Of a DNA stretch of 51,210 nucleotides, positions 1-51,210 are shown in pieces; positions within the stretch are counted from its first letter, which is position 1; every line of letters begins with the position of its first letter. The notes under the pieces were generated by a model. The model was not told the DNA's origin, ran no database searches, and was given only the letters and a program-made list of their open reading frames with translations. The translations under genes were made by a program, and so were the position numbers. Source of the DNA: an uncultured Eubacteriales bacterium (GTDB lineage Bacteria > Bacillota > Clostridia > Oscillospirales > Oscillospiraceae); the NCBI GenBank assembly GCA_900314485.1, contig OMVL01000018.1:1-51210 (forward strand). Direction: 5' to 3'.

Positions 1-174
1 GTCTCGCCCCGTGCGGGGCGAGTGGATTGAAATTGCGAACGTCTGGAGCAAACAACCGGGACATTGGCGGTCTCGCCCCGTGCGGGGCGAGTGGATTGAA
101 ATTTTCACAGAAACAGGGGGCGATTTTGTGGGCGTATGGCGGTCTCGCCCCGTGCGGAGCGAGCGTATTGTATT
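1..174 (+). CRISPR. Distal end of a type I-C-like CRISPR array
   Basis: Two identical 33-base repeats at 1-33 and 70-102 begin GTCTCGCCCCGTGCGGGGCG and end TGGATTGAAAT. A third, degenerate copy lies at 142-174 (GTGCGGAGCG in the palindrome, altered 3' end). Spacers are 34-69 (36 bases) and 103-141 (39 bases). The GC palindrome followed by a GATTGAAAT tail is typical of type I-C arrays. Repeat decay at the right end marks this as the leader-distal end, so leader and cas genes should lie to the left, outside the window. No cas gene is visible here. Confidence 0.93.
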
Positions 175-260
175 TATATGCTTCTGGTAGATATGTAGCA
201 CGTCAGTTTCCGCACGGAGCGCAGCCAAGCGCCTGAAGATGACAAAAAAAGATCAACAGA

Positions 261-327
261 CTGCCAATCACGCAGGAAAAAGCCCCAGCCGCCCGAATTT
301 GGCGGCTGGGGGGTGAAGCATTGGCAG
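261..327 (-). terminator. Nested hairpin, terminator-like on the minus strand
   Basis: The inner stem 283-293/301-311 (CCCCAGCCGCC pairs with GGCGGCTGGGG) is followed on the minus strand by TTTTT, as in an intrinsic terminator. A second, outer 8-bp stem, CTGCCAAT (261-268) with ATTGGCAG (320-327), encloses it. No minus-strand gene lies just to the right, so the transcript it would end is missing or has been lost. Confidence 0.5.
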
Positions 328-394
328 GCATTGGGCCATTTACTATAGATTGGAATCACACTGCATTGCACTGCTAATTTGATCTGCTTTATGA

Positions 395-481
395 GAAGTT
401 ATCAACATCAATTATGCGGACATTCCCGACTGGGGCGTTGCGGGCATGAACTTTGACCGCAACCAGTTCAGATGGAGGTGA
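395..481 (+). pseudogene. Possible C-terminal gene remnant
   Basis: An open stretch of 28 codons follows a TGA at 392-394 and ends at TGA 479-481. The last residues read NYADIPDWGVAGMNFDRNQF and look like a real protein tail. The stop codon lies inside the ribosome site (GGAGGTGA) of the next gene, as in translationally coupled operons. I do not recognise the family. It has no credible start, so it is most likely what remains of an upstream partner gene after a deletion. A chance open stretch is possible. Confidence 0.3.
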
Positions 482-487
482 GATCTT

Positions 488-1360
488 ATGAGCGAAAAGG
501 TGTTAATCACCGTCTTTACCGACCCTATGATGGGACTCTCCTACGAGTCTGAACCCATCCTTCGGAAGCTGGAGACTCATTTTCCTGACAGAATCCGGTT
601 TTGGTATGTCATGTCCTGCCTTGTGCCGGATGTCTATCGGCTGGTAGATCCGGGCGAGCTGCCCTTGGACAGAGAAAAGGCGATTGAACGCTATAACCGG
701 CGTCTTGCCAAAATCTACGAGGATGAGGAATCCATCAGCGGAATGCCTATCAACATGGAGGGCTTCTGCCTGTTTGACACTGAGCATACATCCTCTATGC
801 CCCTCAACCTTGCCTATAAGGCGGCGCAACTGACTCACCCGGCAAAGGCGGAGCAGTTTCTGTACAACCTCCGCTTCGCAACAGTGGTGGATTGCCGGCC
901 TACTACCCGGACAGAAGAAATCATGGTGGTGGCAAGAAAGACAGGGCTGGATGAGCAAGTCTTTCTCGACCACTTTAACAGCCATACCACCCGGGATGAA
1001 CTGGAACTGGATTTACAGTTTGGCAGAAAGCTGGGCATTTACAGCCTGCCATCCTATCTGATTCAATGGGGTAATCGAGGTGTGTTGATTCAGAGCTTTC
1101 ACTATGGGGATTTTCTGACAGCCATTGAGAAAGTAACGGAATGGACGGTGCGCCCTGTTCCGGTAGAGCCCACTGCTGATGGGCTGCGCAGTCTGATTCA
1201 AAATCACCCGCTGATCTCGCCCATTGAGATCCGGGAGACATTGGATTTGAACAGCACAGAGGAAGTGGAGGAGCTGCTCCAGCCGTTGCTGCAAGCAGGA
1301 GAGGTCACGATTCAGCCTGTCCCCCATGGCTGGTTCGTCAGAAAAGAAAGTGAGAGCTGA
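488..1360 (+). CDS. DsbA/FrnE-like thioredoxin-fold protein with C-terminal winged helix
   Basis: The protein has 290 residues. It resembles the DsbA-family group that includes FrnE and the ClpXP adaptor YjbH/SpxH. The N-terminal beta strand and active-site loop read TDPMMGLSYESEP (residues 11-23). Here the usual CxxC position carries no cysteine, so disulphide chemistry by this loop is unlikely. The cis-proline loop LPSYLI is present near residue 190. After about residue 225 there is a small helical/winged-helix-like tail (SPIEIRETLDLNSTEEVEELL) ending in HGWFVRKE. ATG at 488 follows GGAGGTGAGATCTT. A binding or adaptor role is inferred, by analogy with SpxH; the partner is unknown. No sign of export is seen, so it is probably cytoplasmic. 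Confidence 0.75.
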   Translation: MSEKVLITVFTDPMMGLSYESEPILRKLETHFPDRIRFWYVMSCLVPDVYRLVDPGELPLDREKAIERYNRRLAKIYEDEESISGMPINMEGFCLFDTEHTSSMPLNLAYKAAQLTHPAKAEQFLYNLRFATVVDCRPTTRTEEIMVVARKTGLDEQVFLDHFNSHTTRDELELDLQFGRKLGIYSLPSYLIQWGNRGVLIQSFHYGDFLTAIEKVTEWTVRPVPVEPTADGLRSLIQNHPLISPIEIRETLDLNSTEEVEELLQPLLQAGEVTIQPVPHGWFVRKESES

Positions 1361-1366
1361 GTTAGA

Positions 1367-1498
1367 ATGATGGATCCAACGAATTACCAAAAAGACGAAG
1401 TGCTTTTATTGTCGCATCTACTTGGGTCATCGTTGGATGCGAACCTATGCGGCACTCTCAGAACATACATGCAGCTTGAAGTTCAGTCAGGAGCGTAA
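1367..1498 (+). CDS. Possible small ORF of 43 residues
   Basis: ATGATG begins 6 bases after the stop of the DsbA-like gene, and the frame stays open for 43 codons to TAA at 1496. The product would start MMDPTNYQKDEVLLLSHLLG and carries one cysteine. No strong ribosome site precedes it (only GAGAGCTGAG), and I do not recognise it. It could be a coupled small protein or a decayed fragment. Confidence 0.22.
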   Translation: MMDPTNYQKDEVLLLSHLLGSSLDANLCGTLRTYMQLEVQSGA

Positions 1499-1526
1499 AA
1501 TTTCACAAAGTAACCCCACAAAAGAC

Positions 1527-1561
1527 CATAGCCAGAACTTTCTTAGAAAGTTCTGGCTATG
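1527..1561. terminator. Perfect 16-bp hairpin before the truncated surface gene
   Basis: The arms 1527-1542 and 1546-1561 are perfect complements (left arm CATAGCCAGAACTTTC), with a TTA loop. No T-run follows on either strand, so it is not a classic intrinsic terminator. It lies about 50 bases before the point where the surface-protein reading frame abruptly begins, so it may be a recombination or insertion scar. Confidence 0.45.
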
Positions 1562-1612
1562 ACTCATATTTAGCGTATTCTGTCATTATTTGTCGATATT
1601 CTATGTGTCTGA

Positions 1613-4600
1613 GTGTTGCGCGCTACCTCTCTGACCCCGGAGGGGGAGATCCTGAACTATCTCGACGGCCAGTTTGTGGACGATATTGAGGCAGATGCGG
1701 GCGAGACCGTCACGCTCTATGCCATCTGGGGCGAGGCAGACAAATACACTGTGCTCTTCCGTGCCCCGGCGGGCTGCGGCGGCTCCATGGCCACCCGGTT
1801 CTACGAGCCGGGGGCGGAGATCCAACTCCCGGAAAACGGCTTCTACCGCTATGACCACTACTTTGTGGGCTGGAGCGTGGACGACAGCAATACCGTAACC
1901 TATGAGGACAAGGATGCCTTCACCGCAGGAAATGCCGGGGAAAAGCTGATTCTGACGGCAGTCTTCCTCCGCTATCCCCACAGCTCCCCGGTCAGCGGCG
2001 GCACCTTTGACTTCACCCTCAAGGCCGGGGAGAAGATCACCCTGAAGGACCTGCCTGCCGGCACTGCCTACCAAATTTGGGAGGAGACCCCCGGCGGCTG
2101 GAAGCTCCTGGAGCAGCGCAACGCCTCCGGAACCATCCAGCCCACCGTCACCGCTGAGGCGGAATTTGTGAACAAGTTCCAGCCGGAGATTGCCACAGCT
2201 ACCATCGTGGGCACCAAGACCCTGGACGGCAGAGCGGCAGGGGAGGGCGCCTTCCGGTTCCAGCTTCTGGAAGGGACGGAGGTCCTTCAGACCGTGAGCA
2301 ACCTTGCCGGCGGCTTTGTCCGCTTTGCGGATCTGGAATACCGGACTGCCGGCGAGCACGTCTACACCGTTCGTGAGGTACAAAACGGCAGCAGCTCGAT
2401 TGAGTACGACACCCATACGGAGACCGTCCGTGTGAGCGTCACCATGGACGAGGACGGCCAGCTCACCGCTCAGGTGACCTATGATTCCGACGGCGTGAAC
2501 TTTATCAACACCACCCGCCCCGGCACATTGGAGATCACAAAGCAGGGCGTGGGTGTCACCGAGGCGAATCAGGACACGGAATTTGAGTTCAAGGTCCGCT
2601 TCAGCAACGAAAACGGCGTGCCGCTTCCCGACGGCGAGGGCTATTCCTGGTATGTCCGGGGACGGGAGGGCGCTTCCAATCCCACCCCGGCCCGCTCCAA
2701 CCCCACCCCCGCGGGAGATGAGAGAACGGCGGTCCGGTCCGGCGATCTGAGCAGCACCGTTCAGTGGACCTTCTACTCTGACGGCGAACTGGTCATTGAG
2801 CCGAAGGAGGGACTGCAAGAGGGTACATTTGAGGGCGTGTCGGAGTACAATTCCAGCCAGTGGCCCTGGTATTCCTTCCGGAAAGACATCACCAAAGTCA
2901 CCGTCAAGAGGACCTGTAAGCTGATCGGCAGTGCGTACTATATGTTCGGTATGGGCAGCACCTACAGCGAGCAGGCAGGATACTCTATCGGCCAAACGAG
3001 CCTGACCGAGGTCGACCTCTCCGGCCTTGATACCAGCCAGGTCACCAATATGAGTGACATGTTCTACTACTGCGATAAGCTGACCACGCTGGACATGACC
3101 GGTCTTGATACCGGCAACGTCACCAACTTTAGCTACATCTTCGGCTTCTGCAGGGGTCTGACTTCCATCAACGTCAGCACGATGGACACCGGAAGCGCTA
3201 CCAACATGGACGGCATGTTTGCCGGCTGCGCCAGCCTGACTGCACTGGACGTCAGCAATTTCGACACCTCCAGCGCCACCTCCATGTGGTCCATGTTCCG
3301 TGACCTGACCAGCCTGACCGCGCTGGACCTGAGCCACTTTGATACCCACAATGTACAGGGCATGGGCCAGATGTTCCGGCGCAGCAGCGGCCTGACCTCC
3401 CTCAACCTCAGCGGCTGGGATGTGAGCAAGGTCACAAACATGTGGGCCATGTTCCAAAACTGCTACGGCCTGAAAGCACTGGACTTGAGCACGTGGATCG
3501 GAATGGGAACAACGTCTCCCGATTTGAACTGGATCTTCTGGGGCTGTACCGGTCTGCGCCGTCTGGATCTGAGCAGCTGGACGACGCACAACGGCGGAGG
3601 ATCTGATGTGTTTACAGACTGTACCAGCCTTGCCGCGATCACCCTCGGCCCGGGCTTCTCCTTTGGCAGCGGTTCCATGCTTCCCACCCCGCCCACCGAA
3701 TTTTGGATGCTGGAGGACAACCCGGACTCCGCCAAGACGGCGGAGGATCTGGCGGCGGAATATACCTCTTCCGATGCGGGCACCTGGGTCTGGATGGATG
3801 CCAACAATGTCTGTATCGTCCGCTTTGACGCAAACGGCGGCTACACCACTGCCGCTCCTGTGGGCGTGAAGGAGGACACCGAGTCCATCACCATTCCGGA
3901 CGAGAGCAGTACTGCCCGCTACGGCTTCGACTTTATAGGCTGGAACACCGAGCCGGACGGCTCCGGCGTGGAGGTGACCGGTCTGGAATCCATTGCAGAC
4001 CGCATTGAGTTCGGCTCAACGCTCTCGGTCTATGCCCAGTGGGTGGACAGCGCTACCAGAGCCAACTATCAGGTGATCCACTACCAGCAGAACACGAACC
4101 TGGGCGGCTACTATGTGGCAGACAGCCAGACCCTTAGGGCGGCCATTGACAGCCAGCAGACCCCCGCTGTCAAGAGCTATCCCGGCTTTGTCTCTCCCGA
4201 ACCTCGGACCGTCACCGTTCTGGAGGACGGCAGCACCACAGTGGAGTACTATTACGACCGCTGCCGCTACACCCTGGAATTTGACGGCAACGGAGCCGAC
4301 AGCGGCGAACTGGCCTCTCTGAGCATGATCAGCGGCGTCAGCGCAGTCCTGCCCTACAACAAGTTCGTCAAAGCCAATGCCATCTTCCTGGGCTGGAACA
4401 CGGCAGCGGATGGCTCCGGCACCAACTACGGCGAGGGCGCCTCTTTCAGCTACATGTCCGGTCAGGATGAGATTGTCACCCTCTACGCCCGGTGGTTCGA
4501 AAATGCCCCCACCGAGACCCAGACCGACGGTGAGATCACCGTGAGATGTAAGATGGGGGAGACGATTGTCATTCCCAACCTGCCTGCCGGCACCCGGTAC

Positions 4601-6649
4601 GAGGTGACGGAGGTCAACCTGCCTGACGGCTGGACCCAGTCCGGCAGTCAGAACACCGCCGGCACCATTTGGGCCAGCAGCACTTCCAGCGCCACGGTGA
4701 CCAACACCTACTACGCCGAGGGCTATGCCTCTCTGACAGCCCATAAGCGGCTGGTGGGCGGCTCAGTTACCTCCGGTCAGTTTACCTTCGAACTGGCAGA
4801 TATCTTTGACACGAGCGATGAGGTCAAATACGCCCACACGCCCAATCTGGACGATGACGGGATCTCTCACGGTAATTATACCAATAACATGAATGACCGT
4901 CAGACCGTGACGCTGGACGGCGTAAATAGTCTGCATGTTACCGTGACCTATTACACGGAGAGCGGCTATGACTATCTGGAGATCTATCGGGGCACTTACA
5001 GCGGAGGCACCGGCGGCGGAGCGGTCACCAGGCTGACCGGCGGAAAGAACACAGTGGAACTGGAGATCCCCGATGATACGGTCACCTTCCTGTTCCACAC
5101 GGACGGCAGCGTGACCAGAGACTACGGCTACTACGCAGTGGTGACCGACGGCTCCCATGCAACTCAGGCGGAAGTGACCGCCAACGGACCGGTGGATACC
5201 ATCACGGAGATGACGGATGAAGACGGCAATGTCGTCTCCAACCCCTGGTACGGCACAGCGCCCGTCGCTTTCAACACCATCAAGTTTACCGAGCCCGGTG
5301 AGTATGTCTACTACATCCGTGAGCAGGCAGGCTCCGCCAGCGAGATCAGCTATGACACCCATGTGGAAGAGGTACACATCATCGTCTTCGACAACGGTGA
5401 CGGCTCCCTGGGCACCAACGTGGTCTACGATGAGGACGGGGCGCTGTTTACCAACCGGGTCAAGACCGGATCGCTGACCGTGACCAAGACGGTAAAGAAC
5501 GGCACCCAGGCGGCGCTTGCCCACGACTTCACCTTTGCGGTCAGTCTGAAGGACGCCTCCGGCAATGACCTGCCGGACACCTACAAGGTGGAAAAGTCCG
5601 ACGGTACCGTGACCACCGTCGCCAACGGCGGCACCGTGCAGATCAAGGCAGAGGAGAGCTTCACCATCCTGGACCTGCCCCACGGCTGTCTGTACGAGGT
5701 GACGGAGCAGGACCTGGAGGGCTATGAGATCACCGACTCCAGCAACACCTCCGGCCAGATCAACGCAGGCAGGGGAAGCCATATCGCCTCCTTTGAGAAC
5801 ACCTACTTTACCACCGGCAGCGTGACCCTTGGGGCCCACAAGACCCTGCTGGGCGGCACCCTCCGGTCCGGGCAGTTCCGCTTCCAGCTGCTGGATGCCG
5901 AGCGGCGGGTGCTGGAGACGGCCTGGGCAGAGCCGGACGGCACGGTCACCTTCTCCACCCGGGACTTTACCCAGGAAGACGATGGCAAGACCTTTATCTT
6001 CTACATCTCCGAGCTGGAGGGGGAGGATGAGGACATCATCTACGACACCCACGAAGAGGAGGTACGGGTCAAGGTAACGGACAACGGCGCCGGCACCATG
6101 ACGGTAACGACCCAGTTCACCTCCGGCGAGCAGGCCCGGTTTACCAACGCCCGGCTGTGCAGCCTGACCGTTTCCAAGACGGTGGCGGGCAACATGGGTG
6201 ATGTGACTGCCCGGTTCCCCTTCACACTGGCCCTGACCCGGAACGGCGAGGCCTATACCGGGCAGATCGAAGCCCCCGAGGGCGTCAACTGGACTCCCAC
6301 AGGGGAGGGCACCTATACCTTTACCCTCAGCCATAGTGAGGAATTTACCCTTATCATCCCCGGCGGCGTGGATTATGCGATCACCGAGGCCGCCCCGGAG
6401 GACTATGAGGTATCTGTCTCTGTTACAGACGCGGAGGGCGCGGAGGTAGCAAACGCCGCCCAGGCGCCGGATGTACAGGGCAGCATGGACGGCGACCGCA
6501 GGGTGGACTTTACCAACACCCGTGAGGGCGTCGTCCCCACGGCAGCGGAGACACCTGCAGCCCTGCCCGCCTTCGGCATCGGCGCTCTGGCCCTGACAGG
6601 ACTGGCTGTACTGGTCATTGCCAAGCGCAGAAAGAAAAAAGAAGTCTGA
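1613..6649 (+). CDS. Giant sortase-anchored surface protein, N-terminally truncated
   Basis: The frame encodes 1678 residues. It opens at a GTG directly after an in-frame TGA (1610-1612), with no ribosome site and no signal peptide. The first residues are the tail of an InlB B-type repeat (ETVTLYAIW), so the 5' part is missing. Modules in rough order: B-repeats (to about 125); a DUF7601-like Cna-B fold (130-190); a Spy0128/FctA-type pilin domain (193-301); DUF7601-like; about seven DUF285/BspA 25-residue leucine-rich repeats (about 463-663, pattern LTxLDLSxxDTSxVTNMxxMF); more B-repeats (740-985); a pilin domain with a CUB-like insert (about 1038-1280); DUF7601 (1285-1400); pilin (1401-1517); DUF7601. 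The C-terminus has VVPTA, a hydrophobic helix and KRRKKK, which is a cell-wall sorting signal. Pilin domains of this family form Lys-Asn isopeptide bonds. An adhesin role is inferred. As it stands the product could not be exported, so it is probably a pseudogene or a silent cassette. Confidence 0.8.
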   Translation: MLRATSLTPEGEILNYLDGQFVDDIEADAGETVTLYAIWGEADKYTVLFRAPAGCGGSMATRFYEPGAEIQLPENGFYRYDHYFVGWSVDDSNTVTYEDKDAFTAGNAGEKLILTAVFLRYPHSSPVSGGTFDFTLKAGEKITLKDLPAGTAYQIWEETPGGWKLLEQRNASGTIQPTVTAEAEFVNKFQPEIATATIVGTKTLDGRAAGEGAFRFQLLEGTEVLQTVSNLAGGFVRFADLEYRTAGEHVYTVREVQNGSSSIEYDTHTETVRVSVTMDEDGQLTAQVTYDSDGVNFINTTRPGTLEITKQGVGVTEANQDTEFEFKVRFSNENGVPLPDGEGYSWYVRGREGASNPTPARSNPTPAGDERTAVRSGDLSSTVQWTFYSDGELVIEPKEGLQEGTFEGVSEYNSSQWPWYSFRKDITKVTVKRTCKLIGSAYYMFGMGSTYSEQAGYSIGQTSLTEVDLSGLDTSQVTNMSDMFYYCDKLTTLDMTGLDTGNVTNFSYIFGFCRGLTSINVSTMDTGSATNMDGMFAGCASLTALDVSNFDTSSATSMWSMFRDLTSLTALDLSHFDTHNVQGMGQMFRRSSGLTSLNLSGWDVSKVTNMWAMFQNCYGLKALDLSTWIGMGTTSPDLNWIFWGCTGLRRLDLSSWTTHNGGGSDVFTDCTSLAAITLGPGFSFGSGSMLPTPPTEFWMLEDNPDSAKTAEDLAAEYTSSDAGTWVWMDANNVCIVRFDANGGYTTAAPVGVKEDTESITIPDESSTARYGFDFIGWNTEPDGSGVEVTGLESIADRIEFGSTLSVYAQWVDSATRANYQVIHYQQNTNLGGYYVADSQTLRAAIDSQQTPAVKSYPGFVSPEPRTVTVLEDGSTTVEYYYDRCRYTLEFDGNGADSGELASLSMISGVSAVLPYNKFVKANAIFLGWNTAADGSGTNYGEGASFSYMSGQDEIVTLYARWFENAPTETQTDGEITVRCKMGETIVIPNLPAGTRYEVTEVNLPDGWTQSGSQNTAGTIWASSTSSATVTNTYYAEGYASLTAHKRLVGGSVTSGQFTFELADIFDTSDEVKYAHTPNLDDDGISHGNYTNNMNDRQTVTLDGVNSLHVTVTYYTESGYDYLEIYRGTYSGGTGGGAVTRLTGGKNTVELEIPDDTVTFLFHTDGSVTRDYGYYAVVTDGSHATQAEVTANGPVDTITEMTDEDGNVVSNPWYGTAPVAFNTIKFTEPGEYVYYIREQAGSASEISYDTHVEEVHIIVFDNGDGSLGTNVVYDEDGALFTNRVKTGSLTVTKTVKNGTQAALAHDFTFAVSLKDASGNDLPDTYKVEKSDGTVTTVANGGTVQIKAEESFTILDLPHGCLYEVTEQDLEGYEITDSSNTSGQINAGRGSHIASFENTYFTTGSVTLGAHKTLLGGTLRSGQFRFQLLDAERRVLETAWAEPDGTVTFSTRDFTQEDDGKTFIFYISELEGEDEDIIYDTHEEEVRVKVTDNGAGTMTVTTQFTSGEQARFTNARLCSLTVSKTVAGNMGDVTARFPFTLALTRNGEAYTGQIEAPEGVNWTPTGEGTYTFTLSHSEEFTLIIPGGVDYAITEAAPEDYEVSVSVTDAEGAEVANAAQAPDVQGSMDGDRRVDFTNTREGVVPTAAETPAALPAFGIGALALTGLAVLVIAKRRKKKEV

Positions 6650-6666
6650 CCACATAGCCAGACGGA

Positions 6667-6700
6667 CGTCCCGCCGCTCTTTTGAGCGGCGGGACGATTT
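6667..6700 (+). terminator. Intrinsic terminator of the surface-protein gene
   Basis: A 13-bp stem CGTCCCGCCGCTC (6667-6679) pairs with GAGCGGCGGGACG (6684-6696) across a TTTT loop, followed by ATTTT. It lies 18 bases after the stop codon. Confidence 0.8.
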
Positions 6701-6712
6701 TGCGCAGCGAAC

Positions 6713-6755
6713 GTCAACCTATCGGCTCTGCTTTTGGACAGATAGGTTGACTTTT
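6713..6755 (+). terminator. Second hairpin with T-run
   Basis: GTCAACCTATC (6713-6723) pairs with GATAGGTTGAC (6741-6751), followed by TTTT. It is probably a back-up terminator for the surface-protein transcript. Confidence 0.5.
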
Positions 6756-7177
6756 GTAGCCATGGATCATATAATGTTACCATGGGGCAATAAAATGACA
6801 TAGTTCCATGGAATTTCTGCCTCATACGAATATCTGGTAAAAAGCTTTAAAAGCTTTTTATAGGGCAAAGCCCGTTAGATATTGTATGGTAAGTGAGACT
6901 CAAAATCTTAAGTGAGGCTCGAAATCTTTGATTTCGTTTAGCCGAACTTATGCAAAGCTTGATGTTGCAAGCCGAACTGATGCACAGCGGACGTATTTTG
7001 CGCCAGTCGACGCAAAACGGGCAGCGCCTATTGAGGCGATGCTTATCCAATTAAAATCAAAGATTATAATTAGATAACGTGGTTATCCAGATAACTCAGC
7101 CAGAGAATACGGACTCCCTCCGTCACCTTCGGTGACACCTCCCTCAGAGAGGGAGGCACTGGCGAAACTCGTTCGTA
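6756..7177. other. Non-coding, repeat-rich intergenic stretch
   Basis: No convincing gene is seen. The stretch is AT-richer than its neighbours and holds short repeats: two copies of AGCCGAACT(T/G)ATGCA near 6945-6990, a hairpin CGAAATC/GATTTCG (6918-6934), and paired AGTGAG(A/G)CTC(A/G)AAATCTT motifs near 6890-6925. It looks like accumulated repeat debris between the surface gene and the AraC gene. Confidence 0.55.
7111..7157. repeat. Short dispersed palindromic repeat
   Basis: Two adjacent hairpins, GTCACC-TTC-GGTGAC and CCTCCCTC-AGA-GAGGGAGG, form a compact unit just after the AraC gene (on the minus strand). Units with the pattern CTCCGTC...GGCACCTCCCTC...GAGGGAGGC are familiar dispersed repeats of clostridial gut genomes. 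Here it may also end the AraC transcript. Confidence 0.55.
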
Positions 7178-8062
7178 TCAGTCCGATCTGAGACCGGCCC
7201 GATACTGCCGGGGAGAGACCCCGTATTTTCGCCGAAAGGAACGGATGAAGTAGGAAAAATTGTCAAATCCGCACTCTGAGGCGATCTTGCCCACCGGTTC
7301 GTCCGTCTCCTTCAGGTAATAGCCGGCGGCAGACAGACGATAGTCGTTCAAAAACTGGAGAAAGGTCTGGCCGGTCTCCTGCCGGAAGATGCGCATGAAG
7401 TGTGCGGGACTGTACCCGGTGATTTTGGCCGCCTCCGCCACGGAGATGCTGTCCTGAAAATGGGCCTTGACCCAGGTGAACACCGGCTTGAGCACTTTGG
7501 CGTGGCGAGAGTGTTTCGAGGGCACGGCCTCCTCCCGGAAGGCAAAGAGGGCGTGGAGCATCAGAAACAGCTGGCTTTTGACAATGAGGGAGTATCCGCT
7601 CTCCATCTTTTCACAGGCGGCGTCCGCCGTATCCAGTGCGCCGGAGACGGAGGCGTGAAAAACGGTCCCCGGGCAGATAGGCCTCGGAAAGGTCAGCGTT
7701 CCCCGGCGCAGCGCCTCGATGATGTGGGTGTGACACCACTCGTTCTCGTCCGGTGTGTCGAGGAGCGTCAGAGAGAAGATAATGTTCTCATATTCCATAG
7801 GCCCGGACGGATCCCCGTCGATGGAGTGTAATTCTCCCGGCAAAATGGGTACAATGTACCCGGCAGAGACGGGATAGGGGATGAGATTCACCGTCACGGT
7901 GCCCTGCCCCTTTTTGATGTAGACCAGCTCCATCTGGTCATGCCAGTGCAGGCCCACATGCTGGAAGTCCAGCGGGATGGTGCAGAGGTAGGTATTGTAG
8001 GGGAAACCCGGCTGCGTGTGCGGTGTAGTCTCCCGATATTGCATATATTCTTCCAGCTGCAT
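7178..8062 (-). CDS. AraC-family transcriptional regulator with cupin sensor domain
   Basis: The protein has 294 residues from ATG 8062, chosen over the upstream TTG at 8095 because AAGGGTGA sits 7 bases before it. The N-terminal half is a cupin-type ligand-binding domain (HVGLHWHDQMELVYIKKGQG around residue 35, then GYIVPILPGELHSID). The last 100 residues hold the two helix-turn-helix motifs of AraC/XylS proteins (ISVAEAAKITGYSPAHFMRI and VGKIASECGFDNFSYFIRSF, then PRQYR). It is transcribed away from glgP across a shared 163-base control region, so regulation of glycogen breakdown is a natural guess. The ligand, probably a carbohydrate, is unknown. Confidence 0.88.
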   Translation of the reverse strand: MQLEEYMQYRETTPHTQPGFPYNTYLCTIPLDFQHVGLHWHDQMELVYIKKGQGTVTVNLIPYPVSAGYIVPILPGELHSIDGDPSGPMEYENIIFSLTLLDTPDENEWCHTHIIEALRRGTLTFPRPICPGTVFHASVSGALDTADAACEKMESGYSLIVKSQLFLMLHALFAFREEAVPSKHSRHAKVLKPVFTWVKAHFQDSISVAEAAKITGYSPAHFMRIFRQETGQTFLQFLNDYRLSAAGYYLKETDEPVGKIASECGFDNFSYFIRSFRRKYGVSPRQYRAGLRSD

Positions 8063-8145
8063 CAAAATCACCCTTTCCCCTTGCGAAAGCGTCAAAAAAC
8101 TGCTATCATATTACTACTGTGCTAGGATCGTGTTATTTTCTGCCG

Positions 8146-8184
8146 TATAATAGCAAGAAATTGAGTGGCCAGTACAATTATAAT
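8146..8184 (+). promoter_or_regulatory. Probable glgP promoter region
   Basis: Two TATAAT boxes (8146-8151 and 8179-8184) lie in the AT-rich gap between the AraC gene and glgP. Neither has a good -35 at 17 bases (TTGAGT at 8161 is only 12 bases from the second), which fits an activator-dependent promoter. Confidence 0.4.
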
Positions 8185-8225
8185 AGATTCGACAAAAAAT
8201 GAAAAGCCTAAGGAGGAAAATCATT

Positions 8226-10493
8226 ATGTCCAAGTCACTTGCGAAGTACACCGGAAAGGCACTGGATCAGTGCAGCAATCTGGAACTGTTCAACGCAGTT
8301 CTCCAGCTTGTCCAGGATGCAGCCAAGAAGAAGGGCTACAACGAGGGCAAGAAAAAGCTGTACTACATCTCTGCCGAGTTCCTGATCGGCAAGCTGCTGA
8401 GCAACAACCTGCTCAATCTGGGCCTGTATGAGAAGGTCAAGAAGGAGCTGGAGGCTGCCGGCAAGAACATCACCGAGCTGGAGGAGTTCGAGTATGAGCC
8501 TTCTCTGGGTAACGGCGGTCTGGGCCGTCTGGCAGCCTGCTTCCTGGACAGCTGCGCAACGCTGGGGCTCCCCGCTGACGGCGTGGGTCTGGCTTACCAC
8601 TGCGGCCTGTTCAAGCAGTCCTTTACGGGCCGCAAGCAGTATGAGTCCCCCGACCGCTGGCTGACCTGGGGCAGAGAGAGCTGGCTGAAGCGCACTGACA
8701 CTCAGTATAAGGTGCAGTTTGGCGACTATGACGTCACCTCCACGATGTATGAGATCGCTGTTACCGGCTATGAGACCAAGGGCGGCCGTCTCCGCCTGTT
8801 CGATGTGGACAGCGTGGACGAGCGTGTCATCAAGGACAGCATTAACTTCGACAAGTCCCAGATTGAGAAGAACCTGACCCTGTTCCTGTACCCCGATGAC
8901 AGTGACGAGGCCGGCAGAATCCTCCGTGTCTATCAGGAATACTTCATGGTCTCCAACGCCGCTCAGCTGGTGCTGGACGAGGCCGTGGCAAAGGGCAGCA
9001 ACCTGCATGACCTGGCTGACTATGCCGCCATCCAGATCAACGATACCCATCCCACCATGGTGATTCCCGAGCTGATCCGCCTGCTGGGCGAGCGGGGCAT
9101 CAAGGAGGCTGAGGCCGTTCAGATCGTCACCGACGTCTGCGGCTATACCAACCACACCATCCTGGCCGAGGCTCTGGAGACCTGGCCCCGCCACTATCTG
9201 GAGAAGGCTGTGCCTCAGCTGATTCCCATCATTGAGCGCCTGGACGCCATCATCCGCAAGAAGTATGACGATCCCTTCGTTCAGATCATTGATGCGCATC
9301 AGAACATCCATATGGCCAATATCGACATCCACTTCAGCCACTCCACCAACGGCGTTGCCGCTCTGCATACCGAGATCCTGAAGAACTCCGAGCTGGCTCC
9401 CTTCTACAAGATCTATCCCGAGAAGTTCAACAACAAGACCAACGGCATTACCTTCCGCCGCTGGCTCCAGGAGTGCAACCCCGAGCTGACCGATCTCATC
9501 ACCAAGAAGATCGGCAAGGCATGGAAGCACGACGCCGGCAAGCTGGAGAAGCTGCTGAAGTATGCTGATGACGAGGAGTTCCTGGCTCAGCTGGTGGCCA
9601 TCAAGCGTGCCAACAAGGAGCGCTTTGCCGCATGGATCAAGGACCATCAGGGCGCAATTGTCGATCCCGACTCCGTCTTTGACGTCCAGTCCAAGCGTCT
9701 CCACGAGTACAAGCGTCAGCAGCTGAATCTGCTGTGGGCCATCCGCACCTATCTGGACATCAAGGCCGGCCACAAGCCCGCCCGTCCCGTCACCGTCATC
9801 TTCGGCGCCAAGGCAGCTCCTGCCTACACCATCGCCAAGGACATCATTCACGCTATCATCTCCCTGTCCGAGATCGTTGCGAATGATCCCGAGGCCAGCC
9901 CCTATCTGAAGGTCGTCATGATTGAGAACTACAACGTGACCGCCGCCGAGAAGCTGATCCCCGCCTGCGACATCTCCGAGCAGATCTCCCTGGCCTCCAA
10001 GGAAGCCAGCGGCACTGGCAACATGAAGTTCATGCTCAACGGCGCAGTTACCATCGGCACCCTGGACGGCGCCAATGTGGAAATCGCCGAGCTGGTGGGC
10101 GAGGACAACATCTACACCTTCGGCCTGTCCTCCGATGAGGTCATCGCGCACTATGAGAAGGCCGACTATGTGGCTTGGGACTACTATCAGGGCGACTACC
10201 GTCTGAGAGAGAGCGTGGACTTCCTGGTGGGCGACCAGATGCGCAGCGTGGGCATTAGCGAGAATCTGGAGCGGCTGTTCCACGAGCTGAGAGGTAAGGA
10301 CTGGTTCATGACCTTCCCCGACTTTGCCGACTACTGCAAGACCAAGGCTCAGGCCCTGGCCGACGCACAGGACGAGAAGAAGTGGGCCAAGAAGGCACTG
10401 GTCAACATCGCCAAGGCCGGTTTCTTCTCCTCTGACCGTACCATCGAGCAGTACAACGCGGACATTTGGAACCTTAAGGCCGATAAGGACTAA
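8226..10493 (+). CDS. glgP: Glycogen/starch/alpha-glucan phosphorylase
   Basis: The protein has 755 residues from ATG 8226 (AAGGAGG 10 bases upstream; an in-frame ATG at 8199 lacks a ribosome site). It releases glucose-1-phosphate from alpha-1,4-glucans by phosphorolysis with pyridoxal phosphate, in the cytoplasm. GT35 hallmarks include YISAEFLIGKLL near residue 45, the stretch LGNGGLGRLAACFLDS near 95, and GTGNMKFMLNGA near 600, whose lysine binds the cofactor. It is a little shorter than the E. coli enzyme (about 800-815), as in many clostridial homologues. Codon use is strongly biased to C/G-ending codons, which suggests high expression. It stands alone, with its own terminator, between an AraC and a LacI regulator gene. 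Confidence 0.96.
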   Translation: MSKSLAKYTGKALDQCSNLELFNAVLQLVQDAAKKKGYNEGKKKLYYISAEFLIGKLLSNNLLNLGLYEKVKKELEAAGKNITELEEFEYEPSLGNGGLGRLAACFLDSCATLGLPADGVGLAYHCGLFKQSFTGRKQYESPDRWLTWGRESWLKRTDTQYKVQFGDYDVTSTMYEIAVTGYETKGGRLRLFDVDSVDERVIKDSINFDKSQIEKNLTLFLYPDDSDEAGRILRVYQEYFMVSNAAQLVLDEAVAKGSNLHDLADYAAIQINDTHPTMVIPELIRLLGERGIKEAEAVQIVTDVCGYTNHTILAEALETWPRHYLEKAVPQLIPIIERLDAIIRKKYDDPFVQIIDAHQNIHMANIDIHFSHSTNGVAALHTEILKNSELAPFYKIYPEKFNNKTNGITFRRWLQECNPELTDLITKKIGKAWKHDAGKLEKLLKYADDEEFLAQLVAIKRANKERFAAWIKDHQGAIVDPDSVFDVQSKRLHEYKRQQLNLLWAIRTYLDIKAGHKPARPVTVIFGAKAAPAYTIAKDIIHAIISLSEIVANDPEASPYLKVVMIENYNVTAAEKLIPACDISEQISLASKEASGTGNMKFMLNGAVTIGTLDGANVEIAELVGEDNIYTFGLSSDEVIAHYEKADYVAWDYYQGDYRLRESVDFLVGDQMRSVGISENLERLFHELRGKDWFMTFPDFADYCKTKAQALADAQDEKKWAKKALVNIAKAGFFSSDRTIEQYNADIWNLKADKD

Positions 10494-10517
10494 GTTCCCT
10501 TTTGCAGATCGTCAATC

Positions 10518-10556
10518 AAAATGCTGTGCAGGCGCTTGTCTGCACAGCATTTTCTT
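10518..10556 (+). terminator. Intrinsic terminator after glgP
   Basis: AAAATGCTGTGCA (10518-10530) pairs with TGCACAGCATTTT (10541-10553) around a 10-base loop, and the T-run follows. It sits 25 bases after the glgP stop and just before the LacI-type gene. Confidence 0.85.
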
Positions 10557-10573
10557 CCAATCAGGAGAGCGTC

Positions 10574-11590
10574 ATGAAGGATAATAAAGTACGCATTGCG
10601 GATATTGCGGACGAGCTGGGACTCAGCACTGCCACCGTCTCTAACGTGATCCACGGGAAAACCAAGAAGATCTCCGACCGCACTGTGGAGATGGTACAGC
10701 GCAAGCTGGAGGAGCGGCAGTATATTCCCAATATGGCGGCGACCCTGCTGGCCCAGAATGACTCCCGCATCATCGGCGTCATGCTGAACAACCACGAGAA
10801 GTACGAAGGCCGTGTGCTGGAAGACCCATTTGTGGCCTCTGTGCTCAACGATCTGGCCAACGAGATCGAAAGGGCCGGCCTGTTTATGATGGTCAAGCTG
10901 ACCGATCACATTAAGGAAATCGTCCGTTTTGCCTCCATGTGGAATCTGGACGGCATGGTCATTATTGGCTTCTGCGAGGATGAATACCAACGGCTGCGCA
11001 ATCAGATCCGCATCCCTTTTGTGGTTTATGACGGCTTTTTTGAAAACAGAGGCCGCATCTGCAATCTGACCATTGACGACTATGACGGCGGCCGTCAGGT
11101 AGGGGAGCATTTTCGCCAACTGGGCCATCAAAATGTCCTCTGCCTTGCGGATAACAAGATCTGCATGGATTTGGCCCGATACAAAGGCTTCTGCGCCGGG
11201 TTTGGAGAGGAGGTTCCTCTGTGGCAGATCCCCATGCAAACACAGGCACGCCATGCCTTCTACCGTGAGCACCTGGAGGAACTGCGGCAGTTTTCCGCCA
11301 TCTTTGCCGTCTCTGATGTCTACGCTGTGGATGTGATGCAGTTTTTACTGCGAAATGGCGTAAGTGTGCCGGAGGAGATCTCCGTAGCAGGCTTTGACGA
11401 CAGCCCCATCTGCGGGCAAATTTTTCCCAGTCTCACCAGTGTCCGTCAGAACAACAGCCTTCGTGCCCGTACAACGCTGGAGATGCTCCGCGCCATGAAG
11501 ACAGACCCGGCGTATCAGGCGGACCGATGTCTCCCGGTGACTCTTGTCCCCAGAGAAAGTACAGCAAAATACACAAAAAAGACAGTGTGA
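10574..11590 (+). CDS. LacI-family transcriptional regulator
   Basis: The protein has 338 residues. ATG 10574 follows AGGAGAGCGTC; the longer frame from 10502 runs through the glgP terminator and is rejected. The N-terminal helix-turn-helix and hinge read IADIADELGLSTATVSNVIH (about residues 8-27). The rest is a periplasmic-binding-protein-like sensor domain (RIIGVMLNNHE; VAGFDDSPICGQIFPSLTSV near the C-terminus, the usual dimer/ligand region). It is expected to repress sugar genes and to be released by a sugar. It follows glgP directly, so control of glycogen use is plausible but not shown. Confidence 0.93.
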   Translation: MKDNKVRIADIADELGLSTATVSNVIHGKTKKISDRTVEMVQRKLEERQYIPNMAATLLAQNDSRIIGVMLNNHEKYEGRVLEDPFVASVLNDLANEIERAGLFMMVKLTDHIKEIVRFASMWNLDGMVIIGFCEDEYQRLRNQIRIPFVVYDGFFENRGRICNLTIDDYDGGRQVGEHFRQLGHQNVLCLADNKICMDLARYKGFCAGFGEEVPLWQIPMQTQARHAFYREHLEELRQFSAIFAVSDVYAVDVMQFLLRNGVSVPEEISVAGFDDSPICGQIFPSLTSVRQNNSLRARTTLEMLRAMKTDPAYQADRCLPVTLVPRESTAKYTKKTV

Positions 11591-11618
11591 TTTTGGGACG
11601 GGTTACACGCATAACCTC

Positions 11619-11666
11619 TTGTAATCCCTCACTTTGTAGCATATAATTGTTGCAAAGTGAGGGATT
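11619..11666 (+). promoter_or_regulatory. MATE gene promoter with a palindromic operator
   Basis: TTGTAA (11619-11624), a 17-base spacer and TATAAT (11642-11647) form a strong sigma-A-type promoter. A perfect 14-bp inverted repeat, AATCCCTCACTTTG (11623-11636) with CAAAGTGAGGGATT (11653-11666), brackets the -10 box. Its right arm starts near the expected transcription start and contains the ribosome site (GTGAGGGA). Confidence 0.7.
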
Positions 11667-11670
11667 CATT

Positions 11671-13008
11671 ATGAAGAAAGACACATTTCTGAGATCCGTT
11701 CTCCGCATTGCCCTGCCGGTGGCATTGCAGGCCATGCTCCAGTCCTCCTTCTCCATGATCGACCAGATCATGGTGGGACAACTGGGCAGCGACGGCGTGG
11801 CCGCCATTGAGGTAGCCAGCAGGCCCGCCTTTATTTACATCACCATGATCGGCGCGCTGGCCGCCATTGCGGGCATTATGGTCTCCCAGTATATGGGGCA
11901 AAAGGATTACAAAGCGGGGGACAGAAGCCTTTCCGTAGGACTGGTAGGAGCCGGTGCGCTGGCTACACTCTTTATGGCGGTCTGCCTGATCCTGGCCCGG
12001 CAGGTGGTGGGCATCTATACCGAAGACGCCGCCATTATTGACATTGGAACGGGCTATATCGGCATCATTGCCTGGACCTATATTCCCATGGGTGTTTCCA
12101 CCGTTCTGGCGGTGATGATCCGCTGCATGGACATGTCCATCTATCCGCTGTATGCCAGTCTGGCATCGGCTCTGGTCAATACCGCCCTGAACTACCTGCT
12201 CATTTTCGGCAAGCTGGGCTTTCCTCAAATGGGCGTCACCGGTGCCGCCATTGCCAGCCTGACCTCTCAGGTGCTCAATCTGCTGCTCATACTGCTGTTC
12301 TTCCGCATGGCTAACCGCCGGATAGGGAAGACCTTCCGATTTGATCTTAATTTGGGCAAGGCAGGCTATCTCCAGTATGTGGCAATGCTGATGCCCATTC
12401 TCATTAACGAGTTTCTCTGGAGCTTGGGGCAGAACGTCAATACCTATCTCTACGGTCATCTGGGCACCTGGCCCCTGGCGGCCATGGCCCTCACCGGTCC
12501 GGTGCAGGGGCTGCTCTTCGGCGCCCTCAGCGGCATTTCCCAAGCCGCCGGGATCCTCGTCGGCAAGCGGCTGGGAGAGCGGGAGTATGAGGCTGCCTAT
12601 CAGGAGTCCAAACAGCTCATGCTCTACGGACTTGTGGGATCGCTTGCCCTCTCGGCTTTGCTGGCCGTCCTCAGCTGGCCTTATGCAAATATCTACAACG
12701 TGGAGCCGGAGGTAAAGGAGATCGCCCGCTGGCTGCTGATCGCCCTGGCCGTTCTCGCTCCCGTCAAGGTACAGAACATGGTGCTGGGCGGCGGCATTAT
12801 CCGCAGCGGGGGTAAGACCAAGTACATTATGATCATTGACACCGTCGGCACCTGGCTGGTGGGCGTACCCCTGGGCTTTCTCACCACCTTTGTCTTCAAG
12901 CTGAACATCGTCTGGGTCTACTTTATCCTCTCTCAGGAGGAGTTGGTCCGTTATATCATTACAGTATTCATGTTCCGCAGCCGCCGCTGGATGGAGACCA
13001 TTGAATAG
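11671..13008 (+). CDS. MATE-family multidrug/metabolite efflux transporter
   Basis: The protein has 445 residues with about 12 membrane helices and exports organic cations or drugs in exchange for Na+ or H+. Family signatures include LPVALQAMLQSSFSMIDQIM at the start of helix 1 and PQMGVTGAAIASLTSQVLN in the middle, followed by the second six-helix half. ATG 11671 is used; the ribosome site GTGAGGGA lies in the right arm of an inverted repeat at the promoter. The gene stands alone and its promoter looks tightly repressible, as is common for drug-induced exporters. No regulator gene is adjacent except the LacI-type protein upstream. The substrate cannot be read from the sequence. Confidence 0.93.
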   Translation: MKKDTFLRSVLRIALPVALQAMLQSSFSMIDQIMVGQLGSDGVAAIEVASRPAFIYITMIGALAAIAGIMVSQYMGQKDYKAGDRSLSVGLVGAGALATLFMAVCLILARQVVGIYTEDAAIIDIGTGYIGIIAWTYIPMGVSTVLAVMIRCMDMSIYPLYASLASALVNTALNYLLIFGKLGFPQMGVTGAAIASLTSQVLNLLLILLFFRMANRRIGKTFRFDLNLGKAGYLQYVAMLMPILINEFLWSLGQNVNTYLYGHLGTWPLAAMALTGPVQGLLFGALSGISQAAGILVGKRLGEREYEAAYQESKQLMLYGLVGSLALSALLAVLSWPYANIYNVEPEVKEIARWLLIALAVLAPVKVQNMVLGGGIIRSGGKTKYIMIIDTVGTWLVGVPLGFLTTFVFKLNIVWVYFILSQEELVRYIITVFMFRSRRWMETIE

Positions 13009-13094
13009 GCTCTTGCGGATTTGTTGAAAAAAGGAAAAATCCGGCACAGATTTCCGACAAAACGCCAAAATTGTTAAAATTACGACGTTTTCTA

Positions 13095-13122
13095 TTGACA
13101 ATCCGCCTCTTTTCGATAAACT
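13095..13122 (+). promoter_or_regulatory. Promoter of the uracil permease gene
   Basis: TTGACA (13095-13100) and TAAACT (13117-13122) are 16 bases apart, about 70 bases before the start codon. I see no PyrR-type binding loop or attenuator in the leader. Confidence 0.55.
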
Positions 13123-13191
13123 TATCTCTGGAAATTACTGAGGTAGTTTCGATACGTATCACACAATCGAATAAGAGAGGAAGGTCATTAC

Positions 13192-14487
13192 ATGAGCGAA
13201 AACAACAGCGCTATTTATAACGCCAAGGAGCTGGGCTATGGCAAGATGTTTCTGCTGGGATTGCAGCATACCTTTGCCATGTTCGGCGCTACCGTACTGG
13301 TCCCCCTGCTGACCGGTCTGAGCGTCTCCACCACGTTGCTGTGGGCCGGTCTCGGCACCCTGCTGTTCCACTTCCTGACGAAGGGTAAGGTCCCTGCGTT
13401 CCTTGGTTCCTCCTTCGCTTTCCTGGGCGGCTATGCCGCTGTGGCGCCCCTGAGTGACGGCCAGTCCAACATCCAGATGCTGCCCTATGCCTGCGGCGGC
13501 GTGGTCGTGGCCGGTGCGCTGTACCTGCTGATCGCCCTGCTGATCAAGGTCGTGGGCGTTAATAAGGTCATGCGCTTCTTCCCGCCTGTTGTCACCGGCC
13601 CTATCATCATTGCCATCGGCCTGATTCTGGCCCCCAGCGCCATTACCAACTGCGCCACTAACTGGCCCATCGCTCTGGTGGCTCTGCTGGTGGTCATTGT
13701 CTGTAACATCTGGGGCAAGGGTATGATTAAGATCATCCCCATTATGATGGGCATTCTTGTGGCCTATGTGGTCGCCCTGGTCACCGGCAACGTGGACTTT
13801 ACCCTCGTAAAAGAGACGCTCGCCAATGGCTTTATCGGCGGCATCATCGGACTGCCTGTACCTGAATACGGACTTGCAAAGTTTGATGTCAGCGACATCC
13901 TGACCATCGCCCCCATCGCTCTGGCCACCATTATGGAGCACATTGGCGACATCTCTGCCATCGGCGCCACTGTGGACAAGAACTACATCAAGGACCCCGG
14001 CCTGCACCGCACCCTGCTGGGCGACGGCCTTGCCACCATGCTGGCCTCCTTCTTCGGCGGCCCTGCCAACACCACTTACGGCGAGAATACCGGCGTTCTG
14101 GTGCTGAGTAAAGTCTATGACCCGGTTGTAGTCCGCATTGCCGCCTGCGTAGCCGTGGTGCTGTCCTTCTTCCCGGTGGTCTCCGCTGTCATTCGTTCCA
14201 TTCCCACTGCCATCATCGGCGGCGTCTCCCTCATCCTCTACGGTATGATCTCTGCCATCGGTGTCCGCAACGTGGTGGAGCATCAGGTGGACCTGACCAA
14301 GAGCCGCAACCTGATTATCGCCGCAGTCATTCTGGTCTGCGCGCTGGGCTTCAACGCCACCGGCGGCATCACCTTCACCGTCTTCGGCACTGCCATCACC
14401 CTGTCCGGCCTGGCTATTGCCTCTCTGGCCGGCATTATCCTCAACGCCATCCTGCCCGGCAACGACTATCAGTTCGAGAAGGAATAA
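13192..14487 (+). CDS. uraA: Uracil permease, NCS2/UraA family
   Basis: The protein has 431 residues with about 14 membrane segments and imports uracil with protons. The UraA-type signature is clear: GLQHTFAMFGATVLVPLLTG at the N-terminus, the conserved Glu in ATIMEHIGDI, and the substrate-loop motif GGPANTTYGENTGVLVL, which is typical of uracil rather than xanthine transporters. ATG 13192 follows GAGAGGAAGGTCATTAC. It is monocistronic, with a promoter and a terminator. It would feed pyrimidine salvage; pyrB lies 25 kb away, so the two are not co-transcribed. Confidence 0.93.
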   Translation: MSENNSAIYNAKELGYGKMFLLGLQHTFAMFGATVLVPLLTGLSVSTTLLWAGLGTLLFHFLTKGKVPAFLGSSFAFLGGYAAVAPLSDGQSNIQMLPYACGGVVVAGALYLLIALLIKVVGVNKVMRFFPPVVTGPIIIAIGLILAPSAITNCATNWPIALVALLVVIVCNIWGKGMIKIIPIMMGILVAYVVALVTGNVDFTLVKETLANGFIGGIIGLPVPEYGLAKFDVSDILTIAPIALATIMEHIGDISAIGATVDKNYIKDPGLHRTLLGDGLATMLASFFGGPANTTYGENTGVLVLSKVYDPVVVRIAACVAVVLSFFPVVSAVIRSIPTAIIGGVSLILYGMISAIGVRNVVEHQVDLTKSRNLIIAAVILVCALGFNATGGITFTVFGTAITLSGLAIASLAGIILNAILPGNDYQFEKE

Positions 14488-14508
14488 AGAGAGTATCTCC
14501 CTGAAACC

Positions 14509-14546
14509 AAAAGTCCTGCAAGCGATCTGCCTGCAGGACTTTTTCT
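14509..14546 (+). terminator. Terminator after uraA
   Basis: AAAAGTCCTGCA (14509-14520) pairs with TGCAGGACTTTT (14532-14543), with further T residues. The symmetric A/T flanks could serve both strands. Confidence 0.85.
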
Positions 14547-14625
14547 GTGATCGGAATTTTCATAGGCGCAGACTGTGCGCCCTGCGGTGGCTGTCAGGCA
14601 TTTTGGATGATTCTGAGTCGAATCA

Positions 14626-15069
14626 TCACACATGCTCCGTATCAAACACCAGCGTAACCGGACCGTCATTGACGGATTCCACCTTCATATCTGCCCCAAA
14701 CTCGCCGTGCTCTACGGAAAAGCCCAGCTCCCGGCAGGCCTGCATGAACCGCTCGTACAGGGGAATGGCCACGTCCGGCTTTGCGGCGTGGGAGAAGCCG
14801 GGGCGGCGGGATTTCAGATCCGCATAGAGGGTGAACTGGCTCACCACCAACAGTGACCCGCCCACGGAGGCCAGATTCCGGTTCATTTTGCCGTTCTCGT
14901 CCTCAAAGACCCGACATCCGCAGATCTTATCTGCCAGGCGGAGGGCGGCCTGCTCCGTATCCTCGGGACCGACACCGAGCAAGACGAGAAAGCCGGGACC
15001 GATTTTGCCGTTCACCCTGCCGTCAATGGTGACAGAGGCGGAGGTAACTCTTGTGACAACTGCTCTCAT
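14626..15069 (-). CDS. dtd: D-aminoacyl-tRNA deacylase
   Basis: The protein has 147 residues, the usual length for Dtd. It hydrolyses D-aminoacyl-tRNA (and mischarged glycyl-tRNA) to keep D-amino acids out of proteins. The two catalytic-site motifs are present: [13 protein letters not shown] (the SQFTL loop, near residue 70) and [10 protein letters not shown] near the C-terminus, with the Gly-Pro that rejects L-amino acids. It starts [17 protein letters not shown], a standard Dtd start. It is the last gene of a recJ-rel-dtd operon and starts 12 bases after the rel stop; this order is common in Bacillota. Confidence 0.96.
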
Positions 15070-15081
15070 AGAAATGACCTC

Positions 15082-17325
15082 TCAGTTCCCTGTCCGCTTG
15101 ACGTCGATGACGCCGGAGATATTGTGGAGCTTGCGCATGACCTCGTGCAGCTCATCAACGTTCTTCACCATGACCAGAGCGGTGATCAGTGCATAGCCGT
15201 CAGGCGTACCCTTGGCGACGAGAGAGTCCACCCGTACCTTGGCGGCAGAGAGGGCAGCCGCCACATCCAGAAAGAGATTCTGACGATCCTTGGCGGAAAT
15301 GCTCAGGCTGGTCTGATAGCCCTCCTGCTCGCTTTGACCCCACTCAACGGAGAGCCAGCGTCCCTGCTCGCTTGCAAGGCGCCGCTCGGGGCTGGCGTTG
15401 GGGCAATCCTGCCGGTGGACGGAGACGCCGTAGCCCCGGGTGACAAAGCCAATGATCGGGTCGCCGGGGACGGGGGTGCAGCACTTGGCAAACTTGACCA
15501 TGCAGTTGTCCAGTCCCTCCACAATGATGCCGTTTTTGGAGTAGGTGACCTTCTTCTGGGAAAGAGGGACCAGGTCGCTCTTGCCGGACATGCGGAGGAC
15601 ATGCACGTCCCCCTCCTCCTGCTGCTGAAGGGCTGCCAGCCGGTCCCGCTCCTCCCGGCCGATGCGGATCAGCTCGTCACGGACCCGGGTGACTGCCTTG
15701 GCGCAGGTAATACCGCCGTAGCCGATGGCGGCGTACAGGTCGTCCAGACTGCCGTAGCGGGACTTTTTCAGAATGCGGGGGAGCACGTCCTCCTGAGTCA
15801 GGTCGGCGATGGAGTAGCCTGCCCGCTTCAGCTCGGATTCGAAGGCGGCCCGGCCGTTGGCAATGTTCTCGTCCCGGCGCTCCCGCTTAAACCACTGGCG
15901 GATCTTGTTCCGGGCCTCGTTGCTCTTGCAGATCTTCATCCAGTCACGGCTGGGGCCACGGGCGCTCTTGGAGGTCATGATCTCCACAATATCGCCGTTA
16001 TGAAGCTGGGAGTCCAGAGTGACAATGCGGCCGTTTACCTTGGCACCCACCATCCGGTTGCCCACGGCGGAGTGGATAGCATAGGCAAAGTCAATGGGAG
16101 TGGAGCCGGCGGGCAGGCTGACCACGTCGCCCTGGGGGGTAAAGACGAATACCTCGTCTGCAAACAGGTCCACCTTCAGGCTCTTGACGAACTCCTCCGC
16201 GTCCGAGCTCTCCTGACTCTCCAGCAGGCGGCGGACCCACTCGTAGGATTCCTCGTCCCCCAGCTGCTGGCGCTCGCCGGGCTGCTGCTTGTACTTCCAG
16301 TGGGCGGCGATGCCGTATTCGGCAGTCTCATGCATCTCCCAGGTGCGGATCTGCACCTCAAAGGGGATGCCCTGGCGGCCGATGACAGTGGTGTGGAGGG
16401 ATTGGTACATATTGGGCTTTGGCGTGGAGATATAGTCTTTGAACCGGTCGGGGACCAGATTGAACATGTTGTGGATATAGCCCAACACCTTGTAGCAGTC
16501 TGCCACTGTGTCTACAATGACCCGGAGCGCATAGAGATCAAAGATCTCAGACATGGTCTTCTGCTTGGTGTAGATCTTCCGGTAGACGGAGTAGATGGAC
16601 TTGATTCGGGAGTAGACGGTGCACTTGACCCCTTCCTCTGCCAGACGGTCCTGGATCTTGGTCTGGATCTTCAGGAGGAATTCCTGCTGGTGGGAGGTGA
16701 GGGAGGCCAGCTCATCCTCGATCTCCTTGTAGCCCACCGGGTCAAGATATTTCAGGGACAAATCCTCCAGCTCCCACTTGATGCGCTGCATACCGAGGCG
16801 GTGAGCAATGGGGGCATAGATCTCCATGGTCTCCAAACTCTTCTCCCGCTGCTTTTTGGGAGACTGGTACTGCATGGTTCTCATATTGTGCAGCCGGTCG
16901 CAGAGTTTCACCACCACCACACGGATGTCCTTGCTCATGGCCATGAGCATCTTGCGCAGATTCTCCATCTGCTTGTCTTCCATAGAGACATACTGCACTC
17001 TTGTCAGCTTGGTAACGCCCTCCACCAGATCGGCAACGGCGGGGCCGAAGCGGACAGCCAGCTCCTCATAGGTGGCGTCTGTGTCCTCAATGCAGTCGTG
17101 GAGCAGGGCGGCAATGAGCGAGTCGGTGTCCATTTTCAGGTCGGCCAGAATGTCGGCCACTGCCAGAGGATGGGTGATATAGGGGGTGCCGTCTCTCCGC
17201 AGCTGCTTGGAGTGATGGCTGTCGGCATATTGAAAGGCCCTTTGCAGGCGCTGCCGGTCCAGATTGGGGTTATAGGCCAGCACCTTTTCTTCCAGTGCCT
17301 GATACATTTCCAGAATAGGGTCCAT
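15082..17325 (-). CDS. rel: Bifunctional (p)ppGpp synthetase/hydrolase Rel
   Basis: The protein has 747 residues, the usual long-RSH length. It makes and degrades (p)ppGpp on uncharged-tRNA signals at the ribosome. The hydrolase HD domain has H52, HD at 76-77 and the following EDT, so hydrolysis should be active. The synthetase domain follows (RIKSIYSVYRK; YISTPKPNMYQSLHT, the B. subtilis-like form), then TGS (FVFTPQGDVVSLPAGSTPID, about 390-410), a helical/zinc-finger region with VKFAKCCTPVPGD, and a C-terminal ACT domain ending in HNISGVIDVKR. It lies 4 bases after recJ and is probably co-transcribed with it. Confidence 0.97.
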   Translation of the reverse strand: MDPILEMYQALEEKVLAYNPNLDRQRLQRAFQYADSHHSKQLRRDGTPYITHPLAVADILADLKMDTDSLIAALLHDCIEDTDATYEELAVRFGPAVADLVEGVTKLTRVQYVSMEDKQMENLRKMLMAMSKDIRVVVVKLCDRLHNMRTMQYQSPKKQREKSLETMEIYAPIAHRLGMQRIKWELEDLSLKYLDPVGYKEIEDELASLTSHQQEFLLKIQTKIQDRLAEEGVKCTVYSRIKSIYSVYRKIYTKQKTMSEIFDLYALRVIVDTVADCYKVLGYIHNMFNLVPDRFKDYISTPKPNMYQSLHTTVIGRQGIPFEVQIRTWEMHETAEYGIAAHWKYKQQPGERQQLGDEESYEWVRRLLESQESSDAEEFVKSLKVDLFADEVFVFTPQGDVVSLPAGSTPIDFAYAIHSAVGNRMVGAKVNGRIVTLDSQLHNGDIVEIMTSKSARGPSRDWMKICKSNEARNKIRQWFKRERRDENIANGRAAFESELKRAGYSIADLTQEDVLPRILKKSRYGSLDDLYAAIGYGGITCAKAVTRVRDELIRIGREERDRLAALQQQEEGDVHVLRMSGKSDLVPLSQKKVTYSKNGIIVEGLDNCMVKFAKCCTPVPGDPIIGFVTRGYGVSVHRQDCPNASPERRLASEQGRWLSVEWGQSEQEGYQTSLSISAKDRQNLFLDVAAALSAAKVRVDSLVAKGTPDGYALITALVMVKNVDELHEVMRKLHNISGVIDVKRTGN

Positions 17326-17329
17326 AAGG

Positions 17330-19411
17330 TCAACCTCCGCTCTTATCCGTCTTCTGACGGCGCAGGCGAATCAGGATCTCCGAGGCCTCCAGATCGACCT
17401 TGTGATCCGTTTTGTGGATGGTAATAGAAAGAGATTCGGGACTGCCCCGGAACTCAATGAGGCCCCGCTCCCGAAAGACCTCCAGACAGACCATGGTCCG
17501 GCCCAGATCCTCGCGGCCGCCGCTGGATCGGGCGATCTTTTGGGTCAGACGGATGGGGGAGTCCTGCAGAAGGCCGTCGGTGGCAATGCTGGTGAGATAC
17601 CGCCAGACGGCCACAAAGTCCCGCCGCTCCGGGATGAGCTGATCCAGCTCCAGCCGGCTGAGGGGAGAGCCGGAGCGATAGCGCCGGTAAAGCTGTTGAT
17701 TCAGCACGGCAATGGAGTGGCTGGGCTTGCAGTCCACCATCTGGAGCTGGACGGTGCGGCTGCCCCGAAACTCATTGATCTGCAGGGAGAAGGCAATATC
17801 CAGCTGACAGCCCAGAGAGAGCTGGGCATCCTCCGGGGTGGTGGAGAAGAAGATGCCGTCAAAGCTGACGCTGCCCTTGCGCAGCAGCATCCGGGTGTGG
17901 CGGCCGCCCCCCACCCGGGAAAAGCCTGCCACCGTCACCGACTCCAGAGCGAAGACCGGGCTGGGATTTCCTGTTCCGTGGGGCTCTAAAATGGAGAGAG
18001 AGGCCACATTGTCCTCGGTGATCAGGCTGGTGTCCGGCAAAAGAACATCCACCGTCAGGGCGGAGTCCGCCGGATGCACTCCACGCCACTGGGTGGCCAG
18101 CTGGCTCATCCGGGTACGGAAGGCAGGGATCTGCTCCTCCCGAATGGTAAAGCCCGCCGCCAAATCGTGGCCGCCGAAGCTCTCCAATAAATCAGAGCAC
18201 TGCTCCAATGCGTGGAACAGATTGAACTGCCCCCAGGACCGGCAGGAGCCTTTGCCGCAGCCGTCCTCCAGACAGATCATAAAGGCTGGCACCTGATACC
18301 GTTCTGCAAGCCTTGAGGCCACAATGCCCACCACGCCCTGATGCCAATCGGTGCCGGCAAGCACAATGGCGCCCTGGGCGGCCTGAGGGTTTCGGATCAG
18401 GTAGTTCTGACAGGTCTCGAAGATGGAGAGCTCCACTGCCTGCCGGTCCCGGTTGAGGGCGCAAAGCTGCCTTGCGTAGACGGCAGCCTTCAACTCGTCT
18501 GCCGTCAAAAGCAGACGCACTGCCATCTCCGGGCAGCCCATCCGCCCGGCGGCATTGATGCGGGGCGCCAGAGAGAAGCTGATGCTTCCGGCAGTGAGGG
18601 GCTTGTTGGCCTGCCCAGCTTCCCGGATGAGGGCCTCCAGACCGGGCCGGCAGTGGGTGTTCAGCCGCTCTAACCCAAGAGAGACAATGGCCCGGTTTTC
18701 TCCCTGCAGCTCCATCACGTCGGCCACGGTGCCGATGGCGGCCAGATCGCAATAGGATGAGAGCGTCTGCTGCCGCCGCTCAGGCGGCGTCAGGGCCAGG
18801 GCAAGCTTGAGAGCCACGCCCACGCCGGCCAGCATATCAAAGGGATAGTCACAGTCCGGCCGGTGGGGATTGACCACAGCGGCAGCGTCCGGCAAGATCT
18901 CCTTGCATTCGTGGTGATCTGTGATGACCACATCCATGCCCAGATCTCTGGCCCAGGCTGTCTCCTCCACGTTAGTGATGCCGCAGTCCACTGTAATGAT
19001 CAGCTCCACACCCTCACTCCGCAGCCGCTCCAGGGCGGCGGGATTGAGGGAGTAACCCTCGGTCAGCCGGTTGGGCACATAGGGCAGCACCCGGGCGCCC
19101 TCTTCAGCCAGGAAGGTGGTGAGCAGGCAGGTGGAGGTGATGCCGTCCACGTCGTAGTCGCCGTAGACGCAGATCACCTGATCCCCATCAATGGCCTGCC
19201 GTACCCGGCGGACCGCTTTGTCCATGTCCCGCAGCAGGAAGGGGTCGTGAAGGAGGGAGGTATCATGTTGTAAAAATGCCGCCGCCGCATCCGGCGTCTT
19301 GCAGCCCCTTGCGCTGAGCACCAGCGCCGGCAGCGGAGGGATGCCGTGACCGGTCAGCTCAGAGGCAACGGTCTGCCGAAGAGGGCAGATGTTCCATTTG
19401 TCGTATTTCAT
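17330..19411 (-). CDS. recJ: Single-stranded-DNA-specific exonuclease RecJ
   Basis: The protein has 693 residues from ATG 19411, chosen because GAGGAACGTCGAG precedes it; the longer frame from 19477 has no such site. RecJ is a 5'-3' single-strand DNA exonuclease of recombination and mismatch repair. DHH-family motifs: DYDVDG at 85-90, VDCGITN near 141, ITDHHE at 163-168, and NPHRPDCDYPF. The DHHA1 motif GGHDLAAGFTI lies further on. The C-terminus contains an OB-type domain and a long family-typical tail. It is the first gene of the recJ-rel-dtd operon. Confidence 0.95.
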   Translation of the reverse strand: MKYDKWNICPLRQTVASELTGHGIPPLPALVLSARGCKTPDAAAAFLQHDTSLLHDPFLLRDMDKAVRRVRQAIDGDQVICVYGDYDVDGITSTCLLTTFLAEEGARVLPYVPNRLTEGYSLNPAALERLRSEGVELIITVDCGITNVEETAWARDLGMDVVITDHHECKEILPDAAAVVNPHRPDCDYPFDMLAGVGVALKLALALTPPERRQQTLSSYCDLAAIGTVADVMELQGENRAIVSLGLERLNTHCRPGLEALIREAGQANKPLTAGSISFSLAPRINAAGRMGCPEMAVRLLLTADELKAAVYARQLCALNRDRQAVELSIFETCQNYLIRNPQAAQGAIVLAGTDWHQGVVGIVASRLAERYQVPAFMICLEDGCGKGSCRSWGQFNLFHALEQCSDLLESFGGHDLAAGFTIREEQIPAFRTRMSQLATQWRGVHPADSALTVDVLLPDTSLITEDNVASLSILEPHGTGNPSPVFALESVTVAGFSRVGGGRHTRMLLRKGSVSFDGIFFSTTPEDAQLSLGCQLDIAFSLQINEFRGSRTVQLQMVDCKPSHSIAVLNQQLYRRYRSGSPLSRLELDQLIPERRDFVAVWRYLTSIATDGLLQDSPIRLTQKIARSSGGREDLGRTMVCLEVFRERGLIEFRGSPESLSITIHKTDHKVDLEASEILIRLRRQKTDKSGG

Positions 19412-19555
19412 CTCGACGTTCCTCAGAAAGAATCTTATAATTAAATGCATTATAACAAAAGTTTCTCCCCATGACAAGGGCAGGGAAGGGGGCAGCGCAC
19501 ATTTCCCTGTCCGCCCGTGGGAGACAGGAGGACGTCGTCCGAGCCGGAAAAATGC

Positions 19556-19584
19556 TTGTAAAGTGCAAGATATTGTGCTATTCT
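19556..19584 (+). promoter_or_regulatory. Promoter of the nucleotidyltransferase gene
   Basis: TTGTAA (19556-19561), a 17-base spacer and TATTCT (19579-19584) lie about 30 bases before the ATG. It is oriented away from recJ. Confidence 0.6.
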
Positions 19585-19613
19585 ATGATGGTATAAACGA
19601 GGAGGATCCTCCC

Positions 19614-20564
19614 ATGAGTGTACAAAAAGAAGAGAATCGCCGGGCGGCGCTGGTCATTATGGCGGCCGGGCTCGGCTCCCGGTTTGGCGGCGGCATCAAG
19701 CAGCTGGAGCCTGTGGGGCCAAATGGCGAGATTATTATGGACTATTCCATCCACGATGCCATTGAGGCGGGCTTTAGCCGGGTCATCTTTATCATCCGCC
19801 GGGATATTGAAAAGGCTTTTCGCAGGGCTATCGGCGACCGTATTGCCGCCGTCTGCGCCGCCAGGGGCGTCCGGACGGACTATGCCTATCAGGACTTTTC
19901 CGATTTGCCTGAGGGCTATGCCCTGCCGGAGGGCAGGACGAAGCCCTGGGGCACGGGCCAGGCGGTTTTGGCCTGCCGGACGCTGATCGAAGAGCCGTTT
20001 GCCGTCATCAATGCCGACGATTACTATGGCAAGGAGGCCTTTGGCAAGCTCTACCGCTTCCTGATGGAGGAGACTGAGCCGGACAGCACTGCCTTTTGCA
20101 TGGCGGGTTTTTTGGTGAAGAACACCCTCAGCGAAAACGGCGGCGTCACGAGGGGGATCTGCCAGGTGGACGGCAAGGGCGCTCTGGTGGCCGTGGAGGA
20201 GACAAAGAACATTGTCAAGACCGCCGGCGGAGTCGGTGTACTGAAAGAGGAGCGGTTGTGCCCCATTGACGGAGAGGGCTACGTCTCCATGAATATGTGG
20301 GGGCTCACGAGAAAAATGATCCCCATTCTGGAGCGGGAGTTCAAGAGCTTCCTGGAGGGTATGACCGATCCTCTGAAAGATGAGTTCTTACTGCCGACCG
20401 TCATTGACAAGCTGCTCAAGGCGGGAGAGGTCACCGTTCAGGTGCTGGAGACCCGGGACAGGTGGTTCGGCGTCACCTATCGGGAGGATAAGGACCTGGT
20501 GGTCCGTTCCTTCCGCCAGCTGATCGAGCAGGGGGTTTACAGCGAAAAGCTGTACGACCAATAA
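19614..20564 (+). CDS. NTP-transferase (sugar nucleotidyltransferase-like) protein
   Basis: The protein has 316 residues from ATG 19614, with GAGGAGG just upstream; the open frame continues to 19389 but overlaps the promoter. The N-terminus has the nucleotide-binding signature of the family, LVIMAAGLGSRFGGGIKQLE (about 12-31), then GPNGEIIMDYSIHDAIEAGF and the metal-binding NADDYYG near 127. Such proteins join a sugar-1-phosphate or related alcohol phosphate to a nucleotide. The sugar cannot be told. The gene is monocistronic. A link with the surface-polymer locus 6 kb away, which needs dTDP-sugars and possibly CDP-polyols, is a guess only. Confidence 0.85.
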   Translation: MSVQKEENRRAALVIMAAGLGSRFGGGIKQLEPVGPNGEIIMDYSIHDAIEAGFSRVIFIIRRDIEKAFRRAIGDRIAAVCAARGVRTDYAYQDFSDLPEGYALPEGRTKPWGTGQAVLACRTLIEEPFAVINADDYYGKEAFGKLYRFLMEETEPDSTAFCMAGFLVKNTLSENGGVTRGICQVDGKGALVAVEETKNIVKTAGGVGVLKEERLCPIDGEGYVSMNMWGLTRKMIPILEREFKSFLEGMTDPLKDEFLLPTVIDKLLKAGEVTVQVLETRDRWFGVTYREDKDLVVRSFRQLIEQGVYSEKLYDQ

Positions 20565-20579
20565 GAACAGAACGCTCGC

Positions 20580-20616
20580 AAGGAGCAGACTCTTACCGGG
20601 TCTGCTCCTTTTATTT
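20580..20616 (+). terminator. Terminator after the nucleotidyltransferase gene
   Basis: AAGGAGCAGAC (20580-20590) pairs with GTCTGCTCCTT (20600-20610), followed by TTATTT. Confidence 0.8.
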
Positions 20617-20732
20617 GTGCCGGAAAAGGGAAAATGAATCATAAAACGCCGTCATAGCCCCTAAAAAATGGGACATTTGCATAGCCTCATCACCGGAGAC
20701 GGGCTACACTGCCCTCAAGGAGGATGAGCACT

Positions 20733-22877
20733 ATGAACGATTCAACATACAAGACCGCCCTTCGCCTCTGTCTGCCCAGCGGCCGTTCACTGGAGGAAGA
20801 GCTGATCTCCCTGACCTGGACGGCGGGCTGCTCCGGAGCGTCCAACGGCCCCCTGCCCGGGAGCACCGTGGCGGGGACGGTAAAGGCCAAACTGACCGAC
20901 ACGGGGCTGACCTTGGTCAACACCTTTCTGACCCTTCAGACCAACGGGGCTGAGGGCTGGGAGGACATAGGCCGCTTCCGCTGCGAAACAGCGGAGATAG
21001 GGGATGGAGTCGTCTCCATCACCGCATCGGATGCCATGATCTGGGCACTGGAGCGGGGCTACTACCCTTCAGAGCCTGCCCCGGACACGGCCTTGGGGGT
21101 GCTGACGGATCTGTGTGCCCAGCGGGGGCTGACACTGGGAGAGACGGAGCACCTGACCGACGTGCCGGTAGCGGGCAGCCTGACGGGCTGGACCTGCCGG
21201 GAGATGGCGGGGTATATGGCGGCGCTTCTGGGCTGTCACGCCCTCATTGGACCGGGAGACCGGCTGGAGCTGGGCGGATATGAGACGACGGACTGTGAGC
21301 TGACTGCCGATGACTATTACAGCGGCGGCTTTACCTGCCGGGATGAGGATTGGACGCTGACCGGCGTCTCTGTCACGGTTCCCGGCGAGGAGCAGCAGAC
21401 CCTGACTGCGGGCACGGTAGAGCCGAATGTCAGCTTCTCAAACCCCTACATGACTCAGGCGCTGCTGGACAGTCTTTGGGAGCGCTGGGCGGGCTTCTCC
21501 TACCGGCCGGGGACGGTACAGCTGCCGGACGGGGTGGACATCTGCCCGGGAGATGTGATCGCTGTCACCGGCTCTACAGGGGAGCGGTACGCCTTTGCGG
21601 TCATGGAGGTGCAGCACAGCTACGACGGCGGCATCAAAACCACCCTGACCGCCTATGGCGCCGCCGAGGGTGGCGGCGGCAGCAGCTATAAGGGCCCTGC
21701 CACCACCGCCATGGAGCGGTACGCTGCGGAGATGGCGACAGTCAAAAGGCTGTACGCCCAGAGCCTGACCGTCAGTGGGGACATTGTGACGGACGCCCTC
21801 TCCGGCGTGGAGATCAATGCCAGCAAATATCTCACCGGTGTGACCGTGGTGGGCGATGTGATCCGGGCGGGAACGCTGACGGCGGACAAGCTGGTACTCA
21901 TCGGCCCCGAGGGGTTGATTTACGAGATCAACGCCCAGAGCGGCGGACTGACTGCTGAGCAACTGACAGAGGAGCAGTATCAGAAGGCCATTGACGGCTC
22001 TGCACTGGTCAAACATTCCGTCACTGCTGACCGAATTGACGTCACGGACCTCTTTGCCCAGGACATCACAGCCACCGGTACCATTCAGGGCGCAAACCTG
22101 ATCGGCGGCACTCTTTTTGCAGAGGCAGACAACGGCAGCTCCCTGGAATTTAAAAACGGATGTCTGTCCGGACTCGTGCGGGATGACATGAACGACCGCT
22201 GGGTCAGCTTCACACTGGGTTTGGACGCCGCTTCCGGGCTGCGTCTGGTGACGGAGGGCGTAGAATATCATTCGGATGCCTATAAGTGCAGCTATTACGG
22301 AATAGACAGCTGCAGGGTGGACGGCGAAATGGAGGTGTGGGGCGCCGCCTATGTCGCCGGTTTCCTCACAGCAGCCGGCGATGCCCGCGTTTCAGGCAGC
22401 GTCACAGTGCTGAACGATGTCAACAGCTCCGGAACGGTCCGAGGAAAAAACTATATAGTGGAAAACGAGGCAAATGATGGCCACATCATGATCCGTGATA
22501 CTGGAAGTGTAGCCAGACAGGTCATGTGGATCAGTTCAAATAATCGCTTCAATTTAGGCTCTGATAATACGGCCATTGGGACTATCATCCGGGGCGGCGG
22601 CGGAATCACCCTAAACAATGACACCACAGTTAACGGCCACGTTACTGCTACCGGCAGTCTGGTGGCCGGCCAAAATGTGGTTATCCCCAATGACGGTTCG
22701 GTGTATATCCGTGACGTCAACAATGTGGCCCGTAGAATGCTGACAATCACCTCTGCAAATGCGGAGCGGCAATCTGTCCAATACGGGCACCATCTCAGCC
22801 GGAAGCGCCGTTTACGCCACTACCGGCATCGTGGCCGGCAACAACTACGGCTTTTATGTGAGAAATGCTTCCGGTAG
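20733..22877 (+). CDS. Prophage-type tail hub/fibre protein, 5' part, frameshifted
   Basis: The frame encodes 714 residues from ATG 20733, which is 9 bases after AGGAGG; an ATG at 20724 touches the ribosome site and is rejected. The first 330 residues look like a phage baseplate hub or tail-associated protein (SGASNGPLPGSTVAGTVKAK; a gp27-like two-domain pattern). Then come a linker and beta-rich fibre segments with repeats such as (V)TATGSLVAGQNV and TVNGHVTATG. Near 22757-22759 one A too many shifts the frame, and the last 38 codons of this ORF are out-of-frame nonsense rich in Arg. Removing one A would join it to the S74 domain at 22759-23292. No other phage gene is near, so this is an orphan of a lost prophage or a domesticated gene. 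Confidence 0.7.
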   Translation: MNDSTYKTALRLCLPSGRSLEEELISLTWTAGCSGASNGPLPGSTVAGTVKAKLTDTGLTLVNTFLTLQTNGAEGWEDIGRFRCETAEIGDGVVSITASDAMIWALERGYYPSEPAPDTALGVLTDLCAQRGLTLGETEHLTDVPVAGSLTGWTCREMAGYMAALLGCHALIGPGDRLELGGYETTDCELTADDYYSGGFTCRDEDWTLTGVSVTVPGEEQQTLTAGTVEPNVSFSNPYMTQALLDSLWERWAGFSYRPGTVQLPDGVDICPGDVIAVTGSTGERYAFAVMEVQHSYDGGIKTTLTAYGAAEGGGGSSYKGPATTAMERYAAEMATVKRLYAQSLTVSGDIVTDALSGVEINASKYLTGVTVVGDVIRAGTLTADKLVLIGPEGLIYEINAQSGGLTAEQLTEEQYQKAIDGSALVKHSVTADRIDVTDLFAQDITATGTIQGANLIGGTLFAEADNGSSLEFKNGCLSGLVRDDMNDRWVSFTLGLDAASGLRLVTEGVEYHSDAYKCSYYGIDSCRVDGEMEVWGAAYVAGFLTAAGDARVSGSVTVLNDVNSSGTVRGKNYIVENEANDGHIMIRDTGSVARQVMWISSNNRFNLGSDNTAIGTIIRGGGGITLNNDTTVNGHVTATGSLVAGQNVVIPNDGSVYIRDVNNVARRMLTITSANAERQSVQYGHHLSRKRRLRHYRHRGRQQLRLLCEKCFR

Positions 22878-23292
22878 TCAGGTTAAACTGTTTTGGCTCA
22901 CCAGCGGCAATGTGTGCACCGTTGGAAGTAACGACTACGCCACCAGCATCCTCGGTAAAACGATTACTGCCAGCAAGACGATCACCGTCAGCTCTGACCG
23001 CAGATTGAAGCGGGACATCACCGTACTGGACGGCCGGCACCAGGCCCTCTTTGACCGGCTCCGCCCGGTGAGCTACCGGCTGCGGGAGGACGAGGACGGA
23101 AAGGAACACATCGGCCTTGTGGCGCAAGAGGTACAGGAGGCATTGGAGCAGTCCGGCCTGACAAACAGCGCCTTGGTACAGGCTGACAGCGAGGGCATGC
23201 TGAGCATCGGCTACGGCGAGCTGATCGGACTCTTGATCGATGAGGTGCAGACGCTGAAAGCCAGAGTGAAAGCGCTGGAGGAGCGCAGCTAA
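22759..23292 (+). CDS. S74 intramolecular chaperone domain, 3' part of the tail-fibre gene
   Basis: The frame encodes 177 residues and continues the fibre in the next frame (RSGNLSNTGTISAGSAVYA, then TGIVAGNNYGFYVRN). The last 110 residues form a peptidase S74 / endosialidase-type chaperone: SSDRRLKRDI carries the Ser and Lys used for self-cleavage, followed by LRPVSYRLREDEDGKEHIGL, VAQEVQEALEQ and a coiled-coil end (DEVQTLKARVKALEERS). In phage fibres this domain trimerises the protein and then cuts itself off. There is no ribosome site before ATG 22759, so this piece is not likely to be made separately. Confidence 0.75.
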   Translation: MRSGNLSNTGTISAGSAVYATTGIVAGNNYGFYVRNASGSQVKLFWLTSGNVCTVGSNDYATSILGKTITASKTITVSSDRRLKRDITVLDGRHQALFDRLRPVSYRLREDEDGKEHIGLVAQEVQEALEQSGLTNSALVQADSEGMLSIGYGELIGLLIDEVQTLKARVKALEERS

Positions 23293-23295
23293 CAT

Positions 23296-23334
23296 AAAAG
23301 CGTTGGACTGCTTTGGGCAGTCCAACGCTTTTCA
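23296..23334. terminator. Bidirectional terminator between tail-fibre gene and pflB
   Basis: AAAAGCGTTGGACTGC (23296-23311) pairs with GCAGTCCAACGCTTTT (23317-23332), a 16-bp perfect stem. The A/T ends allow termination from either side. Confidence 0.85.
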
Positions 23335-23366
23335 ATCGGCACTCTATACAGGACAGAGGCAAAGGC

Positions 23367-25619
23367 TTACAGATACTTGTGGCAGGTACGGGCGATAACG
23401 TCCAGCTGCTGCTTCCGGGTCAGGTCAATAAACTTGACGGCATAGCCGGAGACACGGATGGTGAAGTTGGCATACTCCTCCTTCTCAGGGTGCTCCATAG
23501 CGTCAATCAGCTTCTCGGTGCCGAAGACGTTGACGTTCAGGTGATGAGCGCCCTGATCGAAGTAGCCGTCCAGCGTCTGGACCAGGTTGGTCTTACGCTC
23601 CTCCAGCTCGTGGCCCAGAGCATCGGGGTTGATGGTCTGGGTGTTGGAGATGCCATCCAGAGACCAGTGATAGGGGATCTTGGCCACGGAGTTCAGAGAG
23701 GCCAGCAGACCGTTCTGCTCAGCGCCGTAAGAGGGGGAAGCGCCGGGGGAGAAGGGAGTATAAGCCTCACGGCCGTTGGGCATGGCGCCGGTGGCCTCGC
23801 CGTAGACCACGTTGGAGGTAATGGTCAGGATGGAGGTGGTGGGCTCGCTGTTGCGATAGGTGTGACGGCGCTTGATCTTTTCCAGGAAGGTCTTCAGGAG
23901 CCACACGCCGATGTTGTCGGCACGATCGTCGTCATTGCCGTACTTGGGGAAGTCGCCCTCGATCTCAAAGCCGGTGGAGATACCGTCCTCGTCACGGAGC
24001 ACCTTGACCTTGGCGTACTTGATGGCGCTCAGGGAGTCGATCACATGGGAGAAGCCGGCGATACCGGTGGCGAAGGTACGGCGGACATCGGTGTCGATGA
24101 GGGCCATCTCCGCTGCCTCGTAGTAATACTTGTCGTGCATATAGTGGATCAGGTTGAGGACGTTGACATAGATGTCAGCCAGCCAATCCAGCCAGAAATC
24201 ATACTTCTGAATGACCTCGTCATAATCCAGATACTCGCTGGTGATGCGCTCCATCTTGGGGCCCACCTGGATGCGGTGCTTCTCGTCAAAGCCGCCGTTG
24301 ATGGCGTACAGCAGCGCCTTGCCCAGGTTGGCACGGGCGCCGAAGAACTGAATCTCCTTGCCGGTCTGGGTGGCGGAGACGCAGCAGCAGATGGAGTAGT
24401 CGTCGCCCCAGACAGGCTTCATCACGTCGTCGTTCTCATATTGGATGGAGCTGGTGTTGATGGACACCTTGGAAGCATAGCGCTTGAAGTTGTCGTTCAA
24501 CTGAGAGGAGTAGAGAACGGTCAGGTTGGGCTCGGGGGAGGGGCCCATGTTCTCCAGAGTGTGGAGGAAACGGAAGTCGGTCTTGGTGACCATGCTGCGG
24601 CCGTCCATACCGATGCCGGCCACTTCCAGAGTAGCCCAGGTGGGGTCGCCGGAGAACAGCTGGTTGTAGGAGGGGATGCGGGCGAACTTGACCATGCGGA
24701 ACTTCATGGTCATGTGGTCAATGATCTCCTGAGCCTGCTCCTCGGTCAGCACACCGTTCTGGAGGTCACGCTGGAAGTAGATGTCCAGGAAGGTGGAGAT
24801 GCGGCCCACGGACATAGCAGCGCCGTTCTGGGTCTTGACGGCAGCCAGATAGCCGAAGTACAGCCACTGGCAGGCTTCCTTGGCGTTGCTGGCGGGCTGA
24901 GAGATGTCGTAGCCGTAGATCTTGGCCATTTCCTTGATGCCCTTCAGAGCCTTGATCTGTGCGGCAATCTCCTCGCGAAGACGGATGACCTCGTCGTACA
25001 TATTGCCGCAGCCGCAATTCAGTTTATCCTGCTCCTTGGCCTTAATCAGATAGTCAATGCCGTACAGGGCGATCCGGCGGTAGTCGCCCACAATACGGCC
25101 GCGGCCGTAGGTGTCGGGAAGACCGGTGACCACGTGGGTCTTACGGGCCAGACGCATCTCCGGAGTATAGGCGGAGAAGACAGCATCGTTATGGGTGGTC
25201 ATATACTCGGTGAAGATCTTCTTCAGCTCGGGATCCACCTCATAGCCGTAGGTCTCGGCAGCCTGAACGGCCATCTTAATGCCGCCGTAGGGCATGAAGG
25301 CACGCTTCAGGGGCTTGTCGGTCTGGATGCCGACGATCTGCTCCAGATCCTTCAGGTCCTCATCGATATAGCCGGGGCCGTAAGCGGTCAGGCCGGAGAC
25401 CACCTTGGTTTCGCAGTCCAGAACGCCGCCCTTGGCGCGCTCTTCCTTCTGCAGCTTCTGCAGAGCGCCCCACAGCTTGTTGGTGGCCTCCGTGGGGTCA
25501 GCCAGGAAGGACTCGTCACCGTCATAGGGCTGATAGTTCTTCTGAATGAAGTCACGGACATTGACTTCGTCTTTCCAGATACGGCCTTCAAAGCCGTCCC
25601 ACTGTTTGAAATCGCTCAT
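23367..25619 (-). CDS. pflB: Formate C-acetyltransferase (pyruvate formate-lyase)
   Basis: The protein has 750 residues from ATG 25619 (TGGAGG upstream). It splits pyruvate with CoA into acetyl-CoA and formate by glycyl-radical chemistry, in the cytoplasm and without oxygen. The catalytic cysteine pair sits in [18 protein letters not shown] (about 411-413; here three cysteines in a row). The radical glycine is in RVSGYAV near residue 725. The rest matches the family from start ([20 protein letters not shown]) to end. Its activase, pflA, is separate at 41367-42119. It is probably a major fermentation enzyme. It has its own promoter with a palindromic site. Confidence 0.97.
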
Positions 25620-25648
25620 AACTTTAACCTCCATCTTTTGACAAACAT

Positions 25649-25713
25649 GGTAACTTACGTTAGTTACCACTAACTTTCAATAAACAGTATAGCACGCTTT
25701 TGGAGAAATGCAA
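25649..25713 (-). promoter_or_regulatory. pflB promoter and downstream palindromic site
   Basis: On the minus strand, TTGCAT (25713-25708), a 16-base spacer and TATACT (25691-25686) form a promoter. The imperfect palindrome at 25649-25668 (GGTAACTTACGTTAGTTACC, 7-bp arms) lies about 10-30 bases past the expected transcription start, a typical repressor position. It does not match the Rex consensus. Confidence 0.6.
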
Positions 25714-25792
25714 GGGATTTGTTATTTTTTTCACAGGCAAATTTTCGATTCTGGAATGTGAATAAATGTATGCCGAAACTGGTTTGAATTTT

Positions 25793-25822
25793 GGGGAGAT
25801 TGCCAATTGCAGCAATCTCCCC
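25793..25822. repeat. Hairpin after the DUF1540 gene
   Basis: GGGGAGATTGC (25793-25803) pairs with GCAATCTCCCC (25812-25822). On the minus strand it follows the DUF1540 stop by a few bases, but it is followed by AAAATT rather than a T-run, so it is more likely an RNA-stabilising stem or a weak terminator. Confidence 0.45.
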
Positions 25823-25829
25823 TGTCTGC

Positions 25830-26006
25830 TTAGCGGTCGCTGCCGCCCTTTGCTTTGAACGAAGCGCACTCGGTGCAGTCGCAGCTCTTGGGCTGAGCGG
25901 CGGTACAGCCGACTTGGATGGTGCGCAGGGTGCAGTATTCCTCCCACTGGTCATGGTAAGCGCAGGTGTCCACACTGCACTGGATGCATCCGTTGATCTT
26001 TTCCAT
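25830..26006 (-). CDS. DUF1540 small cysteine-rich protein
   Basis: The protein has 58 residues, starting MEKINGCIQCSVDTCAYHDQ. ATG 26006 is preceded by AGGAGGTTTGCTTT. Eight cysteines (7, 10, 15, 25, 34, 42, 44, 47), with the C-x2-C and DCTEC pattern, match DUF1540 proteins of clostridia. These are thought to bind metal, and some are spore-associated; the function is not established. It lies upstream of pflB on the same strand with its own ribosome site and about 210 bases between, where pflB has its own promoter. Confidence 0.85.
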   Translation of the reverse strand: MEKINGCIQCSVDTCAYHDQWEEYCTLRTIQVGCTAAQPKSCDCTECASFKAKGGSDR

Positions 26007-26035
26007 AAAGCAAACCTCCTTTGATGGTGTTTCCC

Positions 26036-26193
26036 TAGTAGTCCGTTAACCCTAAAACTTTAATCATCCGCGGCGTCTGTTTACGCCATACTTTGTTGTC
26101 GTCTTTGGCGGGCGTCAGCCCGCCTGCATCCTCCGCCTCGTCTGACGAAAACATACTTGCGGCTTAAACAACATTTAGGATTAACAGACTACT
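26036..26193. mobile_element. MITE-like element with 20-bp terminal inverted repeats
   Basis: The left end AGTAGTCCGTTAACCCTAAA (26037-26056) is matched by the inverse of the right end TTTAGGATTAACAGACTACT (26174-26193) at 18 of 20 positions. The 158-base unit has no gene. Its centre holds a GCGGGC-GTCA-GCCCGC hairpin. It lies just 5' of the DUF1540 gene, where it could affect that gene's promoter. Confidence 0.65.
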
Positions 26194-26228
26194 GCAGGGG
26201 AGAGAAAAACCATTCAGAGACAAAAGGA

Positions 26229-26278
26229 AAAACGGGCAAAAGCGGCTGACTGCTTGTCAAAACGCTTTTGCCCGTTTT
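26229..26278 (-). terminator. Terminator of the sugar/polymer operon
   Basis: On the minus strand, AAAACGGGCAAAAGCG (26278-26263) pairs with CGCTTTTGCCCGTTTT (26244-26229) and is followed by more T residues. It lies 16 bases after the rfbB stop. Confidence 0.85.
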
Positions 26279-26294
26279 AGCGGGGACAGCAGAC

Positions 26295-27314
26295 TTACCG
26301 GCTGCCGTACATTTTTTCGTAATATTGGGTGTATTCGCCATTCATGATCGGCTCCCACCAGTCCTGGTGCTCCAGATACCATTTGATGGTCCGCTTGATG
26401 CCGTCGGCAAATTTGGTTTCCGGCAGCCAGCCCAGCTCCTGGTGGATCTTGGTGGGGTCGATGGCGTAGCGCAAATCGTGGCCCTTCCGGTCGCTGACAT
26501 AGGTGATCAGGCTTTCCGGCTTGTTCAGCTCCTTACAGATCAGCTTGACAATGTCAATGTTTCGCATCTCATTGTGCCCGCCGATGTTATAGACCTCTCC
26601 GACTCTGCCCTTGCGTATCACGAGATCAATGGCCTTGCAGTGATCCTCCACATACAGCCAGTCCCGTACATTCAGCCCCTCTCCGTAGACAGGAAGCGGC
26701 TTATCATGGAGGGCGTTGATGATCATCAGGGGGATCAACTTTTCCGGAAAGTGGTAGGGCCCGTAGTTATTGCTGCAGCGGGAGATAGAGACAGGCAGGC
26801 CGTAGGTCCGGTGATAGGCCAGTACCAGCAGATCCGCCGACGCCTTGGACGAACTGTAGGGAGAACTGGTGTGGATGGGGGTGGCCTCTGTAAAAAAGAG
26901 GTCGGGCCGTTCCAGGGGGAGATCACCGTACACCTCGTCGGTGGAGACTTGGTGATAACGCCTGATGCTATACTTCCGGCAGGCGTCCATCAGGACGGAG
27001 GTGCCGAGAATGTTGGTCTGAAGGAAGATGCCGGGGTCCTCAATGGATCGATCCACATGGGACTCGGCGGCAAAATTTACCACAATGTCCGGATGCTCCT
27101 CTTCAAACAGGGCATATACGGCCTCTCGGTCGCAGATGTCCACTTTGCAGAAGCGGAAGTTGGGCTTACCCAGGACGGACGCCAGTGTGGAAAGATTACC
27201 CGCATAGGTCAGCTTGTCCACGCAGATCACCCGATCCTCGGAGTGGGCGGACATGAGGTGAAAAATAAAGTTGCTTCCAATAAAGCCGGCTCCTCCGGTT
27301 ACGATAATTGTCAT
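26295..27314 (-). CDS. rfbB: dTDP-glucose 4,6-dehydratase
   Basis: The protein has 339 residues, the usual length. It converts dTDP-glucose to dTDP-4-keto-6-deoxyglucose with a bound NAD. It is an extended-type short-chain dehydrogenase: the NAD motif TGGAGFIGSNF (6-16), STDEVYGD (substrate-site Thr-Asp-Glu, near 133), and YSSSKASAD with the catalytic Tyr-x3-Lys (near 160). RDWLYVEDHCKAIDLV is also typical. It is the last gene of a six-gene operon, 6 bases after the acyltransferase gene. No rmlA, rmlC or rmlD is next to it, so the product is probably not rhamnose but an amino-deoxyhexose made with the aminotransferase at 28444. Confidence 0.95.
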   Translation of the reverse strand: MTIIVTGGAGFIGSNFIFHLMSAHSEDRVICVDKLTYAGNLSTLASVLGKPNFRFCKVDICDREAVYALFEEEHPDIVVNFAAESHVDRSIEDPGIFLQTNILGTSVLMDACRKYSIRRYHQVSTDEVYGDLPLERPDLFFTEATPIHTSSPYSSSKASADLLVLAYHRTYGLPVSISRCSNNYGPYHFPEKLIPLMIINALHDKPLPVYGEGLNVRDWLYVEDHCKAIDLVIRKGRVGEVYNIGGHNEMRNIDIVKLICKELNKPESLITYVSDRKGHDLRYAIDPTKIHQELGWLPETKFADGIKRTIKWYLEHQDWWEPIMNGEYTQYYEKMYGSR

Positions 27315-27320
27315 GGCTTG

Positions 27321-27893
27321 TCACGCTTTCTTATGATAGCGCTCCATAAACTGAGCTTCCAATTCTAAGACTTTCCTGCTTCTGTCCTTCAAGCGTTTGC
27401 AGGGGATACCCACATACATTCCCCAATCGCCCAGTGATTTGCTCACCAGCGACATTGCCCCTATGGAACTGCCCTCTCCAACCGTAACGGCAGGCAGAAC
27501 GGTGCATCCGGTTCCCACAAGAGAATGCCTTCGGAAGGTCACTTTGCCTCCGGTCACATGTCTAAACTCATCTGGAATGGTCGGATTAGTCATTGCCAGG
27601 CCCGAATAATCGTCACTGTCAGCGTAAACGGCGCTTCTTGAGGAAATACCGACAAAATCTTCCAATACAATGCCGGATTTCCCACCAAACAGGAACACAC
27701 CGGCGGCAATGTGGATGTGATCGCCGATGGAAATGTTTCCGCTTAAAATAGAAAAATCATCAATTCGATTGTAGCTGCCGATGGAAATGTTTCCGGCTCC
27801 GTAAATGCTCACATTTCTGCTGATAAGATTACCTGCTCCGATCGACTTAAATCCGATCTCTTTTAGTTCGTCGTCTGTGTAGAAACTTGTCAT
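27321..27893 (-). CDS. Left-handed beta-helix acyltransferase (sugar O/N-acetyltransferase)
   Basis: The protein has 190 residues of hexapeptide repeats (patterns such as ISIGSYNRIDDFSILSGNI and VTVGEGSSIGAMSLVSKSL), the mark of the LbH acyltransferase family. It transfers acetyl or another acyl group from CoA, probably in the cytoplasm. It starts FYTDDELKEIGFKSIG, like many polysaccharide-locus acetyltransferases. It is 2 bases from the GtrA gene and 6 from rfbB. With a VioA-like aminotransferase in the same operon, N-acylation of dTDP-4-amino-4,6-dideoxyhexose (a VioB-like role) is the likeliest job. O-acetylation of another sugar is the alternative. Confidence 0.85.
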   Translation of the reverse strand: MTSFYTDDELKEIGFKSIGAGNLISRNVSIYGAGNISIGSYNRIDDFSILSGNISIGDHIHIAAGVFLFGGKSGIVLEDFVGISSRSAVYADSDDYSGLAMTNPTIPDEFRHVTGGKVTFRRHSLVGTGCTVLPAVTVGEGSSIGAMSLVSKSLGDWGMYVGIPCKRLKDRSRKVLELEAQFMERYHKKA

Positions 27894-27895
27894 TT

Positions 27896-28438
27896 TTATC
27901 TCCCTTTCTCAGCTGTCCTGTCACTGCGAAACGCCCAGAACTTGTTAATGACAAAGTTGAGCGGAACGCTGATCAGCAGATTGATGATGGGCGCCAGAAA
28001 TTCAGAGATGTGGAAAACTTGCACCCAGACATAGAGCAGCAGGCTGTTCAGGAACAGGCCGGTAAAAGAATAGGACGCATAGGTCTTGAGCAGCGACTTC
28101 CACCAGGAGCGCTGTTCGCCGCTCTGAAGGGTAAATACCACCTTGTTGTTCCAGTAAAAGGACCACAGCACGCTCAGGAGAAACGCCATGAACTGAGCCG
28201 CATAGTAATCCACATCCGGCAGGCAGTGCAGCTTCCGCAGGATGAGCAGCGACACCACATAGACGCCGTAGGACACGAGCGTGTTGGTCACGCCCACAAT
28301 GCCGAAGCGGACAAACTGCAAAAAGGTTTGAAAGAACTCCTCCGGCATCTCCCGGCCGGTTAGGCGGAACAGCCGCTCTAAAAGGAATCTAGCAATTCTG
28401 GCAATCAGCGCCCAGAACCAGCCTGCAAGCTTCTGCAT
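27896..28438 (-). CDS. GtrA-family membrane protein (lipid-linked sugar flippase)
   Basis: The protein has 180 residues with four membrane helices in the GtrA pattern (FVRFGIVGVTNTLVSYGVY for helix 1; LSVLWSFYWNNKVVF; LKTYASYSFTGLFLNSLLLY; LISVPLNFVINKFWAFR at the end). GtrA/GtcA proteins are thought to flip a polyprenyl-phosphate sugar to the outer face of the membrane. The operon also has the matching glycosyltransferase and a YfhO protein, the three parts of a known type of surface glycosylation system (GtcA-CsbB-YfhO in B. subtilis). About 40 extra N-terminal residues, with a hydrophobic start, precede the core. Confidence 0.92.
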   Translation of the reverse strand: MQKLAGWFWALIARIARFLLERLFRLTGREMPEEFFQTFLQFVRFGIVGVTNTLVSYGVYVVSLLILRKLHCLPDVDYYAAQFMAFLLSVLWSFYWNNKVVFTLQSGEQRSWWKSLLKTYASYSFTGLFLNSLLLYVWVQVFHISEFLAPIINLLISVPLNFVINKFWAFRSDRTAEKGR

Positions 28439-28443
28439 AGAGA

Positions 28444-29568
28444 TCAGCTCCGTTTTCTCTGACCGATCTCTTTGATGGCAGCGCAGATGCGGTCCACGTC
28501 CTCCAGAGGGAGATCGGCGTAGAGGGGGAGGGTCAGGATCTCTGTGGAGATCTGCAACGCCTTCGGCGTCTCATGCACATCAAAACGGCCCTCGTAGCAG
28601 GCAAAGCTGTTGGTAATGGGATAGAAGTACTTTCTGGTAAAGATCCCATACTCCTTCAGCGCTTCATACAGCGCATCCCGGGATGCGCCAAACTGAGATG
28701 CATTTATCCGAATGGGGAAGTAGGCATAGTTGGGCTTGACGCCCTCCTGTTCTGCATTCAGACCAATGCCGGAGATCTCCGCCAGATGGGCGCGGTAGCG
28801 GCTGACGACCTGGCCGCGCTTTGCGATCTCCTCGTCTACATGCCGCAGGTTGCAAAGGCCCATGGCGGCGCAGAACTCGTTCATTTTGGCGTTGGAGCCC
28901 ACAAAGGAGACTTCTTCCTCATTGCGGATGCCGAAGTTCTTCAGCCGCTCCAGAGTCAGCTCCAGAGCCGGGTCGTGGAGGCAGATGGCTCCGCCCTCCA
29001 CAGTGTTGAATACCTTGGTGGCGTGGAAACTGAACATGGATGCATCGCCGAAGCTGCCGACGCCCTTTCCGTCCTTACGGACGCCAAAGGCATGGGCGGC
29101 ATCGTAGATCACCTTCAAATGATGTCGGTCGGCGATTTTTTGGATCTCCTCCACGGCGCAGAGATTTCCGTACACGTGCACCGGGACGATGGCCACTGTT
29201 TGATCGGTAATGAGCGCCTCAATCTTACGCTCGTCAATGGTATAGTTATCCTCCCGAATGTCACAGAACACCGGCTTGAAGCCGTTGCGCACGATGGCAT
29301 GGGTGGTGGAGGCAAAGGTAAACGGCGTGGTGATCACCTCTCTGCCTTTGGGAAGATCTAACCCCTGCAGCGCCAGCTCCAGGGCATTGTGGCCATTGGT
29401 GAAAAGCAACAGCTTCTCGACACCCAGATATTCTTCCAGCGCCTTTGCCAGCTTTTGGTGCTTTTCGCCCATATTGGTCAGCCAGTGGCTGTCCCACAGC
29501 CCCTTGATCTCCTCCATGTATTCCTCCATGGGCGGCATAGAGGAACGGGTCACCAAGATTTTATCCAT
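28444..29568 (-). CDS. DegT/DnrJ/EryC1/StrS sugar aminotransferase, VioA-like
   Basis: The protein has 374 residues from ATG 29568, after GGAGGAATCACAAA; the frame continues to 29589 without a better start. It is a pyridoxal-phosphate aminotransferase acting on keto-sugar nucleotides. The cofactor lysine is in SFHATKVFNTVEGGAI (near 185), and VIYDAAHAFGV precedes it. The start (VTRSSMPPMEEYMEEIKGLW, then WLTNMG) and the SFHATKVFNT motif resemble VioA, which makes dTDP-4-amino-4,6-dideoxyglucose directly from the RfbB product. No 3,4-ketoisomerase (FdtA/QdtA) is nearby, which supports a 4-amino rather than a 3-amino sugar. It overlaps the glycosyltransferase gene by 8 bases. Confidence 0.9.
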   Translation of the reverse strand: MDKILVTRSSMPPMEEYMEEIKGLWDSHWLTNMGEKHQKLAKALEEYLGVEKLLLFTNGHNALELALQGLDLPKGREVITTPFTFASTTHAIVRNGFKPVFCDIREDNYTIDERKIEALITDQTVAIVPVHVYGNLCAVEEIQKIADRHHLKVIYDAAHAFGVRKDGKGVGSFGDASMFSFHATKVFNTVEGGAICLHDPALELTLERLKNFGIRNEEEVSFVGSNAKMNEFCAAMGLCNLRHVDEEIAKRGQVVSRYRAHLAEISGIGLNAEQEGVKPNYAYFPIRINASQFGASRDALYEALKEYGIFTRKYFYPITNSFACYEGRFDVHETPKALQISTEILTLPLYADLPLEDVDRICAAIKEIGQRKRS

Positions 29569-30514
29569 TTTGTGATTCCTCCGAATCAATATTTACGGTC
29601 TCCTTCACAGTGGCACGAGGCAGCCCGCTGGCGGAGATAAACAGTCTTCCGATATATTCTCCCACAAGGCCGATGCTCAGCAGCTGAACACCGGAAAAGA
29701 AGAGAATGACGACCATGAGCGACGTCCAGCCCAGCGCCCTGGGCGGGAAAATCAGCCGCTCAATCACCAGCGCAATGGCAACGAGAAAGCTGATCACAGT
29801 GATCCCAACGCCCAGATAGGCAGCCAGACGCAGGGGCTGGACCGAATAGTTCAAAAAGCCGTTCATCCACAGACCCAGCAGCTTTTTGAGCGTATAATTG
29901 GACTTGCCGTTGGTCCTAGCCCGATGCTCGACCTCTACATTGGCGACATTTTTCGTCAGTGCAAAGATGATTCCGTACATGTAGGGATAGTTGTTTGCAT
30001 ATTTGATGATGCCGTCCTTGATAAATTTGCGCATCACAAAGAAGCTGTTTACCCGGATATGCTTGGGCTTCCCCAGCATGATCTCCGTCATCTTGTTGTT
30101 GACCTTGCTGCCAAACAGGCGAAAGGCGCTCTCCTTCTGTTCCGGATACTTGGCAAAGACCACATCGTAGTTGCCCTCTTCCAGCACCTGCAGCATGTGC
30201 AGGATCTCGTAGGCCGGCATCTGCAGATCGTCATCCATCTCCACCACAAATTCGCCTGTGGCATACCGGTATCCTTCAATGACAGCGTTGGTCTGCCCGG
30301 CGTTTTTTGCCAGGTGAATCACCTTGATGCGGGGATCCTGCTCCGCCAGAGACTTGACCAGAGGATACACCCCGTCCGGGCTGTGATCGTCCACCAGGAC
30401 GACCTCATAGCAGTAGGCCTCCGACTGGGCAAAAGCGCTGTCGATCTCCTTCAGAACCGCCTCAATGGTGCGCTCTGAGTTGTAAAGGCCGATTACAATT
30501 GAAATTTTTTTCAT
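29561..30514 (-). CDS. GT2 glycosyltransferase, polyprenyl-phosphate sugar synthase type
   Basis: The protein has 317 residues. The GT-A domain at the N-terminus (ISIVIGLYNSERTIEAVLKE; LVDDHSPDG; VEMDDDLQMP with the metal-binding DxD) is followed by two membrane helices near 230-300 (LGVGITVISFLVAIALVIER and a second). This is the GtrB/CsbB/DPM1-like layout. It should move a sugar from its nucleotide to undecaprenyl phosphate on the inner face of the membrane. Its 5' end overlaps the YfhO gene by 4 bases (ATGA type), which points to coupled translation. The sugar is inferred from the neighbours to be an acylamino-deoxyhexose. Confidence 0.92.
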   Translation of the reverse strand: MKKISIVIGLYNSERTIEAVLKEIDSAFAQSEAYCYEVVLVDDHSPDGVYPLVKSLAEQDPRIKVIHLAKNAGQTNAVIEGYRYATGEFVVEMDDDLQMPAYEILHMLQVLEEGNYDVVFAKYPEQKESAFRLFGSKVNNKMTEIMLGKPKHIRVNSFFVMRKFIKDGIIKYANNYPYMYGIIFALTKNVANVEVEHRARTNGKSNYTLKKLLGLWMNGFLNYSVQPLRLAAYLGVGITVISFLVAIALVIERLIFPPRALGWTSLMVVILFFSGVQLLSIGLVGEYIGRLFISASGLPRATVKETVNIDSEESQNG

Positions 30515-33351
30515 ACTTTGCCTTCTTCACTTGACTTGAACATAGTTTTTTTCTTCTTAATGCGATGAAACACGACAATGCCTGCAAAGCTGACGCACCC
30601 CACAGCAAACATAGCCAGTGTTGCGTGGAATCCGAAGGGACGATAGCGAAGCTCTACCGTATGCGCACCGGCGGGCACATCCACGCCGATAAAGCCAATG
30701 TCGACCCTATAGATTTTTTCCGCTTTTTCGCCGTCGATCCAGACGTTCCACCCGCCGTTATCCGGGATGCTGAGGTACAGCAGACCGCCGTCGCTGTCCA
30801 CGGTGCCCTTCACGTAATTGTCCCGAAGTGTTGTTACCTGAAGGCGGTTTGCCTCAAGTGCCCGAGCCTGCTCGTCAAAGTCCTGCTGAGAGACGGCCAG
30901 AACCTGGATGCTGTCAAAGTGATAAGTGCCTGCGATGGGGAACCTAATGACGATGTCCTCGTCCCAAGTCTCACAATAGCCTAAATTGCTCATGTAATCA
31001 ACAATGCCGATAGTGGCCTGGTTGCTGCCGTCACTGTTGAGAAGCCGCTTTTGAATGTTGCCTGCGCTTATGGCAAGTTCAAAATTGGCGTAGGGCTGAT
31101 AGCTAAGGTTATTCAGCGCAAATCTGTCTCGCTGTAGCCTGGTAGGATCGTCGCCCAGTGTTTGCTCCTGTTTTGCTTCGTAGGTCAAAGGTTCCCGGGT
31201 AAAGTTTTTAAAGAAGACATACACTTCGCTGTTTTCAATCAGGGAGGGCTTCAGCGTCAGCGTGGCATTGGCACTGCTCACTGTAATGGTGCCATCCTCT
31301 ATTGTCAGGCCATTTCCCGGAAGGAACTCGCACGGGACCTCCTCCGTATGCAGCTGAAGCTGCTGCGCATCTGCCTCCGCAGCGATCCCTTTGTAATCAT
31401 CGTCCACAACGGCGGCCTGCATCAGGATCTGCTCCCGATCCAGATAGCTGTATTCCTCAAAACGGCTGTCAGAGATCACCCGGGAATAGACATAGCCCAG
31501 ACTGGGCTCAAACTTACTTTTCAGAATTTGAATATCACCATCTGTGCTCCAGGGGGCAAAACCGTAACTGGCATATGCGGCCCCCTGATCGTTTTTTGCT
31601 GTAAAATATTTGACTCCCGTCAGATAATTTAAGCGGCTGCGGTTATCGTTGCCGAATTCGATCACGCGAACGATATAGTTTTGATTGTTGCATACGGCCT
31701 TGTAGAAATCCGCCGTGTCTGCGTCCAGTGAAGATATATATGTGGTCACGGAACGGACACCGTACATGATCGACTCGTTTGCGGGCCAGTGGAACACAGT
31801 GGTATAGGAATTCAGCGTGATAAAATTCCCCTGATCGGATCGATAAAAAGAACGGTCTTCCTTCTGAAGCGAAGCGATGCTGCGCTGGGTAGAATCGCTG
31901 TATTGGCGATAGGATTGACCAATATCTGTGTAATTGTCCAATGTGGAGCCGTATAATGGGTAATGGTGGACCAGGTACACGCAGGCAATATTCACTGCAG
32001 TTAGCAGCAACAGAAGCCTTTCCGTGCGTGCGAGATGAGATGCTTTTTTGCCGGATTTCCCAGACAGCAATATCCAGCCCGTGCAGCAGACAAAAGCCAA
32101 ATTTATGATCGCGACCGAAAGTGACGGTACCGTCAGCACATTAAAAAAGCATCCGCTGATGACTAAACTGACAGAAAACAGCCCAAAGAGAATTCCAAGT
32201 CCCCATTTATACTGAGCTCTGTAATCTGTACGCTGAAATTTTTCCAAATCCAATACACTGATACCGGCCCAAATATAGAAGAAAGCCAGCATATAGCACC
32301 ATCTGCCGGTGGGATAGCTGAAGCCGTTGAACACGCTGCAGACAACGGGGAAAAATAAAAACAGCATGTTCAGGGCGAACATAGAAACGGGCAAGCGGTT
32401 TCTCTTCTGGCGGAAGTCAATGACAAAAGCGGGGATCAGGGCGGCAAAAACGCCTCCGGTGGAGATTGCTGAATAATTACCGAACATCTGTCTGCCCGTG
32501 ATCAGAGCGGGGAAAAACTGCAGAGCATTGCCCGGTAAGGGCAGCAGAGTCACACTGGCAGAGGACTCCTTGCTTGTGCGAAGCACTGCCCATAAATACG
32601 GGAACATGAGGGGGGCGGCAATACACACAGCAACGATTACGCAGCCGGCGAAACGGAGAATGCGCAGACAGAACCTGCGCACATTTTTTTCACCCGGCAG
32701 GAAGAAGAAGCTGACAACAGAGTAAATTGCCAGCATAAGGGCTGACATATAGGAGAAATAGGCGCTGGTGATCAGCGAAAGCGCTACGCTGATAATCAAC
32801 AAATAAGGCCGGCCTTCCCGGTCCAGCTTTTCAATGCCCGCAAGCATCAGCGGAAACAGGATCAACGGAATCAGAAAAAATTCCTGAATGATAGCAGTCA
32901 GCGTCCAGAGTGAAAAAGTATAACCCAATCCGCCGATGACAAGCTTATATGTGCAATGGTTCTGAATGCGCAGGAAAACCATCATTGCAATTCCCGCAAA
33001 ATAGAGATGCAGATAGGTTGCCAATCCGCATCCGATATCTGCCTGCTCCGGTGGAAACAGGGCAGCAATATAGAAAAGAGGATCCGTCAGAAAGAAATAA
33101 AGAGTTCCGATGGTGTCGCCGCCAAGTCCTATCTCCCAGGACCAGAAGCTAAACCCTTTTCCGGCTATCAGATCGCCGATTTTTCTTTGAAAATCCAAGA
33201 GCATGGGATAGCACTGCATAAAGCCGTCTGTCGTACACAAAACGCTTTTCCCATAAAGAAGAAACCAGAAAAATACAAAGAAACCGACCGTAAAGAAAAA
33301 AACTGTGTAAATCAGAAGCGGTTTTTTAAAGCCGGCTTTCTTCTCGATCAT
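30511..33351 (-). CDS. YfhO-family membrane glycosyltransferase (GT-C fold)
   Basis: The protein has 946 residues. It has about 12 membrane helices in the first 440 residues, a large extracellular domain (about 450-900; it includes SLGYVYSRVI and GGWNVWIDGEKAEKIYRVD, the YfhO C-terminal motif near 860) and a last membrane helix before the Lys-rich tail. An acidic residue after helix 1 (CTTDGFMQCYPMLLDF) fits the GT-C catalytic loop. In B. subtilis YfhO moves a lipid-linked sugar to lipoteichoic acid outside the cell. It is the first gene of the operon; GGAGCGATACGAA precedes the ATG. It should choose the polymer that receives the modified sugar. Confidence 0.9.
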   Translation of the reverse strand: MIEKKAGFKKPLLIYTVFFFTVGFFVFFWFLLYGKSVLCTTDGFMQCYPMLLDFQRKIGDLIAGKGFSFWSWEIGLGGDTIGTLYFFLTDPLFYIAALFPPEQADIGCGLATYLHLYFAGIAMMVFLRIQNHCTYKLVIGGLGYTFSLWTLTAIIQEFFLIPLILFPLMLAGIEKLDREGRPYLLIISVALSLITSAYFSYMSALMLAIYSVVSFFFLPGEKNVRRFCLRILRFAGCVIVAVCIAAPLMFPYLWAVLRTSKESSASVTLLPLPGNALQFFPALITGRQMFGNYSAISTGGVFAALIPAFVIDFRQKRNRLPVSMFALNMLFLFFPVVCSVFNGFSYPTGRWCYMLAFFYIWAGISVLDLEKFQRTDYRAQYKWGLGILFGLFSVSLVISGCFFNVLTVPSLSVAIINLAFVCCTGWILLSGKSGKKASHLARTERLLLLLTAVNIACVYLVHHYPLYGSTLDNYTDIGQSYRQYSDSTQRSIASLQKEDRSFYRSDQGNFITLNSYTTVFHWPANESIMYGVRSVTTYISSLDADTADFYKAVCNNQNYIVRVIEFGNDNRSRLNYLTGVKYFTAKNDQGAAYASYGFAPWSTDGDIQILKSKFEPSLGYVYSRVISDSRFEEYSYLDREQILMQAAVVDDDYKGIAAEADAQQLQLHTEEVPCEFLPGNGLTIEDGTITVSSANATLTLKPSLIENSEVYVFFKNFTREPLTYEAKQEQTLGDDPTRLQRDRFALNNLSYQPYANFELAISAGNIQKRLLNSDGSNQATIGIVDYMSNLGYCETWDEDIVIRFPIAGTYHFDSIQVLAVSQQDFDEQARALEANRLQVTTLRDNYVKGTVDSDGGLLYLSIPDNGGWNVWIDGEKAEKIYRVDIGFIGVDVPAGAHTVELRYRPFGFHATLAMFAVGCVSFAGIVVFHRIKKKKTMFKSSEEGKV

Positions 33352-33848
33352 TTCGTATCGCTCCTCCCATGGCAGGATAAATCTCCTGTGTTGTCTCCAA
33401 GATGTGGGCAGCGGCCTTCAACCGGAGATCGAAAGCCTGCATGGTGCAATACAGGCATACAGACATTTTGAATTGATAGGGCAGACGGAAATCAAATATC
33501 AATGTTATAACTTTTCTGTATAACATACCACACCGATTATAAACTTGCCTTTGACAGTATAACATTTTTGTTACAATGTGTCCATGACTTTGTACAAATT
33601 TTCGGCTGCGCGCTCCGACGCGGCAGCACAGAAAAGGGGAGGTGATCAGGCCCGGACCCGGGTGAGCTGCCGCATCGTCAAACTTTCCTCATTTTTAGGT
33701 GGCATTTATTCGCTCTATGTGGTAGAATAAACTATCTATTGGAAAATGTAGTTCTATTGCTTAAGCGTGCGTTTGTATACTGAGTGAGGTACATCTGTCT
33801 GCGCCGGGCGAATCACATTGAGATCAAACAAGCTGGAGGAGAAACACG
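33352..33848. promoter_or_regulatory. Divergent control region of the surface-polymer locus
   Basis: On the minus strand TGGACA (33584-33579), a 17-base spacer and TATACT (33561-33556) form a probable operon promoter, leaving a leader of about 200 bases before YfhO. On the plus strand TTGACA (33551-33556) and TACAAT (33572-33577, 15 bases apart) overlap it. The motif TGTTATAC or its inverse occurs three times between 33510 and 33562, like an operator. No convincing gene is seen. Confidence 0.5.
33620..33673 (+). ncRNA. Candidate structured leader element
   Basis: GCGGCAGC (33620-33627) pairs with GCTGCCGC (33666-33673). They enclose a GC-rich core with CCCGGACCCGGG, inside an otherwise AT-rich leader of the 33849 gene. 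It matches no riboswitch family I can recall. It could be a leader structure, or a stem that once ended transcription. Confidence 0.28.
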
Positions 33849-36800
33849 ATGAAGCTGAAATCGATGGTAAAGCGAGTGCTGAAGAAGGTGGGAATCATTC
33901 CTGACAAGCGGTCGGCCAAACAGGCCAAGGGCGCCAAGGAGAAGAATGGAGCAACACCGCAGGAGCTTTCCGAGGCTGAATTGGAGCGCCTGGCACTGGA
34001 GGCGGAAGAAAAGGCCAGACAGGAAGCGGAAAAAGAGGAATTGGAAGCTGTTATACAGCGCTATGCCGAATTTGACAGAGACCATGTGTGGGCATTTGTA
34101 GCAGGAAATTACAGCCAGGATTTCCGGGGAAATCCCAAGTACCTGTTTATCTATATCAACAAGTACCGTCCGGACATTGCGGCCTATTGGCTGTGCAGCG
34201 ATGAGGAGACCATTGCACAGGTGCGGGCTCTGGGTTATCAGGCGTATCGGCCGGAGACACCGGCAGCCCAGTATGTGATCAACCGCACAGGCGTTTTTGC
34301 CGCCGAACATGTTAAAATAAATATCCCGAGCGGTCTGGAGGATGTGAAGTACCTCAATCTTTGGCACGGTGTTGGCGGCGTAAAGGCAGTGGAGCGGAGT
34401 CTTACCACCGGGCGGCTGGCCATAGAGATCGCAAAAAAGTACGTCAACAGAAATGCGTTTTACCGGACGCATGAGCTGTATCTGGCACCGTCCCGGTTCA
34501 TAGAATCCATTGCTATGGAGCAGCTGGGTCTGGACGAAGACAAAATCATTCGTGCCGGCTATCCCCGCTGCCTCTATCAGAAAAACTACGAGAGAGTGGC
34601 AAGCTTTGACCACGATCTGCGCCGCAGCAGACAGCTGCCGGAGGATACTCGCCTGGCGGCATACGTGCCGACATACCGCAATGAAAACGGCACGGAGCTG
34701 TTTACCCATGCGATCCCAGACATTGACCGGCTGATCGAGGTTTGTGAAAAAGAACACATTCTCATGGTGTTTAAGATGCACCCGATATTGGAAGACGAGA
34801 TGGGCTTCCAGCAGGCCAAGGAGGCCTATCAGGACTGCAAGTGGCTGTGCTTCTGGGACAATCGGGACGACTTCTACGAAGTGATGGATCAGATGGATCT
34901 GTGCATCATGGACTATTCCTCCATTTTCACCGATTTCCTCTCTGTGGGGGTAAAGCACTTCCTGCGCTATACCTTTGACTTTGACAATGAGGACCTGGAC
35001 TTCCCGATGGACTATGACGAGGCGACGCTGGGCCGCAGATGCCGCACTTTTGAAGAACTGCTTGCCGCTCTGGGCGATTACGAGAAGGATGATCTCACAG
35101 AGAGCATCGAGCGGATCACAAAGCTGTACTGGGAATATTCCGACAATGACAGCATGGAGCGGATCATTGAGCAGACCATTGCCTTTGTCCCGGAAAAGCG
35201 GGAATTTCCCACCCTTTACAGCTTTGACGTTTTCGATACGCTGATCTCCAGGAAGGTGCTCGATCCCATCGGTATCTTCTATTATGTAAGAGAGCGTATC
35301 CAGGACCGGGGCGGCTTCCCCATGCCGCTGATCATGGACTATCCCAAGATCCGAAGCGCTGCCGAGTCGGTTATGCGGGAATTTTATCACAAGACGATCG
35401 CCCTGCGGCAGTCCGACCGGGTGGAGGTCACACTTGATGAGATCATTGCCCGCATTGCCACGACCTACAGTCTTACCCCGGAGCAGGCGTCGCTGCTGAA
35501 GGAGTGGGAGCTGAGGGCAGAGCTGGAAAATGTGATCCCGCTGCCGGAGCAGATCGACCAGGTGAAGCGTCTGCTGGAAAACGGCGACACCGTCGTGCTG
35601 ATCAGCGATATGTATCTGCCCAAGGATGTCATTGAGCAGATGCTGGAAAAGGCAGATCCGGTGCTTTCAAAGCTGCCGCTGTTCCTGTCCAACGAATACG
35701 GGGTGCTCAAGACCTCCAAAATGCTCTACCTGGAGGTATATAAGAGCTTCAAGCCGTTCTACGATTTCGGACAGTGGATCCACTACGGCGATAATCCCTG
35801 TGCAGACTGGAACCAGGCGGCTGGGTTTGGGATCCGTGTCAGAAAAGTGCGCAAGCCCGGCTTCAAGGACATGCATCGGCAGCTGGTGGAGGAACTGGGC
35901 ACGTACGACAGCTACCTGGTTGCCGCCATGCAGGCAAGGCTTTGCCAGGAGACATTTTCCGCGAAAGACGAATTTGTCTGCTCTTACGTTTCCCTCTGCA
36001 TGGTCCCCTATATCGACTGGGTGCTGAGGGACGCTGTGCGCAGAGGATATGAGACGCTGTACTTTATTTCTCGGGACGGCCATCCGCTCAAGCGTGTTGC
36101 GGACGCTCTGATCGAGGAGCGGGGCCTGAAGATCAAGACGAAGTATATCTACGCCTCCCGAAGAGCGTGGAGAATTCCGTCCTTCATCCATGATATTGAT
36201 GAAGATTTCTGGCTGGGACATGGCAATTTTACCGATGTGATCTCCAAGGAAAAGCTCTTCCGGGCCATGGACTTAGACGAGGAGACCTTCCGCAGACTGT
36301 TTCCGGCCATCGACCCGGATGCCATCGACTTTGAAGATGGCGCAACGCGCAACAGACTGGTTGAGATCTTTAAGAACTCCGCCGATTACCGGGAGTACCT
36401 GCTGGCACAGAGCGCAAAGGAGCGGGTGCTGGTCAGCGGCTATCTGGCCCAGGAGATCGATCGAAACGAGCAGTTCGCCATTGTGGAATACTGGGGCCGG
36501 GGCTATACGCAGGACAACATGGTGCGCCTCTGGCAGGACATTGTGGGAGAAGAGGTGAGCGTACCGTTCTACTATACCCGCACTACGCTGCCTACGCTCG
36601 GATCTTCCATCCGCTACAATTTCACCACCAACGCCGTAAGGCAGTTCTTCCTGGAGGGCATCTTCGCAAATATGCCCTATCGAAGTGTGGAGGAATATGA
36701 GGAGAAGGACGGGAAAATCGTTCCCATCATTCGCAAGATCTCCTATCAGGAGGACCTGTATGAGTCCATGCAGAAGTACCTGCCTGAATTTGCCAGAAGG

Positions 36801-38324
36801 TATGCAAGACTTGACTTGCTGCACCCTGAAGATACAGATCATATGCTGTATGACTTTGCGCTGAACTATTACGGAGAAAATCTGACCAATCCCGCCTACG
36901 CAGAGCAGATTGGGCCGCTGATCGATTCTGTGGCCCTCTATGGAAAAAAACGTGAATTTGCCCCTCCCTACACAATGGAACTGCTGGACCGCTTTGCAAA
37001 CAAGGAGATCTCAAGAGGCTCCATGAAGGTCACCACCAGCGTGAACATGTCTGTGACCCGCTCGGATGAAGCGGTCAAGAAGCGCTACTTCGAAATGTAC
37101 CAGATCCTGCCCGAAGACGAAAATCTGGCAGGTGGCCGTCTGCTCTCGGAAAAGGAGATCGAGGAAAACAGAGCATATCAGGAAAAATATACCGCGCTGA
37201 GCCAACGGGCCTCTGATTTCAGCCATCTGTATGAAGACGCCATCCAAACAGTGGAGATCTCTGATCAGATCCTGATCCTCTCCGAGGGCAAGAAGAAGTC
37301 CAAGGACCGCATGGACCTGCTGGAGGCCGGCTTGAAAAAGCAGGACCGCTATGAGGTTAAGACGCTGCTGCTAGGCAAGCGGAAGGCAGCTGACGATGAG
37401 GCGCTGGCCAGAGAAATTGCCTCTGCCAGATACCTTGTCATGCCAAAGCCCATCAGCTTCCTTGCCAAGACGGCCTTCCGTGAGGGGACAGAGGCGATCC
37501 TGCTTCCCGCAACGCCCTTTGTCCTCTACAACGGAGGACTACAGGTAAGCGCATTCCTCAAGTGGAAGAAGAAGTATGCCGCATTGGCGGCAGGAAATGA
37601 CTTTTCTGTGATCCAGGTGCCCGCTGCAAGCAGGGCGGAGTATTTCCGGAAATGCTACGGCACCAGAAGCGACGTCAGATGCGACCTGCTGGGCAACTAT
37701 ATGACCGATGTCTATTTCGACGACGCCTTCCGTGCCGGTGCGGAGGAGAAGCTACTCCGGCTCTTCCCGGAGGCGGCCGGCAAAAAGCGGATCCTCTATA
37801 TGCCCAGATGGCGCACCCGGAAGAACTGCCCCGAGTGGCTGGACATCCTGGATATGGAGCTGCTGCGGGATCTGATCGGAGAAGAGTACGTGGTGCTTGT
37901 CTGGTTCAACAAAGAGCAGATGCTCCTGGAGACCATGAACACCATTGATGTGCCCGGCTTTAGCAAGCTGCTCCTCAAGGGCATGATGCTGCGTGAGATG
38001 ATGAGCGCCAGTGACGTCATTATCGGCGACTACAATGACACCTTCTTTGAGACGCCCATTGTGCGCAAACCGGCATTTTCCACGGCCTATGACTATGAGC
38101 AGGTGACCCAATCGGGCAATATGTCCATTAACGCAAATTCCTTTGAGCAATTCCTGTTCTGCCCGGTCATTCGCACCGCTCCTGAGCTGGCAGAGCATCT
38201 GAAACACATCGACCAGTACGATTTTACAGCCATGGATGCCTTTAAAGAGGAGTTTTTGACCATGTGCGACGGACACTCAACAGAACGGATCGCGGACTAC
38301 CTGACCGAAAACCGTCACAATTGA
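33849..38324 (+). CDS. Four-part polymer synthase: TagF-like / HAD / middle domain / degenerate TagF-like
   Basis: The protein has 1491 residues, cytoplasmic, with a basic N-terminus and a Glu/Ala/Lys-rich coiled coil (35-70). Residues 80-450 are a CDP-glycerol glycerophosphotransferase-type (TagB/TagF) domain with LWHGVGG (about 171), KMHPIL (about 309) and MDYSSIFTDF (about 354), so it has the expected catalytic residues. Residues 455-690 are an HAD-like hydrolase (FDVFDTLISRK, ISDMYLPKD, HYGDNPCADW). Residues 700-1100 form a conserved middle region (YETLYFISRDGHPLKRVADA; EYWGRGYTQDNM) often fused to HADs in capsule loci. Residues 1138-1475 are a second TagF-like domain in which WHG and KMHP are missing and DYSS is DYND. 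It probably builds a polyol-phosphate chain. It diverges from the sugar-decoration operon. Confidence 0.85.
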   Translation: MKLKSMVKRVLKKVGIIPDKRSAKQAKGAKEKNGATPQELSEAELERLALEAEEKARQEAEKEELEAVIQRYAEFDRDHVWAFVAGNYSQDFRGNPKYLFIYINKYRPDIAAYWLCSDEETIAQVRALGYQAYRPETPAAQYVINRTGVFAAEHVKINIPSGLEDVKYLNLWHGVGGVKAVERSLTTGRLAIEIAKKYVNRNAFYRTHELYLAPSRFIESIAMEQLGLDEDKIIRAGYPRCLYQKNYERVASFDHDLRRSRQLPEDTRLAAYVPTYRNENGTELFTHAIPDIDRLIEVCEKEHILMVFKMHPILEDEMGFQQAKEAYQDCKWLCFWDNRDDFYEVMDQMDLCIMDYSSIFTDFLSVGVKHFLRYTFDFDNEDLDFPMDYDEATLGRRCRTFEELLAALGDYEKDDLTESIERITKLYWEYSDNDSMERIIEQTIAFVPEKREFPTLYSFDVFDTLISRKVLDPIGIFYYVRERIQDRGGFPMPLIMDYPKIRSAAESVMREFYHKTIALRQSDRVEVTLDEIIARIATTYSLTPEQASLLKEWELRAELENVIPLPEQIDQVKRLLENGDTVVLISDMYLPKDVIEQMLEKADPVLSKLPLFLSNEYGVLKTSKMLYLEVYKSFKPFYDFGQWIHYGDNPCADWNQAAGFGIRVRKVRKPGFKDMHRQLVEELGTYDSYLVAAMQARLCQETFSAKDEFVCSYVSLCMVPYIDWVLRDAVRRGYETLYFISRDGHPLKRVADALIEERGLKIKTKYIYASRRAWRIPSFIHDIDEDFWLGHGNFTDVISKEKLFRAMDLDEETFRRLFPAIDPDAIDFEDGATRNRLVEIFKNSADYREYLLAQSAKERVLVSGYLAQEIDRNEQFAIVEYWGRGYTQDNMVRLWQDIVGEEVSVPFYYTRTTLPTLGSSIRYNFTTNAVRQFFLEGIFANMPYRSVEEYEEKDGKIVPIIRKISYQEDLYESMQKYLPEFARRYARLDLLHPEDTDHMLYDFALNYYGENLTNPAYAEQIGPLIDSVALYGKKREFAPPYTMELLDRFANKEISRGSMKVTTSVNMSVTRSDEAVKKRYFEMYQILPEDENLAGGRLLSEKEIEENRAYQEKYTALSQRASDFSHLYEDAIQTVEISDQILILSEGKKKSKDRMDLLEAGLKKQDRYEVKTLLLGKRKAADDEALAREIASARYLVMPKPISFLAKTAFREGTEAILLPATPFVLYNGGLQVSAFLKWKKKYAALAAGNDFSVIQVPAASRAEYFRKCYGTRSDVRCDLLGNYMTDVYFDDAFRAGAEEKLLRLFPEAAGKKRILYMPRWRTRKNCPEWLDILDMELLRDLIGEEYVVLVWFNKEQMLLETMNTIDVPGFSKLLLKGMMLREMMSASDVIIGDYNDTFFETPIVRKPAFSTAYDYEQVTQSGNMSINANSFEQFLFCPVIRTAPELAEHLKHIDQYDFTAMDAFKEEFLTMCDGHSTERIADYLTENRHN

Positions 38325-38367
38325 CAGTCTCCTTCCCACATCGACATCTTTATGAGGAGGATTTCGC

Positions 38368-38583
38368 ATGGACCTGAAAAACGGTACGATCACCATCGGC
38401 CAGCTGGCCAAGAACCCCAAGGCAATTGAGCTGCTCAATCAATACGGCAAAGACCTGATCCACCATCCCATGGCCATCGTGGTCAAGGGATGGACGGTGA
38501 ATCAGGCGATTGCCTTTGCCCGGAAGCACGGAGCGAGAGAGGAGCAGATCCAGACAGTGCTTCGCCAGCTGGAATCGATCTGA
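38368..38583 (+). CDS. Small DUF1858-like protein
   Basis: The protein has 71 residues. ATG 38368 follows GAGGAGGATTTCGC. The pattern ITIGQLAKNPKAIELLNQYG, then TVNQAIAFARKHG and a final helix, resembles the DUF1858 helical fold, but without its cysteines. The function is unknown. It follows the 1491-residue synthase by 43 bases and may be co-transcribed with it. Its last 101 bases overlap the convergent CmpB-like gene. Confidence 0.65.
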   Translation: MDLKNGTITIGQLAKNPKAIELLNQYGKDLIHHPMAIVVKGWTVNQAIAFARKHGAREEQIQTVLRQLESI

Positions 38584-39097
38584 CCCACCAGCGAAGGCTC
38601 TGTGTAGAGTGACTGCGCCGCAGCACCTGTCCGGTAAAAAACCAGTCCAGCAAAAACATAGCCCCGAACGCAGCGATGATGTCCTCTGGCATCATCGCTG
38701 TGAGTTGTTCTACGGCCGGCTGCACAAAATAGACCAGCACAACGGCAAGCAGCCCCCATGCCAGCGTAAAGGGCAGAGAGACCCTGCCGTTCACATGGCC
38801 GGGCAGATGGCTGTAATCCCAGAAGAAGACACCCCAGGCCTTTTCGTAGTACCAGGAGAGGAGATACTCCGCTCCGGTGGCCGCCAGTGCGGCGGCAGGA
38901 AAGAGGAGGAGTGGGCGGGCCTGCATTTCTGCCGGCAGCAGCAAAATCCCCACCGCTCCCACGCCGTAGACGGGGCACAGGGGCAGAAACAGCATACACT
39001 TGCGGTCCTTTTTTGTGCCGCCGGTGACTCTGGTAAATACAACTTCCAGCAAAAAGCCCACAGCGGAATAAAAGAGAAAATACCAAACCAGTTCCAT
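38483..39097 (-). CDS. CmpB-like putative ABC-transporter permease (membrane protein)
   Basis: The protein has 204 residues from ATG 39097 (GGGAGGTGCGAC upstream; 8 residues shorter than the open frame). It has five hydrophobic segments in the PF06541/CmpB pattern: YFLFYSAVGFLLEVVFTRVT, CMLFLPLCPVYGVGAVGILL, EYLLSWYYEKAWGVFFWDYS, then NGRVSLPFTLAWGLLAV, and FGAMFLLDWFF. Proteins of this family are often called permeases, but their transport role is not proven. The last 35 residues (after SLRWWVR) look unlike the family and lie antisense to the small gene at 38368, so the stop may have been moved by a mutation. Confidence 0.8.
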   Translation of the reverse strand: MELVWYFLFYSAVGFLLEVVFTRVTGGTKKDRKCMLFLPLCPVYGVGAVGILLLPAEMQARPLLLFPAAALAATGAEYLLSWYYEKAWGVFFWDYSHLPGHVNGRVSLPFTLAWGLLAVVLVYFVQPAVEQLTAMMPEDIIAAFGAMFLLDWFFTGQVLRRSHSTQSLRWWVRSIPAGEALSGSAPLSLRASGQRQSPDSPSIP

Positions 39098-39191
39098 GTC
39101 GCACCTCCCGTCTGTTAACATGCCGCAAATGGGCCAAATTATGACGCAAAAAGCCCTCCCATTTTCATGTAAAACGGCGGAGGCGGAAACC

Positions 39192-39220
39192 TTGTCGGAA
39201 TCAGTCTCCTATGATAGAAT
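39192..39220 (+). promoter_or_regulatory. pyrB promoter
   Basis: TTGTCG (39192-39197), a 17-base spacer and TAGAAT (39215-39220) lie 30 bases before the GTG start. Confidence 0.5.
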
Positions 39221-39250
39221 AATACGAATCGAAAAAAAGGAGCGATAACG

Positions 39251-40318
39251 GTGAGTTTTCGGCATCTGATTGATTTCGGTGACCTGACACGCCGGGACTG
39301 GGAGGAGATCTACGCCCGGGCCGAGCGGATCATGGACGCGCCGGAGCGCTATATGGACGCCTGCCACGGTAAGCTGGAGGCAAGTCTCTTCTTTGAGCCA
39401 TCTACCCGCACAAACTTTTCCTTCCAGACCGCCATGCTCCGTCTGGGCGGCACGACCTTCGGCTTTGCCGATCCCAGAAGCTCCTCCACCGCCAAGGGCG
39501 AGACGTTGAAGGACACGATCAAGATGGTCTCCGCCTACTCCGATGTCATCGTCATGCGCAATCCAAAAGAGGGCGCTGCCAAGGCCGCCAGTCTCTACTC
39601 CGAGGTGCCGGTCATCAACGCCGGCGACGGCGGGCATATGCACCCCACCCAGACCATGGCGGATCTGACTACCATCACCCGCCTTCGGGGCAGCGTGGAC
39701 GGTATCTCCATCGGCCTCTGCGGCGATTTGAAAAACGGTCGAACGGTCCACTCCCTCATCAAGGCTTTGGCCAAATTTAACGACATCAAATTTTACCTCA
39801 TCAGCCCCCGGGAGCTGGCACTGCCGGAGTATATGCGTATCTTTATGCGGGAAAACGGCATGCGGTTTACCGAAGTTACCAATATGGAGCCGGTGATCCC
39901 CATGCTGGACGTGCTGTATATGACCCGCATCCAGCGGGAGCGGTTCATTGACCCGTTGGAATACGAGCGTAACAAGGGCGTCTATATCCTCAGCCGCCGT
40001 AAGCTGGCCCGGGCCAAGCCCAAGCTGATGGTGCTCCACCCCCTGCCTCGGGTGGATGAGATCGACGTGGACGTGGACGATGACCCCAGAGCCGCCTACT
40101 TTGAGCAGGCCCGCTTCGGCATGTACGCCCGAATGGCGCTTCTGATGGATCTCGCCAACCAGGGCCACAAAAAGCCGGAGCCGGTGGAGATCTGCACAAA
40201 CCCCGTCTGCTCCAACCCCAACTGCATCACCCAGACAGAGGGGAGTTATCTGCCCGCCCTGACCAAGGTGATCGGGGGCATGGAGTGCTGCGCCTACTGC
40301 GACAAGGAGCTGCGATAA
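39251..40318 (+). CDS. pyrB: Aspartate carbamoyltransferase with fused PyrI-type zinc domain
   Basis: The protein has 355 residues from GTG 39251 (AAGGAGCGATAACG upstream). It joins carbamoyl phosphate and aspartate, the first committed step of pyrimidine synthesis. The carbamoyl-phosphate loop FEPSTRTNFSFQTAM is near residue 48, HMHPTQTMADL near 135, GDLKNGRTVHSL near 160 and LHPLPRVDEI near 262. The catalytic part ends near 310; normal PyrB is about 305 residues. The extra tail has CSNPNC and, 30 residues on, CAYCDKEL, matching the zinc site of the regulatory subunit PyrI (CPNSNC...CKYCEKEF). No separate pyrI is seen. The gene stands alone, just before the tRNA operon. Confidence 0.95.
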   Translation: MSFRHLIDFGDLTRRDWEEIYARAERIMDAPERYMDACHGKLEASLFFEPSTRTNFSFQTAMLRLGGTTFGFADPRSSSTAKGETLKDTIKMVSAYSDVIVMRNPKEGAAKAASLYSEVPVINAGDGGHMHPTQTMADLTTITRLRGSVDGISIGLCGDLKNGRTVHSLIKALAKFNDIKFYLISPRELALPEYMRIFMRENGMRFTEVTNMEPVIPMLDVLYMTRIQRERFIDPLEYERNKGVYILSRRKLARAKPKLMVLHPLPRVDEIDVDVDDDPRAAYFEQARFGMYARMALLMDLANQGHKKPEPVEICTNPVCSNPNCITQTEGSYLPALTKVIGGMECCAYCDKELR

Positions 40319-40344
40319 TTCTTGCCCGGATTGGAAGAAAAAAC

Positions 40345-40373
40345 TTGACAACCTCGTATAGCCGTGATAAAAT
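40345..40373 (+). promoter_or_regulatory. Promoter of the tRNA operon
   Basis: TTGACA (40345-40350), a 17-base spacer and TAAAAT (40368-40373) form a near-consensus promoter, about 20 bases before tRNA-Gly. Confidence 0.85.
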
Positions 40374-40393
40374 GTTCAAGCTGATAACGGCCT

Positions 40394-40467
40394 GCGGGTG
40401 TAGTTCAATGGCAGAATCCCAGCCTTCCAAGCTGGTCGTGTGGGTTCGATTCCCATCACCCGCTCCA
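40394..40467 (+). tRNA. tRNA-Gly (TCC)
   Basis: Acceptor arms GCGGGTG/CACCCGC, anticodon loop CTTCCAA (TCC) and T-loop GGTTCGATTCC all fit. Its CCA end is encoded (40465-40467), unlike the other tRNAs of the cluster. Confidence 0.97.
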
Positions 40468-40470
40468 TAT

Positions 40471-40521
<51 letters not shown>

Positions 40522-40544
<23 letters not shown>

Positions 40545-40647
40545 CTTGGCTGCTGTTGGGCATCGAGGACTCGCAATGAGAGAAAAGCAACATGCCGGGG
40601 GCATGTTGCAACCTCGATTGTCGAGTCTCGTCAGGCGTATTTGGCTG
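40522..40647 (+). repeat. tRNA-Arg 3'-end duplication flanking a hairpin
   Basis: The 3' end of tRNA-Arg plus following bases (TCAGGCGTACTTGGCTG, ending 40551) recurs as TCAGGCGTATTTGGCTG ending 40647; over about 28 bases all but three agree. Between them are an inverted T-arm piece (GGACTCG, 40567-40573) and a perfect hairpin GCAACATGCC (40587-40596)/GGCATGTTGC (40600-40609). The layout parallels the element after tRNA-Lys. Confidence 0.6.
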
Positions 40648-40708
40648 GACTTGAGCGGCTCTCAGGCCTTGCGTCTCCGTTCCGGTCGTGATTCCGTTAC
40701 AGTAATAT

Positions 40709-40783
<75 letters not shown>

Positions 40784-40862
40784 CTTCCTGCATGGCAGAG
40801 AACCAGGCCAGAACGGTACCCCGCCGCTTCTGGCTTTTATTCACTCTGGCTTGCATCTATGG

Positions 40863-40934
40863 TGGGATGTCGCCAAGTGGTAAGGCACGGGACTTTGACT
40901 CCCGCATTCGTGGGTTCGAGTCCCGCCATCCCAG
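40863..40934 (+). tRNA. tRNA-Gln (TTG)
   Basis: Acceptor arms TGGGATG/CATCCCA, anticodon loop CTTTGAC (TTG), T-loop GTTCGAGTC. CCA is not encoded. Confidence 0.97.
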
Positions 40935-40941
40935 TATATTT

Positions 40942-41014
40942 GACCTGTTAGCTCAGTCGGCAGAGCACCTGCCTTTTAAGCAGGGTGTCCGGGGTTCGAA
41001 TCCCCGACAGGTCA
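40942..41014 (+). tRNA. tRNA-Lys (TTT)
   Basis: Acceptor arms GACCTGT/ACAGGTC, anticodon loop CTTTTAA (TTT), T-loop GTTCGAATC. CCA is not encoded. It is the last tRNA of the operon; fragments of its 3' end recur downstream. Confidence 0.97.
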
Positions 41015-41019
41015 GAAGG

Positions 41020-41051
41020 AAAAAGCAACCGCACCTGCGGTTGCTTTTTTT
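41020..41051 (+). terminator. Terminator of the tRNA operon
   Basis: AAAAAGCAACCGCA (41020-41033) pairs with TGCGGTTGCTTTTT (from 41036), with a 2-base loop and seven T residues. It is 6 bases after tRNA-Lys. Confidence 0.9.
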
Positions 41052-41104
41052 CATTCCAGACCTGTCGGGGATTCGAAGTGAAATCCCAAGTCTCCGGGGG
41101 AGAC
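41038..41104 (+). repeat. 67-bp direct repeat, copy 1
   Basis: This copy runs from CGGTTGCTTTTTTT, the right arm of the tRNA terminator, to CTCCGGGGGAGAC. By eye it is identical over all 67 bases to 41197-41263. It includes GACCTGTCGGGGATTCGAA, the inverse of the tRNA-Lys 3' end. Confidence 0.85.
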
Positions 41105-41162
41105 TTGCTTCAACCAGTGCGCACACTGGTTGATTCCAAAATTCTCCGAATCCCCGCAGGTC
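41059..41162. repeat. tRNA-Lys-derived palindromic element
   Basis: The left arm GACCTGTCGGGGATTCGAAG (41059-41078) and right arm CTCCGAATCCCCGCAGGTC (41144-41162) are inverse copies, with one base missing, of the same tRNA-Lys 3' end. Inside are two more hairpins: TCTCC-GGG-GGAGA (41091-41103) and CAACCAGTG-CGCA-CACTGGTTG (41111-41132). The unit would fold into a branched, cloverleaf-like shape. Confidence 0.7.
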
Positions 41163-41196
41163 ATGCCGATGCCGGCTTCTGATGGGTCGAGGGCAG

Positions 41197-41263
41197 CGGT
41201 TGCTTTTTTTCATTCCAGACCTGTCGGGGATTCGAAGTGAAATCCCAAGTCTCCGGGGGAGAC
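41197..41263 (+). repeat. 67-bp direct repeat, copy 2
   Basis: This is the second copy of the 67-bp unit, 159 bases after the first. It keeps the terminator's T-run arm but not the left arm of that hairpin, so it is a partial duplication. The palindromic right half is missing here. Confidence 0.85.
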
Positions 41264-41291
41264 GTTCAGCCGTCGGCATCCACACCGCCCC

Positions 41292-41320
41292 TTGCATAAA
41301 ACCGTGAGATATAGTATAGT
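41292..41320 (+). promoter_or_regulatory. pflA promoter
   Basis: TTGCAT (41292-41297), a 17-base spacer and TATAGT (41315-41320) lie about 45 bases before the ATG. Confidence 0.6.
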
Positions 41321-41366
41321 TTACCTGATATAACATTTTAGTGCACAAGAGGAAGGAAACAAAGCT

Positions 41367-42119
41367 ATGAGTCAAGAGAGCAAGCCTGTGGGCCGTATCC
41401 ACTCCCACGAAACCTTTGGACTGGTGGACGGCCCCGGCGTTCGATATGTGGTATTTATGCAGGGCTGCCGGATGCGCTGCCAGTATTGCCATAACCCGGA
41501 CACCTGGAAGCTGTCCGGGGGCGAGGAGTGGACGGCAGAGGCGCTGTTTCAAAAGTGCTGGCGGTATCACACCTACTGGCGCAATAACGGCGGCATCACC
41601 GTCTCCGGCGGGGAGCCTTTGCTTCAGATCGACTTTTTGATTGAATTCTTCAAGCTGGCAAAGCAAAAGGGCGTCAATACGACGCTGGACACTGCCGGAA
41701 ACCCCTTCACGCTGGAGGAGCCCTTTATCGGCAAGTTTGAGGAGTTGATGCAATACACCGACCTGGTCATGCTGGACCTGAAGCAGACGGACGCCGCTGC
41801 TCACAAAAAACTGACGGGCTGGGACAACGGCAACATCCTGGAAATGGCCCGCTGGCTCTCCGACCACGGCAAGGATATGTGGATCCGCCGGGTGCTGGTG
41901 CCGGGGGTGACGGACGGAGAAGAAGAGCTGAAACAGCTCAAACAGTTTATTGACAGCCTCAAAACCGTCAAGCGGGTGGAAATTCTGCCCTATCACACCC
42001 TGGGTCAATTCAAGTGGGAGAACCTGAACATTCCTTACCCCCTGGAGGATGTGCCCACGCCCACACCGGAACAGGTGGCTGAGGCAGAGGCCATTCTGGG
42101 CATTGAGCATCACGACTGA
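41367..42119 (+). CDS. pflA: Pyruvate formate-lyase activating enzyme
   Basis: The protein has 250 residues, the usual length. It is a radical-SAM enzyme that makes the glycyl radical on PflB. The cluster motif CRMRCQYC (CxxxCxxC) is near residue 33, preceded by GLVDGPGVRYVVFMQG, a PflA hallmark. GGITVSGGEPLLQ (the GGE SAM-binding motif) is near 73. ATG 41367 follows AGGAAGGAAACAAAGCT. It has its own promoter and terminator, and is 16 kb from pflB instead of beside it as in E. coli. Confidence 0.96.
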   Translation: MSQESKPVGRIHSHETFGLVDGPGVRYVVFMQGCRMRCQYCHNPDTWKLSGGEEWTAEALFQKCWRYHTYWRNNGGITVSGGEPLLQIDFLIEFFKLAKQKGVNTTLDTAGNPFTLEEPFIGKFEELMQYTDLVMLDLKQTDAAAHKKLTGWDNGNILEMARWLSDHGKDMWIRRVLVPGVTDGEEELKQLKQFIDSLKTVKRVEILPYHTLGQFKWENLNIPYPLEDVPTPTPEQVAEAEAILGIEHHD

Positions 42120-42125
42120 ACAAAA

Positions 42126-42168
42126 CAAGACCCGCACCTTTGCACAAACACAGAGGTGCGGGTCTTTC
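42126..42168. terminator. Terminator between pflA and the lipoprotein gene
   Basis: GACCCGCACCT (42129-42139) pairs with AGGTGCGGGTC (42154-42164), followed by TTT. It is placed to end pflA and, less well, the convergent lipoprotein gene. Confidence 0.8.
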
Positions 42169-42179
42169 TGTTGTCATTG

Positions 42180-43319
42180 TCAGGTCAGATCGCTATCTTG
42201 GGCGCCTTCGGCTGTCTCGTTCCCACTGCCTGCCTCCTCAGCGTCGGGACACTCCGGATAGTTTTCTGCATCCCACGTGTATCTCAGTTCTGCGGTACTG
42301 TCGGAGAAGAGGAAGTCCTCCTGGCTCATTCCGGCAGTCACATCCACGTGATGCCAGGTATCCTCAGCCTGGACAAAGTTCCACCAGTGGGGCGAGCCGT
42401 CCAGTGTGCCCTGTACCGTGAGACAGGTCAGTCCTGCCTGGTCGCAGAGATACTGATAGGCCAGAGCCATGCCCTGACTGTCGGCGCCTCCGTCCACCAG
42501 CGCATTGTAAACGCTTGCAGAGCCATCGGGGTCATAGCTGTCCAGCTCCGCCATACGGGAGTAGAGCAGCCAATATCCAACCTGGCCCTGAGCGGGAGAG
42601 GTGCCGACCATAGTGGCGGCCTGCGCCGCCACCCGCTGGGACTGCTCCAACAGCCGGCTGCGGCTGAGCGGGTAGTTCAGCCTGATCTCCACCAGATGCT
42701 GACTGCCGCTGCTGTCAGGAGGGTAGATGCTCACTGACACGTTGGGATAGCCCAGGGCAGAGCCGGGCTGGGCGTAATAGGCCTCCTGCGTCAGGTTCAG
42801 GAGCAGATCGGAGCTGGCATAATAGGTGGAGGTCTGGAGGAGCAGGCTGTCATCATACTGAATCAGGACGGCCTCCAACAGCTCCCGAATGGCGGGCGTG
42901 CCCACCGTATTATGGATAGTGGGGATCCTGGCCGGATCTACCCGATAAGAAAAGGAGAATACACATTCATCATAGGAGACGATGCGGCTGTGAGACCACT
43001 GAATGTCCTCCAGTGCCCAGGCGCAGAGGGGATCCCGGGTCAAAAGCTCTTGGCAGACGGTCTTCAAATCCCGCTCCACGTCCCCGGAATAGCGATAGAG
43101 GCGGACAACGCCCTCTTCCATCCCCATGGAGACAAAAAACTGCACGTCGTTGACCAAGCCGGAATAGGTCTCCGCCCGCAGGGCAGAGGTGTCCTCCGTG
43201 TCAGAGGTGTGGGAGATGTGGCGGCTTACCGAGCGGTAATCCCGGTCTAAGAGGGAGCCGCAGCCGGAGAGAGCCAGCATGAGGGCAGTCAGCAGAAGAG
43301 CAGTCATGCGTCGTGTCAT
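42180..43319 (-). CDS. Lipoprotein with a transglutaminase-like domain
   Basis: The protein has 379 residues from ATG 43319 (GAAGGTGAACCC upstream). A lipoprotein signal (MTRRMTALLLTALMLALSGC; lipobox LSGC, Cys 20) anchors it outside the membrane. The C-terminal third resembles the transglutaminase/protease-like fold: a helix that normally holds the catalytic Cys reads DSQGMALAYQYL (near 280), then SPHWWNFVQ (His near 311) and WHHVDVTAG (Asp near 328). Where the family has a Cys before Gln-Gly, this protein has Ser, so normal thiol chemistry may be lost. The middle is Ser/Asp-rich with no known domain. The substrate is unknown. Confidence 0.8.
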   Translation of the reverse strand: MTRRMTALLLTALMLALSGCGSLLDRDYRSVSRHISHTSDTEDTSALRAETYSGLVNDVQFFVSMGMEEGVVRLYRYSGDVERDLKTVCQELLTRDPLCAWALEDIQWSHSRIVSYDECVFSFSYRVDPARIPTIHNTVGTPAIRELLEAVLIQYDDSLLLQTSTYYASSDLLLNLTQEAYYAQPGSALGYPNVSVSIYPPDSSGSQHLVEIRLNYPLSRSRLLEQSQRVAAQAATMVGTSPAQGQVGYWLLYSRMAELDSYDPDGSASVYNALVDGGADSQGMALAYQYLCDQAGLTCLTVQGTLDGSPHWWNFVQAEDTWHHVDVTAGMSQEDFLFSDSTAELRYTWDAENYPECPDAEEAGSGNETAEGAQDSDLT

Positions 43320-43343
43320 GGGTTCACCTTCTTCCATCACGGC

Positions 43344-43413
43344 GTAGGGGCGCGGCTTGCCACGCCCTTTGTGGTCGCGGCCTCCACAGGGGTGTGGCAA
43401 GCCGCACCCCTAC
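43344..43413. repeat. REP-like palindrome (GTAGGGGCG family)
   Basis: GTAGGGGCGCGGCTTGCCAC (43344-43363) is the near-perfect inverse (one mismatch) of GTGGCAAGCCGCACCCCTAC (43394-43413), with a GC-rich loop. It lies between the lipoprotein gene start and the GyrA-like gene end. The ends match those of the palindrome at 45715-45784. Confidence 0.75.
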
Positions 43414-43431
43414 AGAAGAATATGTAGTGTA

Positions 43432-45669
43432 TTACAGCGTCATCTGCTCTTCGCCACGGTCCTCCGGCTTGAGGAGGGCCCCGGCAATAGGCAGATTTTT
43501 CGCCCGATAACGGGTCTTGTTCTGAATGTGGGTCTGGTCAAAGGGCACCGCCCGCTCCAGCTTATACTTGGGCTTGAGGGTCATAACGGCTACGCCTTGA
43601 GTGCTGCGGGTGCTCTTGACGGCGAGGGCGGAGGAGTGGAACACAAGGCAGCGCCCCTCGGTGGAGGTGACGGCGATCTCCGTCTCCTCCCGCAGCAGCA
43701 GGACGGACTTCACCGGGCTCTTGTCGCTATAAGCTCCGGTCAGCTTTTTCCGGCGGGTCAAAGTCTGGTACTTGCCCAGCTCCACACGGGCGGCCTTGCC
43801 GTTTTCGAAGAAGAAGACGATGCTGCCGCTGTAATCACCGGGCAGGCAGGCCCAGAGGACGCTCTCCCCCTCGTCCATGCCCAACGTGGAGGGAAGGAAG
43901 CTGCCCAAGACGCTTGCCTTGGTGTCGGGGAATTCGGAGAGGAAGGTCTTGTAGCACTGGCACTTGTCGGTGAAGAACATGATCTCGTCCCGGTTGCTTG
44001 CCTCCCACTGGAGATAGGCCTCGTCTCCCTCCTTATACTTTTGCTCCGAGGACATCCTGAGGGACTGGGGGGTGATCTTTTTGAAGTAGCCTTCCCTGGA
44101 GAGGAAGACATGGACGGGATAGTCCTGCACCTCCTGCTCCTCCACCTGAGTGTCCTCTTCAAAGTCGTAGAGGATCTCGGTCAGACGGGGGCGGGCGTAC
44201 TTTTTCTTGACGCTGTTCAGTTCTTCGGTGATGATTTTCTTCCGCCGGGCAGGGCGGGCAACGATGTCACGGAGGTCTTCGATCTCTTTCGTCAGCTGCT
44301 CAATTTCGTCTGTGCGGCGGAGAATGTACTCCTTGTTGATGTTGCGCAGCTTGATCTCCGCCACGTATTCCGCCTGCACCTGGTCGATGCCGAAGCCCAC
44401 CATCAGGTTGGGGATGACCTCAGCGTCAGACTCCGTCTCCCGGATGATGCGGATGGCCTTGTCAATGTCCAGCAGGATCTTGGACAGACCCTGCAGCAGA
44501 TGGAGCTTTTCCTCCTTCTTCTGCATGTCATAGTAGGCCCTCCGGCGAATGCACTCTAAGCGCCACGCCGTCCACTCTTCCAAAATCGCACCCACGCCCA
44601 GTACCTGAGGGGAACCGGCGATGAGGATGTTGAAGTTGCAGGAGGCGGAGTCCTGTAAGGGAGTCAGCTTAAACAGCTTCTGCATCAGCTTGTCCGGGTC
44701 AGTGCCACGTTTTAAGTCAATGGCAAGCTTCAGGCCGGACAGATCGGTCTCATCCCGCATGTCCGCAATTTCCTTGATTTTGCCGGACTTAATGAGCTCG
44801 GCTACCTTGTCGATAATGGCCTCCACTGTGGTGGTATAGGGGATCTCATAGACCTCAATGATGTTCTCGCCCTTGAGATAGCGCCACTTTGCCCGGACCC
44901 GGAAGGAGCCCCGTCCGGTCTCATAGACCTGACGCAGTTCCTGCTCATTGTAGAGCAGCTGCCCGCCGGTGGGGAAGTCGGGAGCCTTTAAAATGGTGAG
45001 CAGATCCACATCCGGATCCTTCATCCGGGCAATGGCGGCGTCGCAGACCTCTCCCAGATTGAAGCCGCAGAGGTTGGAGGCCATACCGACGGCAATGCCC
45101 TGATTGGCGGAGACGAGGACGTTGGGAAAGGTGGTGGGGAGGAGGGTCGGCTCCTTCAGCCGGCCGTCGTAGTTGTCCACAAAGTCCACCGTGTCCTTGT
45201 CGATGTCCTTGAAGAACTCGGCGCAGATGGGGTCAAGACGGACTTCGGTATAACGGCTGGCAGCAAAGGCCATGTCACGGGAGTAGATCTTGCCGAAGTT
45301 GCCCTTGGAGTCCACCGGGGGGTGGAGCAGAGCGCCGTAGCCCCGGGAGAGACGGACCATCGTCTCGTAGATGGCCTGATCGCCGTGGGGATTCAGCTTC
45401 ATGGTGGCGCCCACCACGTTGGCGGACTTGGTTCTCGCCCCGTTCAGCAGGTGCATCTGGTACATGGTGTACAGAAGCTTCCGATGGCTGGGCTTAAACC
45501 CATCGATCTCCGGGATGGCACGGGAGACAATGACGCTCATGGCGTAGGGCATGTAGTTGATCTCCAACGTCTCAGTGATGGGCTGCTCCAGCACCTCCCG
45601 GCGGAGTCCCATGACGTTGGGGTTGTTTTTGTGGGCGTTGTCCTTTGAGGGAGATTTTTTCTTTGGCAT
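43432..45669 (-). CDS. DNA gyrase/topoisomerase IV subunit A-like protein
   Basis: The protein has 745 residues from ATG 45669 (GAAGGAACGATCACC upstream; the frame runs on to 45726 through a REP palindrome). It is the DNA-cutting subunit of a type IIA topoisomerase. The catalytic Tyr is in AASRYTEVRL (near 140), after HPHGDQAIYE-like NPHGDQAIYETMVRL. Coiled-coil segments and the C-terminal beta-pinwheel follow, but the pinwheel is short and lacks an obvious GyrA box, so decatenation (ParC-like) is likelier than supercoiling. It is paired with the B-like subunit just upstream. Such divergent second pairs are seen in many clostridia. Confidence 0.93.
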   Translation of the reverse strand: MPKKKSPSKDNAHKNNPNVMGLRREVLEQPITETLEINYMPYAMSVIVSRAIPEIDGFKPSHRKLLYTMYQMHLLNGARTKSANVVGATMKLNPHGDQAIYETMVRLSRGYGALLHPPVDSKGNFGKIYSRDMAFAASRYTEVRLDPICAEFFKDIDKDTVDFVDNYDGRLKEPTLLPTTFPNVLVSANQGIAVGMASNLCGFNLGEVCDAAIARMKDPDVDLLTILKAPDFPTGGQLLYNEQELRQVYETGRGSFRVRAKWRYLKGENIIEVYEIPYTTTVEAIIDKVAELIKSGKIKEIADMRDETDLSGLKLAIDLKRGTDPDKLMQKLFKLTPLQDSASCNFNILIAGSPQVLGVGAILEEWTAWRLECIRRRAYYDMQKKEEKLHLLQGLSKILLDIDKAIRIIRETESDAEVIPNLMVGFGIDQVQAEYVAEIKLRNINKEYILRRTDEIEQLTKEIEDLRDIVARPARRKKIITEELNSVKKKYARPRLTEILYDFEEDTQVEEQEVQDYPVHVFLSREGYFKKITPQSLRMSSEQKYKEGDEAYLQWEASNRDEIMFFTDKCQCYKTFLSEFPDTKASVLGSFLPSTLGMDEGESVLWACLPGDYSGSIVFFFENGKAARVELGKYQTLTRRKKLTGAYSDKSPVKSVLLLREETEIAVTSTEGRCLVFHSSALAVKSTRSTQGVAVMTLKPKYKLERAVPFDQTHIQNKTRYRAKNLPIAGALLKPEDRGEEQMTL

Positions 45670-45714
45670 GGTGATCGTTCCTTCATAGAAGCGCCGCAAT
45701 GTGCGACGAGGTTC

Positions 45715-45784
45715 GTAGGGGCGCACTGTGCGCGCCCGCCGTTAATGGAAAATGTCGGAGCGGGCGCACACTGTGCGCCCCTAC
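45715..45784. repeat. REP-like palindrome between the two topoisomerase genes
   Basis: The ends GTAGGGGCGCA and TGCGCCCCTAC, with GCGCGCCCGC/GCGGGCGC further in, form a long imperfect stem between the B-like and A-like genes. It could slow transcription or change the ratio of the two subunits. Confidence 0.75.
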
Positions 45785-45797
45785 GGGATACTGCAAA

Positions 45798-47783
45798 TCA
45801 CGAAATATCTGCCAATTCCAGATACTTATACCCGTTATCCGCAATGTGCTCTTTTCGTCCTGCCAGATTGTCGCCTAAGAGCAGATCGAAGGTGAGGGCA
45901 GTGCGCTCCACATCCTCCGGCATGACCTTGATGAGCCTACGAGTCTCCGGGTTCATGGTGGTGAGCCACATCATGTCCGGCTCGTTCTCGCCCAGGCCCT
46001 TGGAGCGCTGTACTTCCAGTTTCTTTCCGGCGTTCTCCGCCACAATGTCGTTCTTCTCCTTGTCGGAGTAGGCAAACCAGGTCTTTTCCTTCCAGGTGAT
46101 CTCATAGAGGGGAGACTCTGCGATATAGACGTAGCCCTGCTCAATGAGCTGGGGCGTCAGCCGGTAGAGCATGGTCAGGACTAAGGTACGGATCTGGAAG
46201 CCGTCCACGTCGGCGTCGGTGCAGATGACCACCTTGTTCCAGCGGAAGTTGTTCATATCGAAGCTGGCCAGCTCCTTGTTCTTCGCCTTGGTGTGGGCGG
46301 GCAGCTCGATGCCGCAGCCCATGACCTTCACCAGATCGGTGATGATGTCGCTCTTGAAGATACGGTTGTAGTCCGCCTTCAGGCAGTTCAAAATCTTGCC
46401 CCGGATGGGCATGATGCCCTGAAACTCGGCGTCCCGGCTCAGCTTGACGGCGCCCATAGCCGAGTCACCCTCCACGATGTAGAGCTCCCGGCGGCTCACG
46501 TCCTTGCTGCGGCAATCCACGAATTTTTGCACCCGGTTGGCGATATCCACGTTGCCGGAGAGCTTCTTTTTAATGTTCAGCCGGGTCTTTTCCGCCGTCT
46601 CACGGCTGCGCTTGTTGACCAGCACCTGCCCGGTGAACTTCTCGGCGTCAAAGGGATTTTCGATGAAGTAAACTTCAAGCTGTGTCCGCAAAAACTCCGT
46701 CATGGCGTCCTGCACAAACTTGTTGTTGATGGCCTTTTTCGTCTGGTTGGCATAGGAGGTCTGGGTGGAGAAGTTGTTGGAGACGAAGATGAGACAGTCC
46801 TGAATGTCGTCCCACTTGATGGGGGACTCGTTTTTCTGGTATTTGTTCTGCTTTTTCAGATAGGAGTCCACCGCAGTCCGGAAGGCAGAGCGCATGGCGG
46901 CGTCCGGGGAGCCGCCGTGCTCCAGGAAGGAGGAGTTGTGGTAATGCTCCACAATGCTGACGGTGTTGGAGCAGCAAAAGGCCATGCTCAGCTTGACCTT
47001 GTATTCCTCCCGGTCCTCCCGGTCCCGGCCCTGACGCTCTGCTTGGAACATGACAGGGGAGGTGAGGGGATTTTCCCCGGCAAGCTCGGTCACGTAGTCC
47101 ACAATACCGTTTTCATAGCGGAAGTCCTCTGTCTCGAACTTGCCCCCCGCCTGATTGCGGAAGCGGAAGGTGACGCCGGCGTTGATGACCGCCTGCCGTT
47201 TCATCACATCCCGATAGTACTCCACGGGAATGTCAATGTCGGTAAACACCTCTAAATCGGGACGCCAGCGGAATTTGGAGCCGGTCTTGTGCCGGGGAGC
47301 GTCCTCGGTGGTCAGACCGCCGATATTCTCGCCCTTTTCAAAGTGGAGGGTGTACCGCTTGCCGTCCCGGTGAATTTCGGCGTCAAAGAACTCCGAGGCG
47401 TACTGTGTGGCGCAGGAGCCCAGACCGTTCAGACCGAGGGAGAAGCCGTAGTCGTCGCCGTACTTGCCGCCTGCGTACAGCTCGCAGAACACCAGCTCCC
47501 AGTTATACCGATTTTCCTTCGGGTTCCAGTCCACGGGACAGCCCCGGCCGAAGTCCTCCACCTCGATGGATTTGTCGGCGTAACGGGTGACGATGATGAG
47601 ATCGCCGTGTCCTTCCTTCGCCTCGTCCACGGCGTTGGAGAGGATCTCAAAAACCGCGTGCTCGCAGCCCTCCAGATTGTCCGAGCCGAAGATAACGCTG
47701 GGGCGCTTGCGGACCCGGTCCGCCCCCTTGAGGGCGGAGATGGACTCGTTGCCGTATTCCTGTTTTCTCTGTCTTGGTGCCAT
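45798..47783 (-). CDS. DNA gyrase/topoisomerase IV subunit B-like protein
   Basis: The protein has 661 residues from ATG 47783; GTG 47795 is an alternative, four residues longer, but sits too close to GGAG. It is the ATPase subunit of a type IIA topoisomerase. The GHKL ATPase domain has FEILSNAVDEAKEG (near 48), VEDFGRGCPVDW and GLNGLGSCATQ. The TOPRIM domain has YIVEGDSAMGAV (near 440) and CTDADVDGFQIRTL (near 525). The end LLLGDNLAGRKEHIADNGYKYL is family-like. It is transcribed before the A-like gene with a 128-base gap that holds a REP palindrome. Confidence 0.94.
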   Translation of the reverse strand: MAPRQRKQEYGNESISALKGADRVRKRPSVIFGSDNLEGCEHAVFEILSNAVDEAKEGHGDLIIVTRYADKSIEVEDFGRGCPVDWNPKENRYNWELVFCELYAGGKYGDDYGFSLGLNGLGSCATQYASEFFDAEIHRDGKRYTLHFEKGENIGGLTTEDAPRHKTGSKFRWRPDLEVFTDIDIPVEYYRDVMKRQAVINAGVTFRFRNQAGGKFETEDFRYENGIVDYVTELAGENPLTSPVMFQAERQGRDREDREEYKVKLSMAFCCSNTVSIVEHYHNSSFLEHGGSPDAAMRSAFRTAVDSYLKKQNKYQKNESPIKWDDIQDCLIFVSNNFSTQTSYANQTKKAINNKFVQDAMTEFLRTQLEVYFIENPFDAEKFTGQVLVNKRSRETAEKTRLNIKKKLSGNVDIANRVQKFVDCRSKDVSRRELYIVEGDSAMGAVKLSRDAEFQGIMPIRGKILNCLKADYNRIFKSDIITDLVKVMGCGIELPAHTKAKNKELASFDMNNFRWNKVVICTDADVDGFQIRTLVLTMLYRLTPQLIEQGYVYIAESPLYEITWKEKTWFAYSDKEKNDIVAENAGKKLEVQRSKGLGENEPDMMWLTTMNPETRRLIKVMPEDVERTALTFDLLLGDNLAGRKEHIADNGYKYLELADIS

Positions 47784-47939
47784 AAAGTTATTCACACTCC
47801 ATAATAATTCATCTTATTTTAACCTAAAGTGCCATGATATGTCAAGGAAAACACAAGATATGCTCTCCCCTCGCCGCGGTTATCACAATTTATGCCCGAA
47901 AGGCAGGACAAATATCTTCCGTCCGATCAAAAAATATGC

Positions 47940-47945
47940 TATACT
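47940..47945 (+). promoter_or_regulatory. Putative -10 box of the queH operon
   Basis: TATACT at 47940-47945 has TTCCGT (47917-47922) 17 bases upstream, a weak -35. It is placed 31 bases before the queH start. Confidence 0.4.
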
Positions 47946-47976
47946 GATCAGACGAACAAGAAAAGGAGCACAAGCT

Positions 47977-48522
47977 ATGAAAACGCTTTTGCACTGCTGC
48001 TGCGCCCCCTGCGCCAATATGTGCATTGATACCCTCCGAGACGAGGGACAGGAGGTCACCGGCTTTTGGTATAATCCAAATATCCACCCTGTTACTGAAT
48101 ACCGGATGCGCCGCAACACCCTGGAGACCTATGCCGGGATGGTCAAAATGCCGCTGGTCATTGTAAACGAATATGCCCTGCGCCCCTTTGTCCGGGCGGT
48201 GGCGGAGGATATTGCGGGCCGCTGCGTCAAGTGCTACGAGATGCGGCTGGACCGGGTGGCGCAGTACGCCGCGGAGAACGGCTATGACAGCTTTACCTCC
48301 AGTCTCTTTATCAGCCCTTATCAGAAGCATGAGCTGATGCGTGAGGTGGCGGAGGAGGTATCTGAGCGGTACCAGATCAGGTTCCTCTACCGGGACTTCC
48401 GACCCCTCTTCCGGCAGGGGCAGGATCGGGCGAGAGAACTGGGCCTCTATATGCAAAAATACTGCGGCTGTGTCTTTTCGGAAGAAGAGCGGTATATCAA
48501 GCCGAAAAAGCTGATCCCGTAA
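47977..48522 (+). CDS. queH: Epoxyqueuosine reductase QueH
   Basis: The protein has 181 residues. ATG 47977 is set by AAAAGGAGCACAAGCT; the open frame further upstream runs antisense through the topoisomerase gene. It reduces epoxyqueuosine to queuosine in tRNA, the last step of the pathway, and replaces QueG. The cysteine sets HCCCAPC (7-13), CVKCYEMR (near 80) and YCGC (near 165) hold its iron-sulphur cluster and metal. It is followed after 13 bases by the TM1266-type gene with a good ribosome site, so the two are likely co-transcribed. Confidence 0.93.
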   Translation: MKTLLHCCCAPCANMCIDTLRDEGQEVTGFWYNPNIHPVTEYRMRRNTLETYAGMVKMPLVIVNEYALRPFVRAVAEDIAGRCVKCYEMRLDRVAQYAAENGYDSFTSSLFISPYQKHELMREVAEEVSERYQIRFLYRDFRPLFRQGQDRARELGLYMQKYCGCVFSEEERYIKPKKLIP

Positions 48523-48535
48523 GGAGGAAAATGAG

Positions 48536-48805
48536 ATGCAGGAGACAAGAGTGGCACTGCTGGCCATTGTAGTAGAAAATCCCCAGTCCGTGGGTGCGCT
48601 CAATGAGCTGCTCCACGAATACGGCAGCTATATCATCGGCAGAATGGGTCTGCCCTATCCCAAACGGAGGGTAAACCTCATCAGCGTCATGCTGGACGCT
48701 CCTAACGATGTCATCTCGGCTCTCTCCGGCAAGGTGGGGCGTCTGGAGGGCGTCAGTTCCAAGGTGGTCTATTCCAAGCTGGAGCAGGGAGGGAGAGCGG
48801 TATGA
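48536..48805 (+). CDS. TM1266-family iron-only hydrogenase system regulator
   Basis: The protein has 89 residues with an ACT/NikR C-terminal-like fold (VALLAIVVENPQSVGALNEL; YGSYIIGRMGLPY; NLISVMLDAPNDVISALSGK). This family is called hydrogenase-system regulator because members sit with [FeFe]-hydrogenase maturation genes; the mechanism is not known, and it has no DNA-binding domain of its own. Here no hydrogenase gene is near. AAGGAGGAAAATGAG precedes the ATG, and its stop overlaps the start of the next gene (ATGA). Confidence 0.87.
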   Translation: MQETRVALLAIVVENPQSVGALNELLHEYGSYIIGRMGLPYPKRRVNLISVMLDAPNDVISALSGKVGRLEGVSSKVVYSKLEQGGRAV

Positions 48806-49788
48806 CCAGGTTGCTGGCTTACGCCTGCGGGAAGGACGAGCGGGAGCGCTATGCCCGCTTCGGCCCGGAATACGGCTTTGAGGTGACCTGTGTGCCCGAG
48901 CGGCCGCTGCCGGAAAACGCCTACTGGGCCATGGGATATGACTGTGTGGCCATTGCAGCAGCGAAAGCGATCACCCCGGCGATGATCGACGAATATCTGG
49001 CGGGCGGCATCCGACTGCTCAGTTCCAGAGCCATCGGTGTGGACAATATCGACCTGGCCTATGCGAAAAAGGCCGGCCTTCCCGTCACCCGCAATACCTA
49101 TTCCGCAGCCAGCGTGGCGGACTATGCCATGATGCTGGCCCTTATGGTAACCCGCCACACCAAGGCGGCGCTGCTGCGCAACGTGGGGCAGGACTACAAC
49201 TTCGAGCCGTTTCGGGGGAAAGAGCTGCACACCATGACGGTGGGCATTGTTGGCACAGGCAATATCGGCTCGGTAGCTGCCCGGCGCTTCCACGCCTTCG
49301 GCAGCCGGTTGCTGGCCTGGAGCCGCCATGAGCACCCGGCCCTGAAGGGCATTGCGGAGTATGTGAGCCTGGACAGGCTGCTGCGGGAGAGTGACCTGAT
49401 CTCCCTTCACCTGACCTCCACACCGGAGACCTATCACTTCCTGAATCGGGAGACGATCGGGAAGATGAAGCCCGGAGCATATCTGGTCAATACAGCCAGG
49501 GGAGACCTGGTGGAGAACATTGCCCTGATTGAGGCGCTGGAGTCCGGACATCTGGCTGGGGCGGCACTGGACGTGTTTGAGGGCGACCGAGCGGTCTACT
49601 ACCTGGATCACTGCAATCAGGTGATGGGGCAGCGGGAGCTGGCGATTTTAAATGCCATGCCCAATGTGATCATGACACCCCACCTGGCCTTTTGGACGGA
49701 CACGGCGGCAGACGACATGGTCCGCAATTCCCTGAAGTCCGCCCGGCAGTTCTTTGACGGGGAGGACTGCCCTATGCTGGTGAAATAA
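48802..49788 (+). CDS. D-2-hydroxyacid dehydrogenase (D-lactate dehydrogenase-like)
   Basis: The protein has 328 residues, NAD-dependent, cytoplasmic. The Rossmann motif GIVGTGNIGSVAARRF lies near 150. The catalytic Arg is in NTARGDLVEN (near 232), Glu in DVFEGD (near 260) and His in MTPHLAFWTD (near 294). The long 2-oxoacid-side motif DVFEGDRAVYYLDHCNQV, with an extra loop, resembles D-lactate dehydrogenase/VanH-type enzymes rather than SerA, which has a C-terminal ACT domain absent here. Translation is coupled to the TM1266-type gene by a 4-base overlap. It may oxidise NADH by making D-lactate. serC follows, but from its own promoter. Confidence 0.88.
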   Translation: MTRLLAYACGKDERERYARFGPEYGFEVTCVPERPLPENAYWAMGYDCVAIAAAKAITPAMIDEYLAGGIRLLSSRAIGVDNIDLAYAKKAGLPVTRNTYSAASVADYAMMLALMVTRHTKAALLRNVGQDYNFEPFRGKELHTMTVGIVGTGNIGSVAARRFHAFGSRLLAWSRHEHPALKGIAEYVSLDRLLRESDLISLHLTSTPETYHFLNRETIGKMKPGAYLVNTARGDLVENIALIEALESGHLAGAALDVFEGDRAVYYLDHCNQVMGQRELAILNAMPNVIMTPHLAFWTDTAADDMVRNSLKSARQFFDGEDCPMLVK

Positions 49789-49844
49789 GGAAAAATCGAC
49801 AAAAAAGGAACCGATAGGGCGGGATAGGTAGTTCTTATTATGAA

Positions 49845-49873
49845 TTGATTTTCGCCCTGTGCTGTTTTATACT
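49845..49873 (+). promoter_or_regulatory. serC promoter
   Basis: TTGATT (49845-49850), a 17-base spacer and TATACT (49868-49873) lie 50 bases before the ATG. Confidence 0.65.
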
Positions 49874-49922
49874 AAAGTGGTAAAGACGGCCGCTTGCCGG
49901 CCAATATGAGGAGGAACCTGCG

Positions 49923-51011
49923 ATGAAATTCGATCGTGTCTATAACTTTTCCGCCGGCCCGGCCATGATGCCGGAGCCTGTTCTGGAAGAGATCGCCGCT
50001 GAGGTGCTGAACTATCGGGGCAGCGGCATGAGCGTCATGGAGATGAGTCACCGCTCCAAGGTGTTCCAGCAGATCCGGGACGAGGCGGAGGCCGATCTCC
50101 GCAAGCTGATGAACATTCCCGACAACTATAAGGTGCTCTTTATTCAGGGAGGCGGCACGGTACAGTTTGCCATGGTGGCCATGAACCTGATGAAAAACGG
50201 CGTGGCCTGCTACGTGGAGACCGGCGCATGGTCCAAGAAGGCCATCAACGAGGCAAAGAAGTACGGCGATGTGAAGATTGTGGCATCTTCCAAGGACAAG
50301 AACTTCTCCTACATCCCTGACTGCTCTGACCTGGACATCCCGGAGAACGCCGATTACGTCTATATCTGTGAGAACGAGACCATCAACGGCACCACTTATT
50401 ATGAGCTGCCCAACACCAAGGGCAAGGTGCTGGTGGCGGACCAGTCCTCCATGTTCCTCTCCCGTCCCTGTGACGTGTCCAAGTACGGCCTCATTTGGGC
50501 GGGCGTTCAGAAGAATGTCGGCCCGGCCGGCATGGCTGTGGTCATCATCCGTGAGGACTTGCTTCGGGATGATCTGCCCCAGTCTGTGCCTACTTACCTG
50601 AACTACAAGACTCATGCCGATGCCGACTCTCTGTACAACACGCCCAACTGCTGGGCCATCTACTGCTGCGGCAAGGTATTTAAGTATCTGCTCTCAAACG
50701 GCGGTCTGGAGGCTATTGACCGGCGTAACCGGGAGAAGGCGGCCATTCTGTATGACTTCCTGGACCAGAGCAAGTTCTTCTCCGGCGCAGTGGAGAAGAA
50801 GGATCGTTCTCTCATGAACGTTCCCTTTGTCTCTCCCTCCAAGGAGCAGGACGCCGAGGTGGTGGCTGCTACCAAGGCAGCGGGCTTTGACAACCTGAAG
50901 GGCCACAAGAGTGTGGGCGGCCTGCGGGCTTCCATCTACAACGCTATGCCCAAGGAGGGCGTGGAGGCTCTGGTGGAGTTCCTGAAGCAGTATGAGGCGG
51001 AGCACGCCTGA
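49923..51011 (+). CDS. serC: Phosphoserine aminotransferase
   Basis: The protein has 362 residues, the usual length. It turns 3-phosphohydroxypyruvate into phosphoserine with glutamate, using pyridoxal phosphate. The start YNFSAGPAMMPEPVLEEIAA, the EMSHRSKVFQ motif (near 40), FIQGGGTVQFAMV (near 75) and the cofactor lysine in GVQKNVGPAG (near 197) identify it. The end VGGLRASIYNAMPKEGVEAL is typical. AGGAGGAACCTGCG precedes the ATG. C/G-ending codons dominate, which suggests strong expression. serA is not adjacent. Confidence 0.97.
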   Translation: MKFDRVYNFSAGPAMMPEPVLEEIAAEVLNYRGSGMSVMEMSHRSKVFQQIRDEAEADLRKLMNIPDNYKVLFIQGGGTVQFAMVAMNLMKNGVACYVETGAWSKKAINEAKKYGDVKIVASSKDKNFSYIPDCSDLDIPENADYVYICENETINGTTYYELPNTKGKVLVADQSSMFLSRPCDVSKYGLIWAGVQKNVGPAGMAVVIIREDLLRDDLPQSVPTYLNYKTHADADSLYNTPNCWAIYCCGKVFKYLLSNGGLEAIDRRNREKAAILYDFLDQSKFFSGAVEKKDRSLMNVPFVSPSKEQDAEVVAATKAAGFDNLKGHKSVGGLRASIYNAMPKEGVEALVEFLKQYEAEHA

Positions 51012-51023
51012 TCAAAACAGCGT

Positions 51024-51050
51024 AGGGGCAGGTCTTTAAGACCTGCCCCT
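51024..51050 (+). terminator. Hairpin after serC
   Basis: AGGGGCAGGTCTT (51024-51036) and AAGACCTGCCCCT (51038-51050) are inverse copies around one central base. It begins GTAGGGGC like the REP palindromes, and no direct T-run follows, so it may be a short REP relative used as a terminator. Confidence 0.6.
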
Positions 51051-51073
51051 GAAAAATATTTTGCCGTAAACCG

Positions 51074-51102
51074 TTGACAGCAGGGGAGAAATGTGCTATA
51101 TT
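51074..51102 (+). promoter_or_regulatory. tRNA-Leu promoter
   Basis: TTGACA (51074-51079), a 17-base spacer and TATATT (51097-51102) form a near-consensus promoter 20 bases before the tRNA. Confidence 0.85.
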
Positions 51103-51122
51103 AACCCTTGCGTCCGGTATCT

Positions 51123-51207
51123 GCACGAGTGGTGGAATTGGTAGACTCGCTGGCTTCAGGTGCCAGTGCTCTTTGCGGGCGTGCGGGTTCGACTCCCGCC
51201 TCGTGCA
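51123..51207 (+). tRNA. tRNA-Leu (CAG)
   Basis: This is an 85-base class II tRNA with acceptor GCACGAG/CTCGTGC, anticodon loop TTCAGGT (CAG) between CTGGC and GCCAG, a long variable arm (TGCTCTTTGCGGGCGT) and T-loop GTTCGACTC. It is complete; CCA is not encoded. Confidence 0.96.
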
Positions 51208-51210
51208 TTT

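Follow-up and report, generated by a model that had tools for sequence, protein, structure and literature searches.

A tightly packed run of six open genes on the minus strand, at positions 26295-33351 of the window (the whole stretch of 51,210 nucleotides that was analysed), probably directs the synthesis of an N-acylated 4-amino-4,6-dideoxyglucose (Qui4N), its loading onto a lipid carrier, its flipping across the membrane and its attachment to an acceptor outside the cell. The transmembrane trios described in Gram-positive bacteria work mainly with ordinary sugars; judged from its genes, this strain looks able to use an unusual nitrogen-bearing sugar, by means of genes that it apparently acquired. 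The reading is built on the families and motifs of the encoded proteins, an rmlA gene in trans, the lack of matches to RmlC or a ketoisomerase, and the absence of the surrounding block from the nearest relative. From these features we infer the acquisition, the configuration of the substrate, the acyl group, the order of steps, the flipping and the acceptor. The six genes, located from the list of open reading frames and by profile searches, are:

30511 to 33351, minus strand: YfhO-family GT-C glycosyltransferase, 946 aa, PF09586 at 345.9 bits (cut-off 28.5); proposed outer-face transfer from undecaprenyl phosphate to the acceptor
29561 to 30514, minus strand: CsbB/PgfS/ArnC-like GT2, 317 aa, PF00535 at 99.9 bits (cut-off 23.3); proposed to load the dTDP-linked acylamino sugar onto undecaprenyl phosphate
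28444 to 29568, minus strand: DegT/DnrJ aminotransferase, 374 aa from ATG, PF01041 at 340 bits (cut-off 19.8); proposed dTDP-4-keto-6-deoxyglucose 4-aminotransferase
27896 to 28438, minus strand: GtrA-family membrane protein, 180 aa, PF04138 at 78 bits (cut-off 26.1); proposed flippase of the lipid-linked sugar
27321 to 27893, minus strand: AntD-like left-handed beta-helix (LbH) acyltransferase, 190 aa, Hexapep PF00132 at 46.7 bits (cut-off 27); proposed N-acylation of the 4-amino group
26295 to 27314, minus strand: RmlB, dTDP-glucose 4,6-dehydratase, 339 aa, TIGR01181 at 490.6 bits (cut-off 365.1)

The six-gene run proposed in the first-pass annotation is borne out, with all six frames in place and family matches over the Pfam or TIGR01181 cut-offs. 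In the order yfhO, GT2, aminotransferase, gtrA, antD-like, rmlB, which interleaves the sugar genes with the trio, the listed frames are spaced by -4, -29, 5, 2 and 6 bases. The longest aminotransferase frame begins with TTG at 29589; if translation instead begins at codon eight (ATG at 29568, preceded by GGAGG), the spacing of -29 becomes -8, and the earlier statement that gaps and overlaps are of 8 bases or less therefore stands. The description of the operon as complete fails, because rmlA sits outside it: the only copy in the genome over the RmlA cut-off lies on another contig (C22). Two elements flank the run:

26229 to 26278, minus strand: perfect 16-bp inverted repeat right after rmlB, a possible operon terminator that is not among the terminator-scan results
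33352 to 33848, unstranded: divergent intergenic region of 497 bp that separates yfhO from the PF04464 gene and has sigma-70-like sites at 33584-33556 (minus) and 33699-33728 (plus)

The promoter scan found 9 sigma-70-like sites in the scanned region against a shuffle mean of 10.4; this count is no higher than in the shuffles, and the evidence for a promoter is therefore weak.

In the proposed pathway, RmlA from the other contig would supply dTDP-glucose, which RmlB would convert to dTDP-4-keto-6-deoxyglucose; RmlB contains the motifs T125-D-E and Y153xxxK, which we take to be catalytic. The DesI-type aminotransferase would then yield dTDP-4-amino-4,6-dideoxyglucose (dTDP-Qui4N). This enzyme carries the presumably catalytic K185 and D156 (numbered from the ATG at 29568), and its top PDB chain is 2po3 (E 3.6e-59), which we take to be DesI. 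Among NCBIfam models, DesI TIGR04427 scores best at 283 bits, followed by PseC (228) and two WecE models (200 and 158). The DesI score lies under the cut-off of 650, which, together with the position of the GT2 under the PgfS and ArnC cut-offs, counts against the explanation.

The configuration at C4 bears on a second candidate product, a galacto epimer (Fuc4N type) or other amino-deoxyhexose, which we consider quite improbable. DegT enzymes that differ in their C4 outcome have one fold in common, the strain's own core operon (see below) encodes a WecE-type enzyme scoring 511 bits (cut-off 375), and in locus L018 an AntD-like gene adjoins an aminotransferase nearer to the WecE type (47%). However, the window enzyme matches DesI better than either WecE model, is 32% identical to its WecE-type paralogue, and AntD-type acylation is known for Qui4N.

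For the preferred product, dTDP-Qui4N, the AntD-type enzyme would add an acetyl or longer acyl group to the nitrogen. Residues 1-185, nearly its whole length, align without gaps to PDB 3vbi (E 8.7e-59), presumably AntD of the anthrose pathway, and it retains S84 and D94, which we take to be catalytic; both positions vary among the deposited chains shown. Of 35 related stretches, 30 keep S84 and 34 keep D94.

The recommended search for rmlA and for isomerase genes was run on the strain's genome (97.7% complete). Besides rmlA on C22, it returned no match to the RmlC epimerase of the dTDP-rhamnose pathway (control search positive in 11 of 14 genomes) and, in keeping with the absence claimed earlier, none to the FdtA/QdtA 3,4-ketoisomerase (PF05523) of the Qui3NAc/Fuc3NAc pathway; the control for the latter was positive in just 1 of 14 genomes, and its lack is therefore commonplace. 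This result and the nearest solved relatives, which we take to be of DesI and AntD type, agree with the earlier preference for a 4-amino over a 3-amino sugar. On sequence evidence, dTDP-4-acylamino-4,6-dideoxyglucose is the best-supported candidate.

The GT2 would load this acylated sugar onto undecaprenyl phosphate. It has DDD94-96, presumably its catalytic triad, and hydrophobic segments at 227-259 and 260-288 on its C-terminal side. The GtrA protein, the only PF04138 match in the genome, would assist the lipid-linked sugar in crossing the membrane. YfhO, which has hydrophobic segments within 10-461, a long soluble stretch and a last segment at 907-931, would then hand the sugar to an acceptor outside the cell; the likeliest is a polyol-phosphate polymer that the product of the adjacent PF04464 gene helps to make. 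Its D42, which we take to be catalytic, would lie in the first outer loop and is shared by 17 of the 18 YfhO proteins that were aligned; the single-sequence structure model has a mean pLDDT of 36.6 and does not confirm the GT-C fold.

This logic resembles that of the Gram-negative Arn pathway (ArnB, ArnC, ArnEF, ArnT), in which a DegT-made 4-amino sugar bears an N-acyl group when a GT2 loads it onto undecaprenyl phosphate and a GT-C enzyme attaches it outside. Arn employs a UDP-pentose and a formyl group, whereas here a dTDP-hexose, an LbH acyltransferase, GtrA and YfhO are predicted, and the GT2 scores 158 bits against the ArnC cut-off of 529. The anthrose operon, which includes the enoyl-CoA hydratase AntA and an O-methyltransferase, likewise has an AntD-type acyltransferase with S84 and D94, a DegT aminotransferase and an RmlB-derived substrate. 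That operon is antABCD (available text of PMC10050317). Unlike there, the sugar is predicted here to leave on undecaprenyl phosphate, with YfhO and GtrA, and the Pfam scan of the operon and its PF04464 neighbour found no enoyl-CoA hydratase or methyltransferase.

The GT2/GtrA/YfhO trio named in the first-pass annotation, with PF00535, PF04138 and PF09586 all over their cut-offs, is the same as in described transmembrane glycosylation systems. The available text of PMC8035078 and PMC5836110 describes such multi-component CsbB/GtcA/YfhO systems in Bacillus subtilis, Staphylococcus aureus and Listeria, which share with the window a GT2 with an acidic triad and two C-terminal hydrophobic segments, a GtrA protein, and a YfhO in which a conserved Asp comes early and the last membrane segment follows a long soluble part. 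They differ in their sugars, which are Gal, Glc, GlcNAc or unknown in Table 1 of the review PMC8035078, whereas the trio here shares its operon with a 4-amino-4,6-dideoxyhexose pathway. These listed sugars would suit a reading in which the two gene groups are mere neighbours, the dTDP sugar going to another glycosyltransferase and the trio adding a common sugar such as GlcNAc; a locus in which an AntD/aminotransferase pair accompanies a GT56-family and a Wzx-type gene (L013) likewise illustrates another use of such a sugar. We regard this as highly improbable, since the sugar and trio genes are interleaved and overlapping, apart from the PF04464 gene the Pfam scan reveals no additional sugar transferase within the block, and the core operon of the genus repeats the pairing.

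The Pgf operon, in which PgfE is an epimerase, suggests a different acceptor. In Streptococcus mutans, pgfS-pgfM1-pgfE-pgfM2 modify proteins, the pgf genes acting on Cnm and WapA, and no amino-deoxysugar genes are named in the available text (PMC5856776). Among NCBIfam models, the GT2 scores best with PgfS and YfhO with PgfM2, a resemblance that leaves room for the same system with a surface protein as its acceptor, not a teichoic-type polymer, which we judge unlikely. No Pgf or ArnC model is reached at equivalog level: the GT2 scores 169 bits for PgfS (cut-off 500) and less for ArnC, as given above, and YfhO scores 42 and 77 bits for PgfM1 and PgfM2 (cut-offs 1400 and 1500). Furthermore, PF04464 genes adjoin both YfhO operons of the genome and a TagD-like gene adjoins one, and the YfhO acceptors in Table 1 of PMC8035078 are LTA and WTA. 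Attachment of the acylated Qui4N to a polymer appears the likelier outcome.

The candidate polymer gene belongs, with the operon, to a larger block:

26022 to 38354, unstranded: 12.3-kb block that includes the operon, its two flanking elements and the PF04464 gene; the nearest relative (L146) has the same neighbours without it
33849 to 38324, plus strand: divergent protein of 1491 aa with two PF04464 stretches (195.4 bits), a possible maker of the acceptor polymer

PF04464 is the CDP-glycerol:poly(glycerophosphate) glycerophosphotransferase family; among 32 genus genomes, the 1491-aa protein has a match in its own only (E<=1e-60). By blastn, window positions 23367-26021 and 38355-40547 align to L146 with 117 bp between the two matches; in L147, the distance from the PFL match to that of the right-hand neighbour (window 38483-39121) is about 0.4 kb. 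No clear direct repeats were found at the block edges. The block was apparently acquired by the strain rather than lost in its relatives. Its absence at this site in the nearest relative had gone unnoticed in the first-pass annotation.

The co-occurrence survey suggested earlier found the whole six-gene set nowhere beyond the strain's own genome in the genomes and stretches searched, including 33 stretches around AntD-like relatives (17 from the window's family and 16 around close relatives). Among 400 family genomes, an orthologue of the window YfhO is confined to the strain's own (E<=1e-90); among 394 order genomes (E<=1e-60), the strain's own is joined by one other, G480, with 25% identity. 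Of the 400 family genomes, 14, the strain's own among them, encode AntD-like relatives (E<=1e-30); the 17 stretches around these genes in the 13 other genomes contain no YfhO or GT2 match, and a close aminotransferase is found in one (L043) and a distant one in another (L053, 29%). Among the 16 close-relative AntD-like loci, 9 have an adjacent DegT aminotransferase and 3 (L008, L014, L017) also RmlA and RmlB; it is missing in 7, some of which are short contigs. The 9 adjacent pairs speak for the explanation, and AntD-like proteins lacking such an aminotransferase nearby count against it. The genus has four relatives of the aminotransferase (56-64%); the stretches around them contain ATP-grasp ligases, and YfhO found no match there.

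Two loci fell short of a second case. The G480 stretch (L122) has a GT2, YfhO, a GtrA gene and a weak partial RmlB, and no aminotransferase or AntD-like match; L013 (Ignavibacteria) has GT56-family and Polysacc_synt (Wzx-type) genes and a YfhO match of just 40 bits.

The open-licence literature searched contained no report combining YfhO, GtrA, undecaprenyl phosphate and an aminotransferase, none joining viosamine with teichoic acid, and no YfhO among the matches listed for YfhO/dideoxy/aminotransferase. If the proposed pathway is correct, YfhO-type systems would extend beyond common hexoses to 4-amino-4,6-dideoxyhexoses in one genus, and exosporium-type sugar chemistry and Gram-negative Arn logic would be joined to Gram-positive-type machinery. 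It would also make a clear prediction, from genes, about surface polymers for which no chemical description was found in that literature.

The pairing of YfhO with an amino-sugar pathway, put forward earlier as new, is not confined to this operon. A second YfhO operon, beside TagD-like and PF04464 genes on C22, represents a core operon of the genus (L006, L100-L117, L156), in which 15 of 16 stretches holding the core YfhO have a WecE-type aminotransferase (the strain's own and 14 of 15 from other genus members) and 13 of 16 an adjoining TagD-like gene. Like the window operon, it combines YfhO, a GT2 (in L006, with 41% identity to that of the window) and a DegT aminotransferase, with RmlA and RmlB in some stretches and TagD-like and PF04464 neighbours in some. 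Unlike it, the core operon has the WecE type of aminotransferase, an ATP-grasp ligase and a PaaK-like AMP ligase replacing the AntD-like gene, a YfhO that in the strain's own copy has about 370 additional N-terminal residues, and no GtrA match among 21 stretches examined. If the pathway is as proposed, sugar modules would be swappable, either WecE with an ATP-grasp ligase or the DesI type with the AntD type.

The strain's own core WecE lacks a 27-residue segment, the one with the conserved DAA motif, which the other 14 of the 15 examined have, and the surface sugar may therefore have been switched. As a tentative and rather doubtful scenario, the genus would place a WecE-made 4-amino sugar (Fuc4N type, maybe further amide-linked by the ATP-grasp ligase) on a polyol-phosphate polymer via YfhO; the strain would have gained, in the 12.3-kb block, a second YfhO system with AntD-acylated Qui4N and its own polymer gene; and, with the DAA segment lost from the core WecE, the new sugar would have replaced the old, RmlA still coming from the old operon. 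Such a replacement would be a natural example of surface-sugar exchange through one insertion.

The genome is a 1.77-Mb assembly of 76 contigs (97.7% complete), of which the window is an entire contig, C21, of 51210 bases. The features discussed below are as follows:

26022-38354: block of about 12.3 kb, comprising the next two entries
26295-33351, minus strand: six-gene operon (yfhO, GT2, aminotransferase, gtrA, acyltransferase, rmlB)
33849-38324, plus strand: divergent PF04464 gene, 1491 aa
26037-26193: MITE-like element of about 157 bp

Open frames bear out the six genes on the minus strand at the coordinates first assigned to them, and the first-pass annotation of this region was real and mostly well read. 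The listed frames are spaced by -4, -29, 5, 2 and 6 bases; however, the most likely start of the aminotransferase is an ATG seven codons downstream of the listed one, behind GGAGG, which reduces its overlap from 29 to 8 bases, and with this start the gaps and overlaps are all 8 bases or less, as claimed. In profile searches, PF09586, PF00535, PF01041, PF04138, PF00132 and TIGR01181 all exceed their cut-offs. The operon proteins also carry the motifs expected of functional enzymes.

The closest solved chain to the aminotransferase is 2po3 (E 3.6e-59), which we take to be DesI, and among NCBIfam models DesI likewise scores highest, at 283 bits against a cut-off of 650, followed by PseC (228) and two WecE models (200 and 158). 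A genome-wide search for rmlA, proposed earlier as a check, found one RmlA over cut-off (473 bits) on contig C22 and two weaker matches below it. The absence of a ketoisomerase had been taken to favor a 4-amino sugar, and this reading holds at genome scale: profile searches of the genome returned no match to an FdtA-type ketoisomerase and none to RmlC. Together, the DesI-type best matches, the presence of RmlA and the lack of RmlC and FdtA point to dTDP-4-acylamino-4,6-dideoxyglucose; an N-acylated 4-amino-4,6-dideoxyhexose is well supported, and its configuration is likely gluco.

The acyltransferase aligns without gaps across residues 1-185 to six deposited chains (E 1.1e-57 to 8.7e-59), labeled galactoside O-acetyltransferase in the database, which we take to be AntD, an enzyme of the anthrose pathway, and variants of it. 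In the five of six chain alignments compared, position 84 differs from 3vbi in three chains and position 94 in one; the window protein carries the 3vbi residues S84 and D94, which are retained in 30/35 and 34/35 related stretches (33 loci), respectively. In a tree of 36 rows it clusters with the proteins of L009 and L013 (support 92/85, not starred), two loci in which an aminotransferase immediately adjoins the AntD-like gene. A scan of genome contigs yielded 18 AntD-like neighborhoods, or 16 once the weak L023 and L024 were left out. A DegT aminotransferase adjoins the gene in nine of these, although in one (L018) it is closer to the WecE-type query; in L015 it lies about 3.6 kb away, and RmlA and RmlB are also present in three (L008, L014, L017). 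As counter-evidence, among 17 stretches with AntD-like relatives from the window's own taxonomic family, one carries an aminotransferase of close similarity and one a distantly similar one (29%).

Of the membrane proteins, the GT2 combines an acidic triad with two hydrophobic segments at its C-terminus, and the sole GtrA match in the genome is the operon copy. In YfhO, a long soluble stretch precedes the last hydrophobic segment, a layout resembling that described for B. subtilis YfhO in PMC5836110; its early aspartate, D42, retained in 17/18 aligned YfhO proteins, resembles the first-loop aspartate of GtlB in the same text. The sugars of transmembrane glycosylation systems in Table 1 of PMC8035078 are Gal, Glc, GlcNAc or unknown. 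The operon is a new variant of these systems, and its acceptor is likely a polyol-phosphate polymer, as predicted here.

The pairing of YfhO with a 4-amino-sugar pathway, initially regarded as novel, in fact recurs within the genus. Contig C22 (L006:1725-14496) encodes a YfhO of 1211 aa with about 370 additional N-terminal residues, a DegT aminotransferase, a GT2 and an RmlB (41% and 57% identical to those of the window), an ATP-grasp ligase (LAL_C2), a PaaK-like protein and RmlA. Upstream lie a PF04464 gene and a cytidylyltransferase-family gene, which we take to be TagD-like. The aminotransferase scores over the WecE-type cut-off (511 bits), so the sugar of this core operon is predicted to be dTDP-Fuc4N; judging by the ligases, the Fuc4N may carry an acid or amino acid in amide linkage.

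At E<=1e-45, the GT2 matches 42 places in 29/32 genus genomes, including this one. Besides the window, 23 places, picked mostly from the top of the match list, were inspected: C22, 20 more (one on contig C66 of this genome) and two of the relative G416. The core YfhO is present in 16 of these stretches, 15 with a WecE-like match, 13 with a TagD-like gene and 5 with a PF04464 homologue, several stretches stopping at contig ends. The pairing is therefore common in the genus. The remaining seven are short contigs (L105, L110, L112) or have the GT2 without the core YfhO (L099, L115, L118, L157). Parts of the core operon occur in L006, L100-L117 and L156, not every part in each, and no GtrA was found in the 21 genus GT2 stretches searched for it. 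The window operon is thus a second, different module beside the core operon.

A third type of GT2 locus, in L099:5955-8110 (C66), L115 and L118, has the GT2 adjoining an ATP-grasp ligase 38-43% identical to the core-operon ligase, with no YfhO match in the stretch. In four further stretches of the genus (L065-L068), a relative of the window's aminotransferase (56-64%) is accompanied by one to three ATP-grasp matches; the RmlB of L065 is 84% identical to that of the window.

The nearest relative found at the block site is G416, whose PFL is 98% identical. Window positions 23367-26021 and 38355-40547 match its stretch L146 only 117 bp apart, and the intervening 12.3 kb is missing; in L147, from G400, the same neighbors lie about 0.4 kb apart. 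Ten of the 12 stretches inspected cover PFL neighborhoods; the eight besides L146 and L147 matched at PFL alone, and are therefore informative on neither site nor block. The block PF04464 gene occurs in 1/32 genus genomes (E<=1e-60), the AntD-like gene in one of 10 genus members searched and the window YfhO in one of 400 family genomes, in each case the present one. Because the block genes are so rare, we infer gain here as opposed to loss in the relatives. GC content per kb is 46-56% inside the block and 53-64% outside. Relative to L146, the PFL segment is inverted with respect to the recJ/relA-like side (window 15082-19477 and 23367-26021).

The element of about 157 bp begins 16 bases inside the left block edge and has imperfect inverted ends (AGTAGTCCGTTAACCC / GGATTAACAGACTACT); no further copy was found among the collected loci outside the window's own. 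Beside PFL, at 20724-23292, lies a tail-fibre-like gene whose match to a phage protein from Anaerostipes is 28.5% identical and covers 61%; it has no Pfam match and is followed by a frame ending in what is presumably a peptidase-S74-like chaperone. The 20724 frame had no match among 12 stretches, ten of them PFL neighborhoods.

The WecE-type gene of the core operon on C22 (L006:8061-9128) has an in-frame gap of 27 residues that includes the DAA motif. The aspartate of this motif binds PLP in the aminotransferase fold, so the enzyme is, judging from its sequence, probably dead. The gap may be an assembly fault. Nine aligned relatives retain the segment, and a motif scan of 15 stretches with an untruncated WecE match found it in 14, this genome being the exception. 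WecE damage may also arise without the block: G414 lacks both a window-type aminotransferase and the block PF04464 gene, and its WecE match (L114:5299-6355) is split over two reading frames, by a frame shift or an assembly fault. The genome with the WecE gap is the sole one of 32 in the genus with the block PF04464 gene, and in this single case loss of the core WecE segment together with the block represents a possible switch of surface sugar.
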